NCBI RefSeq assembly: GCF_000004195.4
Contig: NC_030677.2
Span: 112,493,036 to 112,557,035 of the forward strand
Length of the DNA: 64,000 nt
From: Xenopus tropicalis
Lineage: Eukaryota > Chordata > Amphibia > Anura > Pipidae
Direction: 5' to 3'
Notes under the pieces: model-generated
The model's input: only the letters and a program-made list of their open reading frames with translations
The model's database searches: none
Told to the model about the DNA's origin: nothing
Position numbers and translations under genes: made by a program
Shown: positions 1 through 64,000 of the stretch, piece by piece
Layout of the letters: each line of letters begins with the position of its first letter
How positions within the stretch are numbered: position 1 is the stretch's first letter

Positions 1-193
1 AAATTATGTCTTGGTAAACTTTATCCCTAATTTTAGTTTCTTGCAGTTTAATGTTGTTATAAATATCCTCATGCTCTGACTGACTTCCTATTAAGTTTGC
101 TTTACTACAATACCCTATTGTGTTCCATTTTTATAGAAGAAAAGACACTCCATGCCATATACATGCAGTTAATCTGGTGACTTTATGGTGTGG

Positions 194-346
194 ACTGGCA
201 ATCTGTGGCATCTGGCAAAGGGGCTGCTGTAAGATGCCATATACACTAATAGTCACTATGGAACTGGTGGGGGCTGTTTTGGGCCTTTGTGTACCCAAAA
301 TGCCAGGGCCTGTTTTAAATCCCAGTCCAGACCTGCTTTATGATCC
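194..346. repeat. dispersed repeat, copy A (partner at 33263)
   Basis: This stretch shares extended similarity with 33263-33400. Both contain the series TGCTGTAAGATGCCATA, then GGGGCTGTTT/GGGCTGTTTT, then CCAGGGCCT and CCCAGACCT in the same order and spacing. Two related copies 33 kb apart show it is a dispersed repeat. The short open frame at 120-401 lies inside it and has no recognisable protein features, so I do not call it a gene. The superfamily is not evident from the sequence. Confidence 0.6.
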
Positions 347-1802
347 TTGTGTCCTGACAGATCTTTCAGTAATTAATCAATGCTTGTCTTTTCCTAGGTG
401 ACCCAATTGTAAGGACTTTTCAGCTTCAGCACAATATTTTGACTTGGTTGTGTGTACTGATGCAGGGATATAATTAAAATCTGATGATTGTGAGGCTAAG
501 AACCTTTAATCCTGGCTTGGCTAATAAAGCTGGTGAGGTGTCGCTGACTATGGTGATTCACTAGAGTATGTGTCAGTGCTTTGCTTAATATTGTGTTGAT
601 GATTATATTATCCATTTTCCTTAGCAATAGAACCTTTATTAGCCTAAAGACTGGGTTGGTTACTGTGGAATGAAGTTTTTCATAAAGGACCCATAAACTT
701 TTCTGTTGCAGCAGTAAAAGTGCATTTTAGAAAGTGCTGAGTGACAGTGCACATGTATATGATAACTTATGAATATTACTTATAGATAATTATGGTGTCC
801 CTCAAGATTCCAATAGTCAGAAAATAATCCAAAGTATGTATATGTTACATGTTGTGTCCTAAGGGCAATACAGTTCTACAGACAGATGTCATTGTGAGGG
901 CAGTATGCAACTCAATAAATATTTCTGTTTCCTTTTGACAGTTAGTGTTAAGAACATAATGACTTTTCACCCATATGACGCTTAGTTCAGATTTGCTACG
1001 CCACAGGTGTATAGTTAATGACGAGGAAGGATTTGTTTGTGATGTTCTGTCTTAACATTTAGCCTTTAAGGTGTCAAAATGAGTGAAATTCCTATAAAAA
1101 TGCCCTGCAGCCTGTAAACAGAACATGATGATTTCTTGTGAGAAAGGCATGTGTGTGCCTGTCATTTATTCTGTCACAGGACCAAACAGTTGTGGTGTTT
1201 TTATTATATCATATCATAAATCTCTCCCGCCAAAAGCATTTAGGCATAATGTTTGTGTCCAGTACATTGAAATGGCCCACAGCATGCAGTAGGATAAAAT
1301 ATAGCCCCTTGGTAAGACAGAGAGGGTTACACAGCTAAGGCAGCTTTCTCTGTGTTTTTCCATAGAGACTCTCCAAGTGACTAGAACTGTGTCTGTTTAC
1401 AAGAGACTCTCAGTACTGTTAGGAGCAGGGGTCCTGGAAAGATGTTTCTCACTGGTAAGTGAGAAAACGACAGGACGTAATTCTCCCGATTAGTCATTTA
1501 CTTGCAGAAATAGAATTCATGAGTAACTGAGTTTCACAGGTATATACTGAGTCATTAGAGGCAACATGTTACATACTCTAGCCCCCCCCAAAACAAAAAT
1601 TGTAAATGCTTGCCAAAGTTATGCCTTTCAATGTATATACCTCCCAAAAGGGCCACTCAAGTAATAGCCAAGTAAAGTGCAACATATGGCTGGAATCGGA
1701 ACAGGTGTTTGGCACCATATAAATATGCTTACATGTACGTTAATAGTAGATTAATGAAGCAATTCGTACTCAGGGTTGACCACCTGAAAAGTGTGCCTAG
1801 CC
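347..1802. other. intergenic, no gene recognised
   Basis: AT-rich single-copy-looking DNA. Short frames such as 1138-1338 show no domain, splice signal or codon pattern that supports coding. I see nothing else here. Confidence 0.6.
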
Positions 1803-2202
1803 CTAAAGGGGTGGTTCACTTTTAAGTTAACTTTATAACTATACCTTTTTATGTTATAGAATGGCCAGTTCTAAGCAACTTTTTAACTGGTCTTTATTTT
1901 TTATTATTTGTCTTCTTCTTCTGCCACTAAAACTATTGCTCTGTGAGGCTACAATTTTATTGTTATTGTTACTTTTTATTACTTATCTTTCTATTCAGCC
2001 CATCTACTATTCATATATCAGTCACTCTCTCAATCCACTCCCTGGTTACCAAGGTAAATTGGACCTGAAGAGCTTTCTAACAAAATGTAAACCAATTAAA
2101 AAATTACCTATAATAAAAAATGAAGACCAATTGCAAATTTTCTCAGAATAGCACTCTCTACATCATACTAAAAGTTAACTCAAAGGTGAACAACCCCTTT
2201 AA
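1803..2202. mobile_element. TTAA-flanked MITE (T2/Kolobok-like)
   Basis: The left end reads CTAAAGGGGTGGTTCAC. The right end is its inverse, GTGAACAACCCCTTTAA, so the element is about 400 bp with short inverted ends and a TTAA-type duplication (left copy degraded to CTAA). The second terminal block, AAGTTAACT, is also inverted near both ends. Frogs carry very many such elements, often assigned to the T2/Kolobok group by their TTAAAGG ends. The open frame at 1861-2151 lies entirely inside and is not a gene. Confidence 0.75.
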
Positions 2203-2540
2203 TAAAACACTCCTGGGAGAAATAGGAGATTAGAACGTACCTGAAGCATGGGAGCATGACTAGATGTGACCTAGAGTAACATGGTGTAGTCAGTGGGGTT
2301 CCATGGGGCATGGCAATAAAACGCTCCGACACAAGGTTGACAGTTATAGTGTACATAAGGTAGCTCTTTGTGACATGGTAAGGTGTTGGAGCAGAGTGCA
2401 AGCCTTTGAAATTACTTCAGTTTCTTTGGGATTCTTTGGTTTAGAGCACTAATGTACTGATGCAGTAGTGTTCTGCCACTAGAGTTTACAAAACAGCCTC
2501 AGTGCTGCCATCATCAGCGAATGAAGGAATATGCCATGTA

Positions 2541-2564
2541 CATTTTATATATATATATAGATAT

Positions 2565-2610
<46 letters not shown>
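2541..2610. repeat. (TA)n microsatellite
   Basis: A TA dinucleotide run interrupted by ATAGATAGAT near its left side. It abuts the fold-back element that starts at 2611, and a second TA run lies just past that element's other end. Confidence 0.95.
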
Positions 2611-2614
<4 letters not shown>

Positions 2615-2870
2615 GAAGAACAGAGTGCCTCACACACAGGGACTTAAAAAAGAACAAAAAAACTTTATTAATCCAATGTTTCGAACACTAAATGTGTTCT
2701 TCAGGGACAAATCTGTCCCTGAAGAAGAACACATTTAGTGTTCGAAATGTGTTCTTCAGGGACAAATCTGTCCCTGAAGAAGAACACATTTAGTATTCGA
2801 AACATTGAATTAATAAAGATTTTTTGTTCTTTTTTAAGTCCCTGTGTGTGTGGCACTCTGTTCTTCATTT
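2611..2870. mobile_element. fold-back element between two TA tracts
   Basis: The arms are inverted copies: AAATGAAGAACAGAGTGCC at 2611 and GGCACTCTGTTCTTCATTT ending at 2870, with the complementarity continuing inward through the AAAAAAGAACAAAAAA block and the TTCGAAAC/GTTTCGAA boxes. The centre holds two tandem copies of a smaller palindrome built on GACAAATCTGTC. The open frame at 2738-2983 reads through it and the TA tract and is an artefact. The family is not identified. Confidence 0.8.
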
Positions 2871-2927
2871 ACATAAATGGCCAGCACCTGGGGCAGTTGA
2901 TTGTTTGTAGGGAGTGCTCCTTTTGTT

Positions 2928-2934
<7 letters not shown>

Positions 2935-2982
<48 letters not shown>
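2935..2982. repeat. (TA)n microsatellite
   Basis: About 24 uninterrupted TA dinucleotides downstream of the fold-back element. Confidence 0.95.
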
Positions 2983-2985
<3 letters not shown>

Positions 2986-2999
2986 CCCGCCCCCCCATC

Positions 3000-3604
3000 A
3001 AAATACCTTGCAGATACTTCCATTATAGTGACATTTTTCACATACTAGATGGACTAATGTTTTTTAGCTGTGTTATTGTTGTGACAATGAATGATATCCA
3101 GAATTGTTTTCTTTACTGTTTCCTTTGATTGTGTGGCTACTGCAAGACATAGCAAAACCCCTGAGAGATCATGCAGTTGCCCGGGCTAAAGAAAACTGTT
3201 CCCAGACAGCTATTTCAAAATGGTTATGGGTTAAAGTCATGAATGTGTTTTTGACTTAACTTGTATTCAGACCAGGCTTTTTGAACAAAAAAAAAGTGGA
3301 ATCAGCAATCCCAAAAAATGTAAGGGACCACACTTTCCTGTAGTCATTACACCTAGTCAATCAGGCCATCCGACGATGTAGTGAATCTGGCAGTCTGCTA
3401 CCTGGCAGTCTATGTGCATGGTCAATAAAAGATGTGATACATCTGTTTGGCACAAAGTCATGTGGGATAAGACAAATATGAGTCTGTGTGTGCTGCATAT
3501 AAAATACCATTGTCTACAGCCTTAAGCATTAACATGAATTGTACTTTAGAAGGCTGTACCTAGGCTGACTTCTAATTTATTGCCAGAGGGGCTAAATTAT
3601 AAGA
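3000..3604. other. intergenic, nothing recognised
   Basis: No domain-bearing frame, RNA gene or clear repeat structure was seen in this stretch. Confidence 0.5.
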
Positions 3605-4500
3605 TATTGTATTGAAGTCCTTGAAAAAGCTCCGCGTGTATAGGAGCGAAACGCGCGTCGGGCTTATATAGGGGGGAATGAACGGGTGTTGATGTGGGGT
3701 TTGGTGGTTGGAAGGGTGGGTTGAAAGGGATGCAGGATTGATGTGCTTTTTAATAAGCGTGGGTGCTACAATCTAGAAACCAGAAACTTGGCTTAAAGCT
3801 GGGGTTAACTTTATTTCACTACGGGGTGTTGGTACACCCAATTATCTAATGATAGTTCTATACCTAAAGAGAAGTGCACTTCTCATTTAGTAACAACGGG
3901 GTTTGAATCCCCCTTGTGATTAAGCAGTTATTTCGGATTACAAGGAAACTGATTCCTCTGCTTATCTGTATTACAACACTTTCGCAACAATAGTTTTGGA
4001 TACTTTTTAAATCTCCCTTGAATTGCCCTCACAGGCTTAGGAGAATCAATTTACAATGGTTACTCTGTAAGATAAAACTTTGTAGCGAATCTTAGCAAGC
4101 AAGTTAACTCTAAGCCGCCTTGCATTTTGTTAGAGTTTTCTTTTGAGTTGTATTTCACCTCACGCGTTTTTTAATAGGGTTTGGTTCGTGGTAAATTTTA
4201 TTATTTTTTTAAAAAAGTGAATAATAAACGCTAAGTCTTAATCTCTATACCACACCTGATCAAGAAATTTACCTGATAATAAACTACATATATTTTTTTG
4301 GGTGGTTTTCGGTGCAGTGTCCTGAAGTCTATACAGGGATAGTCCTCTGAGAGGATATTCCTGTTTTTCCTTCTCCTTCTTCTATTGTACAATTTGACTG
4401 TCCACCTATATGACTGTATATCACTGTTCGTGTGTTCATACCACTGACCCGAACAAGCTTATATACATGTCGGAGAAAGAGCTGCAGTTCTTTTTCAGTT
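3605..4500. repeat. candidate dispersed element carrying a stem-GAAAC motif
   Basis: Near the left edge, 3626-3664 forms the hairpin GCTCC-(GCGTGTATA)-GGAGC followed immediately by GAAACGCGCGTC. The rest is AT-rich with no domain-bearing frame. The same arrangement (TGAARAAG, stem-loop, GAAAC) recurs in several unrelated places in the window, which suggests that this is part of a mobile element. Boundaries and superfamily are not determined. Confidence 0.4.
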
Positions 4501-4527
4501 ATGTTGTATGGTTTTCACATAGAGAAT

Positions 4528-5275
4528 ACTGTATATACTCGAGTATAAGCCGAGTTTTCCAGCACTAATAATGTGCTCAAAAACGCACCCTCGGCTTATA
4601 CTAGAATATATACGGTAGTTACGTTCTCCCGGCCGTACGCTCGCTCGCACCACCCACTCCTCCTGGACATATGTTCACGCTTGCAAGTGTGCGCTCCCAA
4701 CCCCCCCCGTGGATATATGTTTGCGCTTGCAACCCCGAAACCCCCCCCCAGTATGTCCTGCGCCCTGCGCACACAACCCCCCCCCCCCCGTGGCCGACCT
4801 CGCCGTGCAGGACATGGGTAACGACGACCTTGTCTGCCGCTCAGTATGTCCTGCGCCGTGCGCCATTGAGGAGCACCCCCCCCCGGGAAGAGCTTGCCTG
4901 CTGTGCTGTGCGCCGCTTCACCATTTAAGTGATTGCGGAACCTATGGGACAAGGGGTAAGTCCATTCTGTGCTGGTTATATTGACTTTTGTGCTGTTTGT
5001 AATGTCTTGCTTCAGGGTCACATTGCAAACAACCATTGATGCTGCAGATTGAATCAGTCAGGCTCCATGGTCACAGGTCACATATAGTCCAAGGGCAAAA
5101 GATCATAGAAATGCCATATTTAGTTATGGGATTAAAGATTTTGTATATATGGATGCTTTTCATGCTGCACCATTGAGGGGCTTATACTCGAGTCAATAAG
5201 TTTTTCCAGTTTTCTTAGGTAAAATTAGGTACCTCGGCTTATATTCGGATCGGCTTATACTCGAGTATACACGGT
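4528..5275. mobile_element. non-autonomous DNA transposon with CGAGTATAAGCCGA ends
   Basis: The left end begins ACTGTATATACTCGAGTATA and the right end is its near-inverse, ending CTCGAGTATACACGGT. Each end also contains a second, inward-facing copy of the same motif (CTCGGCTTATACTAGAATAT at about 4592; GGCTTATACTCGAGTCAATA at about 5180), so both termini are themselves fold-backs. The interior is C-rich, with three variants of a CCTGCGCC...ACACAACCCCC unit. Overlapping frames on both strands (4573-5036) follow from this composition and are not supported as genes. Confidence 0.7.
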
Positions 5276-6257
5276 AACCAAAATATTTAACATTTGCTAC
5301 TTAATTTGCCACTCCTGCATCCAGTTTGAATTTGTGTTACCTGTTATATTCGCTCTAAACATTAGGGCACTGGCAGGGCCAGAGCTAAGGGGAAGGCAGA
5401 AGAGACACGTGCCTCAGGTGTATCACTGGGGGGTGCTAGGCACATGCCTCTTCAGTTTGCCTACCCTTACTCCGCACCCTTGCCCCCCCCACTTACGGCT
5501 TACTGATGCTTGTCTTCCGGCGGGAAGTCATCGCATGTGGTGGGTGAGGTGGCCAGCTGGGTTGCCTAGGGCGTCTGGCTGGCTAGGCTGGCTAGGCATT
5601 TTGGTCTTCCTGATTAAAAACTGATGGCCTTGTGGAAGGATGCCACCCCATTTGTAACCTAGGGAGGCCACTATCTGAACTTAAGCATCCCCCAAAAAAG
5701 ACTCTCATTTTAGTCAGCTGGAAGAACTCTACTATATGTTCTTGTTTTAACTTTATTATTGCTAAATGTTTTTTTGTGGTGAAATAATGGTTTATCCACT
5801 CCCATGACTGTTGGACCAGGATGTCTCACTTATACTGATTTTTTACTGAGTTCTACCACAGATTTCTTGCCTGTGGGGGCCCACTACTGAGATCTCTACC
5901 CCAGGCCCACTGGTACCTTAAAGCAGTCCTGATTATGTATGATTAAGTACAATGTAATAAAGAGCATGCAGTTGCATCTGAGGTATCTGTCCTTGAATGT
6001 TTTTCTGAGATTGAATATTGGAATAGGACTGTCCACTTTTGGTTTTAAAAACACGGCAAACAGCTGTACCAAAATGTATCTCCAAAAATGTACACATGAT
6101 AGATTATATATTATATAGCATAAAAATTACCTGGACAAACCAAGATAAGGACAATAGTCCTATGAGCTGTGAAAACCAGCCAATAAGCTGTGAGTAGCAA
6201 ACATCAGAAAAAAAAGCTATGTTGTTGACATGGTAGACATGGATGATCACTCCATTC
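5276..6257. other. intergenic with one dispersed repeat
   Basis: Bases 5365-5490 resemble 28703-28790: both have GGGCCAGARCTA, then AGGCAGAAGAG, then a CACSTGCCT block and a G-rich tract. That pair is a dispersed repeat. The rest shows no gene. Confidence 0.5.
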
Positions 6258-6520
6258 TAAAGGTGGCCACACACGTGGCGATATCTGAATCGTCAGATAT
6301 GGAGGTAGAAACAATAGGATTTCTATCTTCTTCTGCCGATTCAGCCCTGAAGGTAGATTTTGCTTAGGTGCCTTCAGTGGCACCTGATCAAAATCTTTTA
6401 ACCCGACCGTTGGCGAGTCGACTGATATCCGCAGTCTTCTGCGATATCAGTCGGCTAGCTGACTTGCCATACACACACCGAATATCTTACAAAACAAGGT
6501 TTCGTACAATATCATCAGTG
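6258..6520. mobile_element. truncated MITE (CTAAAGGTGGCCACACACG end)
   Basis: The left edge CTAAAGGTGGCCACACACG resembles the ends of the 20066 and 35031 elements in design (AAAGGTGNCC then ACAC). Internal GATATC-containing inverted motifs (CTGATATCCGCAG and CTGCGATATCAG, about 6420-6455) form a hairpin. I do not find a matching inverted right end, so it is probably cut by the next element at 6522. Confidence 0.4.
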
Positions 6521-6521
6521 C

Positions 6522-7025
6522 CTAAAGGGGACCTGTCACCCTAAGAAATAATTCCAATTTCTTTTCTATTGTGTTTGTTAAGCAAAATTTACTTCACATA
6601 CTATATAAATGATATAAATCTTGTTTCCTTCAGTCTTGGGAATATACAATCACAGTCAGCAGGCAGCTGCCATTTTGTGGGCACTGTTATTAAGGCAAGC
6701 TTTGTATCACCCCAAAAACTTGTGTATGTGCCAGAATGGGGGACCTGATGCCCTTTCCCATGCACTGGCTGGTTACACAATTAGATGGTGAGATAGTAGG
6801 GAGAATGTGAGTGCTGAATGGAAAGTTTAAGTAATTGTTTGCCCTGCCTCTATGCCTAAGGCATAGAGGCGAGGCAGGCAGTATGTGATTGACAGCTGGG
6901 ATTTTTAAATGCATTTATAATGGGTTTGGATGTGTTAATATAAAAATGAATTTTGGTTTCATGTTTAATTTGAAAAGGACTTTTATTATACAACGTTTCA
7001 TGTCTGGGTGACAGGTCCACTTTAA
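6522..7025. mobile_element. TTAA-flanked MITE (T2/Kolobok-like), family B
   Basis: The left end AAAGGGGACCTGTCACCC and the right end GGGTGACAGGTCCACTTTAA are inverted, with CTAA and TTAA at the outer edges. A partial relative lies in opposite orientation at about 25680-25917; both contain the block ending in the AGATTTATATTATTTATAT region and the ATGACAGGT end. Confidence 0.75.
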
Positions 7026-10000
7026 GGGAGTGCCTAACTCAGAAGCACTGAGTACCTGTATTGTTAATAATCTTGTTACACTGCCATGGATTTTACACCT
7101 ATATTAAGCTTTGGGCTGATGTACTCACTGGCCATCTCCATGTCAATTCAGTTTAGCTTAGGACCTAGTTTTGCAATGGCTAATACTTCACTATGGGGCC
7201 CTCTTCCCTAACCAAGCTTTAGACATGTCCACTCACCTGCACTTTTCAGGAGTCACCCAGGTCTATCTTCCCTCACCCAGTCACCTGTAATATGCACCTG
7301 AATCCCAACTTACACCTACCATTGAAATTCATAGGGATGTCAAGTGGGTGTGACCAAGACCCACATCCTCTGACTTTCCCAAGTGATCAGAGACTGAATT
7401 AAGAAACTTTGTAGTACTTAACTATGAACTGGAGGAAAGATGCAAACTGCAAAAAATAGATGCAAAACACTGTGTATCTGGCCACATCCATTTGGGATAA
7501 TGGAAAAAAAGCTGATTTGCAGAGAAATGAGAAAGAGCTTCAACTTCTCTTATTTCCTCAATCTGCCAACCCGTGCAACAAGAAATTTTCAGTTTAAACA
7601 AACTACATGTAAACTGTAGGATAATGTGTCAAAATTGGCTTCCTTGGTCAGTATAGTCAACATTGGTCAAATTGGCCGAGCAAATCTTTGTATAGCCACC
7701 TTACTCTATTCCCATATGATACAACATCATTATAGTTGGACAACTCCAAGCTCACCCACTATCTTCTACCCAAAGGTAACACCAATCTGCCCAGTAAGAA
7801 ATCCAATCCATCTGCAACTTTAAGAACACAAAATAGTGCATTACTTTAATAAGTGCACAAAAACCTTTAAGTTGGCAATAATATACGCTTTTAAACATTT
7901 TATCAAATGGAATTTGAAATACTGTCAGCTCATTGCCATGTAATTTTAACTTAAAATGTTGTATTTGAAACACGTAACTAAATTCTGTTTAATAGGATAT
8001 TGTAGGATATGGTGCCATCTAGGGATAAAACGTACATTGTGCATAGCTCAAAAACAGTAACCTGTAGGGAAAAGCACATGTCAAATTCCAAATGTAATCA
8101 CAGATAACACAGACCATATGTCAAAATTATTGTTTTTATCTCTGTAATGCTCAGTTTGGGTTTATTCAGTAAATCAAGTCTTTTTTGAAAATGCCACACA
8201 TATGAAATAGGGTGGGATGACCAAAGTAATTTTATCTTATTTGATGAGCAGATTTCTTGTTTGTATTAAAACCGTTGTACAGGAATGGATTGGATAAACT
8301 GGAAGTTTATTTCCATCCCCCTTTTCTCAGAAAACGTTGTTTCTTATGTATTTACTAAGCAACTGCAAAAGAAAAATCTGTGAATCTTTCAAAACAAAAT
8401 ATTTTTACCCTACTCCAATTGACTACATGAGCACTAGAGGAATTGCTTCTGCACCCTTTTGTGCTCTTGCTCCTGCACCTAGGGGTTACTTAAATGACCC
8501 ATATTGTGTGGCTTCTCCTATTTCCTAAAAACCCAACCATTACTATTGGGAATATTACTGAAGAGTAAAGATAGAGTTTATCACAGATCACCATTGGGGA
8601 ACTGCCCAGATTTCTGTTCACTTGTATAGAAGATTTATGATCATATTATTCAAAGGGTGAAACTAGAGTTTGCTGTTTCATCTTTTGATAAAATTGCTTC
8701 TAAAAATCCCATATCAGTAAACATAGAACTGTGATCTGTGTCAATGATAGGACAAAATGTCTTCCTGGCCTCTTAATGACAACTAGCCCCTGTATTAACC
8801 ATTAAGTCATCTTCCACCTGTTCTTATTTGCACCCAATCTGTAGTCCACCCTAAGACTTTCCTGTTGCCTATGGCGGCAACAGATAGACCATTGTTTTTT
8901 TTTTTAATGTCTATGGGACAGTTATATGAAATAAAGATTCAGTTGTACAGGGAGACTTTAACATATGGTTAAGTGATGTTAGGTTTTTTATGGAGTAATG
9001 TGTATAGATAAACTGTAATTCAGAGAGACTAAAGGCATGGGACCTACATGAAACCGTCATAGCAGGAAGGGCATGAATCATTATGTGATTATGTGAATCA
9101 TGCCAGTCAAATAAAGCCCCCAAATACTGGGGCTGTAATTGGCTGGCACGATGGGAGAGCTGATTTCATGAAGGCAACAGAGTTAGTTGTCGTTTTTATC
9201 ATCTGAGTAACAAGAGACACCTTTATTGTATGTATTTTAACTAATGAAATGTTTATGCATGTAGAAGCAGAGCATACACCTTCTAACATTCACCTCTTTC
9301 TCTCTTCTCCTTTGCCATTTTCTCTTCTTTGTTTCCTACACTTACACCACCCCCCCTTTGGTATTTTTAATACTTGTTTTTCAATAACTTGATCTTGAAA
9401 ACAGCAACCCATGAATCATTTCTAATGTAAAAATAATACTTGTGTAGAAAAGGAGAAGTAAAGAGACCCAAAAGTGAAAGAGGAAACCCCCTTCTGGTAT
9501 AAATAGTGTGATATTGTATAAATACACAGTGATGTGAAATATGCAAGTACTTAGCTGGTTGTTCACATAGTGTCCCCCTTGTAAGGCCACGTGTCACATT
9601 ATGAACAGCATAGCTCTGTGTTCATTACTTAGAGGCTTTATGCAACATATTTAAAATATATCAGGGAAATATTAATATATATAGAACATTGTGTATTGCA
9701 GTACAATGGTGAAGCTCACACTTGCATTTAAATACCTCCTCAGATCATCTAAGGTATGTTGGTCTTGGGGGAATTATTTATATATGAATAAAGAGCTTTG
9801 TAAAGGTTCATGTGAAGTTGTCAGTGCAACATTCTCTAATTTAACTGTCGTTCTAAATACCCTGTATTGGGTATTGGGTCTACTACCATTTAACCTGTTT
9901 ATTCATCACTTGGAGAAGGGTGAGAAGTCATAATTTTTGGATTTGGAAGAATACCAAATATTAATACCTTAATAGGAAAATCCTAAGAATTCCATACATA

Positions 10001-10115
10001 TTAAACAAACTATTGTTGCATTCAGTTGTCCAGAGCTGTAATGACAAAGACTTGTGGAGTTTGGATTTGTTTAAGATGAAAATCTTGCAAAATTTCTAGA
10101 ATTTGACCAAATAAC
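7026..10115. other. 3.1-kb intergenic stretch, nothing recognised
   Basis: Only short frames without domains (for example 7626-7823, 8911-9123, 9367-9597, 9691-9933). No splice-flanked exon, RNA gene or paired inverted ends were recognised. Confidence 0.5.
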
Positions 10116-10537
10116 TTAAAGGATGTGTCTACCCCAAAAATAACTTTTTGCCTAATAAAAGAAAACATTATTCTAAGCAACTTTCCAATATCAAATTATT
10201 AAAAAGTATTAGTGCTTTAAAAGTTATTTGTAAATGTAATTGCAATGGAAAGCAGCATTTGCTGAACTCCTGGTTGTTACAATGTTGCAAATGCCTGGCT
10301 CCTCCAGCAAGTCAGGTCTGTCAGTCTGCTGCCTTGTGTTACATTGTTTCAAACCCCAGAGCCCCCAGGGGAGAGAATAAAAAGGACAGGCAGACACTGC
10401 TTTTAATAGCAGTTACATATACAAACAACTAAAAAAAAAAATTACAAAAATGTAATGAATGTATATTGCACAGTAGCTTAGAATTAAGTTTTCTTTTATT
10501 ATTTTTATATCATTTTTGGGATTGACATATCCTTTAA
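10116..10537. mobile_element. TTAA-flanked MITE (T2/Kolobok-like), family C
   Basis: It starts TTAAAGGATGTGTC and ends GACATATCCTTTAA, followed inward by the inverted blocks CCCCAAAAATAA and TTTTTGGG. TTAA is present at both outer edges (10116-10119 and 10534-10537). The frame at 10148-10432 lies inside it. Confidence 0.75.
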
Positions 10538-13500
10538 CACATACTGCATTGTAATTGAGTCTCCCCAAACCTAGCTACCTGACAATAAAATAAGCAGGAC
10601 AATTGCTTTACCTTTGCAAACCTTTGCAAATGCCTGCTACTTGCAGCCTGTTGTGTCAGACATGAGTAGTGGGACTGTCACTGCTGTGCATGGCTTCTTT
10701 AAACATCAGTAACCACAAGTCAAGCATTCTGAAGTTTCTGTGCTTGTTTCTTTAAAGTTTAAGTCCTGGTACAGCTTCAGGGAGTCTGATTGGCTGGAGG
10801 GTGAACACAGACACGCATCATTTAAGTACCACATTAACTCCCCCCCCCAATGGTTCTGACAACCTATGACTGCAGCTGCAGGTAAGTAATGGAGGAGGGT
10901 TGTTTTTTGTTATTTATTTATTTTGTGGAAATTGAGAATACTGGGGAAAAAAGTGACATGGTGGAAAAAGGTTATAGAGAGTGATAATAGAAATCGGGCT
11001 ATATGGAAAGGGGGAGCAAGTATATGTAAACAGCATGGAATTAAGGGGTGTGGGTTGCTAAAAAGTTCCTGATAGAAAAGCAGATGTGAGAGGAGTTGGA
11101 AATGAGAAAAAAAGATTGTAAAATAGTTCATTGGATGTGAAGAAAAAGTAAGAGAAGAAGGAAAGGTGAAGGTTGTATAACATGCTTGTGGTGTCAGTAT
11201 ATACTGCTTCCATAATAAATTAACATTGCCAGGCCTGTAGTAGCAATCTAAAATTTCAGAGGAACTGTTGTAAAATCTGTTCTTTATTTTGGGCTTTTTG
11301 GGTGCTGCTTGGGTCTTAGAGAAAATTGGTCTATTTTAAAGGGAAACTAAACCCTAAATATTATGGCTAGAAATGCCATATTTTATATACTAAACTTACC
11401 GCACAAGCCTAAAGCTTATCATCTCTACAGTAGTAATGATCTGGGCCTTCAAAGCTGTCACAGGAACTCCCCATCTTGGATTTTGTTAGAAGTGTCAGTT
11501 GCACTGCACATGCTTAGTGCCCTCTGGGCAGCTGTTAGCTCAGGGGTTGGCACAAACAAAAAAAGGTTCATCTGTCATATAAGCTGAAGCTACAGGGCTG
11601 ATTATTAAATTCTAATGCAACTGCACTGGTTTCAGAGCTGCTATTTAATATGAATCTGAATTAATTACTAATCAGGCTGATATTGGGACATTTATATTTT
11701 GTAATACTGTATATTGTAAGTTGGTCCCTAAACTCAGGTAAGTGACAGCAGCACACAGAACATGTGCAGTGAATCAGCAGAAAAGAAGATGGGGAGCTAC
11801 TGGGGCATCAGACCACACATGGCCAGCACCCTCTGCTTTTTTTCATTACAATTTACAATTCCAGTGCTCACTGCTTCTTAGTAAAATGTGCTTAGGTTGC
11901 AGCACCCACTACCCTCAATGTATAAGATGATGGTAATGCCATTACCCATTTCCCTAATGGTATATTGTGCTACAGATAACACTGGCACTAAAATACTAAA
12001 CCTAAACAACTAAACTTATTTAGGCTAATTTACACAAGACTCCATGCTTTAAAGTCCCATTGGTTTGTTCATTTCAGCTCTCATTATTAGAAATTAGCTT
12101 TGTCAGCCTGTGTGTGCGGCTTCATTTAGGTCAATTACATATGGGCAGATTTGTTGCCCATGGTAATGCTTTTTTAATTAGAGGCATTTTGGGGGAGATA
12201 TGTCACCCACAGTAGTAATTCTTTTTAATACAAGTGTTCTCGTGTGTCATTGACCTTAGCCTCCCCAAACAAAGTAATCACACTCAACCCATGTATTATA
12301 AACAGAGTTAAGATTTTGACTTTACATCCCCTTTAAAAAGGGCATATAACAAAAGACATCACATGGCATGATTAAGAACTGAGACATAGCTATAATATAA
12401 TTGAAGTGCTTCTGTGCAGTTGGTCAGATTTAAAAACTTAGTACATGTCCAGGGAACCACATCAAAACCATGGTTTGTCCTTTACAGTTGTAAAGTTACA
12501 ACCAACTTCATTAAGCTAAAAGCATAAACAAACCGAGTAAAGTTTCAAGTTAGGAAAGCAAACAAACTCAGTACATTTTGCCACAGCATCACCATGTGGT
12601 TGGACAAATGAATTACAGTCTATGCATTACTTTTCAAGGATAAGTTAAAGCACAAAAGCCAGACGCTATCACCTTTCTGAACTGTTTATCCTGATGCTAA
12701 TTTCAAGTGGGGATTAATAATTCGGGCAATTCTACGCTGCCACGTATCATTCAAGCATGCAAAAAAATTGCTAAATCCGGAACATCTAGCTAAGCTCAAA
12801 ATTGCAGTGTTTAAACAGAAAAAAGCCATTTATTATGCATCAAAACTGCGACATATCCGAAAGTCAAAATACGCCATCTAAATGCTGTCAAGCTCATGTA
12901 GAAGTCAGTGGCAGCTGTCCTTCCTTAGTTGGCTAATCTTTTTTAGCTTTGTGGTTTTAGAGATTTTTTCTTTCTCTTTCATTTGTGCCATGGCCGGATA
13001 GGTACGAAGACCACAAAGGCCCGGGCCTAGGGCAGCACGATTCAAGGGGCGGCCTGCCGCCCAGCTGCATTTGTTATTTTCTGGAGCACTGGGAAAATAG
13101 GCAAGCAGGGGATTTGTCTAACTTTCCAGAGGTGGAGCGTGAGTGACAGGGCCAGTGGTGGTGCGGTGGGGATAAGTGAAACTTCTACTCATGTGTATGA
13201 GCATGGGGTTCAGAGCATGACGTTAGGTGGCCAGCCTATGGGCTGCGCAAACTGTAAATTCAGGGCTGACAGTTGTGCTTTATTAAAAGATCCAATTTTC
13301 CATCAAAACATTTGCCTAAGTTACAGTTACATTAGATATCAGGAATGGCTTTAATGCAGAAGCAAGTTTCTCCTGCCTTATGTCATATTTAAAAGTTCAG
13401 TTTTTACTAGTTACAGACATTCATACATATGTTTTTATTGAATGTTTAAAATGTTGCCTTTATATTATGAAGCTCTGTGTGTTACACTAGCAAACAAACA

Positions 13501-14189
13501 TTTCTAACATATATCTAGAGTTATGCAAAGACATCTATCTTCCCACACAGGTTTATTATCAGCAAAGTGACTGCTATGTGACACAGCAGTGAGCAGTTTA
13601 AGTGCTGGGGTTTATGGCTTGATAAATGTTATAATGGGTACATAGCCATTACAGTATGTCACCTATTAACAGGATGCCCTTTACATACTACAAAGCTCAA
13701 AGTACAGTTAACAACAAATGCTCTATAGAAGATAACATCAAAGGGCTTTGGCATACAATGAAACATTACTCATAATGGCTGTTAAAGTTTATGAGAATTC
13801 CATGACATATAAAAGCATTGCCCCCTCTTCTTACCTATTAAATGGGAATTCTCTAATGCCATTAATTACAGAAGCATGTCAAAGTGTGCATTGTAGCAAT
13901 ACTGCCTGTTGGCTTCCACTAAGCTGCAGCTATAGATTCTGGAAGAAACAGGAGTGCTTCCGGTTCTTCATTTGTCAGCAAAATATGGGCATTCCAATGT
14001 CTCCTTCATCTAAAAGTTACTTATAAGCAAGGACAAGCAAACATCCTACAGTTTAATAATAATATTGCCACTGTAAAATATTCTGTAAGGGCTAATTAAA
14101 TTTTACCTCTTGTGTAAATCAGTCTCGCAGCAAAAAATAAATAATGTTTTCTGTGAACAAAAAAACAACTGCATGTCTTAATATTTAGA
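10538..14189. other. intergenic; possible single transposon ends only
   Basis: TTTAAAGGGAAACTAAACCC at 11334 looks like a T2-type left end, and TACATCCCCTTTAA at about 12324 like a right end of a different family, but they do not pair. Bases 13000-13130 are GC-rich and repeat-like. None of the frames here (to 94 aa) has coding support. Confidence 0.45.
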
Positions 14190-14191
14190 TA

Positions 14192-14405
14192 CAGTGGCTT
14201 GCAAAAGTATTCGGCCCCCTTGAACTTTTCCACATTTTGTCACATTACAGCCACAAACATGAATCAATTTTATTGCAATTCCACGTGAAAGACCAATACA
14301 AAGTGGTGTACACGTGAGAAGTGGAAGGAAAATCATACATGATTCCAAACATTTTTTACGAATAAATAACTGCAAAGTGGGGTGTGCGTAATTATTCAGC
14401 CCCCT
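14192..14405 (+). repeat. Tc1 left inverted repeat
   Basis: About 214 bp, inverse of 15584-15794. By eye the arms differ at about four single sites (for example TTGCAATT versus TTGGAATT and TACGAATAAA versus TACAAATAAA) plus one 3-bp length change near the tip (TATTCGGCCCCC versus TATCCCCCC). Confidence 0.9.
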
Positions 14406-14560
14406 TTGGTCTGAGTGCAGTCAGTTGCCCATAGACATTGCCTGATGAGTGCTAATGACTAAATAGAGTGCACCTGTGTGTAATCTAATGTCAGTACAAA
14501 TACAGCTGCTCTGTGACGGCCTCAGAGGTTGTCTAAGAGAATATTGGGAGCAACAACACC

Positions 14561-15580
14561 ATGAAGTCCAAAGAACACACCAGACAGGTCAGGGATAAAG
14601 TTATTGAGAAATTTAAAGCAGGCTTAGGCTACAAAAAGATTTCCAAAGCCTTGAACATCCCACGGAGCACTGTTCCATCGATCATTCAGAAATGGAAGGA
14701 GTATGGCACAACTGTAAACCTACCAAGACAAGGCCGTCCACCTAAACTCACAGGCCGAACAAGGAGAGCGCTGATCAGAAATGCAGCCAAGAGGCCCATG
14801 GTGACTCCGGACGAGCTGCAGAGATCTACAGCTCAGGTGGGGGAATCTGTCCATAGGACAACTATTAGTCGTGCACTGCACAAAGTTGGCCTTTATGGAA
14901 GAGTGGCAAGAAGAAAGCCATTGTTAACAGAAAACCATATGAAGTCCCGTTTGCAGTTTGCCACAAGCCATGTGGGGGACACAGCATACATGTGGAAGAA
15001 GGTGCTCTGGTCAGATGAGGCCAAAATGGAACTTTTTGGCCAAAATGCAAAACGTTATGTGTGGCGGAAAACTAACACTGCACATCACTCTGAACACACC
15101 ATCCCCACTGTCAAATATGGTGGTGGCAGCATCATGCTCTGGGGGTGCTTCTCTTCAGCAGGGACAGGGAAGCTGGTCAGAGTTGATGGGAAGATGGATG
15201 GAGCCAAATAAAGGGCAATCTTGGAAGAAAACCTCTTGGAGTCTGCAAAAGACTTGAGACTGGGGCGGAGGTTCACCTTCCAGCAGGACAACGACCCTAA
15301 ACATAAAGCCAGGGCAACAATGGAATGGTTTAAAACAAAACATATCAATGTGTTAGAATGGCCCAGTCAAAGTCCAGATCTAAATCCAATGGAGAATCTG
15401 TGGCAAGATCTGAAAACTGCTGTTCACAAACGCTGTCCATCTAATCTGACTGAGCTGGAGCTGTTTTGCAAAGAAGAATGGGCAAGGATTTCAGTCTCTA
15501 GATGTGCAAAGCTGGTAGAGACATACCCTAAAAGCCTGGCAGCTGTAATTGCAGCAAAAGGTGGTTCTACAAAGTATTGA
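14561..15580 (+). pseudogene. Tc1 transposase, one in-frame stop
   Basis: The frame from the ATG at 14561 to the stop at 15578-15580 encodes 339 positions, the usual Tc1 transposase length, with a single internal TAA at codon 217 (15209-15211). The N-terminal 1-115 has the paired helix-turn-helix DNA-binding region (KKISKALNIPRSTV at 25-38; GRPPK at 58-62). The catalytic DD34E triad is intact by position: D152 in LWSDEAK, D243 in QQDNDPKH and E278 in NPMENLW, with 34 residues between the last two. The glycine-rich box is YGGGSIMLWGCF (186-197). The enzyme would cut and paste the element at TA sites. The stop separates D152 from D243 and E278, so this copy should make no active protein. A single change could account for it. 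Frames on the opposite strand are shadows. Confidence 0.93.
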
Positions 15581-15583
15581 CTC

Positions 15584-15794
15584 AGGGGGCTGAATAATTA
15601 CGCACACCCCACTTTGCAGTTATTTATTTGTAAAAAATGTTTGGAATCGTGTATGATTTTCCTTCCACTTCTCACGTGTACACCACTTTGTATTGGTCTT
15701 TCACGTGGAATTCCAATAAAATTGATTCATGTTTGTGGCTGTAATGTGACAAAATGTGGAAAAGTTCAAGGGGGGATACTTTTGCAAGCCACTG
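15584..15794 (-). repeat. Tc1 right inverted repeat
   Basis: Inverse of 14192-14405. It starts just after the transposase stop codon with AGGGGGCTGAATAATTACG and ends CTTTTGCAAGCCACTG before the flanking TA. Confidence 0.9.
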
Positions 15795-15796
15795 TA

Positions 15797-16716
15797 TATT
15801 TAGATAAAGTAGAGACATATACTAACAAAATAGCTGCTGTTATATGGGTGTGTATATAAAAGTGCCCCATCACATTGCCCACTAGCATCCCATTTGGCAA
15901 CAGCCACATTTCTCCCATAATTTATTATTGGAACACTTGCATTAGAATTCACCTCCTGTTAACCTTACCTTACCCATGATCCTCTTCTCTGATTCCATTC
16001 TAGCTACTTCCAATGCCATAACTAGATGTTACTGGGCCCAACAGCAACATCATATTGAAACTGCTTATAAGTTCAGTGCCTCACTGAGCCCTCTACCTCC
16101 TGACCAGCCCCCTCCACTGTCACAGTGTCTGCTTTCCCCTGGGCTAGTTATTCCCTTGGGCTGGCTCCTTTCAGGGGCGCTGTATTTCTTTACATTCCCT
16201 AGCACACTTTTTACTGTATCTCTATCAATTTTTCTTTTTTGCACACACATCATCTTGTGTCTTTTTTTAGATTGTAATCTCTTATGAGTGCCTAATATTT
16301 CCCCTCCATCGTTCCTGAACTTCATAACAATACTATATTTAGGAAATGTTCCCTTAAGACAAGAAGTACCATTTGTAAAGATTTAAATTACAGGATAATT
16401 ATGGCTTGTGTGTATTATAAAGAAATTATAAAATAACATTAAATAGAATTGCTATAGTTTCATATACATTTTTCAAGGTACAATAAGTGCCGCTAAGCAA
16501 GGGTGAAGCTATAAAGATTTGACAAAGAGGGGGCCCTGTAGCTGCAGTTGTAGAAGCTGGTCTTCTTAAAACTAAACTATAATATATTTCTCTTGGAACT
16601 ATTAGCATCCCTGGGATGCTACACAAAAAACAATTAGTCTGGGTCACCATTTGACCCTTGGAGTTACAGAATATATGGTGGTTATGTACTAAAGTTATGT
16701 GTCATTTCTTGGTCGT
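15797..16716. other. intergenic, nothing recognised
   Basis: No domain-bearing frame, RNA gene or paired repeat ends were seen. Confidence 0.5.
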
Positions 16717-17255
16717 CCTTAGGCTGCACAGGTACCAGTGGGTTAATGCACTCTTCCTTTTAGGAGACAGGATAGCTTGGGAGCTCTGCTCCCTTTATTT
16801 AATTTCATTCTTTTTTTTTGCTTTGCTATGGCACGCTTCTACACTGCCAGGGCACAGAGGGCCATACACGGCATGCTGCTGCGCTGCCGATTTCAGGGGG
16901 AAAGGTTGGAAGGGCATGTCGTAACACTGCGTTAACCACCCCAGCCATACCCACACTAAGACAAGCCACAGCACTATCATGCGATCTGACTGAGGCGTTT
17001 ATTGGGCCACCCGCACCCAGAAGACGGTGCCGCTGTCTCCCCATTCCTGCCACATTACTCAAGGACCGCGCCGTATCCATTTTCAGCGTGCCGAGACTTA
17101 TGTGCCATCTGGAAGTTCTGGCTTCAAACACGCCATGCGGCCTTATTAAGGGCACCACCAGACCTCACACAGGTACCACTGGCACAGCACTTTTTTCCCT
17201 ATCTCCCCACTAGCTCTCTCCTACCTATTTTGTACTGGGCTATAACCAGTCCAAC

Positions 17256-18048
17256 ATGGCTTCTGAGGTGGGCAGTTCTCCCAAGCCAGACACAGGGGAC
17301 CCACCAAGATCCACAGACCCGACTCAGGGTGCGCAAAAACCCAGGGAACAAAACCAAGAAAGTAATAGAAGCAGACTGTCTCCACAACTGACAGAGGGCC
17401 CAACAGATATACCTGATTGGTTTAAGCCTTTCCAAACCACATCGATAGGCATCTCTACCTCACTTGAGAAGCTCTCTACAATACAGCTAGCCCACCAGGG
17501 TACCTCATCAGACAAGACCACCCCAACCGGCTCAGCAGTTAGTGCAGTAACGGAACCTACACAGCCAGAAACAGAGGTCTATACCTCTGAGGAACCCAGC
17601 CTTCAGTGACTCAACTTTCAGTGAAGGGACAGGTCCTGCCACCCACTCTACTGACCTATCCGACAGATCTCAGTCAGAGGCCGTCAACGTCTTTCTTATG
17701 GACATGTTCTAAACCCTAGGGATAGAGGAAGAAGTGAAGGAACAAAAGACACTAGACAAACTTTTTGCTCAACCTACCATCACCAAAAACATTTCCCAGT
17801 ACAGGAGACGGTAGAAGAGCTTGTTAAAAAAGAATGGAAAACCAGACCGCCGACTATCTAAAGACAGAGAATTGACACCATGTACCCATTTGACCAAACA
17901 TATAAGGAATCATGGGACAGCATTCCTAAGGTGGACGCACCAGTAGCTACCACCATCGCACTAGAGGACAGAATGTCTTTTGGGGACCCTATGGACAGGA
18001 AGGCAGAAAGTTTACTCAAAAATATCTTCTCATCAACTATTTCAGCCT
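17256..18048 (+). pseudogene. DIRS-like gag fragment, broken
   Basis: The first 117 codons (17256-17609) form an open, polar, Pro/Thr/Ser-rich leader beginning MASEVGSSPKPD. The frame is then broken by stops and shifts. The most diagnostic part is in the frame at 17880, with MYPFDQ, then PKVDAPVA, then DPMDRKAESLLKNIF. This matches the order seen in gag proteins of vertebrate DIRS elements (a YPF box, a PxVDxPVA box and a DPMDRKxExxLK box). The upstream VEELVKKEWK also fits. The 3' end is cut by the TTAA-flanked insert. No zinc knuckle is seen. The family call rests on motif recall, not an alignment. Confidence 0.6.
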
Positions 18049-18052
18049 TTAA

Positions 18053-18552
18053 CACTTTTCCTGCCAACGACGTATGGCATACTTGATTGCAGAAATATGT
18101 GTTATCTGCCAACCACGTATGTCATACGTTGTTTGGCAGATCTAGGTTTCTCTCTGCAGAAGCAGCATGTGCTGCTTCTGCAGAGAGTTCTGAGCGATGA
18201 CAGCCCCCTGGGCAACGAGCCAGGGGGGCTGTCATGTGGGCCCTGCAATGTGATCATCGCAGGACCAACCTCCAAGCAGCAGATGCAATCGCATCTGCTG
18301 CTTCTTCTTCATCTCTCCCTGCTTTCCCCCCCTGCTTTCTCCCCCTCCCTCCAGTGACGCCCACTCACTTCCTGTTGCTGTGAGCGCTGCACAGAGGACC
18401 CTGCAGGATTATAAAGGCCGCTAATTACTAGACCAGCAACACATGCGATTAACAAGATGGGTGGAGACTGAAGGCAAACAGGCAGAGATGCTGGATGCAC
18501 ATCGGGGCAACTGACCTAGTCCTGGTCAAAGAGCCTCTTGTGGCTCAGTAGG
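18053..18552. mobile_element. hairpin-rich TTAA-flanked insert (piggyBac-type MITE?)
   Basis: TTAA lies at 18049-18052 and 18553-18556. The left edge, CACTTTTCCTGCCAACGACG, resembles piggyBac-type termini (CCCTTTNCCTGCCA). The right edge, GTGGCTCAGTAGG, is not its clear inverse, so the boundary on that side is uncertain. The left half contains several hairpins in series: 18104-18141, 18150-18187, 18197-18235 and 18274-18303. A second left-end-like sequence occurs at 18895 (TTAACCCTTCCCCTGCCAAT), so the family is present twice. Confidence 0.5.
18150..18187. repeat. perfect 18-bp-arm palindrome
   Basis: CTCTCTGCAGAAGCAGCA, then TG, then the exact inverse TGCTGCTTCTGCAGAGAG. It is one of four hairpins within 200 bp. 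Confidence 0.9.
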
Positions 18553-18556
18553 TTAA

Positions 18557-20065
18557 TGCAATCAGATCCTGACATGCAGAAGCAGCCTTTGGTCGCAAAG
18601 TTCTTCATTTAGCGGTGATGTAATTCCACTCACCTTCAGTTGCCATGTTGGGGCACCACCAGCCTTCTGTTACTCTGTTCTTTCTAGGTATTCCTGTTCC
18701 TAATCTCATTCTCGAAGTATTCCACCCATTCTCACTTTTTGGGACGAACCCACTGGTACCTGTGCTGCCTAGGGAAAACTCAGTTTCTACTCACCAATAA
18801 AACCTTTTCTTGGAGTCCCGTCATGGCAACACAGGGAGTCCCACCCCTCTATTTCTAGTATCAGCTGTGCTTGCCGGAACTGTTGGAGGTGGGGTTAACC
18901 CTTCCCCTGCCAATGACGTAGCCCCTACGTGCTGGCATAAAAAGTCGTTAGGCCCCAAGCACGTAGGAGCTACATTTTCTTTATCTTGTGCCCGTTCTCT
19001 GCACTCGTTGCTTAAGCTTACCTTTCTATGTAAAAATTGTGTGAGATAAATGCAGCAAACTGCAACATTTTTGAAATGCCATCAAAACCGCAAATTTTAG
19101 AAAAGCTTTGCTGTTTGGTATCTTGGAGTAGAAAGAAGTTTTGGATTTGTCAGAATGTGTACTTTCCAAACATATATGGTTTTCGTGGGTCACTGTATTT
19201 TTGAGGCTTTTGCCACACATAAAACTGGTGATGTGTTTATGAATTATTGTAAATGTAAGCCATGAAATTAGTATGCATATACCTATTTTGGGGTTTCTAC
19301 ATGCCAGTTGGCTATCAAACTATTCAGTAGACCCCTGGCATCCATATTTAGGTTGTTCTGTATGGTTACCTAATGACCTGTAGAAGATAAGATGCTGCAA
19401 TGTGGGAGTTTTAAAGTGATTAGTATAAATTTCATCAAAATCGCCATGTTTTGGAAAGCTTTGTGGCTTGGAGTCGAAAGCCACTTGTACCCATGTGTGG
19501 ATTGGGGGGAATGTGGCTTTTTGGCTCAAACTTACTTTTTTTTTGTCTTTGCTTTGCTTCATATAAATTAATTGTTGATTTGTTGATTTTTCAGTAGCTA
19601 AACAGAAATAATAGATCATATACAGAAATTATAGATCATATAGGGTATCTCTATCTTGCCTAAATGCCATATACTTAGATAAACCTATGCACGCAATAAA
19701 CTTTTTACTGGACCACTGGTATTCATATTTAGGAGGTTTTTTCTTGTTACCTAATTTTATGTGGGAGATATAATGCTGCAAAATGGAAGCTTTGGGTGAT
19801 TTTTGAAAATAATTTTTGATAATTCTAGGAAATCTTGTGGCTTGGTAGCTTGGAGTAGAACGACATGAGCATACTCTTTTGTAGCTTTATCCCACATAAA
19901 ATGCTGTAGATGTGTTGATTTTGCAGTATCTTAAGTGACAGAAATAATAGAGCATATGGGGTATTTTTATTTTGGGGCGCTTACTTGCCACATACTTAGG
20001 TAAACCTATGTACATTGGGCAGCAAACTGTTCAGTGGAAACCTATTAGCAAACCTAAGAAAAGAG
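18557..20065. other. DIRS-like right edge, then intergenic
   Basis: To 18774 this is the right flank of the DIRS-like remnant. TTAACCCTTCCCCTGCCAAT at 18895-18914 is a lone piggyBac-type left end followed by GCACGTAGG and CCTACGTGC inverted words. From 19000 to 20065 I see no gene. Three stretches (about 19080-19140, 19435-19490 and 19785-19860) share an AAAATNGGAG...TTTTG...AAGCTTTG...CTTGG..AGTAGAA pattern, an old degenerate tandem repeat of roughly 350 bp. Confidence 0.4.
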
Positions 20066-20382
20066 TAAAGGTGCCCATACACCTTCTGATCTGCTCGTTT
20101 GGTGATGTTGCCAAGCGAAGCGGATCTTCTCCCGATATCCCCAACCTACGGGTGGGTGATATTGGTAGAATCCAGGCTAATTTGATCGTTTGGCCAATGA
20201 GCCAATGCGGTCCCCGATCCGACTAGATTTTTTAACCTGCCCAATCGATATCTGACCGATTTCAGGCCAGATATCGGTCGGGCAGGCCTGTCGGTAGTGC
20301 CCATACATGGGCTGATTAGCTGCCAAATTGGTCTAAGGGACCGATATCGGCAGCTAGAATCAGGCCATGTATGGGGACCTTA
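20066..20382. mobile_element. MITE, GTGCCCATACAC family, copy 1
   Basis: The left end TAAAGGTGCCCATACACC and the right end CATGTATGGGGACCTTA are inverted. Internal landmarks are GCGGATCTTCTCCCGATATC, CGGTCCCCGATCCGACTAGA and GGCCAGATATCGGTCGGGCA. These recur in the same order at 35031-35493 and in inverted order at 23762-24059, giving three copies in the window. Confidence 0.8.
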
Positions 20383-20900
20383 TCTACTATAGATTTATTC
20401 TGGTTTAAAGGGGATGTAAAGTTGCTGATAAAAAAAATGCGTTGTTACCTGTCTCTGTCACTATAAAGATATTTAATATCAGTAGCTGTTTAAAATTTAC
20501 TAATCAAAATGACCAAAATCGCTTTAAAACTAACTTAAACAGATCTGTGCTCTCCTCAGCATCTCCAGCCAACTGAATTATGGACAAGTAACTCTCTCGC
20601 TGGAATTCCTCCTTTCCTTTTACTGATTGACAGTTCAGTGTCTGCAAAAGGCAGCGTGGTTGTGTTTATAGATAAGCACTTTTACTGTGAGTCTGGTTAC
20701 AAACAGACACACCCCCTACTCCTTATTGGTGTCCCAGACTGCAGAGTGAATATCACAGCCGGAGACTGTGGAGGTGTGTCAGGCACTTGGATAGAAGAGA
20801 CAGGAAAAGGTGATGTACCGTGTTGGCCAGTCAAAAATGTTTACAGGGTAACCCTTTTGAAATAAAAAATAACAAAAGTGGTATAAAGGTGATACCTTTA

Positions 20901-21025
20901 TTGGCTAACTAAGATAATCATAGCAAGCTTTCAGAACATTTTAGTTCCTTTTTCAAGCTGATAATCAGCTTGAAAAAGGAACTAAAATGTTCTGAAAGCT
21001 TGCTATGATTATCTTAGTTAGCCAA
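20901..21025. repeat. perfect 62-bp-arm hairpin
   Basis: Bases 20901-20962 and 20964-21025 are exact inverses with a single A (20963) between them. The arms run from TTGGCTAACTAAGATAATCA to TTTTTCAAGCTGAT. The motif TTGAAAAAGGAACTAAAATG, then TTCTGAAAGC, falls in the right arm and matches the stem-GAAA arrangement seen elsewhere in the window. Confidence 0.97.
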
Positions 21026-21067
21026 GATATTGGGTTTATTCAATATTTAAATGATTATTTACAGACT

Positions 21068-21486
21068 TCAAGGAACAGTAACACCAAAAAATGAAAGTGT
21101 ATAAAAGTAACTAAAACATAATGTGCTGCTGCCCTGCACTGGTAAAAGTTGCGTATTTACTTCAGAAAGTCTACTATAATTTATATAAATAAGCTGCTAT
21201 GTAGCCATGGGGGCAGCCATTCCAAGGAAAAAAGGCACAGGCACATAGCAGATAACAGATAAAACACTATTGTATTCTACAGAACTTATCTGTTATCTGC
21301 TATGTAACCTGTGCCTTTTCTCCTTTTTTCCAGCTTGAATGGCTGCCCCCATAGCTACACAGCAGCTTTTTATATAAATTATAGTAGTGTTACTGTAGCA
21401 AACACACCAGTTTTACCAGTGCAGGGCAACAGTGCATTATATTTTTATTACTTTAAAGCTCTTTTTTGGTGTTACTGTTCCTTTAA
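21068..21486. mobile_element. nested fold-back MITE
   Basis: The left end is AAGGAACAGTAACACCAAAA and the right end TTTTGGTGTTACTGTTCCTT, followed by TTAA. Complementarity continues inward (GCTGCTGTGTAGC / TAAATTATAGTAG boxes, AGCCATGGGGGCAGCCATTC versus GAATGGCTGCCCCCATAGCT, and CAGATAACAGATAA versus TTATCTGTTATCTG), so most of the 420 bp can fold on itself. Confidence 0.85.
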
Positions 21487-21674
21487 GTTATGGAGATTCA
21501 AATTACGGAAAGATCCCTTATCCAGAAAACCCCAGGTCCCGAGCATTCTGGATAACAGGTTCCATACCTGTACTGCTTAATATGTACAGATTGGCTTAAC
21601 CATTGCAATAACAAAAAAGCTTCAGTTCACTCCACAAACACCCTCAAGACATATAGCCTTTACATCCCCTTTAA

Positions 21675-22351
21675 TGGTTTTTTTTTTTTTTTTAGATTGG
21701 CTACTGTTCTCCTGCATGATATTCCACTACATATCGTGATCTATTATTCTATCCATTTTTATTTTCTATCTATTTATCCAAGGAAAATCGTTTCCCTTCC
21801 AGGTCATACCCAGAATGGAGTCTTACAACACCAGCAGCAGGGAAGTTAAATTAGTATTTAACTCAAGGCTGCTAGGAATCCTGGCTCTTTTAAATAATTG
21901 ACTGACAGGAAATTACTTGTGTTGGTTTTACTGGTGTATGATTGGAAAGCAGGTAATCATCTGTCTCTGTGGGGTGATAATGTTTTGTTAGAAATCACCA
22001 TGTGTAATATTACTAATAAATCCTCCAAGTGCTGGTCCCACACATGGGCAAGGTTCTAAGGAGAGACTGTGGTGGTGATGAAATTACCTGTTTTTTTTTC
22101 AAGGACTCCCTATTTGATATTGTGATATAGTGATATTGAGTTAAAGCTAAATAAGTACAGATAGGTGTATAATCCATTGTTTGTCAAAGAGGTGTCTATT
22201 AGTCAGGAACAAAAGCTGGTCATGTGGCAAAGATAAAAGTATGCCAGGAATACAAACTAACACCTTTCTTAAAGCACTTTTATGGTAAGACTGACCCATG
22301 ATTAATATTGTGTACAATGTGCAGCTCTTTCTTCCAGATTGATCAATCTTA
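21675..22351. other. intergenic, nothing recognised
   Basis: A T16-type homopolymer near 21678 and no supported gene or repeat ends. Confidence 0.5.
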
Positions 22352-22615
22352 GGGCTATGGCACACGGGGAGATTAGTCGCCCGTGACAAATCTCCCTTGT
22401 CGCGGGTGACTAATCTCCCCGAAATTCCATCCCACTGGCGAGAATGTAAATTGCCGGTGGGATGGCATACGTGGCACGGCTATTTGCCGCAATCGCCGAA
22501 GTTGCCTCTCGGCGCCGCGCATGCCATCCCACCAGTGATTTACATTCTCGCCAGTGGGATGGAATTTCAGGGAGATTAGTCGCCTGGCGAGTAATCTCCC
22601 CGTGTGCCACAGCCC
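22352..22615. mobile_element. palindromic MITE with TTA duplication (PIF/Harbinger-like)
   Basis: The ends are GGGCTATGGCACACGGGGAG and the inverse CTCCCCGTGTGCCACAGCCC. TTA precedes (22349-22351) and follows (22616-22618). The body is a long imperfect fold-back with GATTAGTCGCC, ATTCCATCCCACTGGCGAGA and GTAAAT boxes on both arms. A 3-bp TTA duplication is the PIF/Harbinger signature. Both-strand frames at 22397-22610 reflect the palindrome. Confidence 0.85.
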
Positions 22616-23150
22616 TTAGGACTTAAGAAGCCTTTAAAGGATTTATTGGTTGTAAACTAATGTCTCAGTTATTTGTACAGTGTAAATGCCTACAACAAGA
22701 AAAAGTAACCACAATTAAAATGGTTAAATCATATCGTCAAACGTTTTGGTCGCACTAAAGCAACATTCATCAGGGACATGAACATGGGTTTACTCACGTA
22801 CATTTTTATTGCTTTACATTTTTCACTTACACTTATTTGCAGTAGCGTAGTAGTGGGACTTCACAAAAATGGATTGGCTGTTTTCAGGTTGTGCAGTCTG
22901 TTACATGAGTGCATAATAGATGGGTGGCTAGCATTGATACCTTGAGGCCCTGGACTCTCAAAAATCCACGTGACAGATGTACTGTCTGTATGTGCCAGGA
23001 TACAGATGCTGGACCAGTTTGCAGGCACAAGTATATTTTGAGTAAACTTACAGACTTGTTTGGGGTTAAAGGAGTGCTCATTGGCCATATGGGGTTTTAG
23101 TACCCAATTGCTCGAGCCAGAAGACTGTTCTTAAACGCCTACCCTTATAG
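22616..23150. other. intergenic, nothing recognised
   Basis: One TCAAACGTTTTGGTCGC...AACATTCATCAGGGACATG block at 22737-22783 matches, on the minus strand, the recurring CTGATGAA-stem-AAAACG arrangement. No gene is supported. Confidence 0.45.
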
Positions 23151-23577
23151 CAGGGGTCTCAAACTCGCGGCCCGCGGGCCATTTGCGGCCCTCGGTACAG
23201 TATTTTGTGGCCCGCACCAACGCCTTCTCAAAAGCAATGAATGGATCGCGATTTTTATTGCGATTCAAGGGATAATGCAAGGCACGGCGGGCGGGAGCTG
23301 CTGATTGCGGAAATGACGTTATGCCATCATAACAGTTATTATGGGAAGACGTTCTGTGTGCACAATTAGCTGCTAAGGAGCTAATTGTGCACACAGAACG
23401 TCTTCCCATAATAACTGTTATGATGGCATAACGTCATTTCCGCAATCAGCAGCTCCCGCCCGCCGTGCCTTGCATTATCCCTTGAAAGCCAATTTTTTGT
23501 GAAATCCCTTATGCAGCCCAGCCTCATCCTGACTTTGCCTCCTGCGGCCCCCAGGTAAATTGAGTTTGAGCCCCCTG
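23151..23577. mobile_element. hAT-type MITE with exact 8-bp duplication
   Basis: The ends are CAGGGGTCTCAAACTC and the inverse AGTTTGAGCCCCCTG. The 8-bp word CCTTATAG precedes (23143-23150) and follows (23578-23585) the element, as expected for hAT transposition. The interior holds a perfect inverted repeat with 108-bp arms (23264-23371 and 23379-23486) around a 7-bp spacer. A lone right-end relative (AGTTTGACACCCCTG) occurs near 24316. It has no coding capacity. Confidence 0.92.
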
Positions 23578-23761
23578 CCTTATAGTATCATATACACTGT
23601 TCATATACTTATGAATTGGCTCATGCACAGTACAGGCTTTAATGCCCTTGCTATAAAATATCAGAGACATTTATAGCACGTGGACAGCATGCCTTATTGA
23701 TGTCTGATAAACAGTGTTTCCTCATCTTAGTAAAAGTAGTAAGGTACGTAGGTAAGTAGTA

Positions 23762-24059
23762 AGGTCCCTTGGACCGATTCGGCAGCTAATCGGCCCGTGT
23801 ATGGGCAGAACAGAGCGGCCTGGCCGACCGATATGTGGCCTGAAATTGGCCAGATCTCGATCGGCCAGGTTAGAAAATCCAGTCGGGTCAGGGACCGCAT
23901 CGGCTCGTTGATGCGGTCCCCGAACCAACTGCCCCATAACCACAGATGTAATGGGCCAAACGATCGGATTATTTTTTTTTTAAGTTTACTTGCTAACCGA
24001 TATTGCCCACCCGTAGGTGGGGATATCGGGTGAAGATATCTTATAGTGTATGGGCACCT
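23762..24059. mobile_element. MITE, GTGCCCATACAC family, copy 2 (inverted)
   Basis: The left end AGGTCCCTTGGACCGAT... and the right end GTGTATGGGCACCT carry the family landmarks in reverse order relative to 20066. GTA on the left and TTA on the right are the likely remnants of a TTA duplication. Confidence 0.75.
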
Positions 24060-24062
24060 TTA

Positions 24063-24237
24063 GGGGTATAGTTATCATGCTGTGTAAAAAGTGGAGTGAA
24101 GCATTACCAGTAATGTTGCCCAAGGCATCCAATCAGTAATCAGATTTCAACAGTAGCAAAGCATCTATTAGCTGCTATGAGCAACATCGCCGGTAATGTC
24201 TTACTCCACTTTTTACACATTGTGATAAATATACCCC
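24063..24237. mobile_element. MITE, GGGGTATA family, copy 1, TTA-flanked
   Basis: The ends GGGGTATAGTTATCATGCTG and the inverse TTGTGATAAATATACCCC are flanked by TTA at 24060-24062 and 24238-24240. The sub-terminal boxes GTGTAAAAAGTGGAGTGAAG and CTTACTCCACTTTTTACAC are inverted. A second copy is at 34263-34450. Its left TTA is the same three bases that end the preceding element. Confidence 0.85.
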
Positions 24238-24240
24238 TTA

Positions 24241-27200
24241 GTATCTTACTAAGTATATTAATAAAAAAATTGGCCAGCAACTTAGCCTGTGTTAGATTTC
24301 GCCCCCCTTATGTGATTGAGTTTGACACCCCTGCCATATGCAGTGCAGTGCAGTGCAGGGCTGTCGTTATTGGCACTTATTGGCGTTTGGGCATCCCACA
24401 GCTGTTCAGTTGTTACTGTACTACAACCCATAGGCATAGGCAGATTTTCATTAAGGCTTGAAGGGGCTAAGCCTCGACAAATGTTCCCGAGTGCCTTTAA
24501 CCTTAGCCTCCCCAAACAAAAGAAATCACCCTCTGCCCATGCCCATAGGGGAACATTTTTAGTCCAACTACTTGTTTTTGGTATGAGTATGACCAGTTTA
24601 AGCATATAACAGTTGATTGATTTCCCTTACAGACAAACATACAATTTAGGTAAATTCCTGCTCAATGGGCAGTCATTGCTTGAAAATACAGCAGTTGAAT
24701 TTTAAGGTCTGGGACCAGGCGAGAAGCACCAGTGAGCAATTCTGTCCTTGGAACAATATTCACACTGAGTTCTGACTACCAGGGTCACTGCTGGCAGTGT
24801 CTCTTATACCCTTCACACGGGCCACTCACGGAACACAGATGCCCCAAATCCATACCCTGCTTAAATTGTGTGGAGTTCATGGCTGCACCAAGGGCAATCC
24901 CATGTAGCTACACACAGTATTTTAAGCAGCAAAGGTTGCTTAAAATTCCAAACCACACTTCCATTCAACCATTTGCCTGCGAAGTACCTGCCTCCTACAC
25001 GCCGGTAGGCAAAGACCCTTATTGCCAACACAATTCCTGCTGCATGACCGTCTGCAGACTGGGGACGTTTCTGCTCTTTTAGTACAGGTAATTTGAAACT
25101 CTAGTAATTTGAAGTGTACTAAAAAAATATTTAAATAAACCCAGTAGGGTTGTTTTGCTTCCAATAATGATTATATTATATAATAATTATATCTTTGTTG
25201 GGATCAAGGACAAGCTGCTTTTTTTATTATTACAGAGAAAAAGGAATCAGTTTAAAAAAATGTTACTATTTGATTAAAATGGAGTCTATCCGCAGGGCCT
25301 TGCAGTCCCCAATCCAAACCTTGTCTATGCAATATGGCCAGGGCTGTCTGGATAACGGGTTTGTGGATAATGGATCCCATACTTGTATACGGATTCAACA
25401 CACAAACACACACATTTATTTAAAAAAAAAAAAAAATTCTTGTATTTCTTCATTTTATCATTTTATTTTTCAACTAAAACAAGTTTATCTGGCTGTGCGA
25501 CTATTGGATCGGGTATTCTAAGCACTAATCACACTGTCAGATCAGTTATTTTGTTATTTTATTAAACAATCTGTTGCAGACAATAACTTTAGCTTTCCAT
25601 TCAGCACTACCAGTAGATGCCACTGCACATCTCACTTTTCCCCTCCCTCCTCATCATCTAATTGTGTAGCTAGTTCATGGGCAAGGGCATCAGGTCCCCC
25701 ATTCTGGCACATAAACAAGATTTTGGCATGATACAAAGCTTGCCTTCATAACTGTGTCCACAAAATGGTGCCTACCTGCTTGCTTTGATTGAGTAATTCC
25801 AAGACTGAAGGAAACAAGATTTATATTATTTATATAGAGTAAGTAAAGTTTATTTTGCTCAACTAACAATATAGAAAATAATTTGGAGTTATTTCTTAGG
25901 ATGACAGGTTCCCTTTAAGCAGTCTTTTAGAAATTCCATAGAAGCTGGTTGTTTTTTCAAAGATTTGCAGGTTTGTTAGTTTCGATTAAAAAAGACGTAG
26001 TTACCCACTTTAGATTCGGGGAACGTGTCCTTTCCAAAAATATATACTTTTTAGGAGTCCTCATAATTTTGGGGGCTCTTATGAGACACCAAATGCACAG
26101 CGGGAGCTTATTCTGCAGCAAAATGTTAACCATTAAAATACATAAGAGTTTTCATTTTGGGGCCTTAATATGCCTTATACTTGGTTTAACCTATGCATAT
26201 TTTAACCCATGTATTTTGGGCATCAGACTACTCAGTAGAGCACTGGAATTAATTTTAGGTTGTTTGAGTTAGGTACACAAAGGTTTGTGGGAGATTTGAT
26301 GCTGTAAAATGGAGCTTTTATGCCAGCTTTCATCTGTTTTCAGCTTCAGTCTGGTGACCTGATGGAGGGGAGAGTGGAACTGAAGGAGTGAGTAGAAGAG
26401 CTTGAGCACATGTGGATCCAACTGCAAGGAGAGACGGGCACTGCTGGTAAGTAGGTGTGCACGGCTGATATTTGAATAGTTGTACACGTATCCCTACCCT
26501 CTGCCATAAGCATAGAGCTTACTTATAGGGCACCTATCATAGCAAAATATCCCACTAAAGGTGTTGACAGAGCCTGCAGTTTGGTTTGCGGAAGCAATTT
26601 TATTTTGCCCATAAATTGCCCCTAGCGTTATGCCTCCATGTTGGGATCAATGCATGTGCATAATGAGGAGTGTTCCAGCTCATTCATTATGCACATGCAT
26701 TTGTCATAGAATTGGTGCATTCCTCCCTATTTTTATGTCACATGCATCAGCAAAAGTATCAGCATCACATTAAACTCCAATTTGGGTTTAGTTTATACAT
26801 TTTTCACCCCCCGGTTTATTGATGTATGTATATGCCAATAGGTGCACTGAGTATACAACATTCATGCCTTATGGGGAATGGTGAGAGGATGCCAAGAATG
26901 ACCATTATAAATAGAATCTCTAGGCATTAGGCCACTGTAAGAATGCTTGGTGAAGCAGCCATAACCGCAGGAGGACTGTCACTCACAGGTATTGAACCTT
27001 TCACTGTTTTTTCATTGCTGATTTGATCCATTCTCTCACTCTCTACCCTTCTATATGTTACTCTTGCCAAATAAAACCAATACCCAGAATAAAGACACAA
27101 ACACACAGCAGCTTGATGGCTAATCTTTAAAAACTTATATATTGGGCTTTTTTGGTCCTGAGGAAGGCAAAAAAACTCTAGAAAAAAGCATGGGCCAATC

Positions 27201-27282
27201 TGCTTCACTTGAGGGAAAAATTCCTTCCTGACTTCTTAACGCCAATCGGATTTGCTCCAGAGATCAATATGCCATGATGGTA
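24241..27282. other. intergenic with scattered repeat fragments
   Basis: Fragments seen: a hAT-type right end near 24316; a block at 24492-24530 similar to 12255-12290 and 34797-34830 (CTCCCCAAACA...GAANTNACCCTC...CC..TG); a truncated family-B MITE at about 25680-25917. The 116-aa frame at 24732-25082 is cysteine-containing but has no recognisable domain or splice context. No gene is supported. Confidence 0.45.
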
Positions 27283-28060
27283 AGAGAAAGGAATATGGCA
27301 GCATATACATTAGCACCATTAAGCTGCTAGGTTAATGCAGCATTCCCTTTCATTCCATTGGACCCGAGACAGCCTGCAGACCCCGGATTCCTCAGTCTGA
27401 TGAATGGAGTGAAAAGGAATGCTGCATCTACCGAGTGGCTCTCGGATGCTCCTGTTCATGGTGCCATATTTGGTTAAAGAAAAGTAGGTGCTGCTAGTAG
27501 AACTTAAATAAGTGTAAAGGGCGGTATTGCTGGTGGTATTACAGTGAAAGGAAAGTGAGGCAGTGATGGTGAGGGACAGAGAAAGGAATATGGCAGCATA
27601 TACATTAGCACCATTAAGCTGCTAGGTTAATGCAGCATTCCTTTCCATTCCATTGGACCCGAGACAGCCTTAAGACCCCGGATTCTGCAGTCTGATGGAT
27701 GGAGTGAAAAGGAATGCTGCATCTACCGAGTGGCTCTCGGATGCTCTTGTTCATGGTGTCATATTTGGTTAAAAAAAAAAAAAAAAAAGGTACCGCTGGT
27801 AGAACTTAAGTGAGTGTAAAGAGAGGCACTGATGGTGAGTTATAGAGAAAGGGATATGGCAGCATACACATACTCGCCCATTAAGCTGCTAAGTGAATTC
27901 TGTATTCCTTCCCATTCTGTTGGGCCCCCAGCAGCCTGCAGACCCCGGCTTCTGCAGTCTGTTGGGTGGAGTGAAATGGAATGCAGCATCTTATGGGTGC
28001 TTCTGCATATGGTGCCATATCTGGTTGAAAAAGGAGATCCGTGGTGGAACTGCAGTTGGT
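27283..28060. repeat. three-copy tandem repeat, about 265-295 bp per unit
   Basis: Units start at AGAGAAAGG at 27283, 27578 and 27844. Units 1 and 2 are nearly identical through GGAATATGGCAGCATATACA, ATTAAGCTGCTAGG, GACCCGAGACAGCC and GGCTCTCGGATGCTC. Unit 3 is more diverged. Unit 2 contains an A-homopolymer of about 18 (27773-27788) that expands a shorter A run in unit 1. No coding function is evident. Confidence 0.85.
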
Positions 28061-28300
28061 GGCAAGAGAGGCACCTCTGCTGGATCTTTGGAGGATGGCA
28101 TTAGAGGCAGTACTGATGGAACTGCGGTGGGTGACAGAGGAGTCACTGCTTGTGCAACTATGGTGGGCAGCAGGGGAGGCACCACTGGGGAAACTACAAT
28201 AGGCAGCAGTGGAGACAACGCTGGTGTAACTACAGTTGGTGGCAGAGGAGGCACCGCCGTTGTAACTAAGGTTGTTGGCAGGAAGGCACAGCTTGTGAAA
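28040..28300. repeat. minisatellite, about 36-39 bp unit
   Basis: Degenerate units follow the pattern GGTGGCAGNGGAGGCACC...GTAACTA. Read on the plus strand in the frame that starts at 27893 they give a periodic peptide of about 13 residues with a VGGRGGT-like core; read on the minus strand (27991-28515) they give a Pro/Val-rich periodic peptide. It directly follows unit 3 of the tandem repeat. Periodicity near a multiple of three keeps frames open, so I do not call a gene. Confidence 0.7.
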
Positions 28301-28702
28301 GTGCAGTGAGTGGCAAGGGGGCAGCGCAGGTTAAACTGCAGTGGAAAGAAATGCATACACTGCTGGTAAAAATGTATCAGATGGAATTTTGTTAAATGGT
28401 GGATAAAAGAGATGGTACCACTGGTGGAAATATGGTGGACAGAAGGAGGTGCATTGTTGGTCTTACCTGAAAACACAATTGATGGAACTGATGTAGCTGA
28501 AGGAAGGTTCATCAATGGTGTTGGTGCCTAATCTGAACGCATCTGAGACCATCTGCAAAAGCCAAACAAATTAACTTCAAAATCATACCTTAGTGAGTTA
28601 TATTCCTGTATGCCACTTAGGGGATAGACTTCCCATTAATTTCCTTGACATCTCAACACATGTTAGCTGTCTGGGATTTACTTATTTTTTGTGACTGTTT
28701 TC

Positions 28703-28800
28703 AGGGCCAGAACTAGGGGTAGGCAGAAGAGGCACCTGCCTAGGACACAACGGTGGGGGGGGGCGCCAGGCCTTCTAGTTCCGGACTCTTTCCCCTCCAC
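28703..28800. repeat. dispersed repeat (partner at 5365)
   Basis: GGGCCAGAACTAGGGGTAGG followed by CAGAAGAGGCACCTGCCTAG parallels 5365-5420. A G-rich tract follows in both. Confidence 0.55.
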
Positions 28801-29096
28801 ACTGCAGCGGCCCCAACAACCCCACCACGATGGGGGGGGGCTGGTTGGGCCGGCTTGGCCCGGCACTGATTGCAATTCTGCAGGATGTATGAAAAACAAT
28901 CATATCAAGGATCAGCTCAATATTCCCATAGAATCTCCTTGTTGCAAGTACCCAATATGCCTGCTTTCCGTAACCAGCTCTGTTCTGATCAGCACCAATA
29001 ACACAAGAAATCCTAATGCTAGGCATTTATCCTTATGATTTGCGCTATGCGCCTGTCTTTTTTTAGGCAATTTCTTACCCATCATGCCATCAGGAC

Positions 29097-29297
29097 TTAA
29101 AATGCTGAATAGGTAAAGTCCTGAAAGGCGTCTTTGATCTCAGTTGCCATTTGGGCAGGAGGTCCTTTAGGCTGCGTCAGATTGGCCGACAGGTTGGTGA
29201 ACTCCTCGTCAAAATATCTGACGTCCTCCGGTCCGCTGAGGCTTGGAATGAATGGAGCCATTGCCCTTCTATCAGTTATATCATCCCAGACTATGTT
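29097..29297 (-). pseudogene. AGC protein kinase, last exon (C-terminal tail)
   Basis: Read on the minus strand, TATTTTACAG precedes the exon and a TAA ends it (29097-29099), giving 66 residues that start NIVWDD. The order PFIPSLSGPEDV, FDEEFT and the terminal FQDFTY matches the AGC-kinase C-terminal extension (PPFxP box, FDxEFT box, hydrophobic motif FxxFTY), closest by eye to SGK, S6K and PKN-type tails. In those kinases the hydrophobic motif docks on the kinase N-lobe and is a phosphorylation site. The exon joins in phase 0 to the upstream exon at 29459 to give HPFFN followed by NIVWDD, the canonical junction context. The rest of the kinase is not found, and the neighbouring exon has a disrupted start, so I call it a probable pseudogene or partial gene. 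Confidence 0.7.
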
Positions 29298-29458
29298 CTG
29301 TAAAATAATCACCATAAAAATGCTCATTATTAGAGGTTCTTCAGAAAATGAGACCTTATAGTCATTGTTAGAAGTTGAGGATATGAAAGGACTGCACCTC
29401 TCAGAGGGTATCCAAGAAGATCTTAGAATTATTAAGACAGTAGAGACAGAGCACTTAC

Positions 29459-29551
29459 ATTAAAGAATGGATGGTCAGCTACATCATCTGCACCTCTCTC
29501 GGTACAACCCAGTGGCAACCCAGTTGCCCCCCCCCACTTTGGATCTTTTTC
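29459..29551 (-). pseudogene. AGC protein kinase, penultimate exon (partial, frame-disrupted)
   Basis: The minus strand reads EKDPKWGGATG then LGCTERGADDVADHPFFN and then the donor GTAAGT (29453-29458). KDPxxRLGxxxxGADDVxxHPFF is the end of an AGC kinase domain; here the RLG position falls in a run of nine G residues and is lost (WGG). Immediately upstream the same frame meets TAA, and kinase-like residues (NIIGK) seem to continue in another frame, which points to a frameshift or small deletion. The intron to the next exon is 161 bp. No more exons were recognised up to 31 kb. An assembly error at the homopolymer is possible. Confidence 0.6.
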
Positions 29552-29559
29552 CCAATAAT

Positions 29560-31980
29560 ATTAGTCCCTAACAGCTCAGGATCTGTAATCTCACCATAAA
29601 GCAGTAAAGCCAGTACAGCAGCACACAGATTATGACAAGAAGCAGATGAAAGAGGGTGCCCTCTATATAGTTACACTTGAGGCACATTCCAACCACTGGC
29701 AGCCGTTTGTAGAGAGATCAGTTCTCCCACTGATGTGTGCGCATATTCACATGCTGCCCCCTCTGCTCCTCTCTCACAGACTGTGCCGTGTATACGTATG
29801 TGCCCTGGCGCATCCAGTGGCGTCACAGTGTGGGCATGTGCAATAACAAATTCTCTGCTCGTCAACCCTCAATAAAAAAAAAAATCTAATTTTGAAGAAG
29901 GCTCCAGTGGGGGCGGAAGCATTGAATATACACTACTTTCAATTTTTTTAAGACCTGTGAGTGCTATACTTCTTCAAACGTTTTATTCATTTTCTTGAGC
30001 ACCAGGGCATTTGCTTCTCTCTTGAGTGCATCCACATTGGTACAAGTAAAATCTTGGAGTTAGCCAGCACTCACATCAAAGTGAGCATACAACAACCATT
30101 GCCGGTTGAACCCTAAGTGGCGGGAAAGTAGCAGGCGTGGCGTCACCAGGGTGTCACTGCAGTAAGGCCATTAATGCATCACAGTGAAAAAAAGCAAACA
30201 GTACAAGACAGATATAAAAAAAAAAAAAACTGAAACCTTCTACATAATTCAAAATAAACAAAGTAACCGCATTTTCAGATTCTGCTAGATAACAAAGTTT
30301 CCTTTCTATTTAAACAAACAAAATAACTACATAATTAATTTGAAGTTTGTAGAGAAATGTCATTCTGTCAATATCAAAAATGCGCACAATGAATCTATGT
30401 TAGTACAGAGGGATAGGAACAAGACGCTAGTTGTGAGCAGCGCGGAAACCAGGGAAGCGATTATATATACGAAAAGATGCAATCCAGGGCTATTGCATAA
30501 CGGGGATGGGTGCCGCTCAACGGGACAGATTATATGGTACTTGTAGAAAACACCACCAAATACTACGGGTTACAGAGGGCAGTCGTGTATCTAGCAACCG
30601 GCAAATCAGTGCTGTGGTCAGTGTGGAGACTCACGCCGGATATTCATTGTTACAAAGTAGAGATCATAAGACGTTCCGTAATGCTATTTAGAGGTTAGCT
30701 AGCAACCTAGATGTAATGCCCAGTTCCAATGTACTGGGAGAGCAGAGTAAGGAAGAGGGAAGGAAGAAAAAGAGAGAAGTCAAAAAAGATATAGAAATGC
30801 CAGTCAGCATTGTAATCAGACCCCTCTAGAATTCAATTAACTAGTGCTGCCAGGCTGTGCCAGCTACAACCGGAACTATCATTTGAAGCAGCGTAGGCGG
30901 TTTTTCACGGCGAGGGCAATGAGGTTGTGGAATGCCCTTCCTAGTGATGTGATTCTGTTAATGCCTGGATGAGTTCTTGAACAAGCATAGTATCCAAGGC
31001 TATTGTGATACTAAAATCTACAGATAGTATTGATGTTGGTATATATATAGTTTATGTATGTGAGTGTATAGATGGGTCAGTATAGGTTTGTATGTGCTGG
31101 GTTAAATACATAAGTCTGAAACAATCGCTCCCATTAATAAAAGGGGGTATAAGAAATCAGTTCATTCAGTCCATGGGGACTGTCAAGGCGGTGGATCTAT
31201 TTGAGCCCATGGAGCCTATGAGTAAGTGCCCATAAGGCACAAAACACGTTAGACTTTTTTCTGTCCAAATAAATTACCTTTTTGAATGTTATTGTTACCA
31301 CTCCTGCCTTTATTATTGATGGTCTTTGCAATTAAGCTGTTCCGTTTCCAACTATTGGCAAGCCCTAGACTGGGGGTACTTTGCAAAATGGTACCATCTG
31401 CCACATATTATTATAAAAGACTTTATTAATCACCAACTCCATCAATTGTGCAGCAGAGCCAACACACTGTTTACATTTTTTTGTTGTTCTACTCAAATAA
31501 GAGGGCCAAGTTACCCTTTACATTAATAGAAAAAAACTGGGTTAATGTCAACTTCTGGATGCACGCTAGCATTGCACTGCAGGGAAGTTCATTGGATGAA
31601 GGCTTCAAAGCTTATATGGGGGGCATGTCGGAGGCTCCTTAGCATATTTTTAATTTATATTGTTTTCCAAATATATATGGATCTCTAACTGGTTGATTAT
31701 GTTATCATTTCCGGAATGTTTAGCAATCTCCTGAGATGTTTAGCAATCTGTTGGGGTTCTGGAATATTAAGCAAACCCCTGGTGTTCTGCAATACTTGGC
31801 AATCTTATGGTGCCCCTTGCTTCACTGATTCCTGTTTGATGCTACCAGCACTGCCCAACTTATTACATGTAGTGTAGAGTATTTGGAGATACGTAAGTAC
31901 TAATGCCTTACGCTATAGTGTAATATCTGAGTATGTATTGTATTTATTCAACAACTATGATAGATAACTGGAATGTTTAA
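29560..31980. other. intergenic with dispersed repeats
   Basis: Bases 29893-29930 carry a degenerate GAAGAAGGCTCC...GGCGGAAGC motif. Bases 30885-31080 (GGTTTTTCACGGCGAGGGCA, GAGGTTGTGGAATGCCCTTC, TGGATGAGTTCTTGAACAAG) match a sequence I recognise as widely dispersed in frog genomes. Bases 31228-31290 hold GTGCCCATAAGGCAC then AAAACACG then AAATAAATTA. Short frames at 30340-30698 have no domain support. Confidence 0.5.
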
Positions 31981-32107
31981 GGAGAAGACACATGGGGCTA
32001 TTAATCTCCATGACCACGACAGCGGCGACTAATCGTGTACTAGTCGGCGGGACCAATGGTGCGGCAATTTGTGGCACGGCAATTAGTCGCCCCATGTGTC
32101 TTCACTC
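31981..32107. mobile_element. small fold-back MITE, TTAA-flanked
   Basis: The left end GGAGAAGACACATGGGGC and the right end GCCCCATGTGTCTTCACTC are inverted; TTAA lies at 31977-31980 and 32108-32111. The inner boxes CGGCGACTAATCG and GGCAATTAGTCGCC are also inverted. Confidence 0.8.
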
Positions 32108-32774
32108 TTAAACCTGGCGAGCCCCGGCCCACACCCGATCCCAGCAGGGAGCATCACTGATCTGCTGGTCGCCCTCCTTCAACACGCTTCAGGTAAGTTT
32201 AATTTAGGCGTGCTTGGGAGAGGGGGTCGGACTGGTGTTGGGGGGTCCCTGCGGAGGGGGAGAGTGTGTGATGGCAGTGGGGACCATTGGGGGATGCAGG
32301 GGCCCATGAGGCAGAAGCTCCGGTGGGCTCTGCACACCCCAATCTGACCCTGCACCCATCCTGAAGTGTGTGCTAAAATCTGTCATTCATACGGCAATGC
32401 TATGTAAATACAATGTGGTATTTGAATACCTTCTATTGTACTTATTCTATTGGCCTAGTTCACCTTTGCATTAAATTTAGTGTAATGTAGACTGATATTC
32501 TGAGGTAATTTGCAGTTGGTATTTTGAATGATTAAGCTTTAGTTTAGCGGCTCTCCTGTTCAGTTATTCTGCAGCTGGTTGCTAGGACACTATAAAAAAA
32601 GAAAAACATCTGCACTCCTTCTAAAGTTTTTATTTCATTAAATATAAAAACATGTATGAATACTGAGAAGGAAACAGCCTGACACGTTTCTGGAAGAACC
32701 CTTAATTATAGGCTAATAGACAGCATGTGTGCATTCCATTGAAACACTTGTAGACAGTGCCATCTACTGCTTAA

Positions 32775-33180
32775 GGCTGATGCCACACGTGGCGTTTTTA
32801 CGCTGCGTATTTTCTAATTCTCTCGGCAGCTGAAAAACGCACGATATCATCCATAGAAATAACTTGAAAAGACACAAAGCAAACCACACAATGCGTAAAT
32901 ACGCTAGAATACACCTTACCACGGATTTTTCAAGCGTAGGCCGAAATACGCCAGTATTTGCACAGCAAGCTATTCCTATGTATACACAAAGGCAGCTGCC
33001 AGACCTAGCGGAAATACGCAGCATTTTTTACTATTTCGCACTATTAGCACCATGGAAACGGGATTTGCTACGTCACCAGTACTAGGCTGAAAAAAGCCAT
33101 AGTCAGGGGCTGTGTGGCTTGTGCAGCGTTTTTAGGCTGAGAAAATACGCAGCGTAAAAACCCCACGTGTGGCATCAGCC
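32775..33180. mobile_element. fold-back MITE with TTAA duplication
   Basis: The ends are GGCTGATGCCACACGTGGCG and the inverse CCACGTGTGGCATCAGCC. TTAA flanks it exactly (32771-32774 and 33181-33184). Inner boxes TTTTTACGCTGCGTATTTTC and GAAAATACGCAGCGTAAAAA are inverted. No coding capacity; the frames on both strands come from the symmetry. Confidence 0.88.
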
Positions 33181-33262
33181 TTAAATACAGAATGCCTATA
33201 CGTTTAAAAACAATGTAACAATATAAAACCAACATCAAGGAACCAAAAGGCAAGCTGTGCTA

Positions 33263-33400
33263 ATTTCTGGCAAATGCCAGAGCGTTTGCTGTAAGATGCC
33301 ATAGACAGTTACTATTTATTGGGCTATGGGGCTGTTTGGGACTCTTTGTACTTGAAATTCCAGGGCCTATTTTCAATACCAGCCCAGACCTCGATGAAGA
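33263..33400. repeat. dispersed repeat, copy B (partner at 194)
   Basis: Same order of words as 194-346, including TGCTGTAAGATGCCATA and CCAGGGCCTATTTT, then AGCCCAGACCT. Confidence 0.6.
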
Positions 33401-33752
33401 GATTTTGTATTTGGTTGTAAAGACTTGTCCTTCTTACTTCAAAGGGAGCACATTTAACACAAGTGTCATATGAGAACTTTATGAACATTTCGGATTAAAG
33501 GGGGGGGATGTATTAAACTAACTAGGTTTGCCCATGTGCAGTAACCTGTAGCAACCATTGTAGCAGGTAGCATTTACTGGTCAACTGTTTAAAAGCAAAC
33601 ATGTTAATGGTTGCTATGGGTTACTTCACCTGGGCAAACTTAGTGCCTTTTTTTAAATATGGGGGGCTAGTCTTAAACACTCACTTCAAATATGTCTGTT
33701 TGGTATATGTAACCTCTAGTGTATTAGAAGCATGGGTGTATTTTAAGGGAAG

Positions 33753-34040
33753 CTTAGGGTAATGCCACACGGGCTGATTCTCGGCCTGTGGATATATGCA
33801 GGCCGAGTATCAGCCCTTATGCTGGCATCAGCCTTTCTTTGTGCCTGCACCTGGAGCCATTGGGTTGGCCCAAGTGCAGGCACATGGAGCGGAGTTTGGT
33901 AACGAATCGCTTGAGTATACATTTTACACCGAAATTCACTCCTTTTGCCTGCACCCAGGCCAAAGCAATGGCTCCAGGTGCAGGGACAGGGAAAGGCTGA
34001 TGCCAGTGTAGGGGCTGATCCTTGACCTTCATTTACTCTG
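33753..34040. mobile_element. imperfect fold-back MITE
   Basis: TTAGGGTAATGCCACACGGG marks the left side. Inner arms are clear: CTGGCATCAGCCTTTC versus GAAAGGCTGATGCCAG, and CCTGCACCTGGAGCCATTG versus CAATGGCTCCAGGTGCAGG. The right tip is eroded. Both-strand frames here (33743-34114) arise from the symmetry. Confidence 0.7.
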
Positions 34041-34262
34041 CCATATGTTCTTGGGGTATTATTCATTAAATTGGAACTGCATATATCACATTGTGTTCTG
34101 TGGGTATACCACATGACAATGGCATCACATTTTCCCTAAAATGTAGTATACAGTGCTTGTATAGGATTATAGGAGGACAGCACCCCTACACAGGATGAGT
34201 TAAAATAAATACCAGCACTAGTACTGAACTACCAAACGGAAAGTAACCCCTGTATTTACTTA

Positions 34263-34450
34263 GGGGTATATTTATCACGGTGTGTAAAGAGTGGAGTAAA
34301 ACATTACCAGTGATGTTGCTCATAGCAGCCAATCAGATGCTTTGCTTTGGTTTTTTAACTGTTGAAATCTAATTGCTGATTGGTTGCTGTGGGAAACATC
34401 ACCGGTCATGCTTCACTCCACTTTTTACACAGCATGATAAATATACCCCC
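34263..34450. mobile_element. MITE, GGGGTATA family, copy 2
   Basis: The ends GGGGTATATTTATCACGGTG and the inverse CATGATAAATATACCCCC follow TTA on the left and precede TTG on the right. It shares with 24063-24237 the ACATTACCAGTGATGTTGC and CACTCCACTTTTTACAC blocks. Confidence 0.8.
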
Positions 34451-35030
34451 TTGTGTCAAGATAAAAATGACAATGTTTCAGGCCAGGCCCCTTCACATTA
34501 GGGGGGCCCCTGTGGGGGGGGGGTAGTGGCGGCACGGCCCTTCACCCCCCAGTCCGACCCTGCTGCCATGTATTCTAGTGTTTTTTTTAGTTACAACTAG
34601 CACCATATTTATCCTGCCATGCATTCTGGACTAATATAAATAAAATAGACAATGCATGTTTTCTGTCATGTTCTGGGGGCATTAAACATCAAGTTGCCAT
34701 TGAATTTTCTCATTTTTCTCTGGACAGCTTAAATCATATAGGCAATGCATTTCTTTGTACTTGACGGTTGAATACTTCTAAAATAATTTTTGAAACAGTC
34801 TCCCCAAACAGAGAAGTTACCCTCCACCTATGGTAAAGGATAATTGTTCGCTCACTGAATATAAAAATGCATTCTTTATGGCCTAATTTAACTGATATGA
34901 GAACTAGAGTTCCAGGCAATGGGCCTAAACTGAACTCTTATAATGTGCGCAAAGATGTTGAGACCGGCGCTTACAGCAAACCGTGGTGTGCGCAAAAGCT
35001 TTAGTGTTAAAACAAACAATTATATACTTA

Positions 35031-35493
35031 AGGTCCCCATACACCTTCAGATCCGCTCACTTGGCAATGTCGCCAAGCAAGCGGATCTTCTCCTGATATC
35101 CCCCATCTACGGGTGGGCGATATTGAGAGAATCCAGGCTAATTCCCTTGGGGCCAAACGATCGAATTATAACAACGGGTATAGGCAAATTCGGTCCGAGG
35201 ACCGCATCAACTAGCCGATGCGGTCCCCAATCCGACTAGATTTTTTAAGCTGCCCGATCGATATCTGGCTGATTTCAGGCCAGATATCGGTCGGGCAGGC
35301 CTGTCGGTAGCGCCCATACGCGTTCCCCGATCCGACTAGAGTTTTTAAACTGCCCGATCGATGTCTGCCCGATTTCAGGCCAGATATCGGTTGGGCAGGC
35401 CCATCGGTAGTGCCCATACACGGGCCGATTAGCTCCCAAATCAGTCTAAGGGACCGATATCGGCAGCTAGAATCAGCCTGTGTATGGGGACCT
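35031..35493. mobile_element. MITE, GTGCCCATACAC family, copy 3, internal duplication
   Basis: The ends AGGTCCCCATACACC and TGTGTATGGGGACCT are flanked by TTA (35028-35030 and 35494-35496). The segment CCCGATCCGACTAGA... through GGCAGGCC is present twice in tandem (about 35225-35310 and 35325-35405), which makes this copy about 150 bp longer than copy 1. Confidence 0.85.
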
Positions 35494-35496
35494 TTA

Positions 35497-37134
35497 TTCT
35501 GTACATTTTCTGCTCATTTCTGTACACACAGCCAAAAGCACAGAGGCAGCATTGGTTCCATGGTCTAAACACATATATTAATTAAATGTATGCATTTAGA
35601 AAACTAATTAGAATGTGTTTTAATCTGCCCCTTAATCTTTTATTCACTGTTAGGATCAGATAGAAAGCAGAGAGAATAAATAAGTGTGCTCTCTGTACAT
35701 TCAGTTCACACTTAGGTCCCTGAACCACTTAGTCATGCAGATATGAGTGGCTCTTGCCAGCAGGGTGCAAGTGGTTCTGACACCTCTTAAAACAGTTGGC
35801 ACTTCAGAGCTGGTGTGAAACTGGGTTCAGAGCGGTGAGGCCTAGCAGACTCCAGTATCAGTGTAAATAGCTGTTTAACAGCTGTGGATTCAATCTATCA
35901 ATAGCTGGGTTACTTAGCATATAGCTTAGCAAAACAAACTGGCACAGCACCTATTTGTTTGACATGAAACATCCTTTCTATTCAAAGGCACATCCCCATA
36001 ATGGCATTAATGATTTTTATTATTGTTATGGCTGTTGTTGAAAGGTTGCCTTTGCCCATTCAAATAAGTACCAGCAGATATAAACATGGCATAGGCATCA
36101 GAATTCAATGGAACGAAATAAAAGAAAAATACAATATTAATTCTACTGTAATAACATAAACCCTATCTCCCCCAAACAAAAACAGTGAAATGATTGCTAT
36201 ACAGTATGTGAATGTATATAGTAATACATTGTAGCTCAGCAGAGAGGCCATATGAACTACTGATCTCTATTATTATTACCATATATTCATAATGTACCAA
36301 CATCTTCCACAGTACTGTATCTGTAGAAAGATCCAAAAGACAATACAGACAGTTCAAGCAAAATTATCGATACTATAATTACAGGATTGTATCAATTTTC
36401 TGGAAATCTATTATGCAGAAAGCTCAGAATTACTGGAAGGCCATCTCCCATAGAGTCCATTATAAGATTATAATTCATTTTTTTTTAAAAGTAAAATAAA
36501 AATTAGTCACAATGCTGCTTAGGGTTGGTCCCCTCGATCCCCTTTAATACTATATGACTGCCTTGAAAAGATAAAAACAGTTAAAATGAGGTGAATAATT
36601 GATTCTAAACCAATCTTTCATGTCATAGATTTCAAACGAAAACTAATTTGGGGCAAGTAAAAAGGGTTAGAAAACCTAGGTTCAACTATTTCTTTCAGGA
36701 AGCTAACTGGCGTTTTGAGGAGGGGTGCTAACATTAACATTGGGTTGGGACTAAAGCATTATGGTAGATTATATAGACTGACAAATCCATCTGACCTTGT
36801 TTGGTTAATATTATATATAAATCATACTCATTAACAATATGAATACTAAAGGAATATTTACGTTAGTACACAATTTAAGAAGTCATTTTTATGTAGCAGG
36901 AGGATCACTTGGCTCCTGTGTTGGTCAGGGGACCCTGGTAAATACCATAATACATTTTTTTAATGCAATTTAATATTATGGCAGTGGCTCCAAATGTTGG
37001 GAGCAAACATTCCTAGAAGTTTTGGCTCTTGGAGAGAAAGGAGATTGAAATTTCAAACCATAAGGTAAATAAATCAGAAGTGATCACATAAAGTCAACCT
37101 GTGTCTGTGCACTATGTATGGGTAGAAAGGGTAT
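35497..37134. other. intergenic upstream of gdf3, nothing recognised
   Basis: AT-rich DNA without coding support. It may hold regulatory sequence for gdf3, but I see no defined element. Confidence 0.5.
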
Positions 37135-37448
37135 GGGATCTGTTATCCAAAACCCATTATCCAGAAGGCTCTTAATTACAAGAATCTCCCATAGACTCAG
37201 TTTTAATCAATTAATTTACATTTTTTTTAAACTATTCCTTTTTTCTCTGTAATAATAAAAATATACATTGTAATTGATCATAAATAAGATATAATTTGCC
37301 CTTATTGGAGGCATTATTATTATTATTATTACATTTTTAAATGAGGTTTTAGCAGACCTAAGGTATGGAGATTCAAATTGCAAAAAGATTTCTTATCCAG
37401 AAAACTCCATGTCCTGAGCATTGTGGATAACAGGCCCTATACTTGCAC
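37135..37448. mobile_element. degraded inverted-end element (TATGGGATCTGTTATCC family)
   Basis: The left end GGTATGGGATCTGTTATCC and the right end GGATAACAGGCCCTATAC are inverted. Right-half relatives lie at about 21487-21575 and the far right end of a relative at about 25350-25390. A short ATT repeat is at 37312-37330. Confidence 0.7.
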
Positions 37449-37689
37449 TGTATGTAGCAAGATATGGTTTCTATTGGTACTTGGCGCTTTATAAATAAAT
37501 GTTAATAATAATAATAATACAAGAATAGCTTTCATTGGGACACTATTTACTATATATTTATACTAACAAACTGTCAATGTATTTTCAGATAATCTGTACT
37601 TAATTTAAAGATGACCCCCTGCATTTCTGTCATAATATTTGTCTGAAACCAATAAGTTGTCCAACAAAACAATGGAGGCAGGAATGGGC

Positions 37690-37920
37690 GTAATTAACAT
37701 GCACATGTATATTCAGTGGATGAGCACAGAGAGGTGTCTGCGATAGGTGATTGTTTCATAGAAAGGGGGATTTAAATGAGAAAGAGAGGAGACAGGATGA
37801 GGAACTGTTGACACCTCCCTCCTGACTCCAGAAAGCTGACAGATTTCACACAAAGGACACTTGCAGGGTATTAAGACAGGAGCTCAAAGTCAGAAGTCCA
37901 GACCTACAGCTGAAAGCAAC
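37690..37920 (+). promoter_or_regulatory. gdf3: putative gdf3 proximal promoter and 5' UTR
   Basis: Directly upstream of the gdf3 start codon there is a TATA-like TTTAAA at 37771-37776, and two T-box half sites in opposite orientation: AGGTGT at 37732-37737 and ACACCT at 37811-37816. The X. laevis orthologue is known to respond to the T-box factor VegT, which makes these sites plausible inputs. Six-base half sites are common by chance, so the assignment is tentative. The transcription start is not determined. Confidence 0.4.
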
Positions 37921-38173
37921 ATGGAAGGGATGATGCTCTCACTCGCTTGCTTTTTCTCCTTTCTTTTAATGGTGAAATCCTCTCCACTCACCTTCCAGGA
38001 AAGAATGCTCCTCAAAGCCTTGGGGCTGAACACCAGACCAAACCCCATTGCTCCAGGTCCTGTACCTAAGTCTTTAAGAGACATTTTTGAGAAGGGGATA
38101 AACAAGGACAACCCCTGCATGATGGAAGGTTTTGGGGTACCCGGAAATATTGTCCGCTCATATCGAGATCAAG
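37921..38173 (+). CDS. gdf3: gdf3 (Derriere) exon 1: signal peptide and start of prodomain
   Basis: The ATG at 37921 opens a frame whose first 20 residues form a hydrophobic signal peptide ([13 protein letters not shown] core). Residues 21-84 begin the TGF-beta prodomain, with [12 protein letters not shown] and VPKSLRDIF, the conserved prodomain opening in the Vg1/GDF1/GDF3 group. The exon ends after CAAG at 38173 with the donor GTAAGT, splitting a Gly codon after its first base. No in-frame ATG precedes the signal peptide in the open frame (upstream residues read from a TTG), so 37921 is the chosen start. Joined to 38954-39765 it gives 354 residues, the length I recall for Derriere. The protein is a secreted Nodal/Vg1-class ligand acting in mesoderm induction and left-right patterning. 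Confidence 0.93.
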
Positions 38174-38953
38174 GTAAGTGAGGGAATCCTGTAGGATAAG
38201 GATTTGTAATTTGAAACTTGTCATTTATATAGTTATTAGTGTATAGTCAGACAAAGATTATGTAACTAACCAGAAAATGAGAGGTTATCCAAAATGCAGT
38301 GCTGAAAAGTGTTTACAATTAATGAACTATAAATACTGTGTGTAGGCACCATTGTTTGAGGGCATATTTTGATCTGGTACCTCTCCGTGTATGACATAAA
38401 TTAAGCCAGACACACCAGCCTGCTGGCAAGATAAACCAGACTTCCAGTGTAGGTACTTAAACATGGCACCTTCATTAGAAAATGAAGGGGTGTACAATTT
38501 AAATGTAAGTGTTTGACTAGTAGTGCAAACAAAGTATTTGAACACGTGGTAAAAAGTGAAAAAGGGAGCTTTAACTTTAATGCATTCTGCCTGTCCGTTT
38601 AATAATAACAGTTATAATCACTAATGACTGTCCTATTGTACTTCTGTACAGAAAATACCTCTGAGTCTGCCAGTGTATACCCAGCACTGGATAGATCGTT
38701 TTGCTGGTGTGCACCCACTCCTAACCTATTGTTTATAAGCATGCACTGACTGGAGGGAGGAGTACCCTACTCAGCACCTATTATGGAATATACCTACTTT
38801 TTCTGTCGACTTGGTAACCAGTGTTATCTGGTTCTCTCCTGACATGTACATAAATATGCTTAAAAGATATGATGAAAGTGTTTGTAAATCTTTTAAGAAC
38901 AAGATTATATAAGATCATAATTAACAGTTGTCCATTTTTCATCTTTCTCCTAG
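38174..38953 (+). other. gdf3: gdf3 intron
   Basis: The 780-bp intron has GTAAGT at the 5' splice site and TTTTTCATCTTTCTCCTAG at the 3' site, a good pyrimidine tract. Its single location inside the prodomain matches the two-exon layout usual for BMP/Vg1-type genes. No nested gene or clear repeat was seen. Confidence 0.9.
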
Positions 38954-39765
38954 GACCTGTAGCAGCCATGGAGGAGCCACAAGAATCACTGTGCTTAAAG
39001 AAATTTCTCTTTTTTGACCTATCAGCAGTGGAGAATAAGGAGCAACTGACCCTAGGCCAACTGGAAATTAAGTTCAAGCACAACTCGTATTATGGACAAC
39101 AGTTCCATCTGCGCCTCTACCGCACCCTTCAGCTATCTCTAAAGGGTATGAGAGAGAGCAAGATGAACAGGAAGCTTCTAGTGTCACAGTCTTTCCGGCT
39201 TCTTCATAAGTCCCTCTATTTTAACCTGACCAAGGTGGCAAAGGACTGGAAAACCCCTGAGAAGAATATGGGACTGTTATTGGAGATATATGCTAGCAGT
39301 AAACTTGCAGGAGACAACAGATCATTTGCAGTGTGTGAACCAATCCAGTCTTTCATTTACACTTCTCTGCTCACTGTGTCTCTAGACCCATCCAGCTGCA
39401 AAACTCCGCGAGCCAAGAGAAGTACTCATTCATCGCCTCCAACCCCAAGTAATATCTGCAAAAAGAGGCGCCTGTACATTGACTTCAAGGATGTTGGATG
39501 GCAGAACTGGGTGATTGCACCCCGTGGTTACATGGCCAACTACTGCTATGGAGAGTGCCCCTATCCACTGACAGAAATGCTCAGGGGCACAAATCATGCT
39601 GTTTTGCAGACTCTGGTGCATTCTGTAGAACCAGAAAGCACCCCTTTGCCTTGCTGTGCCCCCACTAAGCTGTCTCCTATCTCCATGCTATATTATGACA
39701 ACAATGACAATGTGGTACTGAGGCACTATGAAGATATGGTAGTAGATGAATGTGGTTGCAAGTGA
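38954..39765 (+). CDS. gdf3: gdf3 (Derriere) exon 2: prodomain, cleavage site and mature ligand
   Basis: The exon starts two bases into the Gly85 codon and ends at TGA (39763-39765). Residues 85-240 complete the prodomain, with [14 protein letters not shown] (137-150), [15 protein letters not shown] (158-172) and potential N-glycosylation sites at N175 and N206. RAKR at 237-240 is a furin-type cleavage site. The mature 114-residue domain (241-354) has all seven TGF-beta cysteines (253, 282, 286, 318, 319, 351, 353), the [10 protein letters not shown] box and CYGEC. Cys318-Cys319 is intact, so a disulfide-linked dimer is possible; mammalian GDF3 lacks one cysteine of this set. The match is better to Derriere than to Vg1 (gdf1), judged from the Lys C-terminus and the divergent prodomain. 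Opposite-strand frames are shadows. This is the only intact protein gene seen in the window. Confidence 0.95.
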
Positions 39766-40320
39766 GTTTGGCTAGGACTACTCTTCTCATTAAACTTATT
39801 GTCTAAGGGACTGCTGGCAACTTAATCATGGAGTGATTCTCCTTGTGTGACAGTGGCTTTGACCATTAGTGTTCAGCTACAATTCCCCCCATGAAGCAAG
39901 ATAGGCTTCTGTTAGCTAGAAATTGTAACATTCGTACCAGGAAATGTATTCCCATAAAAACAGAGACTATATTTTTTGTAAAACCTGTTTCTCCCCAATA
40001 ACATTAATATGCACAAATTTTATGCATTGTTTTTAGCTAAAATTCAGATTCTTTGGCATATGCTAGGCACAGGAAGCAAAACAAAAGTTGCCCTTTAGGT
40101 GGATGGGCCACTTTCATTTGTGACTTTTAACAGAGCTACAGGATGAAATGCTTTGCAAAATGACTACTGCTCTCAATTTCTTTATGTATGTATATATTGG
40201 GCATATGGCTAGGTTGGTGCCCAAGAACTGGCCTGCACTTGTTGCTTTGCTCTTGAACTGTTAAGACTAATGTTTAAATACAGTTGATTGTTGTAAATAA
40301 AATGTGATTTAACATTCTTA
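39766..40320 (+). other. gdf3: gdf3 3' UTR
   Basis: Sequence between the stop codon and the first good polyadenylation signal. The exact end is inferred to be 15-25 bases past the AATAAA at 40296. Confidence 0.65.
40296..40301 (+). terminator. gdf3: gdf3 polyadenylation signal AATAAA
   Basis: A canonical hexamer 531 bases past the stop codon, followed by a TG- and T-rich stretch (ATGTGATTT, then TTATTTTCATTTATTTC) typical of the downstream element. Confidence 0.7.
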
Positions 40321-41694
40321 TTTTCATTTATTTCATTTTTTCAGTAGGGGAAATACATTGGGTTGCCTAATTGTGAGCTGTTACTCCTCACACAAGAAGG
40401 GTGGTGGAGAGTAGTAGCAGCAGCTTTAAGGTAGCACAGCCATTGCACCATTACACTATTGCATGTCGATTTAAAGGTCACTGGTAAAAATGATGCTTTG
40501 TGCCAATGTGCTTTATACCCCCATTCAAAATAATTTAGACTTCTCATAAATACACTGATTGTTGTTGTAATTATAAAAAATGTGTGGTGTTTGTTATTTC
40601 TTGCTATTAAGCTTTCATATTCTCAAATTCCTGGCTCTTCGTAGATAATTCAACTACCAGCCTAAAGATAAACCCCCTGCAAAATGGACTTCTGCATATC
40701 TGTAAAACCGAAACAGTCACAACAAAAAGAGGGGCAGGGATTGTTTATACAGAGTTGATTGTCTCTATCTAAATTTACTCAGCTAATTGCTGGAGGGCTT
40801 TTAAGCGTGAAAGCAAAGCATGCAATTCTTCATTAATTACCTACACCCCAGTGATGTCTTTTAAATATAGCAATGTGAGAATATTTTTACACAGAAGTAA
40901 ATGAAGGGCCTCTGCACAACAAGGGAATACACAATGTACACCTACCGTTTAATTTTCTCTCCCTCACATCATCACAAAAAGTCAAATCATGTAGATTATA
41001 TATATATATATATATATACACGCACACGATTAAAACAGCAGCACTTCTTTAATATATATAATTATAGTTTGTAAAATCCCCCTATATGGCAATGTGTCAG
41101 AATACAAACAACCCTTCCTCAAGCCAGAGGTGCAATTATAGATCACTTGCAAATTAATATTGCTTTATTGGCTTTTAAAGGGAAAGACAGCTAAGGGCTT
41201 ATTTATCAATATTTGTGTTGTTTTCATATTTTTCCTACTTTTAATACCCTAAAAATGTTAAAAAAAAATCTGTATTAGATAAATGTGATTGACCAAAACC
41301 ATTAATTAATTTGAATTTCTTAAATGCTACATTTTTGCATCATTTTTAAGAGGTCATAAAGTTGGAAAGAAAAAATTCAAAAATTTGAATAGTTAAAATT
41401 TTGCAGTTCCCAATGACTTCTATGTGACCTTCTTTAGAAGATTTACATTTGCATTTTTTGTGTTCTTTTTTACTTAATAAATAGTGAAAGTTTGTAGTTT
41501 TTTTAGCCATTATTCAAATGAATTGATTTTTAATGCAAAAAGAAAAATTTAATTCTGGAAAAAAATGACAAATGTTGATAAATACCATCACAGGATATTA
41601 TCAGTCGATCAGCAGCTCAAAGTATGAAGATAAAATAGCAACAATTCCAATGCTTACAAAGATCTTAAAATCAAACTTATAAATATACATAATA
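40321..41694. other. intergenic, one microsatellite
   Basis: A short TA repeat at about 40998-41019 followed by CACGCACAC. Otherwise AT-rich DNA with no gene. Confidence 0.5.
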
Positions 41695-41942
41695 GTGATG
41701 TGAGGGGGGGCAGGTTTGCCGGCAGGTTGGGCCCGACCTTCACACAGTACTTGCGGGTTGTGTCCAGGTTTAGGCTGAGCTCTCCCTTCCGCACACCCAC
41801 AAACCTTACTCCCTTACCCACATTCCCCCTTGTGATGTTGGGGATGGGGCGAGCGGGTCTATAAATACAGGTGCCTTGCTGGGTCAGGATGGGTGCAGGT
41901 AGGGTCAGGTGTATGTTTACATTTTGTCGACCCGCACATCAC
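41695..41942. mobile_element. fold-back MITE, GTGATGTG ends
   Basis: The left end GTGATGTGAGGGGGGGCAGG and the right end GTCGACCCGCACATCAC are imperfect inverses. The interior is G/C-rich with GGGTT/AACCC words. No clean target duplication was seen, so the superfamily (possibly hAT) is uncertain. Confidence 0.55.
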
Positions 41943-42479
41943 TTATACATAAACATCATTAGGGCTCATTTGGGTTCATTTATCAAGCCAGGGAAATGTG
42001 TAAACCGCAAAAAATGGGGCAAAAGCAGCCAGTATTTTGCACTTCACACTTTGCCCCTAAGGTTGGAGAGGAAAGAGCACATATATTGTTAAATATGAAT
42101 CACAGATACTTGGTTGATAAGAGCTCCTAAATGTCATTTTGAATATATTAATTATTGGACTTGGGCATATGCGCACGGATGCACGAAAGAGGTCTATGGA
42201 GGGTTTTGAGAAGAACCAGTTCACAGCAAAATTTGTGCAACAGATGCAGACAATATGAATCATGATCAAGGCTTAGAATTGATGACACATGAATAGCGAA
42301 AAAAGGACTCACAGAGGCTGCGCAGCACTGATGGAAATGCCATGTGCCAAGTGACCCCCAATTGGTGGCAATCCACATGCCCCATGTAGGAGACCCATAA
42401 AAAGCAGATAATCAGCCAGATAGTGCTGAAGGTATGGCCAGATGGCAATAATCATAGTACCTCAGATGGATTAAATAGT

Positions 42480-42565
42480 AAAGCGAAGCAGTGCCTGAAA
42501 GGCATGAAACGCATCAGGCTTTTTATGTTTGAGATGTTTTTTCTTTAAATAAAACTAAGTTTTAA
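42480..42565 (+). repeat. dispersed element tail with hairpin-GAAACG motif
   Basis: TGCCTGAAAGGCATGAAACG at 42491-42510 gives the hairpin TGCC-TGAAA-GGCA followed by TGAAACG, and a nearby TCAGGC can pair back with GCCTGA. An AATAAAA signal follows at about 42546. The same plan occurs at 31228 and 3626. Confidence 0.5.
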
Positions 42566-42924
42566 CTGCACCATTTGGTTAATTTGTCCAGTGTTTTAGA
42601 GCAAGCGTTGTTTTTCTCATTTTGAGGTATTTTGTTATAGGGTGTAAGGGAAAACCAGGAAAAAAAGCCAGGGCTGCCTTCAAGACACAGTGGTACAACA
42701 TTCCCTATTAACTACATTAAACCTTGTTGTCTCCTCACTCCCAGCTCGGATTTAAGGGAGTTGATTGTTACTCAGATATAAAGCAGAGCTTCTCATACCA
42801 ATATATAAGAATAGGGCCCTTACCCACGAGGTGATCCTATCCTGGAAAGCCTTTTAGCGCAAGATTTTGATTTATTTTATTTGTGCATTACCTTTAGATT
42901 TACTGCTGTGTTTTGTCAATATGT

Positions 42925-43110
42925 AATCCAGACGCACACCAACACGCAAACTAATATGGCTACAACTATTATAGTCACCTTCAAATTAAATAATACACTG
43001 TTGCTAGTTTCCTGCATTCCTACATTAACCTCCACTATAACTATTGTATTTACCCTATTACATTACTCTAATTTATTCTGTCCTGCTTTACAAATTAAGC
43101 AGTGATTGCA
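42925..43110 (+). repeat. dispersed repeat pair, copy 1 (partner at 48325)
   Basis: Starting at ACTAATATGGCTACAACTAT it parallels 48325-48500 through TAAATAATACNCTGTTGCTA, TTCCTA..TTAAC and CTATTACATT. The copies lie 5.4 kb apart in the same orientation. Confidence 0.65.
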
Positions 43111-43314
43111 GCCTGTCCAACATTAAAATTACCCAGGCTGGCACAATTAGCACAGCAGCACCCTATGGAATTGCCTCATAGGAGAGTGGACATTGGAAAT
43201 ACTTTAGTGCAGCCCTTAGGGGTAAGAGATCGCCCTTAACTAGCCAAAAAACATAGGCCTTCATCTACAATCCACTCCTTTTTTCATATATATCATACAC
43301 TACAGATCTGGGAG

Positions 43315-44112
43315 TAGAGCTGGGCGGTATGACCAAAAATTTATATCACGGTATTTTTCAAAATTATATCGGTATCACGGTATTTGACGGTATATAAATA
43401 AATAATAAATATTGGTGGCCAGGCCCCTGTACCCCTATTTGCAGACGTTGCGTGCGCGCTGACGTCACATGCGCGCTGACGTCACGTACGCACGGGGCGC
43501 AACCCGGATATACTTGCAGGAGGTGCGCACACCGGTATTGGGGTATGTGTAAAATTCATATCGTTTTTTTTTTTAAAAAAAACTCTATACCGGTTAATTC
43601 GGTATACCGCCAAGCACTACCCTTTAGGCTGGGGTGTAAATACAGGAAGCAGAGGTATAGGCCCCCATGAGTCCCTAATTGGCAGGAAGTAATACAGTAA
43701 AACAACTGAAAACAAAACAGCTCTACAATACTAATTGTCTTGTTTTTCATTTGGTAATAAAAGGGTTAATACAGAAAACACAATCCTCATTAAAAGAAAT
43801 AAAATATAAGGCATAAATAAGTTCTTCTTTTAATGCTCTTCTCATAGAAGTAGCTGTACAAACCAGAAATGTCTAAGCTGCAAAATGCTCTAGTTCAACA
43901 ATGCAACGCTCCAATGTCAACATCTCTGGATTTTTGCAGACGTTGCGTGCGCGCCGACGTCTCATGCGCGCTGACATCACGTACGCACGGGGCGCAACCC
44001 GGAAATAAATTGCAGGAGGCGCGCACACCGGTATAGGGGTATGTGTAAAATTCATATCGTTTTTTTTAAAAAAACCGGTATACCGGTTAAATCGGTATAC
44101 CGCCCAGCACTA
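43315..44112. mobile_element. composite hAT-type MITE with two right ends
   Basis: The outer ends TAGAGCTGGGCGGTAT and ATACCGCCCAGCACTA are inverted, and the 8-bp word TCTGGGAG flanks the whole 798-bp unit (43307-43314 and 44113-44120), the hAT signature. Inside, the right half is present twice: 43438-43619 and 43934-44112 both run from TTTGCAGACGTTGCGTGCGC through GACGTCA and GGGGCGCAACCCGGA to the ACCGCC..GCACTA end. The first copy ends in CCGCCAAGCACTA without a matching duplication. About 310 bp of unrelated AT-rich DNA separates them. Confidence 0.8.
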
Positions 44113-44120
44113 TCTGGGAG

Positions 44121-44930
44121 TGCTAAAAGTATTAAAAGTATTACTGTCCCCATACACAATAATCCTTAATTCCCCTCCAAGTTTAGTTACTCTAGGATAC
44201 AGACTCTGGGCAAAAAAAGGTACTGTATCTAGTCTATGTACAAAATTATTCATTTAGGAAAATTAGCTTCTTGGGATTCCATCAAAGACAAGTTTCAGTA
44301 TTGCCAAATAACCCACTATATCAAGCCTGTATCGATGAATACAGTCTGAACTACTTGGGGACATGGCAAATACTTGATTGAATGTGATTATAAAAACTCT
44401 ATAAAATCTTAATCTATATCAGTGAATATCCCCACACATATATAGAAATGGGATTCAGGCTACCAGGGAACATGCTTTTGGGTTTGCTGTGCAGTGGCAG
44501 AATAATTGGTGGGTATGCCCGGCAATACAGCAAGGCCAGACCCACATGTTTACTCTTCTCTCACAGCTATAACAAAGACATATGGAACCTGACCCATGGA
44601 CTGCATTATTGGGGAGATGCCTTCCAGACACACTGAAACATCATAATAAGATTTTTACCCCTATATGTAATGCCACAAGGCTTTTACATGGAAAGGGCCC
44701 GCCCCAATCAGCAGGTAGCGGGATGGAAAATCTGATGGATTGCGGCCAATGAGAAAATTAAAAAAGGTTCTATATCATGAACACAACATGGTTTACAGGG
44801 CACTCTAATGCTATGTATGTGCTTGTGGAGAAGCTTTGTGGAAAAGTAGTAAAAAGTAATGTTTAAAAATAAAGTTAGTGTGGTATGATTAGAAAGACTA
44901 AAGGTGTAAGGGCCACAGAGTGTTGTGTGG
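44121..44930. other. intergenic, nothing recognised
   Basis: No supported gene or paired repeat ends. Confidence 0.5.
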
Positions 44931-45150
44931 GGCCAGTGTTGAGGCTCAGTGGCGTGGGCCAGAGATAGCAGCCAGTAGAAAGGGTTTCCAGACAAAGGCT
45001 GATGGAATGGGCCAGTGTTGGGGGCCAGTGTTGGGGGCCAGTGGTGTGGGCCAGAGTCATCAGCCAATGGAAGGGACTGCAGGCAGAGGCTGATGGAATG
45101 GGCCAGTGTTGTGGGCCGGTGGCGAGGCCCAGAGAAGACAGTCTTGGGAG
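44931..45150 (+). repeat. outlying diverged copies of the 80-bp satellite (about 2.5 units)
   Basis: The words GGGCCAGTGTTGNGGG, GCCAGAGATAGCAGCC, AGAAAGGGTTTCCAGACA/GGAAGGGACTGCAGGCAGAG and GCTGATGGAATGGGCC follow the order and spacing of the 80-bp satellite unit that begins at 49569, with far more substitutions (for example GATGGAATGGG for GATGGAGTGGG). They lie 4.4 kb before the main array. Confidence 0.85.
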
Positions 45151-45475
45151 CTGGTTTAGGTGAGTAACCTGCGTCTCTGTCTTTCTGTACTTAGGGTTGG
45201 GGTGGGCTTTTGTATTGAGTAAATACTGTATATGTATATATGTGCAGAGTTATCCTACCGACATATTTATCTTTATACTTTGGTTGAAGTTGGTTAAATG
45301 CATGTAAATATATGTATAAAATATATGTATATAAGTTCAAGTTTTATGATGCACATTTTGTTTATATTTATGGATTTTTGTTTATACTTATGATAGAATA
45401 TCTGTTTTTGTTTTGTAATTATTATTATTGTTTTTCTAAGTTGCTTGTTTTTTCAATATAAAAAATAAATGGGCC

Positions 45476-45560
45476 ACTTTTGGGGGCCAGTGGTGTGGGC
45501 CAGAGACAGCAGCCGGTGGAATGACCTGCAAGCAGAGGCCGATGGAGTGGGCCATTTGGG
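45476..45560 (+). repeat. outlying single copy of the 80-bp satellite
   Basis: One unit: GGGCCAGTGGTGTGGGCC, AGAGACAGCAGCCGGTGGAA, GACCTGCAAGCAGAGGCCGA and TGGAGTGGGCC. It is closer to the main-array sequence than the 44931 copies. Confidence 0.85.
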
Positions 45561-45585
45561 AGCCATTCTCACAGTATTAACACCA

Positions 45586-46260
45586 GGGTCCCCAAACCTT
45601 TCAGTTAGTCACTAGGGGACTGCAGTTTTAGTTTTAAAAAGTGGGCAGAGCCACCAACAACCAATCAGATTCCACCTATTGAATTTTATTGGGTTGATGC
45701 CAGGGTTCCCAAACTTTGCACAGTCAGTCACTGGGTGAATTCGTACTCAAGGTTAGAAAAAGTGGGCAGGGCTGCCAAAAGCCAATCACATTTCTTTCAC
45801 TGTTTTAAGTGGGGAAATTTTAACTGCTGCCATTCTCACATGTTTAATGTCAGGGTCCCCAAACTTTGCACAGTTTGTCACTGGGTGACTACATTCCAAG
45901 TGGAAAGTGGGCGGGCCAACAACAGCCAATCAGATTTCACCTATAGACTTCTTGCCTTTACATTGAAACTGTTGCTGTTTGTTAACTATTAATCCTAGAG
46001 TCCCTGAACTTTGCAGAGTAAGTCACAGGGTAACTGCAGTTCCAGGTTAGAAAAAGTGAGCCACCAATCGCCAATCAGATGTCACTCGTTGACTTTCAGT
46101 GGGGAAATTTAAATTGCTGCCATTCAGACACTATTAAAACCAGGGTCCCCAAACTTTGCACATTGGTTTTACTTTAACTGTGGCCCAAGGTTAGAAAAAG
46201 TGGGCGGAGCCAACAACAAATCAGATTTCATTCAGTGACTTCACGTTTTTCAAACCAACA
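45586..46260. repeat. tandem repeat, five units of about 145 bp
   Basis: Each unit opens with CCAGGGTCCCCAAACTTTGC (variants) at about 45588, 45701, 45850, 45994 and 46140. Shared words are GTCACTGGGTGA, AGAAAAAGTGGGC, the CCAATCAGATTTCA block, and GGGGAAATTTAAACTGCTGC in the longer units. The units are well diverged. The array starts about 25 bp after the last outlying 80-bp satellite unit. Confidence 0.85.
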
Positions 46261-47813
46261 TGAAGTTTGTTCTCAAACTTCCCTTTCTAGTTCGTTATAT
46301 TCTTTATTACACCATCACATTTATATTTATTTTAACCGTAATAAGATATTACCAACGTGATTGTTACGTATATGAAATTGTTACCTGTAGTAGCTAAAGG
46401 TAGACATTAAATATGAAGCTGGTTCTGCCTTTACACAGCTATGTTTTACAGACAGAGCATGAAGCTAGCGCTACCTTTATACTGCTAAGTTTTCTGAGAG
46501 CATCTAGTAAAGAAAAAAGATATATGGTTTTCTGTGATCTTTGTACAGTTACACATGATACGCAGGCAGGATGCTTTGCATTGCTGTTTTCATAAAAATA
46601 TACTTTTTAAGTGTTATGTGCTATTGGGTACTCCTAAATAGAAAGAGCTGAATTTCAGGTTTAAAAACAATTTCGGCTATTACCAAGTTACCGGCAGTTT
46701 CCTTTTGCCATCTCCGGTAACCCTTATCTCCCATGATTTTCCCCATGCACTTCACTGCATGCATAAGACTGCACCGGCTCAAGGTACTTCTGTGCAAGCT
46801 TTACAGAGTGCTCCTCTTCCTGCTTTGTCTTTCTTCGCGCAGGTGCACATCTGTAGTTGAGTGAAAAGCCGAACTTTACCAAAAGGCAGGCTTTTTCACT
46901 CTACTCTGCATGTGTCGGCTCTGGGGTTTTAAGGGCAGAAGAAGGAAAGAACATGGCTCTCTGGTGGGAGCTTGCAAAGAAGTACCCCCAGGCCAGGGCA
47001 GTTTTTTTGCTAACAGTAGAATCATCTAAGTCACTGGGGGGTTCCTGACATATGGCTCCCCCAGTGATTGATTTACCTTTAAGGGTACCTTAAGGGTTAC
47101 AGCACATAGTTTTCACGGCTGTTTAGGACAAAACACAGTCCACCATGCCTGTCTGTCATCCTTTCTGCTAATATCAGATAAAAAATGCCTAAACTGACAC
47201 ACATCTGTTAAGAAAAACATCATTTGGCTTGCAGAGAGGCTACAGTGTGCATGTCTGAGACCTTTCTTGGTGATTGTAAGTTCTTGGCACACACTGGCAT
47301 GAAGGGAATTATGATGGATAATGGTGAGACCGAGACACTTTCAGTAGAAAAGAAAAGCATCACTAGGGTTCATGCAGGCATAGTGACATGTTCCTGTAAA
47401 AATCTGGAATGTGTCACTATCCCTTTAAGGATCACCAACTTGGGTAAAAAAAAACTTGATTTCAATGTGGGGGCACATGTCTTAACATTTTAGCACCCCA
47501 ATGTAAAGCCTTTCCTTGTCCTTTATGACTGTGACTTGCCATTCATGGCAGATACTGACAAGGCATGTATAGATTTATACTGGATCTTTAGTATCATAAG
47601 ATAAAACAGAAGACCCAGCACAAAGCCTTGAGGTACATCACTTAACAGGAGAATAGATTATGGGTGCATTTGGCACAAACACAGTAAGACAAGCTCTCAC
47701 CTTCTTGAGTGGTTTCTAGCCTACAATTTCTTTTCCTTGGACTTTGGACAGAGTACTATATGGCACTGTTGTCCTACAGAACTACTTGCTTAGGCTTAGT
47801 GAATAGTACAAAC
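46261..47813. other. intergenic, probable old repeats, no gene
   Basis: Bases 46840-47045 (AAGCCGAACTTTACC, GGCTCTCTGGTGGGAGCTTG, AAGTCACTGGGGGGTTCCTG) look like a frog dispersed repeat, by recall only. No frame has coding support. Confidence 0.4.
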
Positions 47814-47978
47814 CTCAGGAACACAATGACATCTCGTTCCTGGCCGGCTCCATAGCAGAAGAGGTATGAATCATGCTGAGGGAAATAAATGTTTGCTTCA
47901 AGCAGCTTTATATCTTCAGTTATTTCTTGGCTTCTTCTATGGCCAGAGATCCCATCAGAAATTGTGGCTCTGTACAAC
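47814..47978 (-). CDS. candidate internal exon, product unknown
   Basis: Read on the minus strand the segment is preceded by TGCCATTCAG and followed by the donor GTTTGT (47808-47813). It is 165 bases long and encodes about 55 residues without a stop, opening LYRATISDGISG and including LLEANIYFPQHDSYLFCYG and ERDVIVFL. Both boundaries split an AG|G arginine codon in the same place, so the exon is phase-symmetric. The composition looks like a folded soluble protein rather than repeat translation. I do not recognise the family. No partner exon was found nearby, so it could belong to a gene extending beyond this region, a decayed gene, or be chance. Confidence 0.4.
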
Positions 47979-48324
47979 CTGAATGGCACCCAATAACAAT
48001 TCTAGTACTTTATAAAAATTAAATATGTTTGGCTAAAGGATATGAAGCCTGCCACCACGTCAAGGTAGACTCGCTGAGCAGGTCCCTAACCTATCCTAAC
48101 CATCTTATTAAATGAGTAAAATATAAGTACTGTGGTATTTGGAATATATATTTCTATTCAACTAAACTTTTATGGCTAGCTCTTGAGAGAAACAACTTCA
48201 TTCTCCCTCATGTCTAAGCGGTACTGATCAGCATAAGAGCTGCTTGGCCCTGACATAGAGAAGTTAGCCCTAAAAACTCAATATATTATCCAAACAGGTA
48301 CCAACAAGTACTAATATTTTACCT

Positions 48325-48500
48325 TTAGACTAATATGGCTGCAACTATTCTATCCACCTTATTAAATAATACTCTGTTGCTAGTTTGTTGTATTCCTATA
48401 TTAACTATAACTATTCTATCCATCTTATTACATTTATGTCATTTCTTTTATACTACTTTACGTTCCTCTACTGCTATTCTATCCATCTTCTTAAATCACC
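48325..48500 (+). repeat. dispersed repeat pair, copy 2 (partner at 42925)
   Basis: See 42925-43110. This copy also has an internal near-repeat: ACTATTCTATCCACCTTATT and AACTATTCTATCCATCTTAT are followed by similar text, and CTATTCTATCCATCTTCTTA occurs a third time. Confidence 0.65.
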
Positions 48501-49568
48501 TAGTTATTTCTACCCTGTATTACATCCACTAACTCTAAAATACATGGGCCAGAGAAGCCAGTCCCATTTCACTAACTATCGGTGACATTAAATAGCAGCC
48601 ATTGCCTTTAATGTTAATCTTTTCAGCTATATTTTATGATAACCTATTTTTATTTTCTGCCATCCTATGTTATATATGTTATTCTACTTGTATTCTATTT
48701 ACCTTACACTGTACTCCTTTAAGCTATAAGTTCAGGCCAGCACTAGCATATTTGTCCTTAGTATTAAGATGGCAGTAAGTGAAGGCAATTCTATAATGAG
48801 GAAATATGTAACTATCCTTATTTTTTACCATCTTATTCTTATTTTTTATTATTTTTATTTCTTTATTCTGTATCCTCATTGTTGTATTCCTTATCATTAT
48901 TATCCTAATTTAAATTTCTTGTCCTTATTACTTTATTATTTAGCCTTATTTTTTTCACAATTTTTTATAATCTAATGTTATGTATTCTTTGCTATTTAGT
49001 GCTTCTGGCATAAAATTTTTAATCATTTTATCTTATCCAATCCTGATGAACTTTATCTATATACAAATATGGGATTAATTATCCAACATTTTTGGGAGTT
49101 GTGGTTTTTCTATAATTTGGAAGTATTACAAGGTACTATCTACTTATTAAGTGGGAAAACTATGGTTAAATTTAAGCTTAAGCTTTAATTCATTAAATTC
49201 CTATTTATCTTAAAGCTGATCAAGAGGAAGGAAAACAAAACCCCTCTGAGGCAAATGTGCCAAATGTGCCTCAAAAGGGGAAAAAAAATCCTTCCTGACT
49301 CCAATATGGTAATTGTACTGGTCCCTGGGTCGCTAATGTACTATGTGTAGTGGTCCTTATTTATTCTGGTAGCCTATATTCGGGTAGTCTATTTAATGTT
49401 TAAGGTTCTGTCCCTTCCTAATTATACCATATGGCTAAACAATGTAAATCTTCCTCTTCATTTTTTAAATACGAGTCCTTTAGTTATATCCTTTGCCATA
49501 CATAATAAATATAATCAAAGGAGCTGAATCTGGACCCAAAGGTGTACATAAGTTGGGTGCTACTCAAA
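48501..49568. other. T-rich flank of the satellite array
   Basis: A strongly pyrimidine-rich and AT-rich plus strand (about 48610-49010) and no gene. Bases 49225-49330 (CCTTCCTGACTCCAATATGG) resemble 27218-27260, a probable dispersed repeat. The array begins abruptly after ACTCAAA at 49567. Confidence 0.5.
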
Positions 49569-52500
49569 GTGTTGGGGGGGCCGGTGGCAGGGCACAGAGA
49601 CAGCAGCCGGTGGAAGGGGCTGCAGGCAGAGGCCGATGGAGTGGGCCGGTGTTAGGGGGGGGGGGGGCGGTGGCAGGGCACAGAGAGCAGCCGGTAGAAG
49701 GGGCTGCAGGCAGAGGCCGATGGAGTGGGCCAGTGTTGGGGGGGGGCGGTGTCAAGGCACAAACACAATAGCCGGTGGAAGGGGCTGCAGGCAGAGGCCG
49801 ATGGAGTGGGCCAGTGTTGGGGGGGCCGGTGGCAGGGCACAAAGACAGCAGCCGGTGGAAGGGGCTGCAGGTAGAGGCCAATGAAGTGGGCCAGTGTTGG
49901 GGGGGCCGGTCTCAAAGCACAAAAACAGCAGCCGGTGGAAGGGGCTGCAGCCAGAGGCCGATGGAGTGGGCCAGTGTTGGGGGGGCCGGTGGCAGGGCAC
50001 AAAGACAGCAGCCGGTGGAAGGGGCTGCAGGTAGAGGCCGATGGAGTGGGCCGGTGTTAGGGGGGCCGGTGGCAAGGCAGAGAGACAGCAGCCGGTGGAA
50101 GGGGCTGCAGGCAGAGGCCGATGGAGTGGGCCAGTGTTAGGGGGGCCGGTGGCAAGGCAGAGAGACAGCAGCCGGTGGAAGGGGCTGCAGGCAGAGGCCG
50201 ATGGAGTGGGCCAGTGTTAGGGGGGCCGGTGGCAAGGCAGAGAGACAGCAGCCGGTGGAAGGGGCTGCAGGCAGAGGCCGATGGAGTGGGCCGGTGTTAG
50301 GGGGGCCGGTGAAAAGGCACAGAGAAAGCAGCCGGTGGAAGGGGCTGCAGGCAGAAGCCGATGGAGTGGGCCGGTGTTGGGGGGGGCCGGTGGCAGGGCA
50401 AAGAGAGCAGCCGGTGGAAGGGGCTGCAGGCAGAGGCCGATGGAGTGGGCCAGTGTTGGGGGGGCCGGTGGCAAGGCCCAGAGATAGCAGCCGATGGAAG
50501 GGGCTGCAGGCAGAGGCCGATGTAGTGGGCCGGTGTTAGGAGGGGCCGGTGGCAGGGCACAGAGAGCAGCCGGTGGAAGGGGCTGCAGGCAGAGGCCGAT
50601 GGAGTGGGCCAGTGTTGGGGGGGCCGGTGGCAGGGCACAAAGACAGCAGCCGGTGGAAGGGGCTGCAGGCAGAGGCCAATGGAGTGGGCCGGTGTTAGGG
50701 GGGCCGGTGAAAAGGCACAGAGACAGCAGCCGGTGGAAGGGGCTGCAGGCAGAGGCCGATGGAGTGGGCCAGTGTTGGGGGGGGGCCGGTGGCAGGGCAC
50801 AGAGAGCAGCCGGTGGAAGGGGCTGCAGGCAGAGGCCGATGGAGTGGGCCAGTGTTGGGGGGGGGGCGGTGGCAGGGCACAGAGAGCAGCCGGTGGAAGG
50901 GGCTGCAGGCAGAGGCCGATGGAGTGGGCCAGTGTTGGGGGGGCCGGTGGCAGGGCACAAAGACAGCAGCCGGTGGAAGGGGCTGCAGGTAGAGGCCGAT
51001 GGAGTGGGCCGGTGTTAGGGGGGCCGGTGGCAAGGCAGAGAGACAGCAGCCGGTGGAAGGGGCTGCAGGCAGAGGCCGATGGAGTGGGCCAGTGTTAGGG
51101 GGGCCGGTGGCAAGGCAGAGAGACAGCAGCCGGTGGAAGGGGCTGCAGGCAGAGGCCGATGGAGTGGGCCAGTGTTAGGGGGGCCGGTGGCAAGGCAGAG
51201 AGACAGCAGCCGGTGGAAGGGGCTGCAGGCAGAGGCCGATGGAGTGGGCCGGTGTTAGGGGGGCCGGTGAAAAGGCACAGAGAAAGCAGCCGGTGGAAGG
51301 GGCTGCAGGCAGAAGCCGATGGAGTGGGCCGGTGTTGGGGGGGGCCGGTGGCAGGGCACAGAGAACAGCCGGTGGAAGGGGCTGCAGGCAGAGGCCGATG
51401 GAGTGGGCCAGTGTTGGGGGGGCCGGTGGCAAGGCCCAGAGATAGCAGCCGATGGAAGGGGCTGCAGGCAGAGGCCGATGTAGTGGGCCGGTGTTAGGAG
51501 GGGCCGGTGGCAGGGCACAGAGAGCAGCCGGTGGAAAGGGCTGCAGGCAGAGGCCGATGGAGTGGGCCAGTGTTGGGGGGGCCGGTGGCAGGGCACAAAG
51601 ACAGCAGCCGGTGGAAGGGGCTGCAGGCAGAGGCCAATGGAGTGGGCCGGTGTTAGGGGGGCCGGTGAAAAGGCACAGAGACAGCAGCCGATGAAAGGGG
51701 CTGCAGGCAGAGGCCGATGGAGTGGGCCAGTGTTGGGGGGGGGGGGCCGGTGGCAGGGCACAGAGAGCAGCCGGTGGAAGGGGCTGCAGGCAGAGGCCGA
51801 TGGAGTGGGCCAGTGTTGGGGGGGGGGCGGTGGCAGGGCACAGAGAGCAGCCGATGGAAGGGGCTGCAGGCAGAGGCCAATAGAGTGGGCCAGTGTTGGG
51901 GAGGCCGGTGGCAGGGCACAAAGACAGCAGCCGGTGGAAGGGGCTGCAGGTAGAGGCTGATGGGGTGGGCCAGTGTTGGGGGGGGGGCCGGTGGCAGGGC
52001 ACAGAGAGCAGCCGGTGGAAGGGGCTGCAGGCAGAGGCCGATGGAGTGGGCCAGTGTTGGGGGGGGGCCGGTGGCAGGGCACAGAGAGCAGCCGGTGGAA
52101 GGGGCTGCAGGCAGAGGCCGATGGAGTGGGCCAGTGTTGGGGGGGGGCCGGTGGCAGGGCACAGAGAGCAGCCGGTGGAAGGGGCTGCAGGCAGAGGCCG
52201 ATGGAGTGGGCCAGTGTTGGGGTGGGCCGGTGGCAGGGCACAAAGACAGCAGCCGGTGGAAGGGGCTGCAGGTAGAGGCCGATGGAGTGGGCCGGTGTTA
52301 GGGGGGCCGGTGGCAAGGCAGAGAGACAGCAGCCGGTGGAAGGGGCTGCAGGCAGAGGCCGATGGAGTGGGCCAGTGTTAGGGGGGCCGGTGGCAAGGCA
52401 GAGAGACAGCAGCCGGTGGAAGGGGCTGCAGGCAGAGGCCGATGGAGTGGGCCAGTGTTAGGGGGGCCGGTGGCAAGGCAGAGAGACAGCAGCCGGTGGA

Positions 52501-54803
52501 AGGGGCTGCAGGCAGAGGCCGATGGAGTGGGCCGGTGTTAGGGGGGCCGGTGAAAAGGCACAGAGAAAGCAGCCGGTGGAAGGGGCTGCAGGCAGAAGCC
52601 GATGGAGTGGGCCGGTGTTGGGGGGGCCGGTGGCAGGGCACAGAGAACAGCCGGTGGAAGGGGCTGCAGGCAGAGGCCGATGGAGTGGGCCAGTGTTGGG
52701 GGGGCCGGTGGCAAGGCCCAGAGATAGCAGCCGATGGAAGGGGCTGCAGGCAGAGGCCGATGTAGTGGGCCGGTGTTAGGAGGGGTCGGTGGCAGGGCAC
52801 AGAGAGCAGCCGGTGGAAAGGGCTGCAGGCAGAGGCCGATGGAGTGGGCCAGTGTTGGGGGGGCCGGTGGCAGGGCACAAAGACAGCAGCCGGTGGAAGG
52901 GGCTGCAGGCAGAGGCCAATGGAGTGGGCCGGTGTTAGGGGGGCCGGTGAAAAGGCACAGAGACAGCAGCCGGTGGAAGGGGCTGCAGGCAGAGGCCGAT
53001 GGAGTGGGCCAGTGTTGGGGGGGGGGCCGGTGGCAGGGCACAGAGAGCAGCCGGTGGAAGGGGCTGCAGGCAGAGGCCGATGGAGTGGGCCAGTGTTGGG
53101 GGGGGGCCGGTGGCAGGGCACAGAGAGCAGCCGGTGGAAGGGGCTGCAGGCAGAGGCCAATGGAGTGGGCCAGTGTTGGGGAGGCCGGTGGCAGGGCACA
53201 AAGACAGCAGCCGGTGGAAGGGGCTGCAGGTAGAGGCTGATGGAGTGGGCCAGTGTTGGGGGGCTGGTGGCAAGGCACAAAGACAGCAGCCGGTGGAAGG
53301 GGCTGCAGGCAGAGGCCAATGGAGAGGGCCAGTGTTGGGGGGGCCGGTGGCAGGGCACAAAGACAGCAGCCGGTGGAAGGGGCTGCAGGTAGAGGCTGAT
53401 GGAGTGGGCCAGTGTTGGGGGGGCCGGTGGCAAGGCACAAAGTCAGCAGCCGGTGGAAGGGGCTGCAGGCAGAGGCCGATGGAGTGGGCCAGTGTTGGCG
53501 GGGCCGGTGGCAGGGCACAAAGACAGCAGCCGGTGGAAGGGGCTGCAGGTAGAGGCTGATGGAGTGGGCCAGTGTTTGGGGGGGGCCGGTAGCAGGGCAC
53601 AAAGACAGCAGCCGGTGAAAGGGGCTGCAGGCAGAGGCCGATGGAGTGGGCCAGTGTTGGGGGAGCCGGTGGCAGGGCACAGAGAGCAGCCGGTGGAAGG
53701 GGCTGCAGGCAGAGGCCGATGGAGTGGGCCGGTGTTAGGGGGGCCGGTGGCAGGGCACAGAGAGCAGCCGGTGGAAGGGGCTGCAGGCAGAGGCCGATAG
53801 AGTGGGCCAGTATTGGGGGGGCCGGTGGCAGGGCACAAAGACAGCAGCCGGTGGAAGGGGCTGCAGGTAGAGGCTGATGGAGTGGGCCAGTGTTGGGGGG
53901 GGCCGGTGGCAAGGCACAAAGACAGCAGCCGGTGGAAGGGGCTGCAGGTAGAGGCTGATGGAGTGGCCCAGTGTTGGGGGGGCCGGTGGCAGGGCACAAA
54001 GACAGCAGCCGGTGGAAGGGGCTGCAGGTAGAGGCCGATGGAGTGGGCCAGTGTTGGGGGGGCCGGTGGCAGGGCACAAAGACAGCAGCCGGTGGAAGGG
54101 GCTGCAGGCAGAGGCCGATGGAGTGGGCCAGTGTTGGGGGGCCGGTGGCAAGGCACAAAGACAGCAGCCGGTGGAAGGGGCTGCAGGCAGAGGCCAATGG
54201 AGAGGGCCAGTGTTGGGGGGGCCGGTGGCAGGGCACAAAGACAGCAGCCGGTGGAAGGGGCTGCAGGTAGAGGCTGATGGAGTGGGCCAGTGTTGGGGGG
54301 CCGGTGGCAAGGCACAAAGACAGCAGCCGGTGGAAGGGGCTGCAGGCAGAGGCCGATGGAGTGGGCCAGTGTTGGCGGGGCCGGTGGCAGGGCACAAAGA
54401 CAGCAGCCGGTGGAAGGGGCTGCAGGTAGAGGCTGATGGAGTGGGCCAGTGTTGGGGGGGCCGGTGGCAAGGCACAAAGACAGCAGCCGGTGGAAGGGGC
54501 TGCAGGTAGAGGCTGATGGAGTGGGCCAGTGTTGGGGGGCCGGTGGCAGGGCACAAAGACAGCAGCCGGTGGAAGGGGCTGCAGGCAGAGGCCGATGGAG
54601 TGGGCCAGTGTTGGGGGAGCCGGTGGCAGGGCACAGAGTGCAGCTGGTGGAAGGGGCTGCAGGCAGAGGCCGATAGAGTGGGCCGGTGTTAGGGGGGCCG
54701 GTGGCAGGGCACAGAGAGCAGCCGGTGGAAGGGGCTGCAGGCAGAGGCCGATAGAGTGGGCCAGTGTTGGGGGGGCCGGTGGCAGGGCACAAAGACAGCA
54801 GCC
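49569..54803 (+). repeat. 80-bp satellite array, block 1 (plus)
   Basis: About 65 head-to-tail units. A typical unit reads GATGGAGTGGGCCAGTGTTG, GGGGGGCCGGTGGCAGGGCA, CAAAGACAGCAGCCGGTGGA and AGGGGCTGCAGGCAGAGGCC, 80 bp. Variants differ at the G-run length, CAGTGTTGGG versus CGGTGTTAGG, CACAAAGACAGCAG versus the 2-bp shorter CACAGAGAGCAG versus CAGAGAGACAGCAG, and GCAGAGGCCGATGG versus GTAGAGGCTGATGG. Variant units recur in fixed order about every 960 bp in part of the block. Long open frames on both strands come from the scarcity of stop triplets in the unit. Confidence 0.97.
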
Positions 54804-56600
54804 TGCCCTGCCACCGGCCCCCCCAACACTGGCCCACTCCATCAGCCTCTACCTGCAGCCCCTTCCACCGGCTGCTGTCTTTGTGCCTTGCCACCGGCCC
54901 CCCCAACACTGGCCCACTCCATCAGCCTCTACCTGCAGCCCCTTCCACCGGCTGCTGTCTTTGTGCCCTGCCACCGGCCTCCCCAACACTGGCCCACTCC
55001 ATTGGCCTCTGCCTGCAGCCCCTTCCACCGGCTGCTCTCTGTGCCCTGCCACCGCCCCCCCCCCAACACTGGCCCACTCCATCGGCCTCTGCCTGCAGCC
55101 CCTTCCACCGGCTGCTCTCTGTGCCCTGCCACCGGCCCCCCCCCAACACTGGCCCACTCCATCGGCCTCTGCCTGCAGCCCCTTCCACCGGCTGCTCTCT
55201 GTGCCCTGCCACCGGCCCCCCCCCAACACTGGCCCACTCCATCGGCCTCTGCCTGCAGCCCTTCCACCGGCTGCTGTCTCTGTGCCTTTTCACCGGCCCC
55301 CCTAACACGGGCCCACTCCATTGGCCTCTGCCTGCAGCCCCTTCCACCGGCTGCTGTCTTTGTGCCCTGCCACCGGCCCCCCCAACACTGGCCCACTCCA
55401 TCGGCCTCTGCCTGCAGCCCCTTCCACGGCTGCTCTCTGTGCCCTGCCACCGGCCCCTCCTAACACCGGCCCACTCCATCTGCCTCTGCCTGCAGCCCTT
55501 CCATCGGCTGCTATCTCTGGGCCTTGCCACCGGCCCCCCCAACACTGGCCCACTCCATCGGCCTCTGCCTGCAGCCCCTTCCACCGACTGCTCTCTGTGC
55601 CCTGCCACCGGCCTCCCCCAACACCGGCCCACTCCATCGGCTTCTGCCTGCAGCCCCTTCCACCGGCTGCTTTCTCTGTGCCTTTTCACCGGCCCCCCTA
55701 ACACCGGCCCACTCCATCGGCCTCTGCCTGCAGCCCCTTCCATCGGCTGCTATCTCTGGGCCTTGCCACCGGCCCCCTCAACACTGGCCCACTCCATCGG
55801 CCTCTGCCTGCAGCCCCTTCCACCGGCTGCTCTCTGTGCCCTGCCACCGCCCCCCCCCCAACACCGGCCCACTCCATCGGCTTCTGCCTGCAGCCCCTTC
55901 CACCGGCTGCTTTCTCTGTGCCTTTTCACCGGCCCCCCTAACACCGGCCCACTCCATCGGCCTCTGCCTGCAGCCCCTTCCACCGGCTGCTGTCTCTCTG
56001 CCTTGCCACCGGCCCCCCTAACACTGGCCCACTCCATCGGCCTCTGCCTGCAGCCCCTTCCACCGGCTGCTGTCTCTCTGCCTTGCCACCGGTCCCCCTA
56101 ACACTGGCCCACTCCATCGGCCTCTGCCTGCAGCCCCTTCCACCGGCTGCTGTCTCTCTGCCTTGCCACCGGCCCCCCTAACACCGGCCCACTCCATCGG
56201 CCTCTACCTTTAGCCCCTTCCACCGGCTGCTGTCTTTGTGCCCTGCCACCGGCCCCCCCAACACTGGCCCACTCCATCGGCCTCTGGCTGCAGCCCCTTC
56301 CACCGGCTGCTGTTTTTGTGCTTTGACACCGGCCCCCCCAACACTGGCCCACTTCATTGGCCTCTACCTGCAGCCCCTTCCACCGGCTGCTGTCTTTGTG
56401 CCCTGCCACCGGCCCCCCCAACACTGGCCCACTCCATCGGCCTCTGCCTGCAGCCCCTTCCACCGGCTGCTGTGTTTGTGCCTTGACACTGCCCCCCCCA
56501 ACACTGGCCCACTCCATCGGCCTCTGCCTGCAGCCCCTTCCACCGGCTGCTCTCTGTGCCCTGCCACCGCCCCCCCCCCTAACACCGGCCCACTCCATCG
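54804..56600 (-). repeat. 80-bp satellite array, block 2 (minus)
   Basis: About 22 units of the same satellite in reverse orientation (GCCCACTCCATCGGCCTCTG, CCTGCAGCCCCTTCCACCGG). At the left junction GGCAGGGCA and TGCCCTGCC face each other across 14 bp. Two variant runs that are in plus orientation in block 1 appear here inverted, for example the TTCATTGGCCTCTACCTGCA unit near 56350. Confidence 0.97.
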
Positions 56601-57580
56601 GCAGGGCACAGAGAGCAGCCGGTGGAAGGGGCTGCAGGCAGAGGCCGATGGAGTGGGCCAGTGTTGGGGGGGCCGGTGGCAGGGCACAAAGACAGCAGCC
56701 GGTGGAAGGGGCTGCAGGCAGAGGCCGATGGAGTGGGCCAGTGTTAGGGGGGCCGTTGGCAAGGCAGAGAGACAGCAGCCGGTGGAAGGGGCTGCAAGCA
56801 GAGGTCGATGGAGTGGGCCAGTGTTGGGGGGGCCGGTGGCAGGGCACAAAGACAGCAGCCGGTGGAAGGGGCTGCAAGCAAGAGGCCGATGGAGTGGGCC
56901 GGTGTTAGGGAGGCCGGTGAAAAGGCACAGAGACAGCAGCCGGTGGAAGGGGCTGCAGGCAGAGGCCGATGGAGTGGGCCGGTGTTAGGGGGGGGCGGTG
57001 GCAGGGCACAGAGACGCAGCCGGTGGAAGGGGCTGCGGGCAGAGGCCGATGGAGTGAGCCAGCGTTGGGGGGGCCGGTGTCAAGGCACAGAGACAGCAGC
57101 CGGTGGAAGGGGCTGCGGGCAGAGGCCAATGGAGTTGGCCAGTGTTGGGGGGCCGGTGTCAAGGCACAAAAACAGCAGCCGGTGGAAGGGGCTGCAGGTA
57201 GAGGCCGATGGAGTTGGCCGGTGTTAGGGGGGCCGGTGAAAAGGCACAGAGACAGCAGCCGGTGGAAGGGGCAGCAGGCAGAGGCCGATGGAGTGGGCCG
57301 GTGTTGGGGGGGGGCCGGTGGCAGGGCACAGAGAGCAGCCGGTGGAAGGGGCTGCAGGCAGAGGCCGATGGAGTGGGCCAGTGTTGGGGGGGCCGGTGCC
57401 AAGGCACAAAGACAGCAGCCGGTGGAAGGGGCTGCAGGTAGTGGCCGATGGAGTGGGCCAGTGTTGGGGGGGCCGGTGGCAGGGCACAAAGACAGCAGCC
57501 GGTGGAAGGGGCTGCAGGCAGAGGCCGATAGAGTGGGCCAGTGTTGGGGGGGCCGGTGGCAGGGCAGAAAGACAGCAGCC
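56601..57580 (+). repeat. 80-bp satellite array, block 3 (plus)
   Basis: About 12 units in plus orientation, including a GGCTGCGGGCAGAGG subtype (57030, 57110) that is otherwise seen only near 59330-59420 in block 5. It ends with a CAGCAGCCTATCCTTCCACC junction. Confidence 0.97.
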
Positions 57581-58977
57581 TATCCTTCCACCGGCCCCCC
57601 CAACACTGGCCCACTCCATCAGCCTCTACCTGCAGCCCCTTCCACCGGCTGCTGTCTTTGGGCCTTGCCACCGGCCCCCCCAACACTGGCCCACTCCATC
57701 AGCCTCTACCTGCAGCCCCTTCCACCGGCTGCTATCTTTGTGCCCTGCCACCGGCCTCCCCAACACTGGCCCACTCCATTGGCCTCTGCCTGCAGCCCTT
57801 CCACCGGCTGCTCTCTGTGCCCTGCCACCGGCCCCCCCAACACTGGCCCACTCCATCGGCCTCTGCCTGCAGCCCCTTCCACCGGCTGCTCTCTGTGCCC
57901 TGCCACCGCCCCCCCCCCAACACTGGCCCACTCCATCGGCCTCTGCCTGCAGCCCCTTCCACCGGCTGCTGTCTCTGTGCCTTTTCACCGGCCCCCCTAA
58001 CACCGGCCCACTCCATTGGCCTCTGCCTGCAGCCCCTTCCACCGGCTGCTGTCTTTGTGCCCTGCCACCGGCCCCCCCAACACTGGCCCACTCCATCGGC
58101 CTCTGCCTGCAGCCCCTTCCACCGGCTGCTCTCTGTGCCCTGCCACTGGCCCCTCCTAACACCGGCCCACTCCATCGGCCTCTGCCTGCAGCCCCTTCCA
58201 TCGGCTGCTATCTCTGGGCCTTGCACCGGCCCCCCCAACACTGGCCCACTCCATCGGCCTCTGCCTGCAGCCCCTTCCACCGGCTGCTCTCTGTGCCCTG
58301 CCACCGGCCCCCCCAACACCGGCCCACTCCATCGGCTTCTGCCTGCAGCCCCTTCCACCGGCTGCTTTCTCTGTGCCTTTTCACCGGCCCCCCTAACACC
58401 GGCCCACTCCATCGGCCTCTGCCTGCAGCCCCTTCCACCGGCTGCTGTCTCTCTGCCTTGCCACCGGCCCCCCTAACACTGGCCCACTCCATCGGCCTCT
58501 GCCTGCAGCCCCTTCCACCGGCTGCTGTCTCTCTGCCTTGCCACCGGCCCCCCTAACACCGGCCCACTCCATCGGCCTCTACCTGCAGCCCCTTCCACCG
58601 GCTGCTGTCTTTGTGCTATGCCACCGGCCCCCCCAACACTGGCCCACTCCATCGGCCTCTGGCTACAGCCCCTTCCACCGGCTGCTGTTTTTGTGCTTTG
58701 ACACCGGCCCCCCCAACACTGGCCCACTTCATTGGCCTCTACCTGCAGCCCCTTCCACCGGCTGCTGTCTTTGTGCCCTGCCACCGGCCCCCCCAACACT
58801 GGCCCACTCCATCGGCCTCTGCCTGCAGCCCCTTCCACCGGCTGCTGTGTTTGTGCCTTGACACCGCCCCCCCCAACACTGGCCCACTCCATCGGCCTCT
58901 GCCTGCAGCCCCTTCCACCGGCTGCTCTCTGTGCCCTGCCACCGCCCCCCCCCCCTAACACCGGCCCACTCCATCGG
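57581..58977 (-). repeat. 80-bp satellite array, block 4 (minus)
   Basis: About 17 units in minus orientation. Its unit order parallels block 2 with one internal part missing, and it ends at the same ACTCCATCGGCAGGGCACAG junction. Confidence 0.97.
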
Positions 58978-61900
58978 CAGGGCACAGAGAGCAGCCGGTG
59001 GAAGGGGCTGCAGGCAGAGGCCGATGGAGTGGGCCAGTGTTGGGGGGGCCGGTGGCAGGGCACAAAGACAGCAGCCGGTGGCAGGGGCTGCAGGCAGAGG
59101 CCGATGGAGTGGGCTGGTGTTAGGGGGGCCGGTGGCAAGGCAGAGAGACAGCAGCCGGTGGAAGGGGCTGCAAGCAGAGGTCGATGGAGTGGGCCAGTGT
59201 TGGGGGGGCCGGTGGCAGGGCACAAAGACAGCAGCCGGTGGAAGGGGCTGCAGGCAGAGGCCGATGGAGTGGGCCGGTGTTAGGGGGGGCCGGTGGCAGG
59301 GCACAGAGACGCAGCCGGTGGAAGGGGCTGCGGGCAGAGGCCGATGGAGTGGGCCAGTGTTGGGGGGGCCGGTGTCAAGGCACAGAGACAGCAGCCGGTG
59401 GAAGGGGCTGCGGGCAGAGGCCAATGGAGTGGGCCAGTGTTGGGGGGGCCGGTGTCAAGGCACAAAAACAGCAGCCGGTGGAAGGGGCTGCAGGTAGAGG
59501 CCAATGGAGTGGGCCGGTGTTAGGGGGGCCGGTGAAAAGGCACAGAGACAGCAGCCGGTGGAAGGGGCTGCAGGCAGAGGCCGATGGAGTGGGCCGGTGT
59601 TGGGGGGGGGCCGGTGGCAGGGCACAGAGAGCAGCCGGTGGAAGGGGCTGCAGGCAGAGGCCGATGGAGTGGGCCAGTGTTGGGGGGGCCGGTGGCAAGG
59701 CACAGAGATAGCAGCCGGTGGAAGGGGCTGCAGGCAGAGGCCGATGGAGTGGGCCAGTGTTGGGGGGGGACCGGTGGCAGGGCACAGAGAGCAGCCGGTG
59801 GAAGGGGCTGCAGGCAGAGGCCGATGGAGTGGGCCAGTGTTGGGGGGGCCGGTGGCAGGGCACAAAGACAGCAGCCGGTGGAAGGGGCTGCAGGTAGAGG
59901 CCGATGGAGTGGGCCGGTGTTAGGGGGGCCGGTGGCAAGGCAGAGAGACAGCAGCCGGTGGAAGGGGCTGCAGGCAGAGGCCGATGGAGTGGGCCAGTGT
60001 TAGGGGGGCCGGTGGCAAGGCAGAGAGACAGCAGCCGGTGGAAGGGGCTGCAGGTAGAGGCCGATGGAGTGGGCCAGTGTTGGGGGGGGCCGGTGGCAAG
60101 GCAGAGAGACAGCAGCCGGTGGAAGGGGCTGCAGGCAGAGGCCGATGGAGTGGGCCGGTGTTAGGGGGGGGGGCAGAGAGCAGCCGGTAGAAGGGGCTGC
60201 AGGCAGAGGCCGATGGAGTGGGCCAGTGTTGGGGGGGGCAGTGACAAGGCACAAACACAGCAGCCGGTGGAAGGGGCTGCAGGCAGAGGCCGATGGAGTG
60301 GGCCAGTGTTGGGGGGGCCGGTGGCAGGGCACAAAGACAGCAGCCGGTGGAAGGGGCTGCAGGTAGAGGCCAATGAAGTGGGCCAGTGTTGGGGGGGCCG
60401 GTGTCAAAGCACAAAAACAGCAGCCGGTGGAAGGGGCTGCAGCCAGAGGCCGATGGAGTGGGCCAGTGTTGGGGGGGCCGGTGGCAGGGCACAAAGACAG
60501 CAGCCGGTGGAAGGGGCTGCAGGTAGAGGCCGATGGAGTGGGCCGGTGTTAGGGGGGCCGGTGGCAAGGCAGAGAGACAGCAGCCGGTGGAAGGGGCTGC
60601 AGGCAGAGGCCGATGGAGTGGGCCAGTGTTAGGGGGGCCGGTGGCAAGGCAGAGTGACAGCCGCCGGTGGAAGGGGCTGCAGGCAGAGGCCGATGGAGTG
60701 GGCCAGTGTTAGGGGGGCCGGTGGCAAGGCAGAGAGACAGCAGCCGGTGGAAGGGGCTGCAGGCAGAGGCCGATGGAGTGGGCCGGTGTTAGGGGGGCCG
60801 GTGAAAAGGCACAGAGAAAGCAGCCGGTGGAAGGGGCTGCAGGCAGAAGCCGATGGAGTGGGCCGGTGTTGGGGGGGGGCCGGTGGCAGGGCACAGAGAG
60901 CAGCCGGTGGAAGGGGCTGCAGGCAGAGGCCGATGGAGTGGGCCAGTGTTGGGGGGGCCGGTGGCAAGGCCCAGAGATAGCAGCCGAAGGAAAGGGCTGC
61001 AGGCAGAGGCCGATGTAGTGGGCCGGTGTTAGGAGGGGCCGGTGGCAGGGCACAGAGAGCAGCCGGTGGAAGGGGCTGCAGGCAGAGGCCGATGGAGTGG
61101 GCCAGTGTTGGGGGGGCCGGTGGCAGGGCACAAAGACAGCAGCTGGTGGAAGGGGCTGCAGGCAGAGGCCAATGGAGTGGGCCGGTGTTAGGGGGGCCGG
61201 TGAAAAGGCACAGAGACAGCAGCCGGTGGAAGGGGCTGCAGGCAGAGGCCGATGGAGTAGGCCAGTGTTGGGGGGGGGGGCCGGTGGCAGGGCACAGAGA
61301 GCAGCCGGTGGAAGGGGCTGCAGGCAGAGGCCGATGGAGTGGGCCAGTGTTGGGGGGGGACCGGTGGCAGGGCACAGAGAGCAGCCGGTGGAAGGGGCTG
61401 CAGGCAGAGGCCGATGGAGTGGGCCAGTGTTGGGGGGGCCGGTGGCAGGGCACAAAGACAGCAGCCGGTGGAAGGGGCTGCAGGTAGAGGCCGATGGAGT
61501 GGGCCGGTGTTAGGGGGGCCGGTGGCAAGGCAGAGAGACAGCAGCCGGTGGAAGGGGCTGCAGGCAGAGGCCGATGGAGTGGGCCAGTGTTAGGGGGGCC
61601 GGTGGCAAGGCAGAGAGACAGCAGCCGGTGGAAGGGGCTGCAGGCAGAGGCCGATGGAGTGGGCCAGTGTTAGGGGGGCCGGTGGCAAGGCAGAGAGACA
61701 GCAGCCGGTGGAAGGGGCTGCAGGCAGAGGCCGATGGAGTGGGCCGGTGTTAGGGGGGCCGGTGAAAAGGCACAGAGAAAGCAGCCGGTGGAAGGGGCTG
61801 CAGGCAGAAGCCGATGGAGTGGGCCGGTGTTGGGGGGGGGCCGGTGGCAGGGCACAGAGAACAGCCGGTGGAAGGGGCTGCAGGCAGAGGCCGATGGAGT

Positions 61901-63698
61901 GGGCCAGTGTTGGGGGGGCCGGTGGCAAGGCCCAGAGATAGCAGCCGATGGAAGGGGCTGCAGGCAGAGGCCAATGGAGTGGGCCGGTGTTAGGGGGGCC
62001 GGTGAAAAGGCACAGAGACAGCAGCCGGTGGAAGGGGCTGCAGGCAGAGGCCGATGGAGTGGGCCAGTGTTGGGGGGGGGGCCGGTGGCAGGGCACAGAG
62101 AGCAGCCGGTGGAAGGGGCTGCAGGCAGAGGCCGATGGAGTGGGCCAGTGTTTGGGGGGGGGGGCGGTGGCAGGGCACAGAGAGCAGCCGGTGGAAGGGG
62201 CTGCAGGCAGAGGCCAATGGAGTGGGCCAGTGTTGGTGAGGCCGGTGGCAGGGCACAAAGACAGCAGCCTGTGGAAGGGGCTGCAGGTAGAGGCTGATGG
62301 AGTGGGCCAGTGTTGGGGGGCTGGTGGCAAGGCACAAAGACAGCAGCCGGTGGAAAGGGGCTGCAGGCAGAGGCCAATGGAGAGGGCCAGTGTTGGGGGG
62401 GCCGGTGGCAGGGCACAAAGACAGCAGCCGGTGGAAGGGGCTGCAGGTAGAGGCTGATGGAGTGGGCCAGTGTTGGGGGGCCGGTGGCAAGGCACAAAGA
62501 CAGCAGCCGGTGGAAGGGGCTGCAGGCAGAGGCCGATGGAGAGGGCCAGTGTTGGCGGGGCCGGTGGCAGGGCACAAAGACAGCAGCCGGTGGAAGGGGC
62601 TGCAGGTAGAGGCTGATGGAGTGGGCCAGTGTTGGGGGGGCCGGTAGCAGGGCACAAAGACAGCAGCCGGTGGAAGGGGCTGCAGGCAGAGGCCGATGGA
62701 GTGGGCCAGTGTTGGGGGAGCCGGTGGCAGGGCACAGAGAGCAGCCGGTGGAAGGGGCTGCAGGCAGAGGCCGATGGAGTGGGCCGGTGTTAGGGGGGCC
62801 GGTGGCAGGGCACAGAGAGCAGCCGGTGGAAGGGGCTGCAGGCAGAGGCCGATAGAGTGGGCCAGTGTTGGGGGGGCCGGTGGCAGGGCACAAAGACAGC
62901 AGCCGGTGGAAGGGGCTGCAGGTAGAGGCTGATGGAGTGGGCCAGTGTTGGGGGGGCCGGTGGCAAGGCACAAAGACAGCAGCCGGTGGAAGGGGCTGCA
63001 GGCAGAGGCCGATGGAGTGGGCCAGTGTTGGGGGGCCTGTGGCAAGGCACAAAGACAGCAGCCGGTGGAAGGGGCTGCAGGCAGAGGCCAATGGAGAGGG
63101 CCAGTGTTGGGGGGGCCGGTGGCAGGGCACAAAGACAGCAGCCGGTGGAAGGGGCTGCAGGTAGAGGCTGATGGAGTGGGCCAGTGTTAGGGGGCCAGTG
63201 GCAGGGCACAAAGACAGCAGCCGGTGGAAGGGGCTGCAGGCAGAGGCTGATGGAGTGGGCCAGTGTTGGCGGGGCCGGTGGCAGGGCACAAAGACAGCAG
63301 CCGGTGGAAGGGGCTGCAGGTAGAGGCTGATGGAGTGGGCCAGTGTTGGGGGGGCCGGTGGCAAGGCACAAAGACAGCAGCCGGTGGAAGGGGCTGCAGG
63401 TAGAGGCTGATGGAGTGGGCCAGTGTTGGGGGGGCCGGTGGCAGGGCACAAAGACAGCAGCCGGTGGAAGGGGCTGCAGGCAGAGGCCGATGGAGTGGGC
63501 TAGTGTTGGGGGAGCCGGTGGCAGGGCACAGAGTGCAGCTGGTGGAAGGTGCTGCAGGCAGAGGCCGATGGAGTGGGCCGGTGTTAGGGGGGCCGGTGGC
63601 AGGGCACAGAGAGCAGCCGGTGGAAGGGGCTGCAGGCAGAGGCCGATAGAGTGGGCCAGTGTTGGGGGGGCCGGTGGCAGGGCACAAAGACAGCAGAC
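58978..63698 (+). repeat. 80-bp satellite array, block 5 (plus)
   Basis: About 59 units. The first part parallels block 3, and the part from about 60230 onward parallels block 1 (49740 onward) with the same ordered variants, including the GCAGAAGCCGATGG unit at 60843 and 61804 (961 bp apart). Confidence 0.97.
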
Positions 63699-64000
63699 TG
63701 CCCTGCCACCGGCCCCCCCAACACTGGCCCACTCCATCAGCCTCTACCTGCAGCCCCTTCCACCGGCTGCTGTCTTTGTGCCTTGCCACCGGCCCCCCCA
63801 ACACTGGCCCACTCCATCAGCCTCTACCTGCAGCCCCTTCCACCGGCTGCTGTCTTTGTGCCCTGCCACCGGCCTCCCCAACACTGGCCCACTCCATTGG
63901 CCTCTGCCTGCAGCCCCTTCCACCGGCTGCTCTCTGTGCCCTGCCACCGGCCCCCCCCCAACACTGGCCCACTCCATCGGCCTCTGCCTGCAGCCCCTTC
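63699..64000 (-). repeat. 80-bp satellite array, block 6 (minus), runs off the window
   Basis: The block starts TGCCCTGCCACCGGCCCCCC after ACAGCAGAC and continues in minus orientation to the last base. Its first units match the first units of block 2 (54804 onward). Confidence 0.97.

Follow-up and report, generated by a model that had tools for sequence, protein, structure and literature searches.

The last 14.4 kb (49568-64000) of the 64,000-nucleotide stretch of Xenopus tropicalis DNA analysed here, called the window, was filled by one tandem family of period 80, organized in six blocks of alternating direction (TRF and unit decomposition). The five switches of direction between these blocks are copies of two original ones: a plus/minus switch of J1 type, present three times, and a minus/plus switch of J2 type, present twice, with the assignment of J3 less certain than that of the others. 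Provided that the assembly is correct here, the array probably goes back to one inverted duplication that would then have multiplied as a palindromic higher-order repeat.

Organization of the array

TRF returned six rows of period 80, 49568-54803 (+), 54804-56602 (-), 56600-57580 (+), 57584-58978 (-), 58976-63696 (+) and 63699-64000 (-), with scores from 516 to 8308 that place the array far above chance. Unit decomposition gave 187 units including partial ones (139 plus, 48 minus), 176 of them complete (134 plus, 42 minus; mean length 79.8 bp). The earlier note on this DNA had counted about 180 units in six alternating blocks; our counts agree with it and the block limits coincide to within 1 bp. 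The alternating blocks do exist in the given sequence and had been described accurately; misassembly is a separate matter, weighed below as a rival explanation. Within each block the units were arranged head to tail, as in a tandem satellite or minisatellite. The GC content per 2-kb bin was 0.68-0.69 from position 50001 onward vs 0.34-0.46 upstream of the array, and the number of N in the whole window was zero.

The unit consensus given by TRF was AGTGTTGGGGGGGCCGGTGGCAGGGCACAAAGACAGCAGCCGGTGGAAGGGGCTGCAGGCAGAGGCCGATGGAGTGGGCC. Mean pairwise identity of the units was 0.918 (0.918 for same-strand and 0.916 for opposite-strand pairs), and 12 of the 103 distinct complete unit sequences were present in both orientations. 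The unit itself resembled a diverged trimer of sub-repeats of about 26 bp, beginning CCGGTGGCAGGGCA, CCGGTGGAAGGGGC and CCGATGGAGTGGGC: the summed sub-repeat score was 11.0, whereas 500 shuffles of the unit averaged -5.3 and peaked at 10.0, with sub-repeats 1 and 3 aligning poorly as a pair (score -2).

The complete blocks measured 0.98 to 5.2 kb. Block A holds a 28-unit direct duplication (49927-51197 repeated at 52167-53437, 98%), and both this duplication and local expansions of A were missing from block B, so that either of the two arms may be the older.

Table 1 Coordinates of the array blocks, the junctions and neighbouring features in the window.
Feature	Position	Strand	Description	Source
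Block A	49568..54803	+	66 units, last partial; left edge adjoins unique AT-rich DNA	TRF, unit decomposition, sequence
Block B	54804..56601	-	24 units, partial at both ends; unit order is a mirror of A	
Block C	56602..57581	+	13 units; homologous to left part of E	
Block D	57582..58976	-	19 units; homologous to B, and to A inverted	
Block E	58977..63698	+	60 units; C-type start, then second copy of A	
Block F	63699..64000	-	5 units, ends at window end; matches start of B	
Junction J1	54754..54839, joint between 54803 and 54804	+/-	phase 41 to phase 27; perfect 36-bp stem, 14-nt spacer	
Junction J2	56493..56672, joint near 56601	-/+	phase 66 to phase 21; perfect 73-bp stem, 34-nt spacer	
Junction J3	57531..57616, joint near 57581	+/-	J1 phases, 3 substitutions at tip; 29-bp perfect stem, 28-nt spacer	
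Junction J4	58868..59048, joint near 58976	-/+	J2's joint; perfect 73-bp stem, 35-nt spacer	
Junction J5	63649..63734, joint between 63698 and 63699	+/-	identical to J1 except one spacer base; 36-bp stem, 14-nt spacer	
gdf3 (derriere) coding exons	37921-38175 and 38953-39762, within 37840..39765	+		tblastn exon limits
Two diverged unit copies	44949-45024 and 45027-45135	+	79-80% identity	blastn
Third diverged unit copy	45482..45554	+	85% over 73 bp	blastn

Two types of junction

All three plus/minus switches joined the same unit phases (41/27), as did both minus/plus switches (66/21). The sequence at the switch, marked by a slash, was ...GACAGCAGCC / TGCCCTGCC... at J1 and ...CTCCATCGG / CAGGGCACAG... 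at J2; by eye, microhomology amounted to 2 bp at J2 and none at J1. The three plus/minus switches each had an anchor-to-anchor distance of 134 bp, and the two minus/plus switches one of 88-89 bp. Under independent and uniformly distributed phases, the recurrence of the two phase pairs would have a probability of about (1/6400)^3.

The flanks of the junctions were also shared. Across J1 and J5, 1166 of 1182 aligned bases were identical (98.6% over 1.18 kb, 16 substitutions and 1 gap) up to the window end, where the comparison stops, and across J2 and J4 the figure was 932 of 950 (98.0% over 0.95 kb, 18 substitutions and 1 gap). To the right of J3 the identity with J1 was 0.88 at the tip and 0.97-0.99 in the following four full units; to its left, a partial unit (0.98) and the next unit (0.94) matched J1 before the identity fell to background, i.e., about 120 bp were held in common. 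Two unit variants had a corresponding distribution: all six inverted (minus) copies of GGTAGAGGCTGATGGAG lay within the first pair of full units beyond J1, J3 and J5, with 15 further copies in plus orientation, and GGCCGATAGAGTGGG occurred in six copies, all plus, with one copy in the full unit that most closely precedes each of these three junctions. The placement of both variants supports the common descent of these three junctions. Where the earlier note had spoken of five reversals, five switches are indeed present in the sequence, but their phases and flanks give two types and not five events.

Unit order in the blocks

Blocks were compared as strings of units; partial units with 15 or fewer shared aligned positions had no identity computed and received a neutral value in chaining, and both arm and chain scores depend on the unit alignment, gap costs and thresholds chosen. 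With gaps allowed, all 24 units of B were placed on A inverted (mean identity 0.976, score 11.8), one of them being a 15-nt partial tip at J2 that was scored neutral; the opposite order scored 0.2 and the best of 40 shuffles 2.3. The tip of B equals A from 49633 onward except for the length of a G run; therefore B ends about 65 bp before the left edge of A. Block D was likewise placed on A inverted (17 of 19 units, one a short partial with neutral value; score 8.1, best shuffle 0.6), and E on A in direct order (55 of 60 units; score 30.0, best shuffle -1.4). Of the 13 units of block C, 12 matched the left part of E (identity 0.973, score 5.2, best shuffle 2.1); on A the block scored -0.0, inside the shuffle range (maximum 0.5), so C had no match to A beyond shuffles. 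Chained unit pairs numbered 17 for D-B (identity 0.987), 41 for E-A (0.989) and 5 for F-B (0.997).

With a stiffer gap cost, A-B, A-D, A-E, B-D, C-E, B-E and D-E each remained above all 60 shuffles, the A-B chain shrinking to 15 unit pairs; B-F (5.3 vs 5.3), D-F (3.7 vs 3.9), A-C, B-C and C-D did not exceed the best of the 60. Note that F is so short that its unit-order score of 5.3 merely ties the best shuffle, and that the base-level match across J1 and J5 is the better evidence for this block.

Palindromic arms and folding

A search of the array for perfect inverted stems of at least 20 bp (spacer up to 60) found five centres only, which are the five switches, and the perfect stems were confined to 29-36 bp at J1, J3 and J5 and 73 bp at J2 and J4. 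An ungapped comparison of the arms around each junction, made in three registers, extended over as many as 18 units (four or five units at J5, where the window ends). Mean identities were 0.89-0.94 per unit and the arms are no more alike than random unit pairs (0.918), so a palindrome that was perfect at first must have been altered since. Gapped alignments, 300-1400 bp long, gave arms that were 92-94% identical. Folding of single-strand DNA was strong at the two centres folded, J2 (z -21.5) and J1 (z -13.8). Stem lengths were referred to 3100 opposite-strand unit pairs, built from the insertion-free complete units (100 of the 134 plus and 31 of the 42 minus): a stem at least as long as that of J2 was found in 2.8-2.9% of the pairs and one at least as long as that of J1 in 6.9%. 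This excess is modest (0.03 and 0.07) and no more than suggestive; it is of the kind that local fold-back would leave behind. The very large palindromes proposed in the earlier note can thus be kept as regards the strongly folding centres (J1 and J2) and the mirror order of units with gaps, and must be qualified as regards the arms, which are imperfect at 0.89-0.94 per unit.

The sole Rfam match in the window was to mir-25 (54759-54834, minus strand, 41.5 bits vs a cut-off of 40.5). We rejected it as a hairpin look-alike, given its position on the J1 palindrome and its absence from a scan of 54600-55000 alone.

Surroundings of the array

The array starts about 9.8 kb from gdf3, whose product showed a TGF-beta domain (E 1.3e-37) and had its best match in X. 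laevis GDF3 (94% identity at a query coverage of 89%), with 84% to Hymenochirus, which places it in the genus Xenopus. In the available text of PMC6134012, derriere is located 3' of Vg1 in X. tropicalis. Outside the region delimited in the earlier note, 4-5 kb to the left of the array, lay three copies of the unit in diverged form; judged from their sequence, they may be a remnant or seed of the family that predates the expansion of the array, or may belong to an older dispersed element. At 14537-15580 we observed a Tc1-type transposase frame with one internal stop.

No Pfam match was found in the one array frame examined. When the chance open frames of the array were compared with proteins, none of 7996 candidates reached E <=0.001 and none of 1936 reached E <=10, in searches where the composition filter may mask all of them. 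The exact 24-base core of the unit had 0 matches in prokaryote and virus collections, which may omit records of the window's own genome.

Proposed origin and alternative explanations

On the observed block layout, the two junction types, the copied flanks and the mirror order of B and D relative to A, we infer a replication mechanism and an order of events as follows. The starting point would have been a local GC-rich array of 80-bp satellite (minisatellite) units beside gdf3. One inverted duplication of a stretch of this array would have created one plus/minus junction (J1 type) and one minus/plus junction (J2 type), the inverted piece being a mirror copy of block A that ended about 65 bp before the left edge of the array. 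The likely route would be fold-back or template switching in replication or repair, giving a plus/minus/plus composite like an inverted triplication. This composite could then have acted as a long palindromic higher-order repeat, copied together with its junctions by unequal exchange to yield the three in the window, A-B, C-D and E-F, the last of which ends at the window end. Each composite would run plus then minus over a J1-type switch and be linked to the next by a J2-type switch; local gain and loss of units would have altered the block lengths, with the plus part of C-D as a shortened form of that of E-F. A function would not be required, and the array is most likely neutral.

As regards the pattern of an inverted triplication, an inverted copy of A is present and E matches A, but the direct copy expected just after J2 was not seen there, C having no such match (see above), and this speaks against a simple inverted triplication. 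Further points against the proposed history are the left flank of J3, of which about 120 bp are shared with J1, the three substitutions at its tip, the likeness of the ungapped arms to random units, the duplication and expansions in A that B lacks, the modest stem excess, the scant microhomology and the block relations that fell within the shuffles at the stiffer gap cost. The spacers were short (14-35 nt), but any switch in such an array would have them.

Long arrays of near-identical units are prone to misassembly. The first alternative is accordingly an artefact, in which the true array would be head to tail or hold one inverted block, and palindromic or mis-oriented reads would have been chained, or A-B haplotypes joined in series as E-F; we regard this as rather unlikely, though it is the strongest of the rivals. 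E-F repeats A-B collinearly, as joined haplotypes would, and the available text of PMC10794172 describes the X. tropicalis v10 assembly as built from PacBio CLR and linked reads, with most remaining gaps in repetitive, satellite-rich regions. Against an artefact, a palindrome from a missed adapter would leave near-identical arms, unlike those measured here by unit or with gaps. Among the differences between junction copies, substitutions outnumbered gaps by 16 to 1 and 18 to 1, and raw CLR reads have an error profile unlike such substitution-dominated differences. Moreover, the same two pairs of phases recur, which chance chimeras would not repeat, and whole units set A apart from E. On these grounds neither random chimeras nor missed-adapter palindromes are likely; the same evidence is compatible with allelic E-F in series or with a few-read consensus.

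If an internal segment had been cleanly inverted once and duplicated later along with both its ends, one plus/minus and one minus/plus junction would likewise result, to be copied afterwards. We consider this history improbable, and in its clean form it is ruled out by the breakpoint phases, which are not complementary: with 41/27 at J1, a clean inversion demands 42/28 at J2, where 66/21 was observed, so the ends would need to have lost about 24 nt and to have gained a second copy of about 7 nt. In addition, B is a second copy of the left part of A, which is still present in A; thus a duplication is required anyway.

It is very improbable that the blocks are a selected architecture, kept as giant hairpins or loops that aid chromatin, as has been proposed for Tribolium (peri)centromeres. 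The layout of inverted subarrays with recurrent, conserved inversion sites does match that described in the available text of PMC13081366, and J1 and J2 fold strongly as single strands; but the array is a single locus that lies about 9.8 kb from a developmental gene, and the likeness of its sites is accounted for by copying (98% flanks). Least credible of all are five independent reversals, all at one fragile position of the unit that would have broken again and again: the switches do lie in hairpin-prone, GC-rich sequence, but the long flanks common to J1/J5 and J2/J4 and the variants common to J1, J3 and J5 point to copying and rule out independent events, less firmly for J3 alone given its short left flank.

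Comparison with known systems

In the literature covered, the closest likeness to the reading of a copied inverted composite came from Tribolium madens, whose satellite arrays (TmSat1/TmSat2) carry inverted subarrays and conserved inversion sites; such macro-dyads are said, in the available text of PMC13081366, to be documented exclusively in the genus Tribolium. Both systems have kb-scale subarrays of alternating orientation, variable in length, with few and highly similar inversion sites, and subarrays in opposite orientation and recurrent conserved sites were both found here, the latter at one locus and with J3 weaker on the left. As described there, the beetle arrays are multi-megabase, likely (peri)centromeric and on all chromosomes, with thousands of inversion sites compared and a check on raw HiFi reads, whereas the frog array is a single GC-rich locus of 14.4 kb with an 80-bp unit, near a gene and known from the assembly alone. 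In the available text of PMC13427858 the term 'macro-dyad' is confined to the reference list.

Within Xenopus, the available text of PMC10794172 reports satellite expansions in extended subtelomeres and suggests unequal crossing over; those satellites and minisatellites resemble the present family as GC-rich tandem arrays. Counting both strands, the 80-bp unit contains tetramers enriched in those satellites (TGGG twice, AGGG twice, ACAG once), partly above the numbers in shuffled units (TGGG 2 vs 1.1, ACAG 1 vs 0.4, AGGG 2 vs 2.1). Orientation switching is not mentioned in the available main text of that paper, where neither 'inverted' nor 'palindrom' occurs. As far as the available text of the open-licence literature goes, we recognised no described Xenopus satellite of 80 bp or with switching orientation.

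The available parts of PMC10766186, PMC13334657 and PMC11724301 describe how replication or repair can give rise to inverted copies with short spacers. Inverted triplications (ODIRA; DUP-TRP/INV-DUP; PMC10766186, PMC13334657) resemble the proposed frog composite in a central inverted copy between direct copies, joined at inverted repeats with short spacers, here 14 nt at J1 and J5, 28 nt at J3 and 34-35 nt at J2 and J4. Unlike them, the substrate in the frog is a tandem array, in which inverted repeats are at hand for any switch, and a direct copy after J2 was not clearly found. In primates, inversions in alpha-satellite arrays are described as inversion polymorphisms in the available text of PMC11062924, so reversed blocks of tandem satellite as such are not new in vertebrates; those inversions are centromeric (one example spans 3.2 Mb) and, as presented there, are not repeated composites with copied junctions.

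Implications

We tentatively regard the array, with rather less than even confidence, as a vertebrate, gene-adjacent palindromic satellite higher-order repeat, in which an inverted composite carries two fixed switch sites and multiplies as a whole; according to a 2026 paper, such a macro-dyad architecture has been documented in Tribolium alone. Its history is directly testable because, with an array of small size and an anchor in unique DNA, a single long read could span several switches. If long reads confirm it, satellites of alternating direction with fixed switch sites would not be confined to beetles, and such sites could arise simply by copying of a composite that already holds the switches. 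Copying would then be a neutral explanation to weigh against the structural role proposed for Tribolium.

Repeats and transposon-like features

The Tc1/mariner-type transposase frame carried the HTH_Tnp_Tc3_2 and Sleeping Beauty HTH domains upstream of its stop and DDE_3 downstream. The longer of the two palindromic elements is perhaps a palindromic MITE, although this is a guess. The 55-bp unit of the short repeat was a near palindrome in itself (AAATGTGTTCTTCAGGGACA...TGTCCCTGAAGAAGAACACATTT), and the repeat was flanked by TA runs at 2546-2611 and 2933-2982. Diverged repeat copies (67-69% identity), with offsets of about 270 and 150 bp, were located at 45562-46241, immediately to the right of the diverged satellite units that lie outside the array.

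Features located left of the satellite array
Feature	Position	Description
Short tandem repeat	2690-2802	55-bp unit, ~2 copies, 98% matches
Transposase frame, Tc1/mariner-type	14537-15580	one in-frame stop interrupts the frame
Second palindromic element	20901-21025	perfect stem 62 bp, spacer 1 nt
Near-perfect palindrome	23264-23486	perfect stem 108 bp, spacer 7 nt

The satellite array

An Rfam match to mir-25 at 54759-54834 fell on the palindrome of J1, the first orientation switch of the array, with a score one bit over the cut-off; a scan restricted to 54600-55000 gave no Rfam report of mir-25. This match is probably a satellite switch miscalled as a miRNA. Within the 80-bp unit, one CpG (unit phases 67-68) was decaying, with C->T in 23 of the 176 complete units and G->A in 24, and the remaining two consensus CpGs were more than 90% kept. 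Methylation at the phase 67-68 CpG is perhaps behind its decay.
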